Shown here: positions 1 to 58,748 of the stretch, one piece after another
Position numbering within the stretch: position 1 is the first letter of the stretch
Layout of the letters: every line of letters begins with the position of its first letter
From: Pirellulales bacterium
Lineage (GTDB): Bacteria > Planctomycetota > Planctomycetia > Pirellulales > JAICIG01
Assembly (NCBI GenBank): GCA_035533075.1
Contig: DATLUO010000104.1
Coordinates: 1-58,748 of the forward strand
DNA: 58,748 nucleotides
Reading direction: 5' to 3'
Position numbers and translations under genes: made by a program
Notes under the pieces: generated by a model
Told to the model about the DNA's origin: nothing
The model's database searches: none
Seen by the model: the letters and a program-made list of their open reading frames with translations, nothing else

Positions 1-3000
1 AGCCCTCGCGCCGGCCAAAGGTTGGCCGCTGGCGTCGAGCACTTGTCCGCTCAGGGTCCGGCCGCGCACCAGGCGCACGTCCAGCGGTTCTGGCGGCGTC
101 CGCGCGTCGGGACTAATGAGCACCGTCCGCGCGTGGCCGACCTGGCTCATGAAGCCAAATGCAAGACCAGCGCGGGCCGTGGGCAAGGAGTCGGGTAAGC
201 CCCGCTTCAGCTCCGGCAAGTGCGCCAACGCGCGATGTTCCGGCGACCGCTCGAAAAGCTTGACCACGTCGTCGTAACCGACGCGAATCGTCGCGTACCC
301 GTTCGGCACGCCGTCCGGGCGATCGACCGCCAGCGCGCCAGGCCCAGGCGCGACGACGATGCGGAACGAGCCGTCGGGGCCGGAGCGCGAGTGCGAGTGG
401 AGATCCACGCCTTGTTCGGCGAGAGATGCCACGTGTTTATTCAGATAGAGCGGTTGGTAATGGATGCCAGCCACCAGCGGCCGACCGGTTTCGCTGTCCA
501 CGATAGTGCCGCGAAGCTCGATGCCTTGCACCAGTTCAACGTCTTGCACGAGCGGTGCGAGGCCGGTCGCATCGGCAACCGTTGGACTGGCGCGAAAATA
601 GGCCGGTCCGTCGGCGCGCGGCTCGACGCTGAGCGTGTAGTTGGGCTCTTTGCCGCATCCCTCAAGAACATAACGGCCTGCCTCATCGGTCTCTGCCACG
701 GCGGTCGTGGTGTTCCAACATCGCACCTTCACGCCGCGCACCGGTCGCCGCGTCGCGCGGTCGCGCACGACACCCTCAATGCTGCGCGCGGGTTCGGCCA
801 CATAGTCGGACACGGCGCCGTACAGAACGCGACCAGCCCGCGGCGCGGAGGTCGGTTCGACCGGCGGCGCAGGACCGCGAATCGTCTCGCGCACCGCCGT
901 GGTCGCTTCGAAGGTCGTGTGGCGGATGCCGGCGCCGCGCACGTGCAACTTCACCACGGTATTGGCGCTGAGTCCGGCGATGCGGAAGCGTCCATCGGCT
1001 GCCGTGGTCACTCGGGCCGGCTGTTTCGGCAACGCACCGTATTGCCAATCTTTGCCCATCCGCAACAGAGTTCGGCCTTGGGCGACGTCGTCGAGCACCA
1101 TCTTCATCATATCGCCGTCGTAGCGGAGGATTGTTTCGACCCGCAGTTCGACTCCCGCGAGCGGCCTGCCTTCCGCGTTGACGATACGCCCGGTAATCGT
1201 TTTCTCCTCGGGCAGGTTGAGAACAATGTCGCCGGGCGGTTGGTCTTTGCGCAGATACTTCCAATCGGGCGCGAGGCCGTCGGCAGTTGCGACCACGAGC
1301 AAGTCGGGCTTGGCGCCGATTCGTTCGTCAAATTGCGGCCAGCGGAGCGAAAACTCGAAGCGGCCCGCGTCGTCGGTCGCGGTCGATGCGAGCGGCGGAT
1401 CGTCCGCGTCGAAGACCGCCAAACGCACATCCACGGCGGCGCCGGCGACAGGTCGTCCGTCGCCATCCCGCACGCGACCGCTGACAATGCTTTCTTTGAC
1501 CGGCTGAGTGGACGACGCGCCTTTCTCTTGGTTGTCTGAGACGGAGTCGTCACCCACAACCAGATCGCCGAGGTCTTTGACTTCACCCGCATTCACTTGC
1601 ACGTCTTTGAAAGGAATGCCGATGAACATGTCTATGGTTTGGCCTTGATAGGGGCGCGGCGCCGATGCGTTTGAATAATAGGTCCATCCGGGAATCAGCC
1701 CGTCGAGCCGGAAACGCCCTTGCTTGTCGACGGGGATTCCCGTCGGACTTCTTGCCAAGCTGGGATGCGGCGCCCAGACCGCCGAGTTATCGTGGGCGAA
1801 GGCTGCGCTAATCGTAGCGTCATCGATCGGCTCGCCGTCGGCGTCGACCAAACGCCCTTGAACGCTGCCCCCCGAGACTAGTTTGATCTCAACAGTCTCT
1901 TTCCCGCCGTACTGCACGAAGCCGCCGCCCGCCAGGTTTCGCCAGCGGTGGAAGACAAACACTTTGCGTCGTTCGCCAGGCAGCAAGTCCTGGATTTCAA
2001 ACTGCGGCCCCTCTTGATTTTGCCATCCCCAGCGCTCGTTGGCGCCGTGAGCTAGGAATCCAACCACAGGATTGCCCTTGGGATCCACGACGCGCACCGC
2101 GACCGGGCGGCTGACGAACAAGGGCATGTCGACGCGGACGCTCTCTTGCCCGGCAGTCGTTGAAACCTCGGCAACCCGTTCGTAGTTCGTCGAAATAAGC
2201 TGCTGCTGCAACGTCGGGAAAACCTTTCCACCGCCGAGGTCCTTGCCGCCCGCAATCTCGTTGGCACCGAACCCGCGCGGGTAGCGGTCGATGTCGTGGT
2301 GCTTATCGAAACCGTCGTAGCGGAACGCCAGAATGCCGCGGCTGGGCAATACCGGCACGCGAAACTCTCCGTTGGCGTTGGTCCAATAGCGGCCGTCCAA
2401 AAAGGCCTCGGTCAGCCCAGGAATGGCCTCCTCCAGCTCGCGGTTCTGGAAGAAATGGTAGCTGATCTCTCCGGTGAATGGCTTGCGGGTTTCCGCGTCG
2501 AAGACGCGTCCCTCAGCCCATACGCCACGCTTGAGTCGAAAATCTCGCTCGATCACGGCGCCCTGGGCGGAGGTGTCAGTTGCATGCCCGACGGGGATAT
2601 ATGCCGCGTTGCCGGTGGCAAAGGCGACCAGGCTGTTGCCGCTGCCGACGGGCAGGCCCGTGATTCGATAGCGGCCGGCCGCGTCGGTGGTGGCGGCGAG
2701 ATGTTCCCGCTCTCGACTGGTGGTCACAAGCTGGCCTTGCACCTGGAAGGCCCGCACGACGGCGTCGGCGATCGGTTCGCCGGTGTCAAGATCCAGCACT
2801 CGCCCTTCGACCGGCTTGGAGGGACCGACGACGAAATCGAACTCGTTGGAGTAGACCGCCAGTGTACCGCCTCCCTCGAACCGATCGAGCACGATTTTCT
2901 CGCCCGGCTCGTTTCGGGCCACGATTTCCGTCGCTTCGATGCCGTCACCTCGCACCAATAATTGCACGAACCGCTTGGCGCCGATGTCGCGCAGCTCGAA

Positions 3001-4995
3001 GCGTCCCGTCGCATCGGTCACGGCGCTGGGCAATACGTCTCGCAACTGAACCGGCTCAATGACGTTCATTAAGTTGGCGACCCGCTGCCGCCAGACGGCG
3101 TTCTCAACTCCGCGAGCTTCGGCATCCCCGTAGCCGCCAATGTCTCTTTCGCCATTGAACCAGCGGATGCGGACCTTCGCGCCGGCGACCGGCTGCCCAT
3201 CGATGTCGATCAAGCGTCCGCGGACCGGTTCGCCGGCTTCGGGCAAGCGCGTCCGCTCCTGTTGAGCGCCGGTCACCGCGCGCGCCAGCGCCTCAAGGAA
3301 TCCTGCCGGCGGGCTCGTCGCCCGGCGAATCTCGTCGGGCGAGGTGAACGCGAACCCGTGGCCGGGCGCCGTGACCGCGATTCGATCCGTGTAGCTCCAA
3401 CTCGCCGGCATCGTCGGCTCGACCGGCGGCGGTTCGGCAAAATGGTATTTGCCGTCATCGCCGGTGGTCGCCAGCAATCGCGGCGGCTCGGGCTGTAGAT
3501 CGTGGACGCGTGCGCGGATCCAATACAGCCTCGCCCCCGCCACCGGCTTGCCGTCCGCTCCCACCACGATGCCGTGCAGTTGGTTGTCTGGTGCCCGCTC
3601 GGGCTTATCGGTTTGTTCCCGCGGTTTCCCACGTTCCTCGGCGGCCTTCCGCTTGGATTCCGTATCGTCGGCTTTACCGGCTTCGGCGTTGGCTTTCTTA
3701 TCCACCGCGTCGGATGCCGCTGGCGGGTCGGCCAACGACGGCCGTTGACCCAGACCGACGAAACCCACGGCGGTGGCCCCGATGAGCCCGCCGGCGATGA
3801 TCAGGACAACCAAGAGATTACCTGTCCGCGTGGAGAGACTGCGCGACGAATCGACGATCCGCGTCACGCGCCTGGCCAAGATCGACCGCAACGACACCAT
3901 AGCGACGCCGGCCGCGCCCACGGGCGGCGACGAAAGCTCGGCGATTTCCAACAGCCCGCGCGCATACCCTTCTCGGTCGCCGCCAAGCTGTACGACATAG
4001 TCGTCGCACACCTCCTCAGCCGCAGACTCCAGCCGGCGCGCGAGCAACCACACGAGCGGCTGATAGAAAAACAGGGCCTCGGTCAGTCGCATCAGCAGGT
4101 TCCACCAGCCATCGCGGCGGCGCAGGTGAGCCAGCTCATGAACCAACACGTCGCGCAGTGGCAGCGACGCCTCGGCTTCGGGCAACAGCACGACCGGACG
4201 CCGCAGCCCCGCCAGGCAAGGGCTGGCCAGATACGGACTGCGACGCACCTCCGGCGCGGCTACTGCAAGCAGGGCCGAGAGTTCGCGGCAGGCCTGCTGC
4301 GCGGTTGGCTCGGCCACCGCCGCCGCGCGACGCAGTCGGCCTAGCCGGCGCCAAGCCAGGCCCAATCGCGCGAGAAGCCACGCCGATACCGCCAGCCATA
4401 TCAGCGCAATTCCGATCGCCGCGTAGCCGAATGCCCGCACGTGGAACGCCGATGGCTGACGGGCTTCGGCGGCCGACTGCCGTACGGGCGCGTTGGGCGA
4501 CACCGGTGGTTCTGCCGCTGGTTGTAAGGTGGAAAAAGCGAGCTTGCGAGCGCCGGCCCACCGAGATGGACGCGCCGCATGGTGGGCCGGCGCTCGTTCC
4601 ACTCGCTTGTCCCACCCTACGCCCGTAACAATGCCGAAATCGCCGGGCAGTGGCCCGCCCTGTGCCGCAGAATTGGCGACGACCGTGGCCTCTTCGGCAC
4701 TTTCGGGAGGAAACGATTTCAACTCCTCGTAACCCCAGGCCACGGACAATTCCACCGACCAGCCGGAGACGCCGCCGCGTGCCAACAGGGAGGTTACCAG
4801 CGGGCAGACGATTACCGCCGCCAACGTCGTGCGATACATGGCCGACTGCAACGCCGAGCCGCGGCGGCCCAAGAACCACGCGACGGCCAGGCCCGCCGCG
4901 ATCAGCAAAGTCGATTGCAGCAGCCAGTTGGCCGCGAACGAGACGACGGCCCGCGCCGCGTCGAGCAGAGCCATTTGCGCGTGAAGCCAGTGCAT
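1..4995 (-). CDS. BlaR1-like M56 metallopeptidase with carboxypeptidase-regulatory-like repeats (3' end outside window)
   Basis: The frame is open from the ATG at 4995 to the window edge, at least 1665 codons. It starts 10 bases after the BlaI stop, behind a GAGGTGA-type ribosome site. Transmembrane segments are visible near residues 16-40, 48-66, 184-208 and 390-412. The M56 zinc motif HELAH is at 286-290. From about residue 440 the chain is a series of beta-sandwich units with the signature G-x-P-[VLI]-x-[GD]-A (GKPVAGA, GQPVAGA, GEPIADA, GRPLAGV and others), at least nine, typical of the carboxypeptidase regulatory-like fold. In BlaR1/MecR1 the M56 protease senses a ligand through an outer domain and relieves the BlaI repressor. 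Here no penicillin-binding domain is seen, so the repeat array is the likely outer part. What it senses is unknown. Residues about 126-158 are encoded by an interspersed palindromic repeat. Confidence 0.88.
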   Translation of the reverse strand, partial: MHWLHAQMALLDAARAVVSFAANWLLQSTLLIAAGLAVAWFLGRRGSALQSAMYRTTLAAVIVCPLVTSLLARGGVSGWSVELSVAWGYEELKSFPPESAEEATVVANSAAQGGPLPGDFGIVTGVGWDKRVERAPAHHAARPSRWAGARKLAFSTLQPAAEPPVSPNAPVRQSAAEARQPSAFHVRAFGYAAIGIALIWLAVSAWLLARLGLAWRRLGRLRRAAAVAEPTAQQACRELSALLAVAAPEVRRSPYLASPCLAGLRRPVVLLPEAEASLPLRDVLVHELAHLRRRDGWWNLLMRLTEALFFYQPLVWLLARRLESAAEEVCDDYVVQLGGDREGYARGLLEIAELSSPPVGAAGVAMVSLRSILARRVTRIVDSSRSLSTRTGNLLVVLIIAGGLIGATAVGFVGLGQRPSLADPPAASDAVDKKANAEAGKADDTESKRKAAEERGKPREQTDKPERAPDNQLHGIVVGADGKPVAGARLYWIRARVHDLQPEPPRLLATTGDDGKYHFAEPPPVEPTMPASWSYTDRIAVTAPGHGFAFTSPDEIRRATSPPAGFLEALARAVTGAQQERTRLPEAGEPVRGRLIDIDGQPVAGAKVRIRWFNGERDIGGYGDAEARGVENAVWRQRVANLMNVIEPVQLRDVLPSAVTDATGRFELRDIGAKRFVQLLVRGDGIEATEIVARNEPGEKIVLDRFEGGGTLAVYSNEFDFVVGPSKPVEGRVLDLDTGEPIADAVVRAFQVQGQLVTTSREREHLAATTDAAGRYRITGLPVGSGNSLVAFATGNAAYIPVGHATDTSAQGAVIERDFRLKRGVWAEGRVFDAETRKPFTGEISYHFFQNRELEEAIPGLTEAFLDGRYWTNANGEFRVPVLPSRGILAFRYDGFDKHHDIDRYPRGFGANEIAGGKDLGGGKVFPTLQQQLISTNYERVAEVSTTAGQESVRVDMPLFVSRPVAVRVVDPKGNPVVGFLAHGANERWGWQNQEGPQFEIQDLLPGERRKVFVFHRWRNLAGGGFVQYGGKETVEIKLVSGGSVQGRLVDADGEPIDDATISAAFAHDNSAVWAPHPSLARSPTGIPVDKQGRFRLDGLIPGWTYYSNASAPRPYQGQTIDMFIGIPFKDVQVNAGEVKDLGDLVVGDDSVSDNQEKGASSTQPVKESIVSGRVRDGDGRPVAGAAVDVRLAVFDADDPPLASTATDDAGRFEFSLRWPQFDERIGAKPDLLVVATADGLAPDWKYLRKDQPPGDIVLNLPEEKTITGRIVNAEGRPLAGVELRVETILRYDGDMMKMVLDDVAQGRTLLRMGKDWQYGALPKQPARVTTAADGRFRIAGLSANTVVKLHVRGAGIRHTTFEATTAVRETIRGPAPPVEPTSAPRAGRVLYGAVSDYVAEPARSIEGVVRDRATRRPVRGVKVRCWNTTTAVAETDEAGRYVLEGCGKEPNYTLSVEPRADGPAYFRASPTVADATGLAPLVQDVELVQGIELRGTIVDSETGRPLVAGIHYQPLYLNKHVASLAEQGVDLHSHSRSGPDGSFRIVVAPGPGALAVDRPDGVPNGYATIRVGYDDVVKLFERSPEHRALAHLPELKRGLPDSLPTARAGLAFGFMSQVGHARTVLISPDARTPPEPLDVRLVRGRTLSGQVLDASGQPLAGARA
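4524..4620. repeat. Family A palindromic repeat inside the M56 gene
   Basis: This is a 97-base imperfect palindrome. The left arm begins GTAAGGTGG and contains AGCGAG and AGCGCCGGCCCACC. The right arm contains GGTGGGCCGGCGCT and ends CCCACCCTAC. The same arm sequence forms the near-perfect palindrome at 57701-57790 and the half copies near 18756, 40071 and 44835. It keeps the M56 reading frame open, adding roughly 32 residues to the loop between the early and later transmembrane segments. Confidence 0.85.
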
Positions 4996-5005
4996 GGCGG
5001 TCACC

Positions 5006-5380
5006 TCACTTCTTGATGCGTCGATTGATGAGCTTGCGAATCTCCTCGATTTCCTCGCGCGAGACGTTTTCGTTCTTCAGCAGATGGGCCACCAGGCCCG
5101 ACGCGCTGCCGCCGAACACGCGCTCCAGCACGTCGCGCGTGGCGCTCTGCTGGAACTCCTGTTCCTCCACCAGCGGGTAGAACACGAACGTCCGTTCCCG
5201 TGCTTCGTGCGACACGGCGCCTTTTTCCTCCAACCCGCGCAGCAAGGTCTGCACGGTGCTGTGGGCGATCGGTTCTCGCCGATTGATGGCGTCGGTGATT
5301 TCGCGGGCCGTCGCCCGCCCGCGCTTCCACAAGACCTGCATGATGACGAGTTGCACTCGGCCGAGTCGAGGTGCTGGCAT
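5006..5380 (-). CDS. BlaI/MecI/CopY family transcriptional repressor
   Basis: A 124-residue protein, the usual length for BlaI/MecI. Residues 1-75 form the winged helix with family features (LGRVQLVIMQVLW, then AREITDAIN and STVQTLLRGLEEKG). The rest is the helical dimerisation part, ending RKLINRRIKK. The start ATG follows AAAGGAAAG. The gene is the first of an operon with the M56 peptidase. In this family the dimer binds a palindrome over the promoter and is inactivated after the M56 partner is triggered. A palindrome overlapping the -10 of its own promoter lies 34 bases upstream, so autoregulation is likely. The signal is unknown; beta-lactam is possible but not indicated by the partner's domains. 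Confidence 0.93.
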   Translation of the reverse strand: MPAPRLGRVQLVIMQVLWKRGRATAREITDAINRREPIAHSTVQTLLRGLEEKGAVSHEARERTFVFYPLVEEQEFQQSATRDVLERVFGGSASGLVAHLLKNENVSREEIEEIRKLINRRIKK

Positions 5381-5414
5381 GAATGTCTTTCCTTTGAATG
5401 CCGGTTAGTTTACT

Positions 5415-5430
5415 CTGATAAATCTATCAG
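5415..5430. promoter_or_regulatory. Probable BlaI operator
   Basis: A perfect inverted repeat, CTGATA-AATC-TATCAG, overlaps the -10 element of the blaI promoter and lies 34 bases before the blaI start. Position and symmetry match a repressor site. Binding by this BlaI is inferred. Confidence 0.7.
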
Positions 5431-5449
5431 CATAGACTGTCGCTGTCAA
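5421..5449 (-). promoter_or_regulatory. Sigma-70-like promoter of the blaI-M56 operon
   Basis: On the minus strand a consensus TTGACA (5449-5444) is followed by a 17-base spacer and TAGATT (5426-5421). Its -10 lies within the 16-base palindrome, so a repressor there would block polymerase. Confidence 0.75.
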
Positions 5450-5497
5450 CCGAATTCTTTTGATGCTGCCGCCGGGCAAGCGTTCGGCGCACACTGC

Positions 5498-5566
5498 GTA
5501 GCAGAAACTCGTGAGAGTTCTGGCCCAACTCGCGACGGCGGCCAGACTTCTCACGAAGCCTGCTAC
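5498..5566. repeat. Family D palindromic repeat
   Basis: A 69-base imperfect inverted repeat. The left arm runs from GTAGCAG through CTCGTGAGAG to CTGGCC. The right arm runs from GGCCAGAC through CTCACGA to CTGCTAC. It lies in the 232-base gap between the blaI promoter and the end of the next secreted-protein gene. No coding sequence is seen there. It could end transcription of the upstream gene. Confidence 0.65.
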
Positions 5567-5612
5567 GGGCGGGGTCGACCGCGTTGCTCCGCGACTACCG
5601 CCGCCTTGTCGT

Positions 5613-7727
5613 TCAGTTGAGCGCCTTCATTTTCAAATCGCCCAGTTCGAGTTGTTCGCCCGGACCGAGTTGGCGGTTTTCGCTGGTGATGCGTGGACCG
5701 CCGAAAAACTTGTCGCCTTGCTGGAAGCTCAGAGTCAGCCGCTCGCCCGGCAACACGTTTTCCACCCGGAACCGGCCTTCCGCGTCGGTCTTAAGCGGCG
5801 CCTGGTCCCGCTGCAGGAACCAAAACAGCTCCCTAGCGGCGCGACGCTGGTAGCCGATCTGCACCACCGCGTCGGCGAGCGGCTCTCCGTCAGGGTCGAG
5901 AGCACGGCCGGCGATGCTGGCCGTTGGCCGCAGCCGGACCGTCACCGGCCCTGGCTCGCCGCCGGTCAGTGTCAGCGACGCGGCCAGGTGGCGCCGGGCA
6001 TGGAGGATGCACACGTGTCGCGGCCGGTCGGCCCCAAGGCCATAAATCGTGCAGGTGGCCGCCGCGATTTTGAAGGTGATCGGCCCCGTGTCCGCCACCC
6101 CGGAGACAACCGCATCGGTCAGCGGCTGACCCTGCTCATCTTCGATCGCAATGGTCGCGGTCTTGCCGGGATCGAGCGGCAAGTCGCACGTCACCGGCCC
6201 GCCGTCGGGCGCAAGGTCGAGAACCTTGACGGCATTTTGCATTGTCAGCGACTGCCTTGTATCGTCCGCGCCGGCGAAATAACGATCGTCGTCGTCGCCT
6301 ATCGTCGGCACGCGTTTACTGTCTTCTTCGCTGAAGCTGGCCTGCCGATAGGTCATCGGCTTGTTGCCGTCGATGCCTGGACGGCCGATTTGCACCCCCC
6401 TGGCCGTCAGCACGCCGGGGCCTGGAATGGCCAATATGCGGAAGCGGCCGTCGTCGTCGGTCTGCTTCGACCCTGTCCGCAGGAATTTGGACCAACCGTA
6501 GCCGGGGTCGTCGGCATACTGGTTTCCGGGCAGCGGCACAAACTGTACGCTGCCCTTCACCCTGCGGCCGGTTGCCTGGTCGAACAAACGGCCCTCGACA
6601 ACGACCCCCTCCTTCATCTCCACATCGACGTCGACGATTGTCTGGCCCGGCGTGAGCTCGAGCCGCACCGACCTGAAAAGCAGGTTGCCGCCCGGGGGCC
6701 CATAAACGCCCAGCCCGGCGTCGTGACTGCGGCGCAGGCCGCGCAGCTCGAAGCGGCCCGTTTCGTCAGTTTGCGCATCGATGGGATTGTTCCCTGTGCC
6801 TATCCTCACGCCGGCGCCCGACGAGCCAACCAGGGCCCGCGCCACCGGCTGGCGGTCGCGTCCGGTAAACACCGTGCCGCGAACCACCAATTCCGTTTCG
6901 GCAACGTGATCGAAGACTGGGCCGGTCAACCGGGGGAACATTCCCAACCTGCGCATTTGCGGCAGCATGTTGGCCTGGGCCGCCTTGTTGTACTTCTCGG
7001 CATCGAAGCCGTCGCGGTTGATGACCCAAAGCTCGTCGGAAACGAGGCCGGCAGCGGAGATGTTCACCGACGCCACCCGCTCGGTTCCAATACCCGACAG
7101 CTCGAAACGCCCGTCTTTGTCGGTGACGGTCGTGAGAGTCGTGAGAAGCGGGAGGAAACTGGCGTACAAACTCGGTTCGAGCTTGCCGCGAGGATTGCTC
7201 TGCTTCCACCAGTCCGTTAGAAAATCGTCAAGATTACCGCTCGGCGAAGCGGATATCATGGTGACCGCGACTTTGGCGCCGGCAATATGCCGGCCTTCCG
7301 TGTCGGTCACACGGCCGCGAATTGGGCGATCTTCGACCAACCGCAGCACGGCGTCGTCCGGCACCTGATCCGGAACGAAGTAGACCCAATCGGCCCCGTA
7401 GCCCGGCTTGTAGGCGAGCAATGGCCAGTGGGCCATCCCGACGGCCGTCGGATAGATTGGTGCGTCGTTCTCCCTGAGCGACAACTCAAAACGTCCCTCG
7501 TCATCGGCGACCGCGCGCTTCTCAAACAGCACATCTTCGCGCTTGCGGGGTGGCGGCGCCTTGAAATGAACCCAGTACAATCCCGCCCCCGCCGCCGGTT
7601 TGCCGTCGGGCAACAGCACATGGCCGCGAAGCACGGTCGGCTCGTCGGCGCCGGCCGCAGCCGCCAACGACGCCGCGACAAGTGCCACTAAGATTACGCC
7701 AGAGCGAGCAAGTTGAAGTCGGGTCAT
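5613..7727 (-). CDS. Secreted carboxypeptidase-regulatory-like protein, paralogue 1
   Basis: 704 residues from the ATG at 7727, chosen because AGGAGG lies 6 bases upstream and the start aligns with the MTRL start of the neighbouring paralogue. An overlapping ATG three bases earlier is possible. A signal peptide covers about residues 1-28. Several beta-sandwich units follow, with PDGKPAAGA near the N-terminus and PDGEPLADAVV near residue 620. It ends LELGDLKMKALN. No catalytic motif was recognised. It is closely similar along its whole length to the next gene (for example YRQASF.EEDSKRVPT and CDLPLD.GK) and resembles the C-terminal part of the nearby M56 protein. A structural or binding role at the cell surface is likely. 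Its promoter sits at 7771-7800. Confidence 0.85.
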   Translation of the reverse strand: MTRLQLARSGVILVALVAASLAAAAGADEPTVLRGHVLLPDGKPAAGAGLYWVHFKAPPPRKREDVLFEKRAVADDEGRFELSLRENDAPIYPTAVGMAHWPLLAYKPGYGADWVYFVPDQVPDDAVLRLVEDRPIRGRVTDTEGRHIAGAKVAVTMISASPSGNLDDFLTDWWKQSNPRGKLEPSLYASFLPLLTTLTTVTDKDGRFELSGIGTERVASVNISAAGLVSDELWVINRDGFDAEKYNKAAQANMLPQMRRLGMFPRLTGPVFDHVAETELVVRGTVFTGRDRQPVARALVGSSGAGVRIGTGNNPIDAQTDETGRFELRGLRRSHDAGLGVYGPPGGNLLFRSVRLELTPGQTIVDVDVEMKEGVVVEGRLFDQATGRRVKGSVQFVPLPGNQYADDPGYGWSKFLRTGSKQTDDDGRFRILAIPGPGVLTARGVQIGRPGIDGNKPMTYRQASFSEEDSKRVPTIGDDDDRYFAGADDTRQSLTMQNAVKVLDLAPDGGPVTCDLPLDPGKTATIAIEDEQGQPLTDAVVSGVADTGPITFKIAAATCTIYGLGADRPRHVCILHARRHLAASLTLTGGEPGPVTVRLRPTASIAGRALDPDGEPLADAVVQIGYQRRAARELFWFLQRDQAPLKTDAEGRFRVENVLPGERLTLSFQQGDKFFGGPRITSENRQLGPGEQLELGDLKMKALN

Positions 7728-7770
7728 CATCGGCCTCCTGAAGCATGGGGGGATTGGCGTGCCTGCCGGC

Positions 7771-7800
7771 ATTATGTCGCGCTGCCTGTGGTGAAAGCAA
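7771..7800 (-). promoter_or_regulatory. Putative promoter of paralogue 1
   Basis: TTGCTT (7800-7795), an 18-base spacer and CATAAT (7776-7771) on the minus strand, 43 bases before the ATG at 7727. The same elements with the same spacing and distance occur before paralogue 2. Confidence 0.55.
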
Positions 7801-7827
7801 ATCCAGCTAAAAGTCAGTCGTCGGCGT

Positions 7828-9903
7828 TCACCGCACTTGCTTCACCTTCACATCACCTAGCTCGAGCTTCTGTCCGGATTCGAGCTGCCGTTCTTTCGTC
7901 GTCAGACCGTCGATATAAAAATAGGCGTCGCCTTGCTTGAAGCCGAGCGCGAGCCGCTCGTTGGGCAAGACGTCTTCCACCTGGAACCGGCCCTCAGCAT
8001 CGGTCTTGAGCGGCGCCTGCTCCATGCGCGCGAATCGTAGCAGCTCCGACGCGCTGCGGCCGAAGTAATTGACCTCCACAACCGCATCGGCCAGGGGCGC
8101 TCCGTCGGGATCGAGCGCGCGACCGACGATGCTTGCCGGCGCGCCAAGGCGAACGGTTACCGGTCCTGGCTCGTCGCCCGTCAGCGTGAGTGACGCTGCC
8201 AAGTGGCGCTCGGGATGCAGGATGCACAAGTGCCGCGGCCGGTCCGCACCGAGACCGTAAACAGTGCAGGTCGGCTCGGCGATCTTGAACGTGATCGGCC
8301 ACACATCCGTGACTCCCGCCACCCACGCATCCGAGACGGCCTGGCCCTGCTCATCTTCAATGGCAATCGTCACGGCCTTGCCGCGATCGAGCGGCAAATC
8401 GCAGGTGATCGGCCCACTGTCGGGCGCCGGGTCGATGACTTTGACCGCGCCGAAGAGGCTCAGGGAGCTGCTTTGATTTCTCGAGATGGTGAAGTAACGG
8501 TCGTCGTCCCCGACGGTCGTCGGCACGCGCTTGCTATCTTCTTCATTGAAGCTTGCCTGTCGATACGGTATCGGCATATTGGCGTCTAACCGCGGGCGGT
8601 TTGTTTGCACCTGGGCCCTGAGCACGCCCGGGCCCGGAGGCACCAGAAGGCGGAAGCGCCCGTCGTCGCCGGTGATCAAGCTTCCGCGCATGACGTCGTA
8701 GCCGGGTTCTTCGACGAAGCGGTTCTCGGCCAGCGGCACATAGCCCACGCCGCCCTGGACGCCCAGTCCCGTCGCCTGATCGAAGATTCGCCCTTCGACG
8801 ACGATCCCCGCCTTCAATTCGACTTCCACGTCGATGACGGTCTGACCTGGCGCAACGTCGAGCCGAAGCGCGCGAGAAAGCAAGTCGCCGCGCGGATGAA
8901 CACTCAGCGGCACCTCTTGACTGCGGCGCACTCCACGCACTTCGAAATGCCCGGCCGCATCGGTCGTCGGCATTGTGGAAAAGTTCTGACGACCGCCGCC
9001 GGCGCCAACTTTGGCCATGGCGATGGGCTTGCGGTCCGGCCCGGTGAATACGCTGCCGCGGATCACGAGCTCCGCTTCCATGACATGATCGAACACGGGT
9101 CCCACGAACCGCGGCAGCCGGCCCGGCTGGCGCATGAACGGACCCGTGTTGGCGGTCATCTGCTTGTTGTATTCAGCGGCGTCGAAGCCTTCGCGGGTGA
9201 CGACTCGTAGCTCGTCGGACATGTAGCCCGGCGCGATGATTTTCAGCAACGCCACTCTCTCCTTGCCCACGCCCGAAACCGTATATCGCCCCTCGCCATC
9301 GGTCTCGACCGCCAAAGGCGCAAACCCCTTGTAGAGGGGCAAGATCCGCTCGGGATGGCCCATGAGTGATTGCGAATTCCGTTTCCATTTTTCCAGCAAG
9401 CGATCGAGCGGCCCGTCTTCTGCCGCTTCGATACCGTTGACGACGATTTTGGCGCCCTTGACAGGCCGGCCTTCCGTATCCGCCAGTCGCGCGCGAATGG
9501 GGCATTTTTCCGTAAGTCGTAGCGAAAGCTCCGTCTTTGCGTCGTCGCGACCGACGGTGAAGCCGTCCAGCCCGAAGCCCGCCTTGTAGGCAATCAGCGG
9601 AGGCCGGTTCGCCGGACCGATCTTGGCATCGGTCTTTTCCAACGTCCATTCAAACCGTCCCTCGTCGTCCGTGACCGCGCGTTTCTCCCACCAGAGCTCG
9701 GCCGGTGCGTCGTCGGCCTTCGGTTTCAATTGCAACCAATGAATCTCCGCCGCCGCGGCCGGCTTGCCGTCGGGCAACAGCACGCGCCCGCGAATGACGG
9801 CCGGCTCTTCGGCAATTGCCGACGCGGCCGTGGCAAGAAGCAAGAGTGCCGCGCAGAGAGTTGCCGAGAGCGACGAAGTGCGACCGATTCGGAGCCGAGT
9901 CAT
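7828..9903 (-). CDS. Secreted carboxypeptidase-regulatory-like protein, paralogue 2
   Basis: 691 residues from the ATG at 9903 (sequence MTRLRIGRTS), preceded by GTGAGGCC. The longer upstream open frame lacks a signal at its N-terminus, whereas this start gives a clear signal peptide ending near AIAEEPA. The remainder is made of carboxypeptidase-regulatory-like units (PDGKPAAAA, EGRPVKGAK, PDGAPLADAVV) and ends LELGDVKVKQVR. It is a tandem duplicate of the adjacent downstream gene; conserved blocks include DRPRHLCILHPERHLAASL and the segment before LKTDAEGRF. No enzyme motif was seen. The function is unknown, probably extracytoplasmic. Each paralogue has its own copy of the promoter region. 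Confidence 0.85.
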   Translation of the reverse strand: MTRLRIGRTSSLSATLCAALLLLATAASAIAEEPAVIRGRVLLPDGKPAAAAEIHWLQLKPKADDAPAELWWEKRAVTDDEGRFEWTLEKTDAKIGPANRPPLIAYKAGFGLDGFTVGRDDAKTELSLRLTEKCPIRARLADTEGRPVKGAKIVVNGIEAAEDGPLDRLLEKWKRNSQSLMGHPERILPLYKGFAPLAVETDGEGRYTVSGVGKERVALLKIIAPGYMSDELRVVTREGFDAAEYNKQMTANTGPFMRQPGRLPRFVGPVFDHVMEAELVIRGSVFTGPDRKPIAMAKVGAGGGRQNFSTMPTTDAAGHFEVRGVRRSQEVPLSVHPRGDLLSRALRLDVAPGQTVIDVEVELKAGIVVEGRIFDQATGLGVQGGVGYVPLAENRFVEEPGYDVMRGSLITGDDGRFRLLVPPGPGVLRAQVQTNRPRLDANMPIPYRQASFNEEDSKRVPTTVGDDDRYFTISRNQSSSLSLFGAVKVIDPAPDSGPITCDLPLDRGKAVTIAIEDEQGQAVSDAWVAGVTDVWPITFKIAEPTCTVYGLGADRPRHLCILHPERHLAASLTLTGDEPGPVTVRLGAPASIVGRALDPDGAPLADAVVEVNYFGRSASELLRFARMEQAPLKTDAEGRFQVEDVLPNERLALGFKQGDAYFYIDGLTTKERQLESGQKLELGDVKVKQVR

Positions 9904-9946
9904 CGTTGGCCTCACGAAGCAAGGGATGGTTTCCGTGCCCGCCAGC

Positions 9947-9976
9947 ATTATGCCGCGCCGCGAGTGGCGAAAGCAA
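9947..9976 (-). promoter_or_regulatory. Putative promoter of paralogue 2
   Basis: TTGCTT (9976-9971), an 18-base spacer and CATAAT (9952-9947), 43 bases before the ATG at 9903. The block around it is conserved with that before paralogue 1, including sequence between the two boxes. Confidence 0.55.
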
Positions 9977-10111
9977 ATATCCGCCTCGAAATCAGTGTCG
10001 TTTGCCACTGCCCCTTGACCCGCGGAGAGCGATGCGGTAACTGTTTCTCAGTAAGCCATCAATGGCTGCTGTTGTTGCTCAGGTTCGTGTTTTTGAGAGG
10101 GGGAGCTTGCC

Positions 10112-10249
10112 GTGACGGTGACTCACGTTGGTTCGACGAAAAAGTACGCGGAAGGCTGGCAGTCGATTTTCAGCGGCCAGAAGGGGGCGAAAAAGCCCGC
10201 GGCCAAAGCTGCCGGCAAGAAGAAGCCCGCTGGAAAAACGAAGCGGTAG
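10112..10249 (+). CDS. Small Lys/Ala/Pro-rich basic protein (45 aa)
   Basis: A GTG-start frame of 46 codons preceded by GAGAGGGGGAG, a strong ribosome site, and ended by TAG. The N-terminal half (MTVTHVGSTKKYAEGW, then QSIFSG) looks folded or helical. The C-terminal half is a repetitive basic tail (KKPAAKAAGKKKPAGKTKR) like a histone-H1 tail. No database family can be assigned here. A nucleic-acid-binding role is a guess from composition. It stands alone on the plus strand between two minus-strand genes. An in-frame GTG two codons later is an alternative start. Confidence 0.65.
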   Translation: MTVTHVGSTKKYAEGWQSIFSGQKGAKKPAAKAAGKKKPAGKTKR

Positions 10250-10255
10250 GCCCGG

Positions 10256-10456
10256 TCATTCAAGCTGGAACCGCACGGGGCGAATCACCACGGTGTCGTC
10301 GACGAGATCGAACGGCTTCGCGTCGGCCAGGATCGCGTTGCAACGTTTTAGCCCTTCGTCGGCGGTTTCGATGGCGGCTTTCAGCGGTTGGATTTGGTTC
10401 TTTAACTGAGCAAGTTCGGCAAGCCGCCGTTGACCGTCGATCAACTCATCAAGCAC
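10256..10456 (-). CDS. Small helical protein coupled to the sigma factor gene
   Basis: A 66-residue frame beginning with GTG and overlapping the last 16 bases of the sigma-factor gene, so it could be translated by coupling. Residues 1-45 are a heptad-like helix (LDELIDGQRRLAELAQLK, then IQPLKAAIETADEGLKR). The C-terminus ends VIRPVRFQLE. It is too short for a normal anti-sigma domain and has no zinc motif or membrane segment. Its position immediately after a sigma factor suggests a partner role. It could also be non-coding. Confidence 0.45.
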   Translation of the reverse strand: MLDELIDGQRRLAELAQLKNQIQPLKAAIETADEGLKRCNAILADAKPFDLVDDTVVIRPVRFQLE

Positions 10457-11025
10457 TTTCTGCTGCGCGGCAAAGCTGGCCAGATCAGCGCGTCGGCCAA
10501 CCGCCGCCGCGCGGCGCTTAATTGGCCGCGCACCGTGGCGGGCGGCAGGTCCAGTATTTGCCCGATGTCAGTCGAGTTCAGGTCGCAGTAATAGCGCAGC
10601 ACAATGGGGTTTCGCAGTTCGGGCGGCAATCGCCGCAAGGCCAGCCGCAGCGCCCGCTGCTCTTCGTTTTCCGCTGCCGCCTGGCTTGCATTGCCGCGCG
10701 ACAGCTCCGTCCATACCGCTTGCAGCTTTTCCCAAACGTTCAGCCAGCTTCGCCGTCGGCGGTGCTGCAAGCGGCAACGGTTGATCGCCACGCGGAACAA
10801 CCAGCGGCGGCAATCCTCCTGGCCGCACGGCAACGACTTGGCTTGATGCGCGGCCAGATAAACATTCTGCAGTACGTCGTCAACTTCGGTTCGTGCCACG
10901 CCCATCGCGGCGATGAGCCGGCGCAACTTGGGTTCGGCCTCTTGCCAGGCGATCAGCAACGTGTCGTCGGGTTCGGCGCGCACCGCATCTCGCCGCCTGC
11001 GGCCGGTGGGCCGGCCCGAAGGCAT
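10441..11025 (-). CDS. ECF-type RNA polymerase sigma factor
   Basis: 194 residues from the ATG at 11025, which has a perfect AGGAGG five bases upstream; the longer upstream frame is not needed. Region 2 covers about residues 18-90 (EVDDVLQNVYLAAHQ, RRWLFRVAINRCR). Region 4 covers about 128-185 (LRRLPPELRNPIVLRYY, then DIGQILDLPPATVRGQLS.ARRRL), the helix-turn-helix that reads the -35. The basic N-terminal extension (GRPTGRRRRDAVR) is unusual. No classical anti-sigma gene is adjacent; only the small helical frame overlaps its 3' end. The large secreted protein is transcribed divergently from the 243-base region upstream. Confidence 0.88.
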   Translation of the reverse strand: MPSGRPTGRRRRDAVRAEPDDTLLIAWQEAEPKLRRLIAAMGVARTEVDDVLQNVYLAAHQAKSLPCGQEDCRRWLFRVAINRCRLQHRRRRSWLNVWEKLQAVWTELSRGNASQAAAENEEQRALRLALRRLPPELRNPIVLRYYCDLNSTDIGQILDLPPATVRGQLSAARRRLADALIWPALPRSRKCLMS

Positions 11026-11268
11026 TGCGACCTCCTGTTTTAGAGCCGCATTCGTCACAGTCGCTTCCCGTGCTCGTGGCCGCCCTAACAAGACAATGCG
11101 CGAGGGTGCCCAAGTGTTTGGCGAACTTCGCCACTTCTCCCAATCGGCCCAGAATTCGCTGTTAAGATGGCATAGTTTCGTCCGGCCTGCCTCATTATAA
11201 TCCCGGCCCTTTCGGGCAGTGTACCCTGCCAGTCTCACCACCCGTTCCATTCGCTTGGGCCAACCGAG

Positions 11269-14200
11269 ATGATCGGACGACGCCCGACAGCATCGCGGCA
11301 GTTGCCGGCTCGCGCCGCGTGCGCGGTGCCGTTGCTACTTGTCTTGGCGCTCGCGCCCGCCGTGGCCTCGGCCGACGAGAGCGACGACGGCGCCCCGCGC
11401 GCGCCCGCCCTTCGCCTGCGCATCGAATGGGGCAGAGGCCTCGCCCGCAAATGGCAGGGCACCCTGGCCCTGAGCGAGGGCGTGCTGTCGAACCCCTCGC
11501 CGCTGGGCATCGAAGCCGACGAACCCGGCTCGATGTGGATCGAAGAAGGCCGCTTATCCGTCAGCCAGCCCAGCGCTCGGCCGTACGACGGCGTCGATGT
11601 CGACGTCGACGCCCCACTCGAGGCCTCGTTGATCGTCGCGCTCTCGCCGGCTGACAATCCGATCAGCGGAACGCCTCGGGAGATTCCCCTCGCGCAGTTG
11701 ATCCATCGCAGGTTCGACGGCCAGCTCGACGACCGCAAGAACGTATTGCGAGTGCTACGCGCGCCGGGAGACAAGCTGCGAGTCACGCTCGACCGCGACG
11801 CCTTGATCTACCAGTCCGACGAGCCGCTCGAAATCGAGGTGACGCCGACCTGTCTTGCCGAGGCCGCCGGCGCCCGACTCCGCTTGCAGGCCCGGCTGAC
11901 GAACGCACTGGACAAGAGCGACGCCGGCGTCCTGGAAAAGGAATGTCAGCTCGACGAGCACGGCTCGTCGCCGCCCGTGGCGTTCTCGCTGCCTCTGCCG
12001 AAGCAAGAGGGCGTCTACGATCTCGATCTCCAGCCGACCCGCCACCGGTTCGGCCTTTGGTCGCCGGTGAGCGGCGGCCGGCGAATCCAATTCGTCGTGC
12101 TCAGCCCCGGTCCGCACTTGCCCCAAGGGGGCAGCGAGCCGCCGGCGGAAACCGTCGTGGAAATCGACCCCGCCAACCCCACCTGGTGGCAGCGATTGCC
12201 GAGCATTCCGATGCTGCCGTCGCTGCGCAGGCCCTTGGGCAGCGGCGATGCCGCCGTCTGGCAGCATTCGCTCGGCAATCTGGTGCAGATTGGCGCCAGG
12301 AACGCCGCGGGCTGGGAGGCCTACCCCTTGCCGATCGATCGGCCGGGCGAACCCCACATCGTCGAAATACAGTATCCCAACGACGTGCCGCAAGTGCTCG
12401 GCGTCAGCATTGTCGAGCCAAACGACACGGCGGTGGTCACGCCGACCGGCCTCGATTCGGGCGTTTACTTGCCCGACGACGGGGCCGAGGTCGAACCGAA
12501 GATGAACCTGCACCGGCTGGTGTTCTGGCCGCGCACCAAGACGCCCCTGCTGCGGCTCGACGGCTCGAAAGCCGTGTATGGCAAAATCCGCGTGCTCGGA
12601 CCGCGTCGTCCGGGCATGGCCGCCGTCTTCGATCGCGACGATTGGCAAAGCCACAGCTCGCTGCCCCGCCGCTTTCCCGCCGGCGATCAGCCGAACGGCC
12701 GACTGCTGGCCGGCTATTACGACCGGCCGCTGTTTGCCGCCAACTTCTCCGCCAATCAGGCGGTCGATCCCATTCACAAGTACCGGCTGGACGACTGGCG
12801 GACCTTCTACGAAGGCGGCAGCCGGCTCGTCGAGTACCTGAACTACGTCGGATACAACGGCCTGATGCTCACCGTGCTGGCCGACGGCAGCGCCATCTAC
12901 CCCAGCGAGCTGCTCTCTCCCACGCCGCGCTACGACACCGGCGCGTACTTCACCACCGGCCAGGATGTCTATCGCAAGGACGTGCTGGAGCTGCTCTTTC
13001 GCCTCTTCGACCGCGAAGGGCTGACGCTCGTTCCCGCACTCGATTTCTCCGCTCCGCTGCCGGCACTCGAGAATTTGCGTCGCGACGGACCCGGCGGCGG
13101 GGGGATCGAACTGGTCGGGCGAGACGGTCAGCCCTGGCTGAAGCACCATCCCCCGCGGCAGCACATCGGCCCCTATTACAATCCGCTCAACGAACAGGTG
13201 CAGACCGCGATGATGGAGGTCGCGCGCGAGTTGGCGCACCGTTACCGTCATCATCCGTCGTTCGGCGGACTGGCCCTGCAGCTTACGGCCGACGGCTACG
13301 CCCAGCTTCCCGGCGACGACTGCGGCTACGACGACGAGACCCTGGCCGCCTTCGAAGCCGCCAGCGGCGAGCGGCTTCCCCCGGCCGACGGCGGCCTGGC
13401 GGGCCGCGTTGCCTGGATCGAAAAGAAAGCCCGGACCCCATGGCTCCAATGGCGGGCAGCCGAGATGACGGCCTTCTACAGCCGCATGCAGACCCAGATC
13501 GCAGCCGAGCGGCCGGGGCTGAAGCTGTATCTGGCCGGGACGGGGCTGTTCGATCGGCCCGAAATGGCGCACAAGCTCCGCCCGGTGCTGAGCCGCGTCA
13601 CCACCAAGAACGAAGAGGCCCTGCTCAGCGTCGGCATCGACCCTCAAGGCCAGGCCAAGCGCGACGACGTGGTCATCATGCGGCCGCAATGGGTGGCTCC
13701 CTTGCAGTCGCTGGCGGCCCAGGCGGTCAACCTGGAACTGAATTTCGACCAGCAGCTCGACCGGCTGTTTGCCGAGCAGCCGGTCACCGCCGCGCTGTTC
13801 TATCACGAACCGCGGGAAAGCCGGCTGAAGTCGTTCGATGCCAAGAACCCGTTCAAGGGCGTGCCGTCGCGCCACCTGGCGCAAGTGGTGCCCTCCGCGC
13901 AACACACGCGGCGTCGCTTCGTTCACGCCGTGGCGACGCTCGATGCCCGGGCCATGTTCGACGGTGGCCGCTTGCTGCCCCTCGGCCAGGAGCACGAACT
14001 GGGGCCCTTGGTGGCGGCCTATCGCGGTTTGCCCAACCTGCCCTTCGCAACGGTCGAGGGCCATTGCCAGCCGGTGACGGTGCGGTCGCTCTCGCACGAC
14101 GGGCGGACCTACGTCTACTTCGCCAACGATTCTCCCTGGAAGGTCGATGTCAGCCTGACGGTCGAGAAGGCGGCCGAATGTACGGTGCGGAGCCTCTATC

Positions 14201-15177
14201 CGGGCCGCCGGGCCACGATTCCTTCCGGCGACGGCTACAAGCAGAATTGGCTGGTGCCGCTGGAACCCTACGATCTCTTGGCCGTCGCCTTCTCCACCGA
14301 AAACGTGAAGCTTTCCGGGGCCGAGGTCCGCCTCGACAGGACAATTGTCGCCCAGCTCGATGCCCGCATTCAAGACCTGACGGAACGCGCCCGCGTGCTG
14401 AAAGAGCCTTTGCCGCTCGACGCACCGGCCAACGGCGACTTCGAGCGGCCCGCGGTGCGCGGCGGCATCTCCGGTTGGGAAAGCGCTCCGGCCGGGGCGC
14501 TGGCACGCCTGGTTCCCGCACAGCAAGGAGAGGTCGTGCTCGACAACCAAGAGCCGTACGCCGGCCAGCAGTGTGTGAAGCTTTCGGCCCGGGGCGGCAA
14601 GGTGACGCTGGCCAGTGCCGCGTTTCCCGCTCCGGCCACGGGTTGGCTTTCGGTCTCGGTGTGGATGCGCGCCAAACACGCCGGCCCGCCGCCGAAGCTT
14701 ACGTTAGCGCTGGAGGGCACCGTGTCGGGCAACGTCTATCGCCGGCAGGAGAGCATACCGGACGCGCGCAACGCAGTCCGATTGGGCGACGAGTGGAAAA
14801 TGTACAGCTTTGTGTTTGACAACCTGCCGACCGTGGACATCTCGCCCTTGCGGTTGCGGTTCACGTGCGACGGCAACGGCGAGGTCTGGCTCGACGACGT
14901 GCGGACGTTCGATCTGGAAAAGCGGGAAGGCAACGATCTGGTGACCTTGGTCTGGTTGGCCATTCAACGGGCCGGGGCCAAGCTGGAGAAGAAAGAGTAC
15001 GCCGATTGTTGGCAGTTGCTCGACGGCTATTGGCCCCGTTATCTGCGCACCTATGTGCCCCTGACGCAGGAACCGATCGCCAACCATCCGCGTCCGCGGC
15101 GTGCGGCCCCCGCCGCGCCGCCGCCCAAGACGGGACTTTATGAGCGCGTGAAAGACAGCCTCCGCTGGTGGCGGTGA
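11269..15177 (+). CDS. Large secreted protein with glycoside-hydrolase-like barrel and C-terminal carbohydrate-binding-like domain
   Basis: 1302 residues. A signal peptide (about 1-36, ending VASADES) precedes beta-rich regions to about residue 490. Residues about 505-860 look like a (beta/alpha)8 barrel of the GHL10/family-10-like type (FYEGGSRLVEYLNYVGYNGL, then GLTLVPALDFSAPLP). Residues about 1054-1215 resemble a CBM4/9-type jelly roll, beginning NGDFERP and containing EPYAGQQCVKLS and WLDDVR. Catalytic residues cannot be assigned. It probably acts on polysaccharide outside the cytoplasm or at the envelope. No strong ribosome site precedes the ATG. Two very long overlapping frames in other phases are shadows created by GC bias. 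Confidence 0.75.
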   Translation: MIGRRPTASRQLPARAACAVPLLLVLALAPAVASADESDDGAPRAPALRLRIEWGRGLARKWQGTLALSEGVLSNPSPLGIEADEPGSMWIEEGRLSVSQPSARPYDGVDVDVDAPLEASLIVALSPADNPISGTPREIPLAQLIHRRFDGQLDDRKNVLRVLRAPGDKLRVTLDRDALIYQSDEPLEIEVTPTCLAEAAGARLRLQARLTNALDKSDAGVLEKECQLDEHGSSPPVAFSLPLPKQEGVYDLDLQPTRHRFGLWSPVSGGRRIQFVVLSPGPHLPQGGSEPPAETVVEIDPANPTWWQRLPSIPMLPSLRRPLGSGDAAVWQHSLGNLVQIGARNAAGWEAYPLPIDRPGEPHIVEIQYPNDVPQVLGVSIVEPNDTAVVTPTGLDSGVYLPDDGAEVEPKMNLHRLVFWPRTKTPLLRLDGSKAVYGKIRVLGPRRPGMAAVFDRDDWQSHSSLPRRFPAGDQPNGRLLAGYYDRPLFAANFSANQAVDPIHKYRLDDWRTFYEGGSRLVEYLNYVGYNGLMLTVLADGSAIYPSELLSPTPRYDTGAYFTTGQDVYRKDVLELLFRLFDREGLTLVPALDFSAPLPALENLRRDGPGGGGIELVGRDGQPWLKHHPPRQHIGPYYNPLNEQVQTAMMEVARELAHRYRHHPSFGGLALQLTADGYAQLPGDDCGYDDETLAAFEAASGERLPPADGGLAGRVAWIEKKARTPWLQWRAAEMTAFYSRMQTQIAAERPGLKLYLAGTGLFDRPEMAHKLRPVLSRVTTKNEEALLSVGIDPQGQAKRDDVVIMRPQWVAPLQSLAAQAVNLELNFDQQLDRLFAEQPVTAALFYHEPRESRLKSFDAKNPFKGVPSRHLAQVVPSAQHTRRRFVHAVATLDARAMFDGGRLLPLGQEHELGPLVAAYRGLPNLPFATVEGHCQPVTVRSLSHDGRTYVYFANDSPWKVDVSLTVEKAAECTVRSLYPGRRATIPSGDGYKQNWLVPLEPYDLLAVAFSTENVKLSGAEVRLDRTIVAQLDARIQDLTERARVLKEPLPLDAPANGDFERPAVRGGISGWESAPAGALARLVPAQQGEVVLDNQEPYAGQQCVKLSARGGKVTLASAAFPAPATGWLSVSVWMRAKHAGPPPKLTLALEGTVSGNVYRRQESIPDARNAVRLGDEWKMYSFVFDNLPTVDISPLRLRFTCDGNGEVWLDDVRTFDLEKREGNDLVTLVWLAIQRAGAKLEKKEYADCWQLLDGYWPRYLRTYVPLTQEPIANHPRPRRAAPAAPPPKTGLYERVKDSLRWWR

Positions 15178-15359
15178 AACGGTTTTGGATCTTCGGTTGT
15201 TGAGCGTCATTCCTGGCTGCCGGACCATCACGTCTTCCAGCGACTTCGTCCTGCCACTGCGAGAGCATCGGCGCAGACGGGGCAATTCAACGGCCAGGGA
15301 GGTTTTTTTGGGGCGCCGCCCTATTGCCGCCGAGGCGGGTCCGAGCGCAAAATGGAACC

Positions 15360-16022
15360 ATGTCGGACTCCGGCCCGCCCATCTCCGATCGGCAGTTGAT
15401 GCGCCAGGCGCAAGAGGGCGACCGCGCCGCCTTCGCCGAAATCGTCCGCCGCTATCGGCCGGCCCTGCTGCGCGTGGCTCAAAGCCGGCTGGGCCGCCCC
15501 GATTGGGCCGAAGACGCCGTGCAAGAGACGCTGCTGGCCGCCTTCCAATGGCGCGGCAGCTACCGCGAAACGAACAACTTCCGCACCTGGCTCTGGACGA
15601 TCCTCTTGAACCAGTGCCGCCGCTCATGGACGGGCAGGCTGCGGCGGCCTCGCGTCTACGGTTTCGACGACCAGCCAGCCTCCGAGGTCGAGCCGGCGGT
15701 TTATCAGGCCAGCATCGAGCGCGGCGAAGCGCCGCCTTGGCAACGGCTGCTGGCGCAGGAACGGTCGGAGCTGCTGGAATCGCTGTTGAAAGATTTGCCG
15801 GCGGCGCAGGCCGACGCGTTGCGGCTGCGTTTCTTCGGCGGACTGAAATTCGACGAAATTGCCGAGACCATGCAGTGCAGCCTGGGAACGGCGAAAAACC
15901 GCGTTAAATGGGGTCTGGTGCGGCTTGCGGAAATGGTCCGCCAGGCGGAACAAGAGTGCGCCGCTCCGAGAACACGGCGGCAAGACGGCCCGCCCGACAG
16001 CCGGGCCGCCGATGGGCATTGA
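15360..16022 (+). CDS. ECF RNA polymerase sigma factor
   Basis: 220 residues. Region 2 spans about 10-85 (LMRQAQEGDRAAFAEIVRRY, DWAEDAVQETLLAAFQ, FRTWLWTILLNQCR). Region 4 spans about 130-190 (LLKDLPAAQADALRLRFFGG, FDEIAETMQCSLGTAKNRVK). It is followed 15 bases later by an anti-sigma gene and then a Ser/Thr kinase on the same strand, so the three form a likely operon. The sigma factor is presumably held by the membrane anti-sigma and released on a signal. The start is the ATG that opens MSDSGPPISD; a longer frame upstream is arginine-rich and unlikely. Confidence 0.93.
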   Translation: MSDSGPPISDRQLMRQAQEGDRAAFAEIVRRYRPALLRVAQSRLGRPDWAEDAVQETLLAAFQWRGSYRETNNFRTWLWTILLNQCRRSWTGRLRRPRVYGFDDQPASEVEPAVYQASIERGEAPPWQRLLAQERSELLESLLKDLPAAQADALRLRFFGGLKFDEIAETMQCSLGTAKNRVKWGLVRLAEMVRQAEQECAAPRTRRQDGPPDSRAADGH

Positions 16023-16037
16023 GCGAGAGTGACGGTT

Positions 16038-16712
16038 ATGATCCATTGCGACGAAGTCTTCGACATTCTGACCCGCGGTCCGTTCCCCACCGGTGCGCCT
16101 TCCGACGGCATCGTCGAGTCGCACCTGAACCATTGCGACGCTTGCCGCCAGTTGGCCGAAGCGCTGCGGCCCGCCATCGAGTTGCTGCAGGAGGCGATCG
16201 GCCCCGAAGAAAGCGGCAGCTTGCCTTGCTATGGCGGCGCGGCCGAGCCCTGGAGCGGGCCTTCCGCCGCATCTCTCAAGACGAAGCAAGCCGTCGCCAC
16301 ACGACGAGCGCGGCAGCCGGAAGCGTTGCCGACCGCGCCGGGCGTTTGGCCTTGGCGATCTGCCGCTCGATTTGCCGCCGCGGCCTGCGTCGGTCTGGTG
16401 CTGGCCGGCTTGCTGCGACAGGTCGTTCTGCAAGGTGCGATGGCCCGGCGCGGCATGCCGCCCGCCGTGGCCGTCGCCGCGAGTTGGCGATTGGATACCG
16501 ACGCGCGCCAATGGGCACAAGAGCTGTCGCTGGGCGGTCCGTGCCGGCAACCGGTGGCCGGGCTGACGCTGGCCGCCGCCCGTCCGGGACAGGCCGCGGA
16601 AGATGCCCTGCAGCTTGCCTGTTGCCTGGGTTGTCATGCCGCCCGCGGCAATTCGCTGTTGCCGGCCGCGCGCCTCGGCGGTTTTGTACAAGCGTGTCAA
16701 GCATGTCATTAA
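16038..16712 (+). CDS. Membrane anti-sigma factor with zinc-finger motif and two C-terminal CxxCH motifs
   Basis: 224 residues from the ATG at 16038; a GTG nine bases earlier is possible. Residues 29-36 are HLNHCDAC, the H-x3-C-x2-C zinc motif of ZAS-type anti-sigma domains. One membrane segment lies at about 109-131. The outer part ends with two heme-attachment-type motifs, CLGCH (196-200) and CQACH at the extreme C-terminus (220-224). With the N-terminus inside, the CxxCH pair would lie outside, where cytochrome c maturation works. It directly follows its cognate-looking ECF sigma gene. A heme- or redox-based sensor controlling sigma release is an inference; the pair could instead bind metal or form disulfides. 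Confidence 0.82.
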   Translation: MIHCDEVFDILTRGPFPTGAPSDGIVESHLNHCDACRQLAEALRPAIELLQEAIGPEESGSLPCYGGAAEPWSGPSAASLKTKQAVATRRARQPEALPTAPGVWPWRSAARFAAAACVGLVLAGLLRQVVLQGAMARRGMPPAVAVAASWRLDTDARQWAQELSLGGPCRQPVAGLTLAAARPGQAAEDALQLACCLGCHAARGNSLLPAARLGGFVQACQACH

Positions 16713-16728
16713 GCATGAGGGTTCTCGC

Positions 16729-17748
16729 TTGCCTGCCTCAACGTTTCAACGCTGCGCGGTTGCCAGCGGTCTGGTGACGCAAGATGACCTGGAGCAGGCC
16801 CGGCAGGCCCTGCGAGCTGGAAAATCGCCCACGCGGCAGGCTCTCACCGACGACGACCTGGCCATCCAGCTCATCGCCATGGGGCGGGTGAATTCGTGGC
16901 AGGCGACACAGCTGGCCGCCGGACGCAGCACGTTCACTCTCGGCCCTTATCGCATCGTCGATTCGCTCGGCAAGGGGAGCACCGGCGACGTCTATATGGC
17001 CGAGCATTCGCTGATGGGCCGCATTGTGGCCATCAAGGTTTTGCCGCGGCGAATTTCATCGCCCGAGGCGATCGAAAAGTTCAATACGGAGATCCGCACG
17101 CAGGGGCAGTTGGACCACAACCACCTGGTGCGGGCCTTCGATGCGGGCCACCATCGCAACGTTCACTTTCTGGTGATGGAATACGTGCCCGGCACCAACC
17201 TGCGAAAGCTGGCGCGCCGGCAAGGGCAGCTTTCCATGCGTCGTGCCGCCGCTCTCGTCGCTCAGGCGGCCGAGGGGCTGGCCTACGCGCATGGCCGCGG
17301 CTTGACGCATCGCGACGTGAAGCCGAGCAACCTGTTGGTGACGCCGGAAGACCAGGTCAAGCTTTCCGACTTGGGTCTGGCCGGCTTCTTCAGCCACGCG
17401 CCTTCGGCAAACACCGACGGCAAGGCCGCCGCTCGCGCCGCCGACTTTCTTGCGCCGGAGCAGATTCAGCAGCCGGGCACGTTTTCTCCCGCGACCGACC
17501 TGTATGCCCTGGGTTGCACGCTGTACTACGCGGTGACCGGCAAAGTCCCCTTTCCGGGACCCACGTTGACGGCCAAGCTGGACGGGCATCTTCACGCCCT
17601 GCCGCGGCACCCACGGCTGCTGAACGCCTCGCTGAGCGAGGAGTTTGTGGAGTTGGTCGGCGATCTGATGGCCAAGGATCCGCGCGAGCGGCTTGCCGAC
17701 GCCGACGCGGTTGCGACGCGGTTGAAGGAGGTGGCCGGTCAAACCTGA
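16729..17748 (+). CDS. Ser/Thr protein kinase (Hanks type)
   Basis: 339 residues from a TTG start, chosen because GAGGG lies seven bases upstream and no ATG or GTG is available between the anti-sigma stop and the conserved region. The N-terminal helical segment (10-65) has the layout seen before many planctomycete kinases. The kinase domain spans about 73-338: glycine loop GKGSTGDVY (81-89), lysine in VAIKV (103), HRDVKPSN (194-201), DLG in place of DFG (214-216), then LAPEQI. It ends with the kinase fold and has no membrane segment, so it is cytoplasmic. It follows the anti-sigma gene by 16 bases and may act on the sigma or anti-sigma. Confidence 0.9.
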   Translation: MPASTFQRCAVASGLVTQDDLEQARQALRAGKSPTRQALTDDDLAIQLIAMGRVNSWQATQLAAGRSTFTLGPYRIVDSLGKGSTGDVYMAEHSLMGRIVAIKVLPRRISSPEAIEKFNTEIRTQGQLDHNHLVRAFDAGHHRNVHFLVMEYVPGTNLRKLARRQGQLSMRRAAALVAQAAEGLAYAHGRGLTHRDVKPSNLLVTPEDQVKLSDLGLAGFFSHAPSANTDGKAAARAADFLAPEQIQQPGTFSPATDLYALGCTLYYAVTGKVPFPGPTLTAKLDGHLHALPRHPRLLNASLSEEFVELVGDLMAKDPRERLADADAVATRLKEVAGQT

Positions 17749-17758
17749 ACCGGCGACG

Positions 17759-18730
17759 ATGCTCGCGCCCGCCACCAGCACCTTTCGACCTCACCCGCTG
17801 CTGCGCGGCGGACACTTTCAGACCCTGGCCGGAGTCTATTTGCCGGGGCGTCGCTTTGTCTATAAGGCGCGGCAGCACCGGGTGACGCTCGATGACGGCG
17901 ATCAGATCGTGTTGCACGATGATTGCCCCGCCGGCTGGCAGCCCGGCGACCGCGTGGCACTGTTGATTCATGGGCTGGCCGGTTGCCACCAAAGCCCGTA
18001 CATGCCGCGCGTGGCCGCGAGGCTGGAAGCGCGCGGCGTGCGCGCTTTTCGGATGGACCTGCGCGGGTGTGGAGCGGGGGTGGGGCTGGCCCGGCTGCCC
18101 TATCACGGCGGGCGCTCGGAAGACGCGGCCGCCGCGCTGGAGACGATCGCCCGCTTGTGTCCCGGTTCGCCGGCCGCGCTCGTCGGCTTTTCGATGGGCG
18201 GCAATATCGCGCTCAAGCTGCTGGGCGAGCTGGGTGAGGAGCGGTGCGGCCATCTCGACCGGGCGGTGGCCGTGTGTCCTCCGTTCGACTTGCTGGCGGC
18301 GGTGCGGCACGTGCATCGGCCGGCGAATCGGTTGTATGAACGTCACTTTGTGCGTCTGTTGGTGGCCCAGGTGCGCCAGCGCGAACGGAATCTGCCCGAC
18401 GCGCCGACTGTACGCTTCGGACGTCTGCCGCGGAGCCTGTGGGAGTTCGACGACCTGTTCACGGCGCCGGTCTGCGGGTTCGGCCGGGCCGACGACTATT
18501 ATCGGCTGTCCAGCGCGGCCCGCGTGGCCGAAAACATTCGGCGGCCGGCATTGGTGATTGCCGCTCAGGACGACCCTTTGGTGCCCGCGGCGCCGTTGGA
18601 GCGGCTGCGCGATTGTCCGAGCGTGGAACTGGAGATCACGCGGCACGGCGGCCACCTGGGTTACGTCGGCTGGCGCGAAGGCGACCATCGCTGGCTCGAC
18701 GAACGAATCGTGGGCTGGCTCACGTCGTGA
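17759..18730 (+). CDS. yheT: YheT-family alpha/beta hydrolase
   Basis: 323 residues. The family opening F.PHPLLRGGHFQTL is followed by HGLAG near residue 71, the nucleophile elbow GFSMGG (Ser145), the acid in AAQDDPLVP and the catalytic His in RHGGHLGY near the end. YheT proteins are predicted esterases or lipases with poorly defined substrates. It begins 10 bases after the kinase stop, so it may share the transcript, though no functional link is evident. Its 3' end faces the giant surface-protein gene. Confidence 0.9.
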   Translation: MLAPATSTFRPHPLLRGGHFQTLAGVYLPGRRFVYKARQHRVTLDDGDQIVLHDDCPAGWQPGDRVALLIHGLAGCHQSPYMPRVAARLEARGVRAFRMDLRGCGAGVGLARLPYHGGRSEDAAAALETIARLCPGSPAALVGFSMGGNIALKLLGELGEERCGHLDRAVAVCPPFDLLAAVRHVHRPANRLYERHFVRLLVAQVRQRERNLPDAPTVRFGRLPRSLWEFDDLFTAPVCGFGRADDYYRLSSAARVAENIRRPALVIAAQDDPLVPAAPLERLRDCPSVELEITRHGGHLGYVGWREGDHRWLDERIVGWLTS

Positions 18731-18755
18731 TTCTGGATCGGCGGAGTCCAAAACC

Positions 18756-18775
18756 GTAGGGTGGGACCAGCGCGC
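18756..18775. repeat. Family A repeat, half copy
   Basis: GTAGGGTGGGACCAGC, the end of the family A arm, lies in the 52-base gap between two convergent genes. Only one arm is present. Confidence 0.65.
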
Positions 18776-18782
18776 TACAGCG

Positions 18783-19455
18783 TCAGCTCAGCAGTTCGAG
18801 CGTGCCCGTGGCGGGCGGCGGCGGGCTGTTGCGGTATTCGGGCAGATTGATGAGCTCGATCTGGATGTCCGCATCGGTCGCGCCTTGCTCGAACTGCTGC
18901 ACGTAACCGGCCAGCTCGGCGGCGGTCGGATTGCGGCCCAGATACTGCTGGAAGAAATGGGTCGTCAGGTTCTGGAAGTTCTCGGTGCCGTATTCGAAGC
19001 CGTTGACGACGTCGACCAACGTCATCTGGCCCGAGCTGAGATTATTCGTCCAGTATTGCAGTCCGCCGCTGTCCGGTTCGCGGTTGAGCAGCCGCTGGTA
19101 GAGCGCCGTCACCCAGGCGGCGTTGGACGAGAGATCCGGTCTGGCGGCCGCCGCCGAGGCATAGAACTCAGGCGAGCTGATCATGCCGCTGATGACTTGC
19201 TCCGGCCCTCCGCTGTCCTTCCACACCTGGTCCCAATAGGCGAGGCCCGCGGTGTCGGCCGGCCGCAACAGGAACTGTTGGTAATAGCCTTCGATAATCG
19301 GGTCGAGCCGCTCGTCGCTCTCAAAAATGCCTTGGGCCACCGTGCCATAGGGCTGCCCGGCGCCGACCTGTTGCGTCCAGTAGGCCAGTCCGCCCGCATC
19401 GGGGGCCCGGCCCAACACCTGCTGATAAAGCTTATCGACGATCGCCGCCTGCTCG
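18783..19455 (-). other. DUF4214 module region of the giant protein
   Basis: At least three consecutive units share the pattern LY...LGR.PD..GL.YW followed by a helix and F..S.E. The third is LYQRLLNREPDSGGLQYW; a diverged fourth is FFQQYLGRNPTAAEL. Together they form the helical C-terminus. Confidence 0.75.
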
Positions 19456-22400
19456 GACGTGATGGTGACCGTCGCCACGTTGCTCACGGCAACGCCATTG
19501 GTCACCTGATAGGTGAAACTGTCGCTTCCCTGGAAGCTGGCCGAGGGAGTGTAGGTGAACGAGCCGTCGGCGTTGAGCCGCACGCTGCCGCTGGAGGGCG
19601 GCGAAACCAGTCGAGCCGACAGCGGCAGCCCACTGGGATCGTGGTCGCCGACCAGCATGCCGGAACCGGCCGCGACGGATGCCGCGGCGCCGGTGCGCAG
19701 CAGGTAGGAATGGTTGACGGCCGTCGGCTGGCCCGCCACCTCGATCTGGAACGTCTGCACCGGCGAGGTGTCGCTGCCGCCGTGCAGCGTGCCGCCGCTG
19801 TTGTACAAGGCGACGGCAATCGTGGCCGTGCCGAACTGGTTGGCGGCGGGCGTGAAGCTGAGAATGCCGGTTTTCGAGTCGACCGTCGGCGGGCTGCTGA
19901 ACAAGTTGGGGTTGGTCGCCGAAAGGATGCTGGTCGCAAAGTTGAGCGTGTCGGTGGCGGGGTCGTCTTTCCCGTCGACGATCTTGCCGGCCCAGGGCGC
20001 GCTTTGCGGCCCGGCGTTCATGACCACTTGCAGGTTGCCGCCGGGTGTGAACGACGGCGGCTCGTTCGATTGATAAACGGTGACCGAGATCTTGTCATCG
20101 GCCGACGCGCCGGCATTGTCGGTGGCCTTCAAATCGATCGTCGCCGTGCCGTACTGGTCGGGCAAAAAGTGCAGCGTCAGCGTGGCGGTCGAGGGGTCGC
20201 TGCCCGACAGGCTGGCCGTCACCAGGTTGGGCGTATCGCTGGCCGCCGACAAGCGGAGCTGGTCGCCAAGGTGCAGATCGACGTCGACATCGTCGAACAC
20301 CTTCGAGACGGCGGCGTTGCTGAACACGAAGTCGGCCGCGTTCTCATTGACCGATACGTCCGGAAGCCCTTGCGCCTTAGTGGGAGGGTGATCGACCTGG
20401 TCGATCTCGATCTGGAAGGTGACCGGGTGCGACGAAACCACGTTCGCTCCCAGCGCGCCGCCGGTCTCTTGGGCCACGACCGTGACCGTCGCAGTGCCGA
20501 AGACGTGTGTGCCGGGCGTGAAGGTGAGCGTGCCGTCGGCGTGGATCGACGGCTGGCCGGTGGAGGCGAACAGCGGTTGGCCCGTAGTGGCTACCGAGGT
20601 CGCCAAGTAGCTGATGGTCTCGTTTTGCTGGTCGCCGTCGATGCCGGGACTGGCCGCGGCAAATCCGCTGAAGCTGGCCTTGCCGGAGTCTTCATTCCAC
20701 ACGGCTTTGGGTGTGAGCGACGTGAACGAGGGCGGTTGGGGGACAAAATTGGCAGTGATGGTGAAGGTCTGCGGCTGCGAGGCGTCGACGCCGCCGTTGG
20801 CTGCGCCCCCGTTGTTTTCGGCGGTCACGGTGACCGTGGACGTGCCGAACACGTTGGGATTCAGCGTGTAGGTGAGGTTGCCGGACGCATCGATGGCCGG
20901 CTGTCCCGTCTGGGTAAACAGGGCCCCGTTGGTCACGGGCTTGACCGTGAACTGAACGGACTCGTTCGCTTGGTTCGCGGCCGGCGGATAGGTGGACGAA
21001 GGGCTGATCTGGGTGGCAAAGCCGACCACGGTCTGGGCCCCGCTGTTTTCATTCGCGGCCGGCGGGTTTGGGTTGGCGGTCACAAAACTGGGCGGCTGGT
21101 TCACGAAATTCACCGTGATGGTGAAGGCGTTCTTGCCGGAGCTGTCGCGGCCGCCGTTGGTTGTGCCGCCGCTGTTGTGCAACTGGGCGACGACGTGCGC
21201 CACGCCCGATGCGTTCGGCGCGGGCGTGTATGTAAGATCGCCCGTGACGGGGTCGATTTGCGGGGGCGTCGAGAACAGCGAGGGATTGTCGTTGACGACC
21301 GTGAAATTGAGCGTCTCGTCGATCTGGTTGGGCGCCCCAGGGTTGATGTTGGTCGCCCATGCTTTGACCGTCTGCTGGACGGAAGCGGTGCTTTCGTCAA
21401 CCGGGGGCGGATTGCCCAGGGCGGTCACCTCGTAGTAATACGTGCCGCTGGCGAGCGTTCCGCCGCTGGCGGAGGCGACCAGCGACGTCTGCACCGGCGC
21501 CGGCAAACCGGTGGGATTGGTGGTGGGCGGCAGCGCGACGATGCCGCCGCCCGTATCGACAAAGCTGGTCGCCGTGCCGCCGACCGTGCCGACCAGCATG
21601 TTTTCCTGACCGGAGGACGTGCCGCGGTAAATGTCGTATCCGGTCGCGCCGCTGAGGGGCATCCAGTTCACGGTGACGGCGCCCGTGGGAGGGGTTGCGG
21701 AAGAGGCGATCACGGCGTTTTCTTCCTTGCTGACCGCGGACTGGCCGCCGATGAAGCTGGGCGGCTGGTTGACGAACGCCACCGCGATCGTAAACGATTG
21801 CGCGGCCGAAGTATCGTGACCGCCGTTTTGGGTGCCGCCATCATCGTGCAGTGCGACGTTGACGGTGGCCGTGCCATCGACGTTCGTGGCGGGCGTGAAG
21901 GTAAGGTCGCCCTTCGTGGGGTCGATCTGCGGCGCGACGGCAAACAGCGAGGCGTTGTCGGTCGTGACGACAAAGTTGAGCGCCTGCGATGCCTCGTTCG
22001 GCGCGCCGGCGTTCATGCCGCTGGCCCAGCCACTGAAGGTTTGCCGCCCGGAGTTTTCCGAAACTTGCACGCTGGGCCCGCCGCTGAAGAAGGGCGCCTG
22101 GTTGACCGGATTGACCGTGATCGCGAATTTTTGCAACCGCGACGTATCGTTGCCGCCGTTGGCGGTGCCGCCGTTGTCGTGCAAGGCGACGCTCACGTTC
22201 GCCACTCCGTTGGCATCGGGAGCGGGAGTATACGTGAGGTCGCCCGTGGCGGGATCGATGGCCGGCAACACCGAAAACAAGGCGTTGTTGTCGGTCGTGA
22301 CTGTGAAATTGACTTTCTGATACGACTCGTCCGGCGGCCCCGCGTTGATGCTCGTGGCCCAGCCAGAGACACGTTGGCTGCCGGCGTTCTCATCGACGGC

Positions 22401-25400
22401 CGGCGGCGGACTGCTGGGAATCGTAAAGCTGGGCGCCTGGTTGACAAACGTGACGGAGATGAGGAAAGTCGCCGGCGCCGAGGTATCGATGCCGCCGTTG
22501 GCGGTCCCTCCGCTGTTGTGCAGCGCGGCGGTGACGTTCGCCTGGCCGCTCATGCCGGGTATGGGTGTGAAGGTCAGATCGCCGCTGGAGCTGTCGATGG
22601 CGGGCGGCACCAAGAACAGGCCGGCGTTGTCGGTGCTGATGATAAAGTTCAACAATTGCCCAGCTTGGTTCGGGGGCCCGTTGCTGATATTCGTGGCCCA
22701 GTTGGGAACAGCCACTTGGCCAAAGCTGCCGCTCAACGTTTCGTCCGAACCGGGAGTGAACGAGGGCGGTTGGTTGGACGCGGTGACCGTGATCGTGAAC
22801 GTCTGCGGCGCCGAGGTGTCGACGCCGCCGTTGGCGGTGCCGCCGCTGTTCTGTAGCCGCACCGTCACGTCGGCGATGCCGGTGGCATAAACGGCGGGCG
22901 TGTAGTTCAGGTTGCCCGTCGCGGGGTCGATGCTCGGCAGCGCTGAGAACAGGCTATCGTTGTCGGTGGTGACGATGAAGTTGACCGACTGGGACCGGGC
23001 GACCTGATTGGGCGGTCCCACGCTGATGTTGCTGGCCCAGCCGGCCACCGTTTGCGGCCCCGGCGTCTCGTGAACGCTCTGGTTGGGGCCCGCCGTAAAG
23101 CTCGGTGGCTGGTTGACGAACGTGACGCTGATGGTAAACGTCTGGACCGCCGAAGTATCGGTGCCGCCGTTGGCGGTGCCGCCGTTGTCGTGCAATTTCA
23201 CGCTGACGTGCGCCACGCCGTCTTCATCGGCGGCGGGCGTGTAGGTGAGCTTGCCGGTCACCGGGTCGATCGACGGCAGCGTCGGAAACAGCGCCGAGTT
23301 GTCGGTGGTCACGACGAAGTTGAGCGTCTGGCTGGCCTCGCTGGGCGGGCCGGCGCTGATGTTGCTGGCCCAGCCGGCGATGACCTGCGTGCCGGCGTTT
23401 TCCAGCACGGCTTGATTGCCGCCTTCCGTGAAGCTCGGCACATGATTGACAAAGTTCACCGTGATCGTGAACGTTTGCGGCAGCGACGTATCGTTGCCGC
23501 CGTTGGCAGTCCCGCCGCTGTTGTGCAACTCGACTGTGACATTTGCCACGCCGAACTCGTCGGGGGCCGGAGTATAGGTGAGCGTGCCGGTGGTCGGATC
23601 GATGGCGGGCGGCACCGAAAACAGATTCGCGTTGTCGGTGGTGATCGTGAAATTGACCGTCTGACCCGCTTGCTGCTGTTGCAACGAGCCGGGGCTGATG
23701 TTTTTGGCCCAGCCGGTCACCGCCTGCGCCCCGGAGTTCTCGTCGACTGCCACATCGGGTCCGGCGGTGAACGTGGGAGGCTGGTTGACGAAGTTCACCG
23801 TAATACTGAACGTCTGCTGCGGCGAGAGGTCGTTGCCGCCGTTGGCCGTTCCACCGTTGTCCCGCAGTTCGACGGTCACGTTGGCCACGCCACTCACGTC
23901 GAGCGCCGGCGTGTAGGTCAGCGTGCCGGTGGTCGGATCGATGGCGGGCAGCGACGAAAACAGCGAGTCGTTGTCGGTGTTGACGATGAACGTGAGCTGC
24001 TCGCCGGCCTCGCTCGGCGGACCCGCCAGGATCTGCGTGGCCCAGTTGGCCACCGATCGTGGGCCGGAGTTCTCGTTGGTGGTCTGGTCGCTGCCGGCGA
24101 CGAAGCTCGGCGGCTGGTTGACGAACAGCGCGTTGATGTTGAAGACCTGGGGCGACGAAGTATCGTTGCCGCCGAAGGCCGTGCCGCCGTTGTCGTGCAA
24201 TTCGACGTTCACGACCGCGGTGCCCCAGACGTTGGGCGCCAGCGTGTAGGTGAGCTTGCCCGTCGAGTCGATCGCGGGCGCCACCGAGAACAAGGCGGTG
24301 CTGCCGGCAGGCACGTTGCTGCTGCCGTTGAGGCTGTTGATGGTATACGTGACGATGAAATTGAGCGTCTGGCCGGCTTCGTCGGGCGGGCCGGGACTCA
24401 GGTTGGTGGCCCACTGCACGGGGCCGTGTGCGCCGGAGTTTTCCAGCACGGCCTGGTCCCTCCCCGGAGTGAACGTGGGAGCGTGGTTCACGCCGACCGA
24501 GATCACGAACGTCTGCGGCGCCGACGTGTCGGACCCGCCGTTGGCCGTGCCGCCGTTGTTGTGCGCCACGACAGTGATGTCCGCCGTGCCGCCCGCGCCG
24601 GGCGTGGGAGTGTAGGTGAGCGTGCCTGTGGCGTCGATGGACGGCTCGACCGAGAACAAGCTGGGATTGTCGTTGGTGATTTGGAAGGTGAGCACCTCGT
24701 TGTTTTCGCCCGGCGGTCCCGGCACGATATTGCTTAGGAAGCCGGGCACGGTCTGGGCCGGCGCATTTAGCGGCAGCGACTGCTGCGGGCCCTGGATCGT
24801 AAAGCTGGGCGCCGCGTTCACCAGCGCGCCGAAGGTGTTGCCCAACCGCAACACGAGAAGGTCCTGCTCGCTGGCGGCACCCACGGTGAAGGGGCCAAAC
24901 TTCGTCGGCCCGCTACCCAGCACGCCCGTCACGTAAACGTTGCCGAAAGTGTCCACTGCGATGGCGTTGCCTTGATCTTCGCCGGCGCCGCCGTAACTCT
25001 CCGCGCTGACGAGGTTTCCTTTCTTGTCGAGCTCGGAAATGAAAACGTTGTACAGAGCGCTGCCCGAGGTCAAATTGTCCGTGGGCGAACCGTTGGGATT
25101 GAAGTTGGCTGTCCCGGAATAGCTGCCGGTCGTGTAAACGTTGCCGCTGGAGTCGACGGCGATGCCTTGTCCTTCCACATCGTAGGCCTTGCCGCCGCCA
25201 ACCGCCTTGCCCCAAACAAAGTTGCCGTTGCCGTCCAGCTTCGAGATGAACTGAGAATTAATGCCCGTGACGGCATCAGTAGAATTGTTCGGATCGAGTT
25301 GGGCATCGAGCCCAAAGTAGCCGGTGGTGTAGACGTTGCCCTGCGCATCGACCGCGATGCGATTAAGCGGTTGCACGACGTCAAAGATGATTTGACCGCT

Positions 25401-28043
25401 GGCGAACTTGCTGGTGAGCGCTTTCGCCCAGACGACGCTCCCGCTGGACGAACTCAGCTTGGCGACGAAGTCGTTGGGCGATGAACCCGCGGCACTGGTG
25501 AGCTTGGTGCTTCCGAACGTCGCCGTCGCTTCGAAAATACCCGTGATGACCGGGTTCCCGGCAGGATCAACGGCTGCGGAGTCGGCCATATCGTCTGATG
25601 CCCCGCCGTAATTGACCGCCCATTGCGCATTGCCGCCCGGCGAATACTTGACGACGAAGACATCGCTGCCGCCCGCGCTGGTCAGCGTCGTGGATGTCGG
25701 GGTGTTGACGGTGGCGCTCCCCGTGAAGCCACCCACGACATAAGCGTCACCCAAAGGGTCGACGGCCAGTCCGGAGTTGAAGTCCTCGGCGCCGGAAATC
25801 ACCGTGGTCGCCCAGAGCGGATTGCCGTTGCTGTCAAACTTGGCCAAATACGCCATATTGGCGTTTTTGGCGTCGCTGAGCGCGAGCGGGCCGATGGTCG
25901 TGTTTCCCGTCAGCACGCCGGACAGATAGAGGTTGCCAAAGCCGTCCAGCTTCAGCGTCGGGGCATACTGCCAGAGGTCGCTCACCATTTGCTGGACCCA
26001 CAGCAAGCTGCCGTCGGGAGCATACTTGGCGATGAAATCGTTGGGAGCGTAGGTCGTCGAAAGCGTCACCCCTCCGGCCCCTGAGCCGAACGTCGTGGTC
26101 CCGTCGAAATTGCCGGCCACGTAGATGTCGCCGAGGCTGTCGGCGACAATCGAGCTTCCGTAGGTGAATCCGATCGACGGGATTCCAAAAGCCAGGCCGA
26201 AGTTGTTCGTCACGACCTGCTCGAACCCGGCGTTGACGATCACCGACTGCCCCGGCGAGACGGTGATCGCGCCGCTATCGCCGGTCAGGGGCGAGACGTT
26301 GCTGGCGATCGTCGGATCGGTGCCCACGTTTTCCGTCGCGAAGGTGTCGCCTGGCGGAAGCGAGACCTGCACGTAATAGCTCTGGTTGACCGACACGCCG
26401 TTGAAGCTGTACAAGCCCAGCGAGTCCGTCACCGTGGTGGCGACCTGCGTGCCGCTGCCCGGCGTGCCGGTGAATAACGCCACGGGCACGCCGCCCACTC
26501 CCGCTTCCGTCGACTCGCGGATGTTGTCGCCGTTTTGGTCGTTCCATACGACGCCGCCGATCTGGTTATGAAAATAATTGAGGCCCCAGAGAAAGCCGTC
26601 CCAGATGGCGTTGGCTGGCACATTGTCGGCGGGACCGTTTCCTGGATTGAAGTTGATCGTGTTCGAGTACGATCCGCAGGCGTAGACATAGGCGCCGCCG
26701 GCGGCCGAGGCGGTGGCAACGCCGTAGCCTTGGTCGGTACCGTTTTCACCCGCGGTTGCGACCCAGAGAAAACTCCCTTGGCTGGTCAGCGCCGAGACAT
26801 AAACATCGTCGCCGCCGGCGCTGGTTCGCAGTTGGCTGCCGTTGGGATCGAAATTGGCGATGCCGTCATAGTAACCGACCGTGTATACGTTCCCGCTGGC
26901 ATCGGTCGCGATGTCCTCGGGCTGCAAGCCGCCGATGCCAATGCCGGTGTTGTGCAGATCGGCGGCCCAATCGAAGTTGCCGGACGAATCGAGCTTGAGC
27001 ACGAAAGCATCGTGAAAGACGAAATCGGCCGAGGTATTGAGGTCGCCGCCGTTGGGATCGAGCTCCACGGGGCCGCCAAAGGTTCCCGTGTTATAGATGT
27101 TGCCTTGCGCGTCCACGGCGATTCCGTAGCCTTCGGCGCTGCCGTCGCCGGCGGTGGTATTGGCGTTGAGCTTCTTGGCCCAAACATAGTTGCCGTTGGT
27201 GTCGAGCTTGAGCAGGAAGTCGGTGGAGAAAAACGTAGTGAGGTCGTGAGTTCCGGGGGCCGCTGGATCGAAGTCGACCTGGGAAAACGGACTGGAAAAC
27301 TCGCCGGTGACGTAAGCGTTGCCTTGCGCATCGACGGCGATGCCTCGACCATCTCCGCTTCCCTTGCCGGTGCCGGTGTCGCCGTAGGCGTTGACCCACA
27401 GCAGAGCGCCGGTAGGGTCGAATTTCGCCACCAGAATGTCGCCGGTTTTGGTAGTCAACGTTTTCGCGTTTTGCCCGGTGCCAATCGTCGCCGTGCCGTT
27501 GAAGTGGCCGGTGATGTAGGCGTTTCCCGAACTATCGGCGGCCACGCCATACGCCACGTCATCGTCGCTTCCGCCGAACGATTCGGCCCAGACAAAGTTT
27601 CCGTTACTGTCGAGCTTGGCTAGATAGCCGTCGTTTCCGCCGGCCGAAACAAGCGCGGTGCTGCCGAACTTGGCCGGGCTGCCGGCGCCATTGCTGAAGT
27701 TGCCGGCAATGTAGATGTCGCCGCTGTTGTCAACGGCCAGGCTCTCTTTCTGATTGATGCCCGATGAAGCCGTGTACGGCGACGACCAAATCTCCGTGCC
27801 GTCGGGGGCGAATTTGTAAACCGCGTCCGTGGCAAGTTCATAGACATTGCCGGCCGCGTCGGCGCGGATTGCAAACGCCTGCTCGGCGTTCGGACCCGGC
27901 CCCGCGATGGCAAAACTGAGGTTTGCGGCCAACATTGCCCGTTGCTCGAGCTGCTCGCCCCGGATGCGGCGTTTTGGCCATGCCGATACTGTTCGCCGAC
28001 GCGACGATGCGCGCGAGCGCGCACGACGGAAGAAGGATGCCAT
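18783..28043 (-). CDS. Giant secreted multidomain surface protein with DUF4214 tail
   Basis: 3086 residues from the ATG at 28043. A basic N-terminus ends in EQLEQRAMLAA, the planctomycetal LExR-type export leader. Residues about 40-490 and 610-1070 are beta-propeller-type repeats (SBBP-like, DSNGNFVWA, VDAQGNVYTTG). Between them, about 494-600, is an SdrD-B-like domain (IGGVVWNDQNGDN). About 1075-2770 hold fourteen cadherin/Ig-like repeats (DNGGTANGG.DTS.PQTFTITV). A further Ig-like domain with SVAAGSGMLVGD and GSFTYTP follows, then DUF4214 units (LYQQVLGRAPDAGGLAYW and similar) from about 2865 to the end. The role is probably adhesion or matrix. DUF4214 is often found at the end of exported calcium-binding-type proteins. 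No protease or glycosidase motif was seen. Confidence 0.9.
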   Translation of the reverse strand: MASFFRRARSRASSRRRTVSAWPKRRIRGEQLEQRAMLAANLSFAIAGPGPNAEQAFAIRADAAGNVYELATDAVYKFAPDGTEIWSSPYTASSGINQKESLAVDNSGDIYIAGNFSNGAGSPAKFGSTALVSAGGNDGYLAKLDSNGNFVWAESFGGSDDDVAYGVAADSSGNAYITGHFNGTATIGTGQNAKTLTTKTGDILVAKFDPTGALLWVNAYGDTGTGKGSGDGRGIAVDAQGNAYVTGEFSSPFSQVDFDPAAPGTHDLTTFFSTDFLLKLDTNGNYVWAKKLNANTTAGDGSAEGYGIAVDAQGNIYNTGTFGGPVELDPNGGDLNTSADFVFHDAFVLKLDSSGNFDWAADLHNTGIGIGGLQPEDIATDASGNVYTVGYYDGIANFDPNGSQLRTSAGGDDVYVSALTSQGSFLWVATAGENGTDQGYGVATASAAGGAYVYACGSYSNTINFNPGNGPADNVPANAIWDGFLWGLNYFHNQIGGVVWNDQNGDNIRESTEAGVGGVPVALFTGTPGSGTQVATTVTDSLGLYSFNGVSVNQSYYVQVSLPPGDTFATENVGTDPTIASNVSPLTGDSGAITVSPGQSVIVNAGFEQVVTNNFGLAFGIPSIGFTYGSSIVADSLGDIYVAGNFDGTTTFGSGAGGVTLSTTYAPNDFIAKYAPDGSLLWVQQMVSDLWQYAPTLKLDGFGNLYLSGVLTGNTTIGPLALSDAKNANMAYLAKFDSNGNPLWATTVISGAEDFNSGLAVDPLGDAYVVGGFTGSATVNTPTSTTLTSAGGSDVFVVKYSPGGNAQWAVNYGGASDDMADSAAVDPAGNPVITGIFEATATFGSTKLTSAAGSSPNDFVAKLSSSSGSVVWAKALTSKFASGQIIFDVVQPLNRIAVDAQGNVYTTGYFGLDAQLDPNNSTDAVTGINSQFISKLDGNGNFVWGKAVGGGKAYDVEGQGIAVDSSGNVYTTGSYSGTANFNPNGSPTDNLTSGSALYNVFISELDKKGNLVSAESYGGAGEDQGNAIAVDTFGNVYVTGVLGSGPTKFGPFTVGAASEQDLLVLRLGNTFGALVNAAPSFTIQGPQQSLPLNAPAQTVPGFLSNIVPGPPGENNEVLTFQITNDNPSLFSVEPSIDATGTLTYTPTPGAGGTADITVVAHNNGGTANGGSDTSAPQTFVISVGVNHAPTFTPGRDQAVLENSGAHGPVQWATNLSPGPPDEAGQTLNFIVTYTINSLNGSSNVPAGSTALFSVAPAIDSTGKLTYTLAPNVWGTAVVNVELHDNGGTAFGGNDTSSPQVFNINALFVNQPPSFVAGSDQTTNENSGPRSVANWATQILAGPPSEAGEQLTFIVNTDNDSLFSSLPAIDPTTGTLTYTPALDVSGVANVTVELRDNGGTANGGNDLSPQQTFSITVNFVNQPPTFTAGPDVAVDENSGAQAVTGWAKNISPGSLQQQQAGQTVNFTITTDNANLFSVPPAIDPTTGTLTYTPAPDEFGVANVTVELHNSGGTANGGNDTSLPQTFTITVNFVNHVPSFTEGGNQAVLENAGTQVIAGWASNISAGPPSEASQTLNFVVTTDNSALFPTLPSIDPVTGKLTYTPAADEDGVAHVSVKLHDNGGTANGGTDTSAVQTFTISVTFVNQPPSFTAGPNQSVHETPGPQTVAGWASNISVGPPNQVARSQSVNFIVTTDNDSLFSALPSIDPATGNLNYTPAVYATGIADVTVRLQNSGGTANGGVDTSAPQTFTITVTASNQPPSFTPGSDETLSGSFGQVAVPNWATNISNGPPNQAGQLLNFIISTDNAGLFLVPPAIDSSSGDLTFTPIPGMSGQANVTAALHNSGGTANGGIDTSAPATFLISVTFVNQAPSFTIPSSPPPAVDENAGSQRVSGWATSINAGPPDESYQKVNFTVTTDNNALFSVLPAIDPATGDLTYTPAPDANGVANVSVALHDNGGTANGGNDTSRLQKFAITVNPVNQAPFFSGGPSVQVSENSGRQTFSGWASGMNAGAPNEASQALNFVVTTDNASLFAVAPQIDPTKGDLTFTPATNVDGTATVNVALHDDGGTQNGGHDTSAAQSFTIAVAFVNQPPSFIGGQSAVSKEENAVIASSATPPTGAVTVNWMPLSGATGYDIYRGTSSGQENMLVGTVGGTATSFVDTGGGIVALPPTTNPTGLPAPVQTSLVASASGGTLASGTYYYEVTALGNPPPVDESTASVQQTVKAWATNINPGAPNQIDETLNFTVVNDNPSLFSTPPQIDPVTGDLTYTPAPNASGVAHVVAQLHNSGGTTNGGRDSSGKNAFTITVNFVNQPPSFVTANPNPPAANENSGAQTVVGFATQISPSSTYPPAANQANESVQFTVKPVTNGALFTQTGQPAIDASGNLTYTLNPNVFGTSTVTVTAENNGGAANGGVDASQPQTFTITANFVPQPPSFTSLTPKAVWNEDSGKASFSGFAAASPGIDGDQQNETISYLATSVATTGQPLFASTGQPSIHADGTLTFTPGTHVFGTATVTVVAQETGGALGANVVSSHPVTFQIEIDQVDHPPTKAQGLPDVSVNENAADFVFSNAAVSKVFDDVDVDLHLGDQLRLSAASDTPNLVTASLSGSDPSTATLTLHFLPDQYGTATIDLKATDNAGASADDKISVTVYQSNEPPSFTPGGNLQVVMNAGPQSAPWAGKIVDGKDDPATDTLNFATSILSATNPNLFSSPPTVDSKTGILSFTPAANQFGTATIAVALYNSGGTLHGGSDTSPVQTFQIEVAGQPTAVNHSYLLRTGAAASVAAGSGMLVGDHDPSGLPLSARLVSPPSSGSVRLNADGSFTYTPSASFQGSDSFTYQVTNGVAVSNVATVTITSEQAAIVDKLYQQVLGRAPDAGGLAYWTQQVGAGQPYGTVAQGIFESDERLDPIIEGYYQQFLLRPADTAGLAYWDQVWKDSGGPEQVISGMISSPEFYASAAAARPDLSSNAAWVTALYQRLLNREPDSGGLQYWTNNLSSGQMTLVDVVNGFEYGTENFQNLTTHFFQQYLGRNPTAAELAGYVQQFEQGATDADIQIELINLPEYRNSPPPPATGTLELLS
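19730..24820 (-). repeat. Fourteen tandem cadherin/Ig-like protein repeats
   Basis: Each unit is about 110 residues and begins NQPPSF or a variant, then ENSG..TV.GWA..I..GPP, LNF.VTTDN..LFS, PAIDP.TG.LTYTP and HDNGGTANGG.DTS. Repeats 3-9 are the most alike; the later ones (11-14) diverge. The DNA is similar but not identical between units, so the array is old rather than a recent expansion. Confidence 0.85.
21379..21705 (-). other. Fibronectin-III-like insertion within repeat 10
   Basis: Repeat 10 starts normally (NQPPSF, EENAV) but is interrupted by about 109 residues resembling an FN3 unit (VTVNWMPLSGATGYDIYRG, then SGTYYYEVTAL). It then resumes with QQTVKAWATNINPG. Confidence 0.65.
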
Positions 28044-28254
28044 GATCGAGGCCCGCTCTGGATGTATCGTGATGAGATCTTGCCCGAAAGTTCGTTGCCG
28101 CACCTGGCAACGTGCCGACGGTTCCCACCCCCCTGCGTAGACCGCCCGCTAAGGGGCTGTTGTAGGTTGCCTCTACGGCAAAGTCAAGAAAATTCCACGC
28201 TGATACGCTGATTGGCGTAGGGACGGCCCAGGAAGGTGGAAGGCCATCCTCCGC

Positions 28255-29439
28255 TCACCGCAGAATCGGCGGCACCGCGGTTTGCAGCGGGCCGCCGGTG
28301 ACATGGACGTAGTCCGCGGCATCGATGAAGACGTTGACCTCGCTACGGACCCCAAAATCGGGCAAGTAAATGCCCGGCTCGATGGAAAAGCAGGTGCGCG
28401 GCAGCACCCGCCGCTCGTCGTGGGTTTCCAGGTCGTCCATGTTCGCGCCGTTGCCGTGCGTCTCGCGGCCGATGCTGTGGCCGGTGCGGTGGACAAAATG
28501 CTCGCCGTAGCCCGCCGCGTCGATCACGCCCCGCGCGGCCTGATCGACTTGCCAACCGCATAGCCGCTCGCCGCTGGCAAACGCCCGCCGTACCCGCTCG
28601 ATGGCCGCGTCGCGTGCCTGGGCGACAATCTGGAAAACGTCTTCATACCGCGTCGGCACCGTCTGGCCCGCAAAGCCGACGCGGGTCAAGTCGCTGTACA
28701 CGGCGTCGGCATGGTCGAGCTTGCCCCACAGGTCGATCAGCACGAAATCGCCGCGGCGAATCCGTCCCTCGTCGCCCGGCCGCGGCTCGTAGTGTGGATC
28801 GCCGCTGTGTTTGCCCACGGCCACGATCGGCGGATGATCGGTCACCAGTCCCGCTTGGCGAAAGAAATCGAGAATCGCCTGCTGCACTTCGAGTTCGTGG
28901 ATGCCGTCGTCTTGGGCCGCTCGTGAGGCGATGAGCCGCCAAGCATGATCGTAGGCGGCGGTCGTGTGCTTCTCGGCGGCCAGGTGCATCCGCCATTGCT
29001 CGTCGCTCCACGTCGCTTCGAACCGCTGCACGAGATCGCCCGACGAAACCACCTCGACGCTCTGCGCCCGGACGGCTTCGATCGTGCCGGCATCGACGCG
29101 CGAGATATACGGAATGGCGTTCTGCGGCGAATACTCCATCGCCACCCGCCTCATGCTCGACAGCAGCGCCGCCAGCCCCGCGTCGAGGTCTTGCCAGCGC
29201 GAGTAAACCTGCCGTTTGCCCGGCAAATGGTCGAGCGCGCCTGATTCGATGCGGTGTACGAGCTTTCGCGGTTGCCCTTTCGCGGGCACGCAATAATAGA
29301 ACCGCCGCGTGGTGACGGCATCGTCGCGAATCTGCAAAATGCGTCGCGCCAGCACATTGCTGCCGCGGAAGTCGTAGAATAACCAGCCGTCGAGTTGGGC
29401 CTCGACGAGCTCGGCTTGGATGGCCGCTAGTTCGAACAT
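28255..29439 (-). CDS. M24 family metallopeptidase (Xaa-Pro aminopeptidase-like)
   Basis: 394 residues, start ATG preceded by GAGGAAC. The N-terminal creatinase-like domain spans about 1-165. The pita-bread catalytic domain shows all five metal ligands in order: Asp in VLIDLWG, Asp in VYSDLTR, His in HRTGHSIG, Glu in SIEPGIY and Glu in SEVNVF. Members remove N-terminal residues before proline using two metal ions, in the cytoplasm. It is monocistronic, facing away from the glycosyltransferase gene. The 151-base gap to the giant gene's start shows no feature. Confidence 0.9.
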   Translation of the reverse strand: MFELAAIQAELVEAQLDGWLFYDFRGSNVLARRILQIRDDAVTTRRFYYCVPAKGQPRKLVHRIESGALDHLPGKRQVYSRWQDLDAGLAALLSSMRRVAMEYSPQNAIPYISRVDAGTIEAVRAQSVEVVSSGDLVQRFEATWSDEQWRMHLAAEKHTTAAYDHAWRLIASRAAQDDGIHELEVQQAILDFFRQAGLVTDHPPIVAVGKHSGDPHYEPRPGDEGRIRRGDFVLIDLWGKLDHADAVYSDLTRVGFAGQTVPTRYEDVFQIVAQARDAAIERVRRAFASGERLCGWQVDQAARGVIDAAGYGEHFVHRTGHSIGRETHGNGANMDDLETHDERRVLPRTCFSIEPGIYLPDFGVRSEVNVFIDAADYVHVTGGPLQTAVPPILR

Positions 29440-29489
29440 GGCGGGTTCCTCGTAGAAAACGGCATGGTAGCAGTGGCCTGTGGCCCGTG

Positions 29490-29652
29490 ACTAGGGATGA
29501 GGGATGAGGGATGCGGGATGCGACGATTTTGGATTTTGGATTGCGGATTTTGGATTCAGGTCTTGGGTCTTTCTGCTCCACGCCTGGCTTGCAATTGCCA
29601 ATTTGCAATTCGCAATTGGCAATTTCCCCTGAACGCTGAACCCTGAACCCTC
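29490..29652. repeat. Low-complexity intergenic repeats
   Basis: Short degenerate repeats: GGGATGAG units, then TTTTGGATT units, then alternating AATTGGCAATT/GCAATTGC palindromes, then CTGAACCCTGAACCCT. The sequence is AT-richer than its surroundings and fills the gap between divergent genes. No gene is seen. Confidence 0.6.
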
Positions 29653-29654
29653 CT

Positions 29655-30899
29655 ATGCACGCCATCTTGGTCGCCATCGGCAGCGCAGGCGACGTCCATC
29701 CCTTCGTCGGCCTCGGCCTGCAACTCGCGGCGCGCGGACACCGCGTGACGCTGCTGGCCAGCGGATACTTCGAAAAGCTGGCCCGGCAGGCGGGCTTCGA
29801 TTTTGTGCCGGTCTTCAGCGCCGACGAATTCTTGGCCCTGCTCAAAAATCCCCGCGCCTGGCATCGCTTCCGGGGCTTCATCGAGTGCTTCCGTGGCGGC
29901 GTGCTGCCGACCATCGAACCCACATATCGTGCCATCGCCGATCGCTATGTGCCGGGCGAGACCGTCGTCGTGGCCTCGACCTTGGGCATCGGCGCCCGCT
30001 GTGCGCAGGAGCGGCTAGGCGTGCCGCTGGTGTCGGTCCACCTCTCGCCTTCGGTGTTCCGCAGCGACTATCAAAACCCCGTGCTGCCGGGCATGTTCTT
30101 GCCCGACTGGCTGCCCGGCCCACTCAAGCGGTCGCAATACTGGCTGGCCGACACGTTGGTGATCGAGCCGTTGCTGCGGGGGCCGCTGAACGAGTTCCGT
30201 CGTTCGATCGGACTTCCTCCCGTGAAAGGGATCCTTTCGCAGTGGCACAATTCGCCGCACGGCGTTTTGGGGCTTTTTCCGTCGTGGTTCGCCGCACAAC
30301 AGCCCGATTGGCCGGCCCAGACGGTGCTGGCCGGCTTTCCGCTGTACGATGAGCGCGGCTTAAGCCCGTTCGATGAAGACCTGGTCGCGTTTTTGGATTC
30401 CGGCGGTCCGCCGATCGTGTTTACGCCCGGCTCGGCAATGCTGCACGGCCGCGAGTTTTTTCAGGCTGCGGCCGAGGCTTGCGTGCTGCTGGGCCGCCGG
30501 GGCATCTTGCTAACGCGGTTCCCCGAGCAAGTTCGGCGAGCGTTGCCGGCGTGCGTGCGGCACTTTTCCTACGCGCCGTTCAGCGAGCTGTTGCCGCGCG
30601 CCGCGGCGCTGGTCCATCACGGCGGCATCGGCACGCTCTCGCAAGGCTTCGCGGCCGGGCTGCCGCAGCTTGTGATGCCGATGAGCTTCGACCAGCCCGA
30701 CAACGCGGCCCGCTTGAGGCGGCTCGGCGCGGGTGCCTCACTCCCGCGCAAGCGTTTTCGGGGCGCGACGGTGGCAGCGGCCCTGGCGGAATTGCTAAAC
30801 TCTTCACAGGTCGCCGCACGCTGCCGCCAACTGGCCGAACGGCTGGCGGCGGAGCGGCCGCTGGAAACCGCCTGTGATCTGATCGAGGGTCTGGCATGA
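29655..30899 (+). CDS. GT1-family glycosyltransferase (UGT/MGT type)
   Basis: 414 residues with the GT-B layout. The N-terminal acceptor half begins AILVAIGSAGDVHPFVGLG. The C-terminal donor half carries the family signature HHGGIGTLSQGFAAGLPQ followed by PMSFDQPDNA, which binds a nucleotide sugar. Such enzymes glycosylate lipids or small hydrophobic molecules in the cytoplasm. The acceptor cannot be told. Its stop overlaps the polX start by four bases (ATGA), indicating co-translation, although no functional link is obvious. Confidence 0.9.
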   Translation: MHAILVAIGSAGDVHPFVGLGLQLAARGHRVTLLASGYFEKLARQAGFDFVPVFSADEFLALLKNPRAWHRFRGFIECFRGGVLPTIEPTYRAIADRYVPGETVVVASTLGIGARCAQERLGVPLVSVHLSPSVFRSDYQNPVLPGMFLPDWLPGPLKRSQYWLADTLVIEPLLRGPLNEFRRSIGLPPVKGILSQWHNSPHGVLGLFPSWFAAQQPDWPAQTVLAGFPLYDERGLSPFDEDLVAFLDSGGPPIVFTPGSAMLHGREFFQAAAEACVLLGRRGILLTRFPEQVRRALPACVRHFSYAPFSELLPRAAALVHHGGIGTLSQGFAAGLPQLVMPMSFDQPDNAARLRRLGAGASLPRKRFRGATVAAALAELLNSSQVAARCRQLAERLAAERPLETACDLIEGLA

Positions 30900-32617
30900 A
30901 TAACGCCCAAATCGCCAATGTGCTCGACGAAATCGCCGATCTGCTGGAGATCGAAAACGCCAACCCGTTTCGCGTGCGGGCCTATCGCAACGGCGCGCGG
31001 GCCGTTCGCGACCTGACCGAGACGGTCGAAACGATTCTCTGCGACGAAACGAGGAAGCTGACCGACATCACGGGCATCGGCAACGACCTGGCCGAAAAGA
31101 TCGCCACGCTCTGCCAGACCGGCAGCCTGCCGTTTCACCAGGAGCTGCTGGCCCACATTCCGGTGTCGGTGCTCGCGCTGATGCGCGTGCCCGGCGTCGG
31201 CCCGAAGAAGGCGGCGGCCCTGCACCGCGAGCTGAAGATCAGCACGCTCGAAGAGCTGCGCGAGGCGTGCGCGGCTCATCGCGTTCAGGCGCTGAAAGGC
31301 TTCGGCGCGAAGACCGAGCAGACCATCCTGGCCGGATTGCAGTTGGCCAGCTCCGCGCAGCAGCGCATGACGTGGGCCGAGGCCGACGATTTTGCCCGAT
31401 CGCTGATGGCCCATCTGCGATCTTGCCCCAGCATCAAGGAGCTGGAGCCGGCGGGAAGCTATCGCCGGGGCCGCGACACCGTGGCCGATCTCGACCTGCT
31501 GGTCGTGTCGGGCAACGCCCACGAAGTGATGGACCGCCTGGCGGCTTTCGCCGGCGTCGAAAGCGTGCTGGCCCGCGGAGAGACGAAGATGTCGGTCCGC
31601 CTGGCGGGCGGGTTGCAGGTCGATCTGCGTGTCGTGCCCGAAGAATCGTTCGGCGCCGCCTTGCAGTATTTCACAGGGTCGAAGCAGCACAACGTGGTGT
31701 TACGCGGTTTGGCGAAGAACCGCGGGCTGAAGATCAATGAATACGGCGTGTTCCGCGGCAGCGACTACGTGGCCGGCCGCACGGAAGACGAAGTTTATGC
31801 GACGCTCGACCTGCCCTGCTTTCCGCCGGAGCTGCGCGAGGCGCGGCGGGAGTTCGAGTGGGCGGCGTCGGGGACGTTGCCGGCGCTAATCGAGCGCGGC
31901 GACATCCAAGGCGATCTGCACATGCACACCACGGCCACCGATGGCAAGGCGACCTTGGAAGAGATGGTCGCCGCCGCCCAACAGCGCGGGCTGAAGTACA
32001 TCGCCATTACCGACCATTCCAAGCGTGTTTCGATGGCCAACGGCCTCGATGCCGGCCGGCTGCGCGAGCAATGGGCCGAGATCGACCGGCTCAACCGGCG
32101 ATTGAAAGGCATCATGGTGCTCAAGGGCGTCGAAGTCGACATCCTGGAGAAAGGCGGTCTCGATCTCGCCGACGACGTGCTGTCCGAAGCCGATTGGATC
32201 GTGGCCAGTCTGCACTACGGGCAAAAGCAGCCGCGCGAGCAGATCACGCGGCGGATTCTGGAGGCGATCGAAAACCCCAACGTCTGCGCCATCGCTCATC
32301 CCACGGGCCGCTTGATCAATCGCCGGGCGGCGTATGACGTCGATCTTGACGCGATGATCAAAGCGGCCCGCAAGCACCGCAAGTTCCTGGAGCTGAACGC
32401 CCACCCCATGCGGCTCGATCTGGACGACGTGGCCTGCGCGGCGGCCAAAGAGCAAGGCGTGCCGATCGTCATCTCGACCGACGCCCACAACGTCGAGGGT
32501 CTCGACAAGCTGCGCTACGGCATTTTGCAGGCCCGCCGTGCCGGTCTGACGAAGGCCGACGTGGCCAATACGCGGCCCTGGCGCGAGGTGCGAAAAATGT
32601 TGGGGCGGGGTAAATAA
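30896..32617 (+). CDS. polX: DNA polymerase X family protein with PHP domain
   Basis: 573 residues, usual for bacterial PolX. The N-terminal helix-hairpin-helix part (1-150) contains TDITGIGNDLAEKI and MRVPGVGPKKAAAL. The polymerase palm has GSYRRGRDTVADLDLLV with Asp198 and Asp200, and a third Asp in VDLRVV. The PHP domain begins GDLHMHTTATDGKATLEEM near residue 340 and runs to the end with TDHSKR, HPTGR and STDAHN motifs. PolX fills short gaps in base excision repair, and the PHP part gives 3'-5' exonuclease or related activity. It starts within the glycosyltransferase stop codon. Confidence 0.95.
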   Translation: MNNAQIANVLDEIADLLEIENANPFRVRAYRNGARAVRDLTETVETILCDETRKLTDITGIGNDLAEKIATLCQTGSLPFHQELLAHIPVSVLALMRVPGVGPKKAAALHRELKISTLEELREACAAHRVQALKGFGAKTEQTILAGLQLASSAQQRMTWAEADDFARSLMAHLRSCPSIKELEPAGSYRRGRDTVADLDLLVVSGNAHEVMDRLAAFAGVESVLARGETKMSVRLAGGLQVDLRVVPEESFGAALQYFTGSKQHNVVLRGLAKNRGLKINEYGVFRGSDYVAGRTEDEVYATLDLPCFPPELREARREFEWAASGTLPALIERGDIQGDLHMHTTATDGKATLEEMVAAAQQRGLKYIAITDHSKRVSMANGLDAGRLREQWAEIDRLNRRLKGIMVLKGVEVDILEKGGLDLADDVLSEADWIVASLHYGQKQPREQITRRILEAIENPNVCAIAHPTGRLINRRAAYDVDLDAMIKAARKHRKFLELNAHPMRLDLDDVACAAAKEQGVPIVISTDAHNVEGLDKLRYGILQARRAGLTKADVANTRPWREVRKMLGRGK

Positions 32618-32867
32618 CGCGGTTTGGCTCGACGCATGGTGGAAGAACGTTTGGAAGGCCCGCTGGGAGAATCCGAACGATGTTAAAGCTGCGTACGATT
32701 CGGTAGACCGAGTGGGAGAATGCTACGTGTTTAACGTCTGCCGCAATCGCTATCGCTTGACAGTCAAGATCGTTTTTGCGCACGAGACGAAGGACGGGAC
32801 CGTCTTCATTAAACATGTGCTTACGCACGCCGACTACGACAAAGGTGGCTGGAAGGAGGATTGTTAA
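32610..32867 (+). pseudogene. HigB-family toxin remnant lacking a start codon
   Basis: A frame of 86 codons ends TAA two bases before the antitoxin ATG. Its translation is typical of HigB mRNA interferases: LDAWWKNVWKARWENPNDVK, YVFNVCRNRYRL and HVLTHADYDKGGWK. The first roughly 20 residues of the family, normally MxxI....L..F, are missing. Upstream in the same frame there is no ATG, GTG or TTG before an in-frame stop inside polX, and the frame overlaps polX by eight bases. The earliest start inside is a GTG that would remove about half the protein. The gene therefore appears truncated at its 5' end, unless it uses a non-standard start. The sequence is less GC-rich than its neighbours, suggesting acquisition. 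Confidence 0.75.
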
Positions 32868-32869
32868 GC

Positions 32870-33271
32870 ATGAGCGCGACCACTAGCCAAGACCAGTTTG
32901 TTGCTCTCGTTCAGTTTTTTGCTCCACGACCGATTCGCACAAAGAAGCGACTGCGGACGGCCTGCCAGGAGATTGATCGTCTGATGCGGCGACCAAAACT
33001 GTCGGCCGACGAGCGAGACTATTTGGAACTCCTCAGTATTCTCGTCGAGAAATACGAAGCGTCGCAGATACCGCCCCCGGATGTGTCGCAGGGAGAAATG
33101 CTTGACCACCTTTTGGAAGCTAAAGCTGTGACACAGGCCCAAGTGGCCAAGGCGACGGGGATCTCGGCAAATCTGCTTTCCAACGTCCGCGCCGGCCGGC
33201 GCGAACTGAGCAAGGAAAACGTCCGCCGGCTGTCGGCATACTTCAACGTATCGCCCGCGGTTTGGCTCTGA
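32870..33271 (+). CDS. HigA-like Xre-family antitoxin
   Basis: 133 residues from the ATG at 32870, behind AAGGAGG. The C-terminal half is an Xre helix-turn-helix (VTQAQVAKATGISANLLSNV, RRELSKENVRRLSAYFNVSP). The N-terminal half (DEIDRL-like helices, ADERDYLELLSILVEKYE) matches the usual long HigA layout. In intact systems HigA binds HigB and represses the operon. Here its toxin partner upstream seems to lack an N-terminus, so the antitoxin may be an orphan that now only regulates. Base composition is more AT-rich than in adjacent genes. Confidence 0.87.
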   Translation: MSATTSQDQFVALVQFFAPRPIRTKKRLRTACQEIDRLMRRPKLSADERDYLELLSILVEKYEASQIPPPDVSQGEMLDHLLEAKAVTQAQVAKATGISANLLSNVRAGRRELSKENVRRLSAYFNVSPAVWL

Positions 33272-33321
33272 CGGCATCTGGGCTTACCGGTGCCGGTACG
33301 GGACGCATCGACGCACCTCGA

Positions 33322-34668
33322 TCAATTTCCATCGCGTATCACCGGCTTCGTCGCGTCGATGAAGAACGACGCCACGCCGGAAATCATGAAGGCCGCGGCG
33401 CACACGAACAACGTGGCGTTCCAGTTGATTGCCTGGCCGTCGCCGCTCAGCTTGGCAACGATCAACTGGAAGACCGCCGCGCCGAAGTTGCCCCACATAT
33501 TACCCCAACCGAGCACCGCCGCCACGTATCGACCGCCGACGTCCTGCATGTAGGCCCACGTGCCCGGCAGGCCCAAGTCGGTCGCAAACGAGACCAAACA
33601 GAACAGTGCGACGGCCCCCCAGCGCGACTCGACATGGGGTATGGCCAGGTAAGCGCCCGCCGCCAGAAAACGCGAAAGGGCCAGCGGCAACGCACGCCCG
33701 TGCCGCAACCCAAAGGTACGGCTGAGGACATCGGTTAACCGGCCGCCCAGCAGCGTGCCGAACATGCCCGCCACCAACATGATGGCGTTCATATTGGCTC
33801 CTTGCTGCTCGTCGAATTTTCGTTCTTCCACCAGATACTTGGGGAGCCATGTAACCAGGAACACCCAGCCGATGTTGGTCATGAATTGCGACAGGCACAT
33901 GGCCCACATGCTCGCGCTGCGAAGCAACTGACTAAAGCCGCGCAGCGATTCCAGCAGGTACTCCGCGGCCGGCAGGCGCGGCGGCGTCTCGCGCAACCGG
34001 CCGCGCTCGATGAGCGCCAACTCGGCGTCGTTCACCCTGGGGTGCTCCGCCGGCCAGTCGCGGGCGATCAACCAGAAGGCCACGCCCACCAGGCCACCCA
34101 GCGCTCCATAGGCCAGCATGAGCCACCGCCACGAGCCCGACCATCGCATCAGGGCCGTGGTACACGCCAGTGCCGACGCGGCCCCGAACCGTCCGCCAAA
34201 CGCGATCAACGCGCTGGCCGCACCGCGGTCGGCCAGCGGTATCCACCGGCTCGACACGTTCGCGCTCGTGGGATACGCACCGGCCTGCATCACGCCCAGC
34301 CCCAGCCGCACGAGAAACAACGATTCAAACCCCGTGGCCATGCCCATCGCCGCGGCGCACGTCGACCAGCCGATCACGTAGATGGTCAGCAGCCAGCGCG
34401 GGCCGAAACGGTCGGCGAGCCATCCCGACGGCACCTGCAGCAGACCGTAAGACCAGAAAAACGCGCTCAAACTCCACGAGAGCCCGTCTGTGTCGAGTCC
34501 CAGCTCCGTTGTGACCGACTTGTGCTTGAGCAGTTCGCCCAGGCAATAACGGTCGACATACAGCATGAACGAGGCGGCCACGGCCACCGACATGACTTGA
34601 TAGCGCACCCTGGTGGGCGCGGCGAGTTGGCGGCCGGCCGCGTCGTGGCTGGCGGTGTCTACTGCCAC
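33322..34668 (-). CDS. MFS transporter, anion:cation symporter-like
   Basis: 448 residues from a GTG that overlaps the end of the upstream YhcH-like gene by ten bases; the long upstream extension in the same frame overlaps that gene and is not protein-like. Twelve membrane segments are evident. Motifs include GWLADRFGPRW after helix 2 and LGLGVMQAGAYPTSANVSSRW, resembling the ACS branch that carries hexuronates, glucarate or similar acids. Coupling with a YhcH/YiaL gene fits uptake of an acidic sugar. The exact substrate is unknown. Confidence 0.87.
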   Translation of the reverse strand: MAVDTASHDAAGRQLAAPTRVRYQVMSVAVAASFMLYVDRYCLGELLKHKSVTTELGLDTDGLSWSLSAFFWSYGLLQVPSGWLADRFGPRWLLTIYVIGWSTCAAAMGMATGFESLFLVRLGLGVMQAGAYPTSANVSSRWIPLADRGAASALIAFGGRFGAASALACTTALMRWSGSWRWLMLAYGALGGLVGVAFWLIARDWPAEHPRVNDAELALIERGRLRETPPRLPAAEYLLESLRGFSQLLRSASMWAMCLSQFMTNIGWVFLVTWLPKYLVEERKFDEQQGANMNAIMLVAGMFGTLLGGRLTDVLSRTFGLRHGRALPLALSRFLAAGAYLAIPHVESRWGAVALFCLVSFATDLGLPGTWAYMQDVGGRYVAAVLGWGNMWGNFGAAVFQLIVAKLSGDGQAINWNATLFVCAAAFMISGVASFFIDATKPVIRDGN

Positions 34669-35114
34669 TCGACGGCCACCTTCGCTACCGCCTTGACGAG
34701 TTCGCCCTTGCCGGCCAGCGGGGCATGCGCATCGGAAGGAAAGAAAATGGCGAACGTTTCCGGCGGCACCGCCAGCCAGCTTTCGGGCCGGGCAGAATAG
34801 AAGGCGATGTCGCGCTCCGTCGAAAAGGCCGTTTCCGGCTCTCCACAATCGCACAGCGGCAGCCAGCCGATCTCTTCCTGTCCGGCCAAGGTTAACTGAA
34901 TGTCGATGTAACGGCGATGCGATTCGAGCCTGGCGCCGTCGCGGCTGCGACCGGGGTCATGGCCCTTAATGAGGTAGATTCGCTCGCCGTCGATGGCGTG
35001 ACGCCCGACGGGCAACTCGGCGGTGCTCGGGTCGGCAAGCGCCGTCAGCGCGGCGGCAAATCCAGGGTGCAGCACCGCATATCGCCGCCAGTCAGCAAGC
35101 CGGTCCAGGATCAT
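34659..35114 (-). CDS. YhcH/YjgK/YiaL (DUF386) family protein
   Basis: 151 residues, full family length. Conserved pieces are GRHAIDGERIYLIK, ESHRRYIDIQ, then FAIFFPSDAHAP and VKAVAKVAVEW, giving Glu, Asp and His candidates for the cupin-type metal site. Relatives occur in sialic acid, alginate or pentose pathways. It begins one base after the stop of the SpoIIE-type phosphatase and its 3' end overlaps the transporter start, so it sits in a four-gene operon. An anomerase-like role on a carbohydrate is likely but unproven. Confidence 0.9.
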   Translation of the reverse strand: MILDRLADWRRYAVLHPGFAAALTALADPSTAELPVGRHAIDGERIYLIKGHDPGRSRDGARLESHRRYIDIQLTLAGQEEIGWLPLCDCGEPETAFSTERDIAFYSARPESWLAVPPETFAIFFPSDAHAPLAGKGELVKAVAKVAVEWQ

Positions 35115-35115
35115 G

Positions 35116-36342
35116 TCAGTCGTCCAAGCGCCGTTCGAGTAATAAGACGGAGGTATCGTCGTGGCGTCCCTCGCCGCCGGTGAATTCCATCGATTCGCGG
35201 AACAGTTCGTCGAGGGTCCGGCTCAGCGGCTGGCGACGGCAAGCGTGCAGCGTGCGCCGCAGGCCCTCGATGCCAAACTGCTTGTGCTCGCTGCCGTTGG
35301 ACATGGCTTCGATAATGCCGTCGGTGTAGACCACTAGCCGATGGCCGGGCGGTATCTCGGTGGCCATCGTTTCATAGTCGGCATCGTCGTAGATGCCCAG
35401 CGGCAGGCCGCCGTCGCGCGTGGGGTCGCCGATCTCCACCGTCTTGCCGGTCTCCATGTCTTGCAAGAGCGGCACGCAGTGCCCGGCGGAAGTCCAGCGC
35501 AACACGCCGTCTTCGAGCACGCCGTAAACCAGCGTGATGAAACCCTCCTGATCTTGCACCAGGTTCTGGATACACAGCCGCCGGTTGATCTGCTTGACGA
35601 ACTCATGGGGGGCGGCGTGTAGATCGTCCTGGAGCATGCTGATCAGCGTGTGCATGCCCATGATCGACATACAGGCCTTGATGCCGTGCCCGGAGGCGTC
35701 GCCGACCAGAAACACCAGCCGCTGGCCGCTCAACTTAAAGGCGTAATAGTAATCGCCGCCGGCCAGCACCACCGGCTGCCCGCCGCTGACGTTGATCTGC
35801 GACGGCTCGTAACGGGCCACGATCTCGTAGCCGAGCGGGGCCTCCATGTTCCGCGGAATCATCGACTCTTGCAACTTGCGCACCGAATCGACCTCGCTGC
35901 GCAGCTTCTCGGCCAGCAGCCGGGCCTGCTCCGCCTGGCGGGCCTTGAGGGCCGATTCCAGCAGCGTTTGCAACAGGAACAGGTATTCCTTGGCTGGATC
36001 GCGATAGATATGGGCCTGCACGCCGTGGCCGATGAACCGCGAGAGCGGATAGATTTCGCCCGGCCTGGCCGCCACCATCACGGGCATATCGGGATTGGCC
36101 CGCCGGATTTTCTCGAACAGGTCGAACGCCTGATCGCTGTCGGGGAAGGTGATCGGCAGCAGCACGACGTCGCAAGCCTCGGTCTCGAACGCCGCGAGCA
36201 GTTCGTCGGGCGAGCGCGTGACCCGCACCTGGGTGCCCCCGGCCTCCAGATACATGGTCAAGAGGTCGGTCTCTTCCTCGTCGTCCCAACCCACCAATAC
36301 GCGCACCGCTGCACTCCCGTCTAACTGCCGGTTGTCGGACAT
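35116..36342 (-). CDS. RsbU/SpoIIE-type PP2C phosphatase with degenerate receiver domain
   Basis: 408 residues. The N-terminal receiver-like domain (about 12-125) lacks the phosphoacceptor Asp: the LL.D position is Pro63 (VVLLPITFPDSD). Ala91 or Ala92 stands at the Ser/Thr position and Arg114 replaces the conserved Lys. A coiled coil (130-160) ends VRKLQESMIP, as in RsbU proteins. The PPM phosphatase domain (170-405) has AGGDYYYAF, VGDASGHGI, YTDGIIEA and HDDTSVLL. RsbU enzymes dephosphorylate anti-anti-sigma proteins. Here the input domain cannot be regulated by phosphorylation in the usual way. No STAS or anti-sigma-kinase gene is adjacent. A true PP2C lies just upstream in the same operon. 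Confidence 0.88.
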   Translation of the reverse strand: MSDNRQLDGSAAVRVLVGWDDEEETDLLTMYLEAGGTQVRVTRSPDELLAAFETEACDVVLLPITFPDSDQAFDLFEKIRRANPDMPVMVAARPGEIYPLSRFIGHGVQAHIYRDPAKEYLFLLQTLLESALKARQAEQARLLAEKLRSEVDSVRKLQESMIPRNMEAPLGYEIVARYEPSQINVSGGQPVVLAGGDYYYAFKLSGQRLVFLVGDASGHGIKACMSIMGMHTLISMLQDDLHAAPHEFVKQINRRLCIQNLVQDQEGFITLVYGVLEDGVLRWTSAGHCVPLLQDMETGKTVEIGDPTRDGGLPLGIYDDADYETMATEIPPGHRLVVYTDGIIEAMSNGSEHKQFGIEGLRRTLHACRRQPLSRTLDELFRESMEFTGGEGRHDDTSVLLLERRLDD

Positions 36343-36413
36343 AAACCGGTTCTCGCTGTTTGGGTCTCCGCCTTTGCGTGCTTCAGGCTACCGCCTGCCG
36401 CAGCTTCATGCAA

Positions 36414-37700
36414 CTACGGGCCCTTCTTATCGCCTTGGCCGCGGATTTCTTCCATCATGAAGCTCATGGCGTGGCCGTATTCGCGGACGGCGGTGAGATA
36501 GTCTTTCTTTTCGGCGGCGGCCAGCGCCCGCGCGTCGAGATGGTTGAAGTGGCTCCAATCGACGGAGTACTTTGCCTCCAACGCGGCCTTGCGCAGCTCG
36601 TCGACAAACTTGGCGAGTTTGCCGACGAATTCGTTGTTGATCAGCACCGTGTGCGGGTTATAAGTCCCGTGGCCGAAGTGCTGGCCTTCGAGTCGCCTTC
36701 CCTGCGTGCCCAGGGCCCGCGCCAGCACCGTTGCGCCACTAATCAGCGTGGCCAGCCCCATGACCGCGGCCCCACCGGGATGCCGGGCCAGCACCAATAA
36801 TAACGTCGCCAGGGCGAACACCCCCAGCACGACCCACGCCACCGGATGCACCGGCCGGCGCGTCGCTCGTCCCGGCGCCGGCCAGGCGATGTTGGCGGCC
36901 GGCGGAACGCCCACGACCCTGGCCACAATCACGCTGATGTTGTCCGGCCCTCCGCGCAGGTTGGCGAGATCGACCAGCACGCGCACCGCCTCGGCCGGGC
37001 TGAATGTGCTCAGGATGGCGCCGATCTCTTCGTCACTGACTTGCCCGCTCAGGCCGTCGCTGCAGAGCAGGAAGGTGTCGCCCGCCGCCGTCGGCCACGG
37101 CCCTTCCAGATCGACCTCGACGTGCGGCGATGGGCCAAGCGAACGCGTGATGATGTTCTTCGGAATGTAGCCGGGCACCTCGTCTTCGCGCAGCTTGCCG
37201 GCGGCCATCATCTCCCACACCAGGCTGTGGTCGAACGTGAGTTGCTCGATGCGGTTGCCGCGCAGACGATAAACGCGGCTGTCGCCCACGTGGGCCACGA
37301 CCGCGCCCTGGGGCAAGAGCAGCAGCACGCTGGTGGTGGTGCCCATGCCGCGGAAGTCGAGATTGGCCTGGCCCCGCGAATGGATGCGGTCGTTGGCGTC
37401 TTCGATGGCCTTGCGGACGGCCAAGGGCGCCGCTTCGTCGAGCAGTTTGTGGTAGGTCAACGGCACGGTGTCGCAGGCCATTTTGCTGGCCAGCTCGCCG
37501 GCGGCGTGGGCGCCCATGCCATCCGCCACCATGAACAGGTGGCCACGCTGCAACCAGAGTTCGCCGCTCTTGGCCATCACCACCGTGATCGAATCCTGGT
37601 TGTTCGAGCGGCGCAACCCGATGTCACTAAGAGCGGCATGTTCGACGTAGCTCTCCCAGGTCAAGCTGCTTTCGGCCATACGGTTGGCTAACAGGCTCAT
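36414..37700 (-). CDS. PP2C-family Ser/Thr phosphatase with membrane anchor
   Basis: 428 residues from the ATG opening MSLLANRMAES; an earlier start is possible. The catalytic domain (about 15-265) shows RRSNNQDS, VADGMGAHAAGE, MGTTTSVLLLL, VGDSRVYRL, LLCSDGLSG and GGPDNISVIV, all metal-binding Asp positions included. Two membrane segments follow at about 290-335 (HPVAWVVLGVFALATLLLVL and VMGLATLISGATVLA), so the phosphatase is anchored. The soluble C-terminal tail is of unknown fold. It probably opposes Hanks-type kinases. It heads the minus-strand operon with the SpoIIE-type phosphatase 71 bases downstream. Confidence 0.9.
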   Translation of the reverse strand: MSLLANRMAESSLTWESYVEHAALSDIGLRRSNNQDSITVVMAKSGELWLQRGHLFMVADGMGAHAAGELASKMACDTVPLTYHKLLDEAAPLAVRKAIEDANDRIHSRGQANLDFRGMGTTTSVLLLLPQGAVVAHVGDSRVYRLRGNRIEQLTFDHSLVWEMMAAGKLREDEVPGYIPKNIITRSLGPSPHVEVDLEGPWPTAAGDTFLLCSDGLSGQVSDEEIGAILSTFSPAEAVRVLVDLANLRGGPDNISVIVARVVGVPPAANIAWPAPGRATRRPVHPVAWVVLGVFALATLLLVLARHPGGAAVMGLATLISGATVLARALGTQGRRLEGQHFGHGTYNPHTVLINNEFVGKLAKFVDELRKAALEAKYSVDWSHFNHLDARALAAAEKKDYLTAVREYGHAMSFMMEEIRGQGDKKGP

Positions 37701-37980
37701 GTTTCGTGCGGGGGGGAGAACCAACGGCGCCAGAGCCGCCTTGCAAATTCTAATTCGTGGCAGCGCTTGATGATAGATAGTCAACCGCTCAAACACAGAA
37801 TGGCCTTCCCTTGGCCGGCGACTTTTGGTACTTAGGCCCGCGAGATACCCGTCGGGCGGCGGGGCAATTGTGCCCTGGGCATCTCACTCCACCTCGGTCG
37901 TGGCGGGCCGATTACGAACCCCGTCTGCCGGCTTGTCAAGTCACAGTCCCATCTTGCCCCTCTTATTCGGAGATCAACCG

Positions 37981-40062
37981 ATGAAACGGTTGCACGTGCG
38001 CGCGGCTGCGTTGGCCGGCTTGACGGCAGTGGCGGTTTTTGCCGTCGTGCAAATCCACCGCGCCCAGCCCGTCGCCCTGGGGCAAGATCGGCCGCCCGAG
38101 GTCGTCCCGCAGAAGAAAAAGCCGAAGCCCAAAGCCGCCCCGCGCCGAAAACCGGCCGCACCGCCCGCGACTCTTCCGTCGCCGGCCGAAGACCGCTATT
38201 CCGATCGCTACGCCGAACGTTACAGCGACGCGAGTCTCGCTGAGCCGCCGCCGGCGACGGAGGGCGCCGCGCTACTGGGGTCCAACCTCGACGAAGTACC
38301 CGAAGCGGGGCCCGATCTGTATCGAGACGGCGCCGACGGTCCAGCCCCAGTGCGTTCCGTAGCCGGTCGCAATAGCCCGGCGAGCGATCCGTTCGCCCAA
38401 GCCGTGACTGCCGACGATCGCGGTCCTCTGGCGAGAAAGGCGGCATCGGCCGGCAAAAAGCCGTCGCGGACCGGCCGGGGCGACCGCGCAGGGGCCGCGG
38501 CCCACACGAAGCACGCCCGTCCGGCCATCGACGCCTTCGGCCCCGATTCTGCGGAACGGCCGACGAGCGACGACCGTCGGGCAAGCAACGCTCCGCCTCG
38601 CGATCCCTTTGGCGATGCCGCCCCGGCGCGGCCGGCCGTTGAGAAACCGCGTTCGATGACCGGCCACGGCCGGCCCGGCGGCAAGCAGCTCGAAGGCGCC
38701 CAGTCGCCGACGCTGGTCGTCGAAAAGGCCGCGCCCGACGAAATTCAGGTCGGCAAACCGGCGGTGTTTGCCATTCGCGTACAGAACACGAGTACGGCCA
38801 CGGCGCACGAGGTGGTGATTCAGGATCTCATCCCGCAAGGCATGCAGCTTATCGACACGCACCCCGCCGCGGCCGAGGTGCTGGACGGCCGCGTCGTCTG
38901 GTCGGTGGGCACGTTGAAGCCCAACGATACGGCCACGGTCGAAATGGAGTTGATGCCATTGACCGAGGGGGAGATCGGCAGCGTGGCAACGGTGCATTTT
39001 GCCGGCGAGGCATCGGTCCGCACCCGTTGCACGCGGCCCCAATTGGCCCTCGACGTGAGCGTGCCCGGCGAGGTGTTGATCGGCGACGACGTGGCCATCG
39101 CCATCAAGATATCGAACCCCGGCACGGGCATCGCCACGGGCGTGGTCTTGGCGGAAACCATCCCCGACCAGCTTCAGCACCCCTCGGGCAGCGAGCTGGA
39201 ATATGAGGTCGGCGACCTGAAACCGGGCGAGTCGCGGCAGATCGAGCTGACGATGAACGCCGTCAAGGCGGGCCAGGTGGTCAACAACCTCGTGGCCCAG
39301 GGCGAGGGGCAGTTGCGGGCCGAGCAGCAATCGGAGTTTATGGTCGTGGCCCCGCAGCTCGAAGTTTCGATGCAGGGGCCGAAACGACGCTATCTCGAAC
39401 GGCAGGCCACCTATACGGTGACGGTGAGCAATCCCGGCACGGCGCCGGCCAAAGAGGTGCAGCTTGTCACGCACTTGCCCAAGGGCCTGCAATTCGTCGA
39501 CGCCAACAACGCCGGCCAGTACGATCCGGTCACGAACACCGTCCATTGGTTGCTGGACGAATTGCCCGCCAAGGAGGCCGGGCAGGTGACACTCACCACG
39601 TTGCCGATCGAGCCGGGCGAACAGATGCTCAAGGTCGAAGGCGTCGCCCAGCGGGGTTTGTCGGCCGAGCAGGAAGAGGTGGTTTCCGTCGAGGGAGTCG
39701 CGGCGATCCTGTTCCAATTGGCCGATATTGCCGACCCGATCGAGGTCGGGGGCGAGACGACCTATGAGATTCGCGTGGTCAACCAGGGTTCCAAGGCGGC
39801 GACCAATATCGAGTTGGTGGCGACCTTTCCGCCGCAGCTCAAGCCGCGCAGCGCTCACGGCCCCACCCGCGACGCGATTCATGGACAGGAAGTCCGCTTT
39901 CAGCCGCTCGGCCGGTTGCCGCCCAAAGGCGAGACGACTTACCAGATTCGGGCGCAGGGCATTCAGCCGGGCGACCTGCGGGTGCAGGTGCAGCTTTTGA
40001 CCGACGAGATGCAAAGCCCGGTGACGAAAGAAGAAAGCACGCGGGTCTATGCCGACGAGTGA
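37981..40062 (+). CDS. DUF11/OmcB-like repeat envelope protein
   Basis: 693 residues from the ATG that follows CGGAGATC. A signal anchor or signal peptide (about 1-30) leads into a disordered Pro/Ala/Arg-rich region (35-235). Four or more DUF11-type beta-sandwich repeats follow, each with NTSTATAHEVVIQD-, NPGTGIATGVVLAE-, NPGTAPAKEVQLVT- or NQGSKAATNIELVA-type strands. These repeats resemble chlamydial OmcB and are common in planctomycete envelope proteins. It is probably structural. It is divergent from the PP2C operon across a 280-base gap with no gene. Confidence 0.88.
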   Translation: MKRLHVRAAALAGLTAVAVFAVVQIHRAQPVALGQDRPPEVVPQKKKPKPKAAPRRKPAAPPATLPSPAEDRYSDRYAERYSDASLAEPPPATEGAALLGSNLDEVPEAGPDLYRDGADGPAPVRSVAGRNSPASDPFAQAVTADDRGPLARKAASAGKKPSRTGRGDRAGAAAHTKHARPAIDAFGPDSAERPTSDDRRASNAPPRDPFGDAAPARPAVEKPRSMTGHGRPGGKQLEGAQSPTLVVEKAAPDEIQVGKPAVFAIRVQNTSTATAHEVVIQDLIPQGMQLIDTHPAAAEVLDGRVVWSVGTLKPNDTATVEMELMPLTEGEIGSVATVHFAGEASVRTRCTRPQLALDVSVPGEVLIGDDVAIAIKISNPGTGIATGVVLAETIPDQLQHPSGSELEYEVGDLKPGESRQIELTMNAVKAGQVVNNLVAQGEGQLRAEQQSEFMVVAPQLEVSMQGPKRRYLERQATYTVTVSNPGTAPAKEVQLVTHLPKGLQFVDANNAGQYDPVTNTVHWLLDELPAKEAGQVTLTTLPIEPGEQMLKVEGVAQRGLSAEQEEVVSVEGVAAILFQLADIADPIEVGGETTYEIRVVNQGSKAATNIELVATFPPQLKPRSAHGPTRDAIHGQEVRFQPLGRLPPKGETTYQIRAQGIQPGDLRVQVQLLTDEMQSPVTKEESTRVYADE

Positions 40063-40070
40063 GGGCGCTC

Positions 40071-40100
40071 GTAGGGTGGGGCCAGCGAGCTTGCCCGGCG
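40071..40100. repeat. Family A repeat, half copy
   Basis: GTAGGGTGGGGCCAGCGAGC and TTGCCCGGCGG form one diverged arm of family A, just after the DUF11 gene stop. Confidence 0.65.
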
Positions 40101-40201
40101 GATTTACCGCGCGGTGGGTTGGCCGGCAGCCGATTTCTTCCTATCATTGAGTGTTCCAAAGTCATAGCGACAGGCACCTTACTTAGATAGGACGACCAAC
40201 G

Positions 40202-40594
40202 ATGGCCAAACAGGGGCCGCGCAAAAAGCTGCCGAAAGAACTCGCCGTCATCAACGCCGACAACTGCACGGGCTGCGAGGCATGCCTGGAAGTTTGCCCG
40301 GTCGATTGCATCGTCAAACTCCAGCAATTCGACGCTTTTCAAAACCTTCAAAGCTGGTGCCAGATCGATCTGGAGCGTTGTGTGGGTTGCGAGGTCTGCG
40401 TCCACATTCCTCGCAAGAAGACCGATCCCTACGACCTGACCGTCTGCCCGTGGGATGCCATTGAGATGGTTCCCACCGAGCAAGTCGCCCAGTACGTGGC
40501 CCAGATCGGCGGGCCGCCGGAATATATCGAGCAGAATTGGGACCGGCTGGTCGGCACGGCTCAGCACCTGGCGGAGCTGAAGGCTTCGGGCTAG
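40202..40594 (+). CDS. Di-cluster 4Fe-4S ferredoxin with expanded second cluster loop
   Basis: 130 residues, ATG preceded by AGGACG. The first cluster site is canonical (CTGCEACLEVCP, C-x2-C-x2-C-x3-CP). The second begins CVGCEVC but reaches its fourth Cys only after 15 residues (VHIPRKKTDPYDLTV, then CPWDAIEM) instead of three. The C-terminus is an extra helical segment of about 45 residues. It should carry electrons in the cytoplasm. It precedes an inositol-phosphatase-family gene by six bases, a likely co-transcript without an obvious link. Confidence 0.9.
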   Translation: MAKQGPRKKLPKELAVINADNCTGCEACLEVCPVDCIVKLQQFDAFQNLQSWCQIDLERCVGCEVCVHIPRKKTDPYDLTVCPWDAIEMVPTEQVAQYVAQIGGPPEYIEQNWDRLVGTAQHLAELKASG

Positions 40595-40600
40595 GAATCA

Positions 40601-41401
40601 ATGTCGAACGCTGATTGGTCGCCCCGACTTGAGCTGGCGCGGACGGCGGCCCGCGAGGCGGGCGCGATCACGCTCCGCTACTTTCGCGAGCACAACTACG
40701 CGGTCGAGTTGAAACGCGATCAGTCGCCGGTGACGGTGGCCGATCGTGAGGCCGAGCAACACCTTCGTTCTCGGATCGCCGAGGTTTTTCCCGGCGATGC
40801 CGTGCTGGGCGAAGAGTTTGGCGAGCGGCCAGGCGATTCGGGCTATCGCTGGATTCTCGACCCGATCGATGGCACGAAGTCGTTTATTTCGGGCGTGCCG
40901 CTGTACGGGGCTCTGATCGGCGTCGAATTCGAACAGCGAAGCGTGGTCGGCGTCATTCACATCGCCGCGCTCGACGAGATGGTCTATGCGGCACGCGGTC
41001 AAGGCGCGTGGATGCTGCGTGGCGATCGCCCGCCGATGGCGGCCCGTGTGTCACGGACGCCGCGTTTGGCGGACAGCCTGTTTTGCACGTCCGAGGTCAA
41101 ATCGTTTTCCAAGTCGGGCCGCCGGCAGGCCTTCGACGATTTCGACGCGGTCTGTCGCCTGAGCCGCACTTGGGGCGATTGTTACGGCTATTTGTTGGTC
41201 GCCACTGGCCGGGCAGACCTGATGGTCGATCCGCTGATGAACGTCTGGGACTGTGCCGCGTTGCAACCCATTTTGGAGGAAGCCGGCGGCACGTTTACCG
41301 ACTGGCAAGGCGTGCCGACGATCTACGGTGGCGAGGCGATTGCCACGAACGGGCTGGTGCTCGACGAAGCATTGGCCATTGCGCGGCGGTATCGCGCGTA
41401 G
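40601..41401 (+). CDS. Inositol-monophosphatase family phosphatase (histidinol-phosphatase-like)
   Basis: 266 residues with the full metal-site set: GEEFG near 70-74, DPIDGTKSF near 87-95 and NVWDCAALQPILEEAGG near 215-231. This lithium-sensitive phosphatase fold includes HisN, CysQ and SuhB. The spacing and the GTKSFISGVPLYG block favour histidinol-phosphate phosphatase, but the substrate is not settled. The TAG stop lies inside the left arm of a palindromic repeat. Confidence 0.88.
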   Translation: MSNADWSPRLELARTAAREAGAITLRYFREHNYAVELKRDQSPVTVADREAEQHLRSRIAEVFPGDAVLGEEFGERPGDSGYRWILDPIDGTKSFISGVPLYGALIGVEFEQRSVVGVIHIAALDEMVYAARGQGAWMLRGDRPPMAARVSRTPRLADSLFCTSEVKSFSKSGRRQAFDDFDAVCRLSRTWGDCYGYLLVATGRADLMVDPLMNVWDCAALQPILEEAGGTFTDWQGVPTIYGGEAIATNGLVLDEALAIARRYRA

Positions 41402-41506
41402 CCCGCTTGCTCCGCAAGCGGAACGGCGTGCCATCTCGTTAGGCTTTCCGTCCTCAAGACGCTGCAAGTTGGTCACGCCCATCCGCTTGCGGACCAAGCG
41501 GGCTAC
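41398..41506. repeat. Family C palindromic repeat
   Basis: Arms of about 25 bases begin GTAGCCCGCTTG (41398-41422, one mismatch) and end CAAGCGGGCTAC (41482-41506), flanking a 59-base centre. The left arm contains the stop codon of the preceding gene, so the insertion sits exactly at the 3' end or replaced it. Confidence 0.8.
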
Positions 41507-41530
41507 CTGCCGCAAACCGCCCAACAAAGA

Positions 41531-41558
41531 AAGCCGTCCGAGCAGGCCCGGACGGCTT
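41531..41558. terminator. Bidirectional intrinsic-type terminator
   Basis: A perfect 10-base stem, AAGCCGTCCG and CGGACGGCTT, with an eight-base loop lies between two convergent genes. T-rich runs are modest, so efficiency is uncertain. Confidence 0.7.
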
Positions 41559-41590
41559 TCAAGCTTGTTCGTTGACCGTCGCCGGACGGC

Positions 41591-42883
41591 TTAACGCTTG
41601 ATCTTGCTGTGGACCTTGGTGGGAGCAGCCGGATGGGGCGGCAGGGCTTCCGCCTTGTGAGGCACCACAGGCAACACATCCACCACTTTGGTATCGCCGT
41701 GCGTCAGGTCGGCCGTCTCGTGGACGCGGCCGTTGGTATCCCACCAACGCCAGCGGCCGGTCGGGTTGCCATCGACGTACTCGCCCTGCGTCGATTTCTG
41801 ACCGTTCTGGTGCCACCAGGTCCACTTGCCCACCTGTTTGCCGGCATCGTAAGCGCCTAGTAAGGCGACCTGTCCCGTCTCGTACCACCAGTGGAACTTG
41901 CCCACCTGCAGATCGTTGCGATACTCGCCCTGCATCTGCTTCTGACCGCTCTGGTACCACGTGATCCAGATGCCGTGCTTCTCGTCCTTGCCCTGCTTGA
42001 TGTAGGTGGCCACTTTGGCGGTCCACCAGTCGTCGGGCGTCTGCACGACTTCCCTGGCGTGGAGGTACATGCCCTCGGTCTTCTTCTGCTTGTTGGCGTA
42101 GTAGTCGATCTTGGGAGCGACCTTGCGGCCGGCCTGATAGCTGTCCTTGATGGTCAGATGGCCATCGGCGCTCCACTCATTGTGTTCGCCGTCGATTTCG
42201 CCGTCGCGGTAGTCGATTTCCCGCATTTTGCGGCCGGTGGCGAAGTACCAGGTCGACTTGCCGTCGCGGTTTCCGCCGGCGAAGTGCCACTCGCTGATCT
42301 TCCGTTGCTTGCTGTCGTAGATGCCCCAGCGGCCGTTCAGCTTGCCGTTCTCGAAGGCCGCTTGCGACACAAACGGCGCAGAAAACTGCTGGTAGGGGAG
42401 CTTGGTCAGCAGATCAACTTCGTTGCCACGATACCAGCGGTTCCAGACGCCCTCGCGCTCGCCGTTGCGATAGTGGCCTTCGGCGACGATCGTGCCGCGG
42501 TCGTCGAACATCTTCCACGAGCCGTGGTTGATGTAGTTGCCGTCGGCGTCCTGGGTGACTTCGCGCTCGATGCGGATGCTGCCGTTGGGAAACCGCTCGC
42601 GGATGACCTCGTGCTCGCTCTCCTCGTCGCCCGTTTCGGGGGCCGGAGCGGCCTGCTCGCCGGAGTGTTCGTCCGGCATGGCGCTCTCTTCGTCGGCCGA
42701 CTCGTCGCGATTCGAGTTCTCGCCGTACTCATAGTCGTCGCCGTCCTCCGTCAGAAGAGCGGTCGCCGTGGGAATTCGTTTAAAGCCGGGATAGCCGTCC
42801 TCCGCGTGTGCCGCCAGGCCGTCGAGCGACAACACGAAGCATGCGGCTAGAGGTAAGGGAAAAAGGGCCGAGTAGCGGGCCAT
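41591..42883 (-). CDS. Secreted MORN/YwqK-like repeat protein
   Basis: 430 residues, ATG preceded by AAAGGAGTG. A signal peptide (1-27, ending AHAEDG) and an acidic segment (45-90) precede about ten short repeats with the pattern G.W..WY..G....EY..G (for example GVWNRWYRGNE, GKFHWWYETGQV, GKWTWWHQNGQK), the toxin-antitoxin-YwqK/MORN-2-like fold. It is probably an extracytoplasmic structural or binding protein. The end is basic (KVHSKIKR). No enzyme is seen. Confidence 0.87.
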   Translation of the reverse strand: MARYSALFPLPLAACFVLSLDGLAAHAEDGYPGFKRIPTATALLTEDGDDYEYGENSNRDESADEESAMPDEHSGEQAAPAPETGDEESEHEVIRERFPNGSIRIEREVTQDADGNYINHGSWKMFDDRGTIVAEGHYRNGEREGVWNRWYRGNEVDLLTKLPYQQFSAPFVSQAAFENGKLNGRWGIYDSKQRKISEWHFAGGNRDGKSTWYFATGRKMREIDYRDGEIDGEHNEWSADGHLTIKDSYQAGRKVAPKIDYYANKQKKTEGMYLHAREVVQTPDDWWTAKVATYIKQGKDEKHGIWITWYQSGQKQMQGEYRNDLQVGKFHWWYETGQVALLGAYDAGKQVGKWTWWHQNGQKSTQGEYVDGNPTGRWRWWDTNGRVHETADLTHGDTKVVDVLPVVPHKAEALPPHPAAPTKVHSKIKR

Positions 42884-43167
42884 TGCTCACTCCTTTAAGT
42901 CCAAAAGTAATTCTGCCAGCCGCCGAAACTCCGCGATTCAGTTAACCTTATCGGCATACCGCGCCGTTACCTTCGGCGTTTCTGGCATCTCGGAAGACGG
43001 CGAAAATAGGGCGAGATTGCGGCCTGTCCGGTTAGGCCATCACGGTAGGCTGGGCGAACTGAGCGATTTTTCGTAAGATCGGTAAACCGCGGGCCGACGT
43101 TCCTTCGTCCTGGGCCAACTGGAGGGCTGAGCCGCGCGGGTTTCAGGCAACGACGAGCAGTAGGAAG

Positions 43168-43476
43168 ATGATGGAACCGGAAGCCGTCCGCCAGCGTATC
43201 AACGAGCTAAAAGACCGCGACATGGTGGTGCGCCAGCGCGCCGTCGAGGCCTTGTCGGGCATGGGGGCCGATACCGCGGAGGTGGTCGCGGCACTGACCC
43301 AGGCCTTGCGCGACAGTTCCAGCGGGGTGCGTCGCCGTGCGGCACAGGCACTCGGCAAGTTGGAGGCCGCGGCGGAACCGGCGGTGGTGGCCCTGACGGA
43401 GGCCCTGCGCGACCGCATTCACACGGTCCGCGATGCCGCCCGCGAGGCCCTGGCCGCAATCAAGCCCCGCAATTGA
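43168..43476 (+). CDS. Small HEAT-repeat protein
   Basis: 102 residues, ATG preceded by TAGGAAG; the next codon is also ATG. Two to three HEAT/PBS-lyase-like repeats are evident (VRQRAVEALSGMGADTAEVV, VRRRAAQALGKLEAAAEPAV, VRDAAREALAAIK). The fold gives protein-protein contacts. No other domain is present, so the partner is unknown. The 284-base gap upstream of it is shared with the divergent MORN gene and shows no coding sequence. Confidence 0.85.
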   Translation: MMEPEAVRQRINELKDRDMVVRQRAVEALSGMGADTAEVVAALTQALRDSSSGVRRRAAQALGKLEAAAEPAVVALTEALRDRIHTVRDAAREALAAIKPRN

Positions 43477-43497
43477 CGCGCAAGGACCCAAACAGGC

Positions 43498-43568
43498 GGC
43501 TGGGGCAGAGCTTGGCCCGATTCGGCCCGGTTTGAGAACACGCTCTGCGGCCAAGCTCTGCCCCAGCC
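43498..43568. repeat. Family B palindromic repeat
   Basis: A perfect 18-base stem, GGCTGGGGCAGAGCTTGG (43498-43515) and its complement (43551-43568), lies between codirectional genes. A diverged relative is at 53549-53695. Confidence 0.85.
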
Positions 43569-43591
43569 ACCGCCCGTCCATCAATTGACGA

Positions 43592-44839
43592 ATGACACAA
43601 GGAACAGAGTTGCCCGACACGCCCGAACCACCGCCGACCGTGCCCGCCGGCCGACTGCCGCGCAACGTCTGGCTGTTGGGCTGGACGAGCCTGCTGAACG
43701 ACACGGCCAGCGAAATGGCGGCCCCGCTGCTGCCCTATTTTTTGATCGGCGTGCTGCACGCGAGCAAGGAATCGCTGGGACTGATCGAAGGCTGCGCCGA
43801 CAGCGCCGCCAGCATCCTCAAGCTTTTTTCGGGCGGCTGGTCCGATCGGGCGGGGCGTCGCAAGGGGTTCGTCGTCTTCGGCTACGCGTTGCCGGCCCTG
43901 GTCCGGCCGCTGCTCAAATGGGCACTGCTGCCCTGGCACGTGTTGGCCATCCGCGTGGGCGACCGCGTGGGCAAGGGAATGCGCACCGCCCCGCGAGACG
44001 CCTTGATCGCCGACTCGACCGATCCCCTGATGCGCGGCCGGGCCTTTGGCCTGCACCGGGCGATGGACCACCTCGGCGCCGCGCTCGGACCGCTGCTGGC
44101 CTCCGCGTACCTTTGGGCCTGGCCCGATCAGATAAGGCCGATGTTCTTTTTGGCACTCATCCCCGGCCTGCTGGTGGTGGCGTTGACCGTCTTCGGCCTG
44201 AAAGAAGCCGAGCCTCACGAGCATGCGGGAAAGCCGCTCGACCTGAGCTTGCGGCACTACTCCCGCGACTTCCGGCTCTACCTGGCGGCCTTGCTGGTGT
44301 TCAGCCTGGGGAATTCGAGCGACCTGTTTCTGCTGGCCCGCGCCGGCGAATTGGGCGTGGCCAAGCCGCTGCTGCCGATTCTTTGGTTCGTGTTCCACCT
44401 CGCCAAGAGCGCCGGCAACATTCTGGGCGGGCACACCGTCGATCGGTTGGGAGCGAAACCCCTGTTGATCGTCGGCTGGCTGTGGTATGCCGTGATTTAT
44501 CTGGGCTTCGCCTTCGCGAGCTCCATCTGGCACATCTGGGCGTTGTTCATTCTTTACGCGGCGTATTATGCCTTGACGGAGCCAAGCGAAAAGACGCTTG
44601 TGGTGCAGCTTGCCGGCCGGCAGCGCACGGGCGTGGCGTATGGCTGGTATAACTTGCTGATGGGAATCGCCGCCTTGCCCGCGAGTTGGGTGTTCGGTTT
44701 ATTGTATGAACGGGCCGGCCCTTTGGCGGCCTTTGGCCTGGGCGCCGCGCTGGCGGCCAGCGCCGTCGTGCTGCTGGCGCTGGTCCGCTCGCCGGAGCGA
44801 GGGCGAACAACGGTGGCTGGGACAGAGCAAAGCGGGTAG
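43592..44839 (+). CDS. MFS transporter
   Basis: 415 residues with twelve predicted membrane segments. The loop after helix 2 is GGWSDRAGRRKGFVVFGY. Another conserved block is GDRVGKGMRTAPRDALIADS, characteristic of a branch of uncharacterised bacterial MFS carriers, followed by GRAFGLHRAMDHLGAALGP. The substrate is unknown. The last codons (GTEQSG) run into repeat-like DNA similar to families B and A, so the original C-terminus may have been replaced. Confidence 0.88.
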   Translation: MTQGTELPDTPEPPPTVPAGRLPRNVWLLGWTSLLNDTASEMAAPLLPYFLIGVLHASKESLGLIEGCADSAASILKLFSGGWSDRAGRRKGFVVFGYALPALVRPLLKWALLPWHVLAIRVGDRVGKGMRTAPRDALIADSTDPLMRGRAFGLHRAMDHLGAALGPLLASAYLWAWPDQIRPMFFLALIPGLLVVALTVFGLKEAEPHEHAGKPLDLSLRHYSRDFRLYLAALLVFSLGNSSDLFLLARAGELGVAKPLLPILWFVFHLAKSAGNILGGHTVDRLGAKPLLIVGWLWYAVIYLGFAFASSIWHIWALFILYAAYYALTEPSEKTLVVQLAGRQRTGVAYGWYNLLMGIAALPASWVFGLLYERAGPLAAFGLGAALAASAVVLLALVRSPERGRTTVAGTEQSG

Positions 44840-44868
44840 CGAGCTTGCGAGCGCCGGCCCACCCTACA
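44835..44868. repeat. Family A repeat, half copy
   Basis: GTAGCGAGCTTGCGAGCGCC followed by GGCCCACCCTAC joins the inner part of one arm to the outer end of the other, an internally deleted copy. It overlaps the stop of the transporter gene. Confidence 0.65.
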
Positions 44869-44883
44869 ACGAAAGAGATCCTG

Positions 44884-46341
44884 ATGCAGATTTCAACCAC
44901 TGACCAGAGCGTAATTAAGGTCTCCGCCGATGCCGCGGTTGTCGGCGTCTTCGCCGACACCGGGCTGAACCCCGCCGGCATCGAAGCCGACCGGGCCAGC
45001 GGTGGCCTGCTCACGCGGCTTATCGAGAGCAAGGAGATTTCGGGCAAACTCTACGAGCTCACGCCTCTCTGGGGCGTGGTGGGCATCGAAGCACCGCAGC
45101 TTCTGGTGGTGGGCCTGGGCAAACAGGCCGAGTACGATCGGGGCACGGCGCTGCGCACGGCGGCGACCGCTGCCCGGCAGCTTGCCGCCAAAGAACGTTC
45201 GCGAGTCGCCTTTTATCTGACACGCGGCGCCAGCGATGCGGTCGTCGAAAGCGGCATCGCGGGAGCGATCATTGGGTGCCAGGGCCAAGACCTGTACCGC
45301 ACGGAGAAGAAACGGTTTCCGTTCACCGAGCTGGTATGGGCGGGCGCAACGGATCGGGCGGTGGAAGCGGGCAGCGTGCTGGGAGAAAGCGTCAACTTGG
45401 CCCGTCGGTTGATCAACGAGCCGCCGCAAGAGCTTTACCCCGAAACGTTCGCGGCACGAGCGGCCGAATTGGCGGAAGCGTGCGGCCTGGCGATCGAGCT
45501 ATGGGACCTCGATCGGCTGCAGCGCGAGGGGTGCGGCTCGCTGCTGGCCGTGGCGCACGGCTCGGTCCGTCCGCCGCGGCTGGTGATCTTGCGGCACCAC
45601 GGCGGACCCGCGGATCAGCGCCCGCTGGCGTTCGTGGGCAAAGGCGTGACGTTCGATTCAGGCGGACTCTCGTTGAAGCCGAACGATTCGATGAAAACCA
45701 TGAAGTGCGATATGTCGGGCGCGGCGGCGGTGCTGGCCGCCATGACGGCCGTTGCCCGTCTGAAGTTGCCGGTGAATGTGGTGGGCCTGATGGGCCTGGT
45801 CGAGAACATGCCCAGCGGCTCGGCGATGAAGCTGGGCGACGTACTGCGGGCGCGCAACGGCAAAACGATCGAAGTCATGAACACCGACGCCGAGGGGCGG
45901 CTGGTGCTGGCCGACGTGCTCGACGTGGCGGTCGCCCAAAAACCGTCGGCGATCGTCGACCTGGCCACACTCACCGGCGCCTGCGTGGTGGCGTTGGGCA
46001 TCGACGTGGCCGGCGCCATGACGAACAATCAATCTTGGTGCGACCGGGTGATGGCCGCCGCGCGCGATTGCGGCGAACCCCTCTGGCAACTGCCGATGTA
46101 TGCCGATTATCGCGAAGACATTCGCAGCGAGGTGGCCGACATCCGCAACACGGGCGAAGGCCGTTGGGCGGGGGCGATTGCCGGGGCCAAGTTCCTGGAA
46201 GAGTTTGTGAGTGACGTTCCCTGGGTGCATCTCGACATTGCCGGCCCGGCCTTTCTGGAGAAGCCCAAGCCCTGGCTCGACGGCGGCGGCAGCGGCGTCT
46301 TTGTCCGCACGCTCGTCGAGCTTGCCCGACAAGGGTCGTAA
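44884..46341 (+). CDS. pepA: Leucyl aminopeptidase (M17)
   Basis: 485 residues from the ATG opening MQISTTDQSV. The M17 C-terminal catalytic domain has all the hallmark pieces: FVGKGVTFDSGGLSLKP, MKCDMSGAAAV, ENMPSGSAMKLGDV and NTDAEGRLVLAD, which together supply the two metal ions and the catalytic Lys and Arg. It cleaves N-terminal residues from peptides in the cytoplasm. Its own ribosome site is weak (AAAGAGAT). Confidence 0.96.
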   Translation: MQISTTDQSVIKVSADAAVVGVFADTGLNPAGIEADRASGGLLTRLIESKEISGKLYELTPLWGVVGIEAPQLLVVGLGKQAEYDRGTALRTAATAARQLAAKERSRVAFYLTRGASDAVVESGIAGAIIGCQGQDLYRTEKKRFPFTELVWAGATDRAVEAGSVLGESVNLARRLINEPPQELYPETFAARAAELAEACGLAIELWDLDRLQREGCGSLLAVAHGSVRPPRLVILRHHGGPADQRPLAFVGKGVTFDSGGLSLKPNDSMKTMKCDMSGAAAVLAAMTAVARLKLPVNVVGLMGLVENMPSGSAMKLGDVLRARNGKTIEVMNTDAEGRLVLADVLDVAVAQKPSAIVDLATLTGACVVALGIDVAGAMTNNQSWCDRVMAAARDCGEPLWQLPMYADYREDIRSEVADIRNTGEGRWAGAIAGAKFLEEFVSDVPWVHLDIAGPAFLEKPKPWLDGGGSGVFVRTLVELARQGS

Positions 46342-46621
46342 GTTGGGGCTGGCATGCGCAAAAAATCACCTCCGACGAGCGTGTGCTGATGCCAGTTTTG
46401 TTCCGACCGGAGGCCGTCCGCTTGCCGGGCGGAGGTTCGCGTTCGCGGTCTAACAGAACGACGCGCCCAACAGCCCCTTCCAGTCGAGGGCGGCAGGGAA
46501 GCGTCCAACCGAAATCGCACCAGTTCTTGAACGCAACCCATTTCTTGCGCCGCGGGATCGGCCCCCTGAGAACACGCGACAAACGTGTCGCCTGCCGCGC
46601 AGGCCGAGGCCTTGCGGCCGA

Positions 46622-46745
46622 CCCATTCGGCCACGGCATTGCCACCGGCGACGGCATAAGGTACGCCGGCGGCGTCGAGCGCGCGAGTTGCCCTGCTCAG
46701 CCGCTCCTTGACTTTTTCGGCTGCCACGAGTGCCCTTTCCCAACC
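46622..46745 (-). pseudogene. Fragment of a nucleotidyltransferase-fold gene
   Basis: About 41 codons read GWERALVAAEKVKERLSRAT and then LDAAGVPYAVAGGNAVAEWV. This matches the N-terminal helix and GG-motif strand of a planctomycete nucleotidyltransferase-like family. The Asp-x-Asp catalytic strand that should follow within about 15 residues is absent; the frame continues with low-quality sequence (GRKASACAAGD). Only the first part of the gene survives. The rest of the 614-base gap (46342-46955) contains two hairpins near 46871-46929 and nothing else recognisable. Confidence 0.6.
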
Positions 46746-46870
46746 ACTTGCCAGTGGGACGCGGAACGGCTGCGCAACTGTCGGAATCCGACAGTTGGCC
46801 AATGGTGGGGTTACCTCCGCGCTGCGACGAGCGGTGCGGTTCAAAAATGGCCCTTGTGTCGGGAAGTTAC

Positions 46871-46929
46871 CGGGACGCTGACGCGTCCCGCTCGCCACGG
46901 CTTTGGGCGAGGTGGGCGCCGCGCCCACC
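46871..46929. terminator. Two hairpins downstream of the cyclase gene
   Basis: CGGGACGC-TGAC-GCGTCCCG (46871-46890) and GGTGGGCGC-C-GCGCCCACC (46911-46929) are perfect stems 26-85 bases after the cyclase stop. They may terminate it or be parts of interspersed repeats. No U-run is seen. Confidence 0.4.
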
Positions 46930-46955
46930 CCCCTCCCTATCCGCAGCCGGAAGGC

Positions 46956-48740
46956 TTAGCTCTTGCGTTCGAGCGTCACAACGCCGTCCCAGCCGGCCGG
47001 CGGAGTGCGGTTGTATTGGGCGATGTAGACGGTCAAAAAGTCCTTGACGCGGTCCTTGGCCGGCACGCGGTGCAACAGCTCGACCGCTTGCGACCAATCG
47101 CCGGAAACGAAGGCGTCGAGCGCGGCCTCGTAGTCGCGGATGTTCTCGTCGCTCAAGTCGGGGTAAACGTCGGCCGGCGGCAGCAATTCGCTGACCTCGA
47201 CCGGACCCTCGAAGCCGTACGGCCGCACCACGGCAATCCGCCGAGACCGCGCCACGGTGGCCGCCACCTGCTGACGCACCGCACGCGAGGTCGGCTCGTC
47301 GAGCAGAATCGGACTGTGCAAAATCTTGGTCATCCCTTCGAGCCGGCTGGCCAGGTTGACCACCGGGCCAAAGACCGTGACTTTCGACTGGTCGGTCGTG
47401 CCGATCCGCCCCGCCACGGCGCGGCCCGTCGCCAGGCCGATGCCCACGCGGAAGTCGGCCAACGGATGACCCGGCTCGCGGGCCGCCGTCTCAAAGGCCA
47501 GCCGAATCGCCAGGGCCGCCGAGCATGCCCGCTCGACCATGTTCTCCTGGGCGATCGGCCAGCCCCAAAAACCCATCGCCGCGTCGCCCTGGAAGTCGCC
47601 GAACACGCCGCCCTTGTCGAGAATGTGGTGCGTCATCACCCCCAGCGCCTTGCTGACGCGGTCGAGCAGCGTGAGCAAGTGCTCCGCCTGACGCTCGGCG
47701 CGGCGCGAGAAGCCGCGCACGTCGCAGAACAGCACCGAGACCTCGGTTTCGCGAGGCGCCAGCACGACTTCGGGGTCTTCGTGCGTGATCGCCTCCAGAA
47801 TCTGCGGCGAAAAGAAGCCCCGCAGGGCCGCTTGCTTTCGCTGCAACAGCTCCGTCTGCCGCAGCGAGTTGAGCGTGGCGGCCACCAGCTCCGTGAACTT
47901 CATGTCCTCACGCAGGTCGTCCGGCGCGGCGGGCCGCTCGCTCAACAGCGACCCCGTGAACTGGCCGGCCACATACACGCCCCAGCCCCGGCAGGCCTCG
48001 CCGTGGACCGGCGTGCAAAAGGCCCAATCGACGTTGGCGCTCATGGTGAACAGGGCGGCCGAGGCGTCTCGCTCAGGCTCCCAGATATGGAGCACCGACT
48101 CGCCGCGCCGCACGGCGTCGAGAATCAGCCGCTGGCTGGGGCGAAAATCGTCGCCGCCCGACAGCCGCCGGTCCCAGTGCAGCACCCGCACGGGCGGCCC
48201 CGAGGCCGGACTCTCCGACGTGGCCACCAGCGCCACGGCGCTGGCCCGCGGAATGCCCGCCAGCAGCATGCTCACCAAACGCACGAAAAGCTCGTTTTCG
48301 CTGACCGATCCGGAGATCACGTCAGGCAAGCGGCTGAGCACCTCGATCCGCTGGTCGGCGTTGCGGAAGCGGACCCGTTCCAGGGCCTGCGGGCTGAAGG
48401 TCTGCTCCTCAACCGGCCGGTTCAAGTCGGCCAGCCATTTCACGGTGTCGCTGGCCAGGGTGAAGGTGGTCTGTCCGATGACAAAATGTTCGCCGGCAGA
48501 GAGGACGAAGTGTTCGTTGGCCTGGCCGGAAAGAAAGATCGGGTTGCGGGCCTCGGCGAGCTTTTCGACGCGTAGCCGGCCGTCGGTCCAACAGACCGAG
48601 GCATGGTGGCGGGAAATTTGGGCGTCCCAGGGCGTGGAATAGATTCCCGCGTCGCGGCCGAGCACAAACTGCTGATTGGCGCGCAAGGTGCGTCGCCAGC
48701 GCTGGTGCGGTTCGTTTCCTTGTGCGATCAGGTCGGCCAC
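46956..48740 (-). CDS. FHA-GAF-class III adenylate/guanylate cyclase
   Basis: 594 residues from a GTG opening MADLIAQGN, chosen because the FHA domain starts right after it; a TTG 18 codons upstream is the alternative. The FHA domain (about 20-105) has LGRDAG and ISRHHASV. A GAF-like domain spans about 130-310. The cyclase domain (about 345-520) shows the metal Asp in VLFCDVRGFS, DFQGDAAMGFWG and GIGLATGRAVAG, then GPVVNLASRLEG. A short tail of tetratricopeptide-like helices follows. The FHA domain should bind phosphothreonine, linking cyclic-nucleotide synthesis to Ser/Thr kinases. The nucleotide made cannot be settled. A divergent membrane-protein gene starts 82 bases away. Confidence 0.9.
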   Translation of the reverse strand: MADLIAQGNEPHQRWRRTLRANQQFVLGRDAGIYSTPWDAQISRHHASVCWTDGRLRVEKLAEARNPIFLSGQANEHFVLSAGEHFVIGQTTFTLASDTVKWLADLNRPVEEQTFSPQALERVRFRNADQRIEVLSRLPDVISGSVSENELFVRLVSMLLAGIPRASAVALVATSESPASGPPVRVLHWDRRLSGGDDFRPSQRLILDAVRRGESVLHIWEPERDASAALFTMSANVDWAFCTPVHGEACRGWGVYVAGQFTGSLLSERPAAPDDLREDMKFTELVAATLNSLRQTELLQRKQAALRGFFSPQILEAITHEDPEVVLAPRETEVSVLFCDVRGFSRRAERQAEHLLTLLDRVSKALGVMTHHILDKGGVFGDFQGDAAMGFWGWPIAQENMVERACSAALAIRLAFETAAREPGHPLADFRVGIGLATGRAVAGRIGTTDQSKVTVFGPVVNLASRLEGMTKILHSPILLDEPTSRAVRQQVAATVARSRRIAVVRPYGFEGPVEVSELLPPADVYPDLSDENIRDYEAALDAFVSGDWSQAVELLHRVPAKDRVKDFLTVYIAQYNRTPPAGWDGVVTLERKS

Positions 48741-48822
48741 GTTGATTGGGATCCGGAGTCCGTCCCCATCATAACATCCCGCCGCGCATCGCAAGATTTT
48801 TGTCGTCGGGTAGACTCATAAT

Positions 48823-49719
48823 ATGTCTGGCCTGTGGGAAGTGATCAAGCAAACGTTCGTCGAGTGGCAGGAAGACAACGTGCCGCGCCTGGGCGCGGCG
48901 CTGGCTTTTTATTCGGTGTTCTCGTTGGCGCCGGGGCTGATCATCACGCTGGCGTTGGCCGGCGCCATCTGGGGGCCCGACGCGGCCCAGGGCAAGTTGG
49001 CGGCCGAACTCGAGACGCTGATCGGCAGCGACGTGGCCGCCTATTTGCAGGATCTGGCCGACCATATTCACCGCTCGCAAGGCGGCGTTTTCGCGGCCCT
49101 GATCAGCGGGGTGTTGCTCTTCTTCGGCGCCACGGGAGCCGTGGTGGGGCTGAAAGACGCCCTGAACACAGTATGGGGCGTCGTGGACACGTCGCACGGC
49201 GTGTGGTGGTCGCTGCTCCGCGATCGGCTGTTGTCGGTGGCGCTCGTCTTGGCAACCGGACTGTTGTTGTTGGCATCGGTAGTGCTGACTTCGTTTTTGC
49301 AAGGAATGAGCGAGCGCGCGGCGCTTCAGTTCCCGATTTCGTTTCCGACGGCGGTGATCATCAACTGGGTGGTGTCGTTTACCGTGATTTCGCTGTTGTT
49401 CGCGTTGATCTTCACCATTTTGCCCGACGTCGAACTCGGCTGGCGCGACGTGCTGGTCGGTTCGGCGGTGACTTCGGTGCTGTTCTTGATCGGCCGCGAG
49501 TTGATCGCGTTTTACCTGGGGCGGTTCAGCTTTACGTCAACGTATGGCACCGCGGGTTCGCTGGTGGCCGTGCTGTTGTGGGTCTATTACTCGGCACAGA
49601 TTCTCTTGTTGGGAGCGGAGTTCACGCAGGTCTATGCCCGGCGTTACGGCTTCCCCATCAAGCTGCCGCCGGGCGTCAGGAGCATCGACGAAGTCGCGGA
49701 ACACAGGAATCAATCGTAG
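48823..49719 (+). CDS. YihY/BrkB-family inner membrane protein
   Basis: 298 residues with six predicted membrane segments. The family opening W..DNVPRLGAALAFYSVFSLAPGL is intact, followed by FFGATGAVVGLKDALNTVW and STYGTAGSLVAVLLWVYYSAQ near the end. The function of the family is not firmly known; earlier assignment as RNase BN was wrong. The gene is divergent from the cyclase and its 3' end meets the dehydratase gene with a 13-base gap. Confidence 0.92.
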   Translation: MSGLWEVIKQTFVEWQEDNVPRLGAALAFYSVFSLAPGLIITLALAGAIWGPDAAQGKLAAELETLIGSDVAAYLQDLADHIHRSQGGVFAALISGVLLFFGATGAVVGLKDALNTVWGVVDTSHGVWWSLLRDRLLSVALVLATGLLLLASVVLTSFLQGMSERAALQFPISFPTAVIINWVVSFTVISLLFALIFTILPDVELGWRDVLVGSAVTSVLFLIGRELIAFYLGRFSFTSTYGTAGSLVAVLLWVYYSAQILLLGAEFTQVYARRYGFPIKLPPGVRSIDEVAEHRNQS

Positions 49720-49732
49720 GCTTCTCAAGAAG

Positions 49733-51359
<1,627 letters not shown>

Positions 51360-51398
51360 CGAGAGTCTCCTCGCGCAAGTACACGTGCTGCGAATTGC

Positions 51399-52046
51399 CT
51401 ACGCTCCAAACCGCTCTTGCACCCACTGACGGAACGCCAGCAGCCATTGCGACTCGTCGCCGGCCAGCTCGACGTCGAGAAACGGCTCCAGGTCTTTGAC
51501 TCGCAGCATCGGCAGGTTCGGGCTGAACTCCGTCTCGATGTATTCCCCGTCGGCGCCGAACACTAACGACCGCAACGACTCATCGTGCCAACGCCATACC
51601 TCAAGCACGCCGAGCGCCGCGTAGATGCCCATTTTCTTGATCGCGCTGGTGCTGACTTCAACTTCAATCGCCAGATCGGGTGGAGCGTCGACATCGAGAT
51701 TGATATCGTGTCTGCCCCGGATCTTCTCAAAGTTGGCGATATAGTAGCACTCGTCCGGCTCCAACGATTTATACTTCTTGCGCGGCTGGCACGTCATCGA
51801 GCCTAAGCTGCGCCGTGGGATTCGTAGCTCGACAGTAAACGACTCCACCATTTGAGCGAGCAGCTTCTTGATCACTTCGTGCCGGTAGGAGGGTGACATC
51901 AGCTCCAGCATCCCTTCATTGTAGGTCATGCGGGTACGTTCCAGGCCGTCGGCGTTGCGCAGCAACTGGAACGTTTCCCACGGAATGTTGTAGAGCACGA
52001 ACCGGTTTTCCGCGGCGGTCTGGACCGGTCTTTCGGCGGTCGCCAT
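51399..52046 (-). CDS. Uma2-family putative endonuclease, copy 2
   Basis: 215 residues from the ATG behind GAGGCAC. The core motif DLAIEVEVSTSAIKKMGIYA and the end [10 protein letters not shown] mark the same family as the adjacent copy. The two copies differ mostly in the first 60 residues and in the middle, and are most alike at both ends. No linked antitoxin, phage or transposon gene was found. The cellular role is unknown. Confidence 0.9.
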   Translation of the reverse strand: MATAERPVQTAAENRFVLYNIPWETFQLLRNADGLERTRMTYNEGMLELMSPSYRHEVIKKLLAQMVESFTVELRIPRRSLGSMTCQPRKKYKSLEPDECYYIANFEKIRGRHDINLDVDAPPDLAIEVEVSTSAIKKMGIYAALGVLEVWRWHDESLRSLVFGADGEYIETEFSPNLPMLRVKDLEPFLDVELAGDESQWLLAFRQWVQERFGA

Positions 52047-52110
52047 CAAAGTGCCTCATTAGGACTGCAAGGAAGTTTGGTTATCTTTGATTATAACAGA
52101 TGCAGAAGCG

Positions 52111-53373
52111 TCAGGTTTTCCCCTTCATCGCCGCCGCCAGAATCTGCGACGTGCTCTCGCGCATGATCCGCGGATCGACCGTCTTGCCCTCGATCAGCGT
52201 CTTGCGAACGTCTTTGCCCGAAATGAAGACCGGCTTCTCGTCCTTGTGGAGCTCCATCAGATCGACGCGGCCGGCCGATTCATAGTAGGCGGCAAAACCG
52301 ACCTTCAGCGGCTTGATCTGCAAGTCGCCGGACAAGTTGCTGAAGATTTCCTGGGCGTCGAAGTCGCCCCAGATGGCCGTGCCGTCGTGATACGGCGCGT
52401 CGGCGTGTTTGCGGCCGATGACGATGTCGGTAAAGCCGAAGTTCTGCCGGTAGATGCCGTGCATCACCGCTTCCTTCGGCCCGGCATAGAACATCTTGAT
52501 GTCGAGGCCCAGCAGAATCACGCGGTCGGGCACGGCTTCCTTCCGCTTGCCCCACAGGTCCGAATCGCTGTCGCCCTCGCCAAGCTGCCGCCGCTCGATC
52601 AGGGCCTCGTAGGTCTGCATGCGGACGTCGGCGTGAACGTCGTCGCCCTTGGTCTCGCCGACCAGCGGGTTGAGGCAGGCGCCGGCGTTGTGGCCCGCGC
52701 GGAGCAGCGTTTCCAGCCCGTAAACCAGGGCGTACTCGTGGGCGCGGTGCAGCGGGTTGCGGGTCTGAAAAGCGACGGTGCGGTCCCAGCCCTTCGACGC
52801 CAGCAGCTTGCGGACCTCGCGCGGCGAGAGCACGTATTTGCCGAACTTGGGGATCTTCGGCTGCGGCAGCACGCGGATGGCGCCGCCCAACAGGTGCGTC
52901 TTGTCGCCGTCGGCCTTGAGCACCATGTCGGCGCCGGGGTGGTCCGTGCGCTCAGTGAGATAGACGCTTTTGAGATATTTCGGTTTGTCCCAGGGATAGA
53001 TGTCGCTGATGTCGAGCATGGCCACCACGTCGTCCGACGAGTTGGCCAGCGCCACGCGCTGGCCCGTGGCTAGCTTCTCGGCTGTCTCCGTCGGCACGGG
53101 GAAGGCCAGCGGGATGGTCCAGGCATGGCGCCGGCCGCCGTGCAGGATGTAGCCTTCGTCGAGCACCCGGTGATAAGTAGCCGAGTCCATGGGTCCGACA
53201 AGCGGGCTGAGTGTGCCGTCGCCCAGGCGATAGACGGTGGAAAGGTCGGCGTCGGAAACCGCCACTTTGGTGAGACCTTGGGCCTCGGACTTGAACGCGT
53301 CGATCTGGTCGGCCGGAACGGTCCGGCAGACGGGTTCTTTCAAACCACCGTGGGGCTGGGGCAGGCTGGCCAT
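52111..53373 (-). CDS. sat: Sulfate adenylyltransferase (ATP sulfurylase)
   Basis: 420 residues from the ATG opening [10 protein letters not shown]. Conserved parts are [14 protein letters not shown] near residue 200 (the ATP-binding QTRNPxHxxHE motif) and [20 protein letters not shown] toward the end. It makes APS from sulfate and ATP. The single-domain form without an APS kinase resembles the Sat of assimilatory or dissimilatory sulfur metabolism. In planctomycetes activated sulfate may also serve surface-glycan sulfation. It is followed 64 bases later by the Uma2 genes; no other sulfur gene is adjacent. Confidence 0.95.
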
Positions 53374-53548
53374 CTTCGCTTCGTACCTCTTGTTTTCCGT
53401 CGGACTCAAACCGGCAAGTATAAAGCCCGGCGCGAACGGACTAAAGGGCAAACTGCCGCGGTGGCGTGCGGGAACGAGCCGGCGGCTTGATCGTCAAGAA
53501 CCATTTGTCGATGATGGTTTGCAACGCAGCGACTTCGCGACACGCGGT

Positions 53549-53695
53549 GGCTGGGGCAGAGGTTGGCCAGGCAGCGGTCGGAAGTACCCAACGACTCCGC
53601 GGCCAACCGATGCCCCGGCTCATACCACCGGGGCATCGCTGGCCGCAGAGTGTTTTGGCAGTTGACAATCGAACTCGGCCAGCTTTGCCCCAGCC
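53549..53695. repeat. Family B palindromic repeat with inner hairpin
   Basis: Outer arms GGCTGGGGCAGAGGTTGGCC (53549-53568) and GGCCAGCTTTGCCCCAGCC (53677-53695) enclose a perfect inner stem, CGATGCCCCGG (53608-53618) with CCGGGGCATCG (53628-53638). The element occupies most of the 337-base gap between divergent genes. No other feature is seen there. Confidence 0.75.
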
Positions 53696-53710
53696 AGCAG
53701 CAAACGCCCA

Positions 53711-54436
53711 ATGCCCATGACGCGATCTACAATCCGATGCCTGTTTCTGTTTTTCGCGACGGCCGCTTGCGCCGGGGCCGACGACCGCATCACCGCCGAC
53801 AAGGCGGCGCTGGCCCCGTTCCAACAGTTCGTGGGCTCGTGGAGGGGCGTAGGTCAGCCCCGCCGCGGTTCGAGCCAGGGCGCGTGGACCGAAACGGCCG
53901 ATTGGGCCTGGAAGTTTGCCGAGGGCCGTGCGGCGCTGGTCTTCGATTCGCCGAAGGGGAAGTACTATCGGTCTGGCAAGCTGATGCCCGGCGAAGCGAA
54001 GGGGCAATTCAAGCTGACCGCCAAGCGGGCCGACGAATCGGGCGACGACCAGTTCTCCGGGAGCCGGGATGCCAACGGGCGACTCGTGCTCGTGGCGGTC
54101 GAGCAGGGACAAGCAGCCGACATGCCCGCTCGCGTCACGATTCACACCGTCGCGGCGGGCGACCGTTTGCTGGTGCTGTATGAGAAGCGGTCCGGTGCGG
54201 CCGACCGCTTTGTCCGTCTGGCCGAGGTCGGCTCGACGCGCGTGGGCGCGGCTTTCGCCAAAGGACCGGGCGAGCCGGAATGCGTGGTGACGGGCGGGCT
54301 GGGCACGATCGCCGTCCAGCACCAGGGCAAGACGTATTATGTCTGCTGCACCGGCTGCCGCGATCTTTTCAATGAGGATCCCGAAGGCGCGTTGGCCGAG
54401 TATCGCCAACGCAAGGCGGCGGAAGCAGCCAAGTAG
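53711..54436 (+). CDS. Secreted protein with YHS/TRASH-like metal-binding C-terminus
   Basis: 241 residues. The signal peptide (about 1-24) is followed by a beta-rich domain of unknown family. The C-terminus (about 198-235) is YHS-like: ECVVTGGLGTIAVQHQ, then GKTYYVCCTGCRDLF and an acidic end. The Cys in ECVVTG and the C-C-x-x-C pair should bind a metal such as copper or zinc in related domains. It is exported, so metal handling at the envelope is possible. Its 3' end faces the heme protein gene at a 21-base gap. Confidence 0.8.
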   Translation: MPMTRSTIRCLFLFFATAACAGADDRITADKAALAPFQQFVGSWRGVGQPRRGSSQGAWTETADWAWKFAEGRAALVFDSPKGKYYRSGKLMPGEAKGQFKLTAKRADESGDDQFSGSRDANGRLVLVAVEQGQAADMPARVTIHTVAAGDRLLVLYEKRSGAADRFVRLAEVGSTRVGAAFAKGPGEPECVVTGGLGTIAVQHQGKTYYVCCTGCRDLFNEDPEGALAEYRQRKAAEAAK

Positions 54437-54457
54437 TGAGGCGATGGCTCGTTGGTT

Positions 54458-57400
54458 TCACTTGCAGCCCTGCAAAAAGACCACCAGATCGGCGAGCTCC
54501 TGCGGAGTAAGCTGCTTGTCGAGGCCCTGCGGCATGATCGAGACGGTGCCCGGTCGAATCTCTTCGATCGTGTTTCGGGGAATGCGGATCTCTTCGGTGG
54601 GGCTCTTGACGAGCACCAGTTCGTCGGGCGCGTCTTTGCGCACGAGGCCGTTGTAGGTCAGCCCGTCGACGGTGACGACCGCGACCGGTTCAAAGCTGCG
54701 AACGAAACTGGCACTGGGATAGACGATCGATTCGAGCAAGTCGCGTGCGGCCCGCACCTGGCCGATGCGCGTCAGGTCGGGCCCGATCCGTCCGCCCAAG
54801 TAGCCGATGGCGTGGCAGGTGGCGCAGGCGGTCTTGGTATTATTGAAAATCGCCTGCCCGCGCCGGACGTCGCCGCGCGGCAGCGATTCAGCCAATTCAT
54901 CGAGCCTGGCCCGCTGGGCCGCCATGTCGGCCGTCAGCCGCGCGTAGAGTTTTTCCGCTTCGGCATGCACGGCGGGCGGATACTTGGCCAGCCGCGGCTT
55001 GATCATTTCGACGCGGAGCGAGGGTATCACCGCCGGCTCGCCGAGCGAGGCCAAGAGCGCCCGGCCTACCTGAGCGTCGGTCGATTGCTCGAAGGCCGAC
55101 AGCAACCGATCGATTTCCAGCGGGCCGACGGCAGCGAAATTGGGTGCTAGAACGGTGAGTTGATCGCTCGTAAGTTTCGCCTTGGAAAACACCTCGACGG
55201 CCGCGGCGCGGTTGCCGGCCACGGCATCGATATCAAGCTGGGCCGTGAGCAGCTCGAACATGGCCGTCGGCACCGCATCGAGTCCGCCGGGCACCGCCGC
55301 AAGCGCCGCGAGACGGTCTTGGTCCTCGATGCCCTCGCGCGACGCGAACTCCTTGAGCGCCGCTCGAACCGGGCCGGCCGCGGCCCTGGCAATCGGAACT
55401 GCGCGAATCGCGGCGAGAAGATCGGGATCAACTTTCTTATCGGCGACCCCGACGAGTTGGGCCAGAGCGCTTATCCAAGGGGCCGGCACGTCTTTTAGCC
55501 CAGAGCGTTGCATAGCCTCCAAAACGGTCCGACGTTCCGCCAGCGTCACGTTGCCATCGACCATTCGGGCTGAGAGCAACTCCTGAATCGTCGGCGACTG
55601 CGCGAATGTGCCGAGCTGCGTGGCCAGTTCGGCGCGGTCTTCGTTCGACAACCGCTCGTCGGCCAATCGCTGGCGTAGATAGCCGGCCAACGCATCGGCC
55701 CAGTCCGGATGGTGGCCGGCGACCCAGGCCGCCGTCCGCCGCAGGTCGCTGTCGTTTGCTGCTAGCAGCGGCATGACCGTCTCGGCCGTCAAGCCGCCAT
55801 TGGGCATCTGGTCGAGGGCGATCAGCGCCGCCCGCTGCACCACGGCGTTGTTGCTCGTTAGACCACCCGCGGTAGACTTCGCATTGCCGATCTCAATCAG
55901 GGCATAGATCAACGAATGCTCCAGTACGCGGTCCGACGACGACTCGCGCGAGGGCGACATCTTACCGATCGCCACCATCAGCGGTTCGACACCGCGCCAA
56001 CTACCAAATCGGCCGATCGCCTCGGCGGCAGCCCGCCGGTTTGGCAACGATTCACTCGACAACAATGCGATAAGTTTCGACAGCGCGTCGCGGTCGCGGA
56101 GCACGGAGACGGAGTGGATCGCTGCTTGACGCGCGATGGGATTCGGATCATCCAGAGCCAACCGTAGCGCTTCGCGCGCCGACGGTGTGCCGATTCGCAA
56201 CAACGCCCAGATCGCGTTCACGTTCTTTCGGGCAGGGCCCGGAGTGGCCCGAGGTCTCTTCTCGAAGATGCGGTTCCGTCCCAATAAAACCGTTTTCAAC
56301 ACAGGCACGGAATCTTCTCCAGCCGCGCCAAGTCCTTGAATGGCGCGATGCCGAACCGCGGGCCGCGCGTCGTCCAGCAGTTCGATCAGGTTCGCCTTCT
56401 TCCATTCGAGCTTCGATCCCCGAGGATCAGCGATCCGGTCGGCATCTTTTCGCCGCACGCGATAAATCGCGCCTAACACGTCGGGCTTCACGAGCTGCGA
56501 CGTCGGGCAACAGAGCTTGTACCATCCGCCGGTATCGACGATCAGCAAGCTGCCGTCGGCATCCTCCAGCACGTCGGTGGGATGGAAGTCGCGGTTGTTC
56601 GACACCACAAAATCTTCGTCGCGCGATGCGAAGCTGGCTCCATCTTCCGACAGCACGTGCCGCGTGACCTTCTGCATATTGAACAGGCAGGCGAACAGAT
56701 TGTCTTGATAGTCTTTGCCGAACACGTCCGATTCGTATCGTGTCAGACCGCAAGGCGCGGCGGGACCGAGATGAGCGAGCACCGGCATCACGTCGGGACT
56801 GGTGCGCGGGTGTCCGTCGAGCACGGCGTGGACCTTGCCATACACGCCGCCATACACCGCGTGAATCAGGCCGTCGCGCAGTCCGCCGCCGGGGTGGACC
56901 AGAAACGTGGTCGTAAAAATGCGCTCGCCGCCGGGCGTGAACACCACGTCCACCGGGTTATCCATGCCGCCGGTCATCACCGGCTCGATCTGCGTGCCGT
57001 CGGGCCGGGCGCGAAAGATGTGCGACGCCTTCGTCACCAGCGGCGGGCGGCCGGGCCGCTCGTAGGTCTGCTCGGCAAAGGCCCCTTTGCACCAGTAAAT
57101 CCAGCCGTCGGGGCCGAGGTAGGGTCCGTGCAGGTCGTTGGCGCAGCCGGTGAGCGTTTTGCCCTGGAACCATTCTTCTCGTTTGTCGGCCACGCCGTCG
57201 CCGTCGGTGTCGGTGAGCTTCCAGATGCTGGGCGGCGCGGCGACATAGAGCGAACCGTCGTACCACATCGTCCCTTCCGGGAACATCAGCTTGTCGGCGA
57301 ACACCGTGCTGCGGTCGAAGCGGCCGTCGCCGTCGGTGTCTTCCAGCCGCACGACACGGTGCGGCTTCTCTTCAAGCTGCTTCTGCACCTTGTCGTTCGA

Positions 57401-57643
57401 GCCGGAAGAATCCGACACGTAAAGCCGGCCTCGCTCATCGAAATCAGCCGTGATCGGCCGCTCGACCAGCGGCGCGGCGGCGGCCACTTCGATCGTAAAG
57501 CCGCTGGGCAGCGTGAAGGTGTGCCCGTTGAGTTCGATCTGCTCGTTGCTCGCCTCCAAGGCAATGGCACGCGGCGCCGACGCACCAAAAAGGACATACA
57601 GCAACGCGACCGGCAGGCGCAAGCGCTTAGCTATTCGCAGCAT
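54458..57643 (-). CDS. PVC-type heme-binding CxxCH dehydrogenase-like protein
   Basis: 1061 residues, ATG preceded by GAGGTCGACG. A signal peptide is at 1-28. A six-bladed beta-propeller of the membrane-bound dehydrogenase type covers about 40-390 (LEDTDGDGRFDRSTVFADKL, LHGPYLGPDGWIYWCKGAF). HEAT-like helical repeats follow to about 880. A C-terminal c-type cytochrome domain has CATCH at 940-944 and then a heme-pocket-like segment. The family is very abundant in planctomycetes and probably oxidises extracellular or periplasmic sugars, passing electrons to the heme. The substrate is unknown. Confidence 0.93.
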   Translation of the reverse strand: MLRIAKRLRLPVALLYVLFGASAPRAIALEASNEQIELNGHTFTLPSGFTIEVAAAAPLVERPITADFDERGRLYVSDSSGSNDKVQKQLEEKPHRVVRLEDTDGDGRFDRSTVFADKLMFPEGTMWYDGSLYVAAPPSIWKLTDTDGDGVADKREEWFQGKTLTGCANDLHGPYLGPDGWIYWCKGAFAEQTYERPGRPPLVTKASHIFRARPDGTQIEPVMTGGMDNPVDVVFTPGGERIFTTTFLVHPGGGLRDGLIHAVYGGVYGKVHAVLDGHPRTSPDVMPVLAHLGPAAPCGLTRYESDVFGKDYQDNLFACLFNMQKVTRHVLSEDGASFASRDEDFVVSNNRDFHPTDVLEDADGSLLIVDTGGWYKLCCPTSQLVKPDVLGAIYRVRRKDADRIADPRGSKLEWKKANLIELLDDARPAVRHRAIQGLGAAGEDSVPVLKTVLLGRNRIFEKRPRATPGPARKNVNAIWALLRIGTPSAREALRLALDDPNPIARQAAIHSVSVLRDRDALSKLIALLSSESLPNRRAAAEAIGRFGSWRGVEPLMVAIGKMSPSRESSSDRVLEHSLIYALIEIGNAKSTAGGLTSNNAVVQRAALIALDQMPNGGLTAETVMPLLAANDSDLRRTAAWVAGHHPDWADALAGYLRQRLADERLSNEDRAELATQLGTFAQSPTIQELLSARMVDGNVTLAERRTVLEAMQRSGLKDVPAPWISALAQLVGVADKKVDPDLLAAIRAVPIARAAAGPVRAALKEFASREGIEDQDRLAALAAVPGGLDAVPTAMFELLTAQLDIDAVAGNRAAAVEVFSKAKLTSDQLTVLAPNFAAVGPLEIDRLLSAFEQSTDAQVGRALLASLGEPAVIPSLRVEMIKPRLAKYPPAVHAEAEKLYARLTADMAAQRARLDELAESLPRGDVRRGQAIFNNTKTACATCHAIGYLGGRIGPDLTRIGQVRAARDLLESIVYPSASFVRSFEPVAVVTVDGLTYNGLVRKDAPDELVLVKSPTEEIRIPRNTIEEIRPGTVSIMPQGLDKQLTPQELADLVVFLQGCK

Positions 57644-57700
57644 CGTCGACCTCGATTATCCCATGACGTTGACTTACCATGTCGCCAGTGTAGCTGATTT

Positions 57701-57790
57701 GTAGGGTGGGACCAGTGAGCTTGCGAGCGCCGGCCCACCATCGGTGCTCCTGGTGGGCCGGCGCTCGCAAGCTCGCTGGTCCCACCCTAC
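57701..57790. repeat. Family A palindromic repeat, full copy
   Basis: A 90-base palindrome with arms of about 40 bases. The left begins GTAGGGTGGGACCAG and the right ends CTGGTCCCACCCTAC; a 10-base centre separates them. There are one or two mismatches. It lies between codirectional genes and is the best copy of the family. Confidence 0.92.
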
Positions 57791-57800
57791 AGACTACAGA

Positions 57801-58208
57801 CTATCCGTTGCCGCGAATCGGCACCGGGCGACGCTGGTCGCCCAGGGCTTCCACGGCGACGTAAGTGACCTCGGCCTCCGTCAGCTTCACCGGCTGGCCG
57901 TCGCGGTCGGCTTCGACCTCCACGTGCATGGTCACCGAGGTCGTACCGACGCGCACCATCCGCGTCCAGAAACTCACCACGTCGCCGACGAACACCGGTT
58001 CGTGGAATTCCACGCGGTTCATGGCCACGGTCACGATGAGTCGCTCGGTCCAGCCTGCCCGACGTGCTTCATGCAGCGCTCCCACGGCCCCCGCCTGATC
58101 GATGAAGCTCAACAGCACGCCGCCGAAGATGGTGCCGTGAGGGTTCGTGTCGCGCGGCATCATCACCGCCTTGAGTGCCAGATAGCGGGATGAAATGGAT
58201 TCGGTCAT
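57801..58208 (-). CDS. Acyl-CoA thioesterase (hotdog fold)
   Basis: 135 residues from the ATG opening MTESISSRYL; a longer frame overlaps the upstream zinc-finger gene and is unlikely. The YciA/BFIT-type motif NPHGTIFGGVLLSFIDQAG with the catalytic Asp is clear, followed by VEFHEPVFVGDVV and VEALGDQRRPVPI. It hydrolyses acyl-CoA in the cytoplasm. The length is normal. Confidence 0.92.
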   Translation of the reverse strand: MTESISSRYLALKAVMMPRDTNPHGTIFGGVLLSFIDQAGAVGALHEARRAGWTERLIVTVAMNRVEFHEPVFVGDVVSFWTRMVRVGTTSVTMHVEVEADRDGQPVKLTEAEVTYVAVEALGDQRRPVPIRGNG

Positions 58209-58251
58209 TGAAAGATGCGCTGCGAGAGCGAACCGCGTTTGGGTATCAGAA

Positions 58252-58521
58252 TCAGCCGCCGCGTAAGTGCAAGGCAGCTTGGTGCTCGGCAATCACCTCC
58301 TGCCGCGGGTCTTCCGCTTCCTCGTCGAGGAACTGGAAGCCACACTCTTGGCAGATTCGCAGCGGCACCCGCACTTGCAGCGAGACCGCGGACGGCCCCT
58401 CGCCGTAATCAAACTTATCGTCGACCTCGGTCGTCGTCACCCGGAGTGAGCCGCAATTGGCACAGCGAATGCCGCAATCGGCGACATGATCTTGCCCGCG
58501 GTTGTTATGGCGATGTGTCAT
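58252..58521 (-). CDS. YgiT-type zinc-finger protein (MqsA-like N-terminal domain only)
   Basis: 89 residues. Zinc ligands are CANCGS and CQECGF, the C-x2-C pairs of the YgiT/MqsA antitoxin N-terminal domain. No C-terminal helix-turn-helix follows, so it is the short type. These proteins usually sit behind a small toxin gene. Immediately upstream a broken reading frame ends with TAA directly before this ATG (TAAATG). Confidence 0.85.
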   Translation of the reverse strand: MTHRHNNRGQDHVADCGIRCANCGSLRVTTTEVDDKFDYGEGPSAVSLQVRVPLRICQECGFQFLDEEAEDPRQEVIAEHQAALHLRGG

Positions 58522-58748
58522 TTAGTGCTCGCTGTAATGGAAGCTTCTGCCGATGATTGTTCCCGATCCGAGTTGCACTTTGATATAAAGGCGGGGAATC
58601 CACCTTTCTAGTTCTTGAATAGGAGTGCCAGAAGCTCACTGGCGAGTCGCCCGGCATCCGAGGATCATTGCACTTCACAAATGATAACGCTTAGGCCGTC
58701 ATTATTCATCGCCGCGTTGCTCGGAGTCCGGATCCTGCAGCAAGGCCC
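58522..58748. other. Right edge: no intact gene, possible broken small gene
   Basis: On the minus strand a short frame begins ATG at 58709 (MNNDGLSVIICEVQ) and stops at TGA. A second frame from about 58635, without a start codon, reads ELERWIPRLYIKVQLGSG and ends TAA at 58522. They could be one decayed gene upstream of the YgiT gene. The stretch is less GC-rich than its surroundings. Confidence 0.3.

Follow-up and report, generated by a model that had tools for sequence, protein, structure and literature searches.

A planctomycete membrane anti-sigma factor with conserved CxxCH motifs in its outer domain, a candidate heme c sensor

Planctomycetes encode ECF sigma factors in great number, and the signals to which these respond are mostly unknown. 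A locus in a Pirellulales bacterium (assembly GCA_035533075.1, contig DATLUO010000104.1) raises the question of what an anti-sigma factor might sense when the part of it predicted to lie outside the membrane carries two CxxCH motifs, and whether a Ser/Thr kinase encoded next to it belongs to the same system. We address both questions by comparing this locus, in its window (the whole stretch of 58,748 nucleotides that was analysed), with those of related genomes.

The sigma factor and its membrane partner

In the window, the genes for the sigma factor, the anti-sigma factor and the kinase lie head to tail on the plus strand. The first (15360..16022, ATG start) encodes an ECF sigma factor of 220 aa with Pfam Sigma70_r2 and r4_2 matches, and its match to the NCBIfam sigma70-ECF superfamily exceeds the cut-off. 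The second (16038..16712, ATG start, with an alternative GTG at 16029) encodes a membrane ZAS-type anti-sigma factor of 224 aa with a di-CxxCH outer domain, and the third (16729..17748, TTG start) a Hanks-type Ser/Thr kinase (Pkinase E 2e-50), a neighbour that probably lies outside the module. Reading of the open reading frames, plus Pfam for the sigma factor and the kinase, confirms this arrangement as originally predicted; the H-x3-C-x2-C motif, the single membrane span, the CLGCH motif and the C-terminal CQACH motif attributed to the second gene are likewise all present in its 224-aa product. Elsewhere in the window, a second ECF sigma gene (10441-11250, minus strand) is divergent from the gene of a GHL10 glycosyl-hydrolase-like large protein (11269-15177), and a repeat-rich protein of 3106 aa, probably a surface protein, is encoded at 18783-28103 on the minus strand.

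The cytoplasmic ZAS zinc ligands of the anti-sigma factor (C4 and H29-x3-C33-x2-C36, encoded within 16047..16145) are invariant in alignments A1, A2 and A3, the last of which comprises 39 double-motif homologues, and are modelled by AF2 with a pLDDT of ~90. The window protein matches no Pfam family, zf-HC2 (PF13490) included at E <=1; of 21 family members, eight have weak zf-HC2 matches with E values no higher than 0.1, the lowest being 0.0014. A transmembrane helix follows at residues 106-137 (16353..16448; AF2 helix, pLDDT ~74-91), and the corresponding hydropathy peak is present in every homologue. This one predicted span separates the ZAS residues from the CxxCH motifs; the positive-inside bias is weak, and since the ZAS domain must contact the sigma factor, we infer that the CxxCH tail lies outside the cytoplasmic membrane. 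In having an N-terminal Cys followed by H-x3-C-x2-C, a single span and a gene directly downstream of that of an ECF sigma factor, the protein resembles known ZAS transmembrane anti-sigma factors, from which the present family differs by the invariant CxxCH of its outer domain and by a zf-HC2 match that is absent (window protein) or weak (members). CxxCH is not a general feature of the ZAS-like proteins of the window genome, as none of its readable zf-HC2 proteins contains the motif.

Conservation of the CxxCH motifs beside the sigma factor

The first motif, C196-L-G-C-H200 (16623..16637), and the second, C220-Q-A-C-H224 at the very terminus of the protein (16695..16709), are predicted heme c sites. 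Only 2 of 200,000 shuffles of the window outer domain produced two CxxCH by chance. Both motifs are conserved at 100% in A3, including the His that follows each CxxC, and C196, C199, H200, C220, C223 and H224 are exactly the set of invariant outer residues. Just 8 of the 87 outer columns reach at least 90%, the other two being cysteines missed by the original prediction, C169 (16542..16544; 92%) and C195 (16620..16622; 95%), the latter immediately 5' of motif 1 so that the region reads CC-x2-CH. The other outer columns have a mean top-residue frequency of 31%, and once the eight are set aside the sequences share a median pairwise identity of 15%. The CxxCH motifs thus appear to be under selection in an outer domain that has otherwise drifted.

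Of 58 related genomes, 25 contain homologues of the anti-sigma factor, and further ones turned up in named records from Pirellulales and from other planctomycetes, among them Blastopirellula marina DSM 3645. The family spans two planctomycete orders of the same class: that of the window (Pirellulales in named records) and that of a sister family, f21, which we take to be Gimesia-like. The sigma gene lies directly upstream of the anti-sigma gene in 31 of ~40 loci.

A survey anchored on the sigma factor, in which only the sigma was searched for and the next gene was then read, avoided selection on the anti-sigma. Among the 33 same-order sigma orthologues (E < 1e-30, readable neighbour required), the next gene encodes a ZAS protein with two CxxCH in 32 and with four in one. 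Members linked to the sigma but devoid of CxxCH number zero in the window's order. In f21, the gene after the sigma encodes a ZAS protein with a single CxxCH at 16 of 19 loci; the remaining three, all from one genus, have no ZAS partner. The number of motifs therefore varies in whole units of 1, 2 and 4. Two anti-sigma factors (L125 and L126), too diverged to be found by the first anti-sigma search of their genomes, both keep CC-x2-CH and C-x2-CH. Wherever the locus could be read in a close relative, both motifs are retained beside the same sigma group. Relatives lacking the pair, the finding named in the original prediction as speaking against it, did not appear where the sigma is present, all 33 same-order loci carrying two or four CxxCH, so that the objection fails there.

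Several loci depart from this arrangement. The four-motif protein (L187 of genome G659, 231-1463, minus strand), adjoining the same sigma, has a longer outer tail with extra His residues and looks tetraheme. In genus g46 (L155, L163, L164) the sigma orthologue stands alone, with no anti-sigma gene downstream. Five homologues have no outer domain (L028, L047, L050 and L051 of family f6, plus L089), and the sigma adjoins none of them; the four f6 proteins end just past the membrane span, each has the same small gene downstream of it, PilZ-like by sequence reading, and a Bcp-like peroxiredoxin lies beside three of them. Finally, four genomes (G010, G018, G027 and G044) keep a double-CxxCH protein without a close sigma beside it or elsewhere, and double-CxxCH anti-sigma-like proteins of genomes devoid of the sigma are those of L042, L046, L048 and L039. 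The double-CxxCH protein can therefore outlive its sigma, and may bind another sigma or do something else in these genomes.

Heme attachment and the competing explanations

Whether the outer motifs could carry heme depends in part on the host. The window genome encodes a cytochrome c synthase in which ResB and CcsA (Cytochrom_C_asm) are fused in one ORF of 1215 aa (G000:C238). Synthases of this type (CcsBA) need only the CXXCH thiols and the His, and hemylate an 11-mer peptide (PMC8112865), which makes attachment feasible even at a CxxCH at the very end of a protein. A comparable family of heme c sensors, in which heme has been confirmed, shows 99% conservation of CXXCH (PMC12889525).

Matches to profiles point in the same direction: Cytochrome_C7 is matched by 4 of 21 members (best 1.8e-4) and Paired_CXXCH_1 by 4 of 21, at the opposite end of the protein from the zf-HC2 matches, and the NCBIfam and PDB matches of the outer tail are mostly multiheme cytochromes, a comparison that is partly circular because CxxCH drives it and repeats of this motif generally match such profiles. 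The window protein itself matches neither Paired_CXXCH_1 nor Cytochrome_C7, and the member matches are weak, L187 and L125 falling below the Cytochrome_C7 cut-off. AF2 modelled the fold of the outer domain with low confidence (~50) and Foldseek gave no match to it; Pfam scans found no sCache_heme/DUF3365 match, and this poor model gave no Cache-like fold match. No conserved His or Met that could serve as second axial ligand was found among the homologues, the window outer domain having no other His, and a search for the outer domain in other proteins gave no convincing case of reuse. The proposal of a heme- or redox-sensing anti-sigma factor gains strong comparative support from the pair of motifs kept beside the sigma and from the counts of 1, 2 and 4, with covalent heme itself predicted from sequence.

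The extra cysteines bear on what the motifs may ligate. A single extra outer Cys, upstream of the motif as C169 is, is present in 16 of 16 single-motif proteins and two in 41 of 47 double-motif ones, that is, about one per CxxCH, giving totals of three outer cysteines in the single-motif group and six in most double-motif members. Some periplasmic c-type heme sensors, such as Tll0287, use His/Cys ligation (PMC12889525), and one extra Cys per motif fits both a distal Cys for each heme, as in Tll0287, and Cys3-His metal sites, so that the ratio does not decide between them. The predicted heme sites may thus have His/Cys ligation or open coordination, or the motifs may serve a zinc or thiol alternative.

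The main mechanistic rival accepts the heme and changes what it reports. The outer domain would monitor cytochrome c assembly or heme supply: a tail left without heme would be unfolded and degraded, and the sigma would be freed when heme or CcsBA runs short. That almost nothing beyond CxxCH and two Cys is conserved would be expected of a bait for CcsBA, which recognises the motif alone (PMC8112865), and the missing distal ligand is also in keeping with it. However, a bait needs no extra conserved Cys, yet about one per motif is present, and nothing in the neighbourhood connects the locus with heme or cytochrome genes, so we regard this explanation as unlikely, if worth keeping in mind.

Binding of zinc or another metal in place of heme, with one Cys3-His site formed by each CxxCH and its extra Cys, would account for the count of extra cysteines in both motif classes. 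Nevertheless, genus g9 (L041/L180, L044) has lost one or both extra Cys and keeps both full CxxCH, L187 has expanded to four motifs, and members match cytochrome families rather than zinc-ribbon ones at the tail end. Moreover, a Cys and a His that are direct neighbours, as in CxxCH, seldom coordinate a single zinc. A metal site of this kind is, in our judgement, improbable.

A thiol-disulfide switch, in which the outer cysteines would form and break disulfides directly with no cofactor, is suggested by the even number of six in most double-motif members and has a precedent in redox-active anti-sigma factors such as RsrA, but disulfides have no need of the 100% conserved His after both CxxC, and the three cysteines of the single-motif group are an odd count; this makes the switch very improbable.

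Least probable of all is a three-gene unit in which the kinase would phosphorylate the sigma or the anti-sigma: its start lies 16 bases past the anti-sigma stop, so cotranscription in the window may occur, and kinase control of an ECF sigma has a precedent in PknS-EcfK of Xanthomonas (PMC13147305), but the kinase adjoins the pair in no relative examined. This holds for the closest relative, G001, and for all the others; in five relatives, the best homologues of the kinase (52-55% identity) are encoded on other contigs. The kinase thus falls outside the conserved module; we rejected it as a member, and the original suggestion that it modifies the pair is not supported. Jogler 2012 and Wiegand 2020 are said to link planctomycete ECF sigma groups to Ser/Thr kinases; the window resembles such groups in its adjoining kinase and differs from them in that the adjacency is not conserved in relatives.

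In the rest of the neighbourhood, no gene other than those of the sigma and the anti-sigma is kept from one family to another; near the locus, a TPR protein and a two-component pair recur solely within some families. In two sister-family genomes (L127, L128) genes close to the pair resemble, by reading of their sequences, those of tetrahydromethanopterin C1 metabolism (Fae, MtdB, beta-RFAP synthase), and a link to formaldehyde through these genes was considered and dropped, as they are not conserved beyond those two loci. Upstream regions share no ECF-type motif indicative of an autoregulatory promoter. A sigma-70-like TTGC..CAxAAT box was detected upstream in 7 of 49 loci (~1 expected). Eight loci, all from one family, have a GTATC..GCGCTAT box.

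A proposed sensor and its relation to known systems

Taking these results together, we consider it probable, on the evidence of sequence comparison, that the protein is a heme c sensor anti-sigma factor which controls its sigma across the membrane in a two-gene signalling module. The N-terminal ZAS domain would keep the ECF sigma bound on the inner side of the membrane, and the C-terminal tail outside would be a small c-type cytochrome domain. CcsBA would attach heme to each CxxCH, that is, two in the window protein, one in the sister family and four in one relative. The His of each motif would be the proximal ligand of the heme iron, and the distal side would be occupied by a conserved outer Cys or would be an open site. 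The state of the heme iron could then respond to redox potential, to the flow of electrons or to a gas, for example NO, and the resulting change would weaken the grip on the sigma, or expose the anti-sigma to proteolysis, so that the sigma would be freed.

Such a sensor would have partial counterparts. The sCache_heme/DUF3365 sensors (Geobacter GSU0582 and GSU0935) share a CxxCH heme site and the coupling of an extracytoplasmic sensor to a signalling output, but they have Cache/PAS-like folds and are found on chemoreceptors, histidine kinases and GGDEF/EAL proteins, or stand alone, whereas the present sensor would be a small tail on an anti-sigma factor, with no Cache match and with 1, 2 or 4 motifs. 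The multiheme cytochromes of the Cytochrome c7 and Paired_CXXCH_1 families likewise have two CxxCH some ~17-30 residues apart, and some members match them weakly; unlike these, the present domain has no conserved distal His, is carried by an anti-sigma factor and misses the cut-offs where these are given. ZAS anti-sigma factors and extracytoplasmic heme c sensors are thus each known already. We found no description of a heme c or CxxCH anti-sigma factor in the literature searched, a set that lacked the main papers on the ECF groups of planctomycetes, so the combination may well be undescribed.

On balance, we favour the view that these proteins form an anti-sigma family with a minimal c-type cytochrome sensor of 1, 2 or 4 hemes, each possibly His/Cys-ligated, through which extracytoplasmic redox state or NO would act directly on ECF-dependent transcription. 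For this anti-sigma factor, the chemistry of the sensor would be readable from its sequence. The variation in motif number among relatives (0, 1, 2 and 4) offers a natural series for relating heme count to signalling, and because some relatives have finished genomes, among them that of the named species Blastopirellula marina, testing would not need a metagenome. The membrane protein would then probably act as a switch through which redox or gas conditions on the outer side of the membrane influence gene expression.
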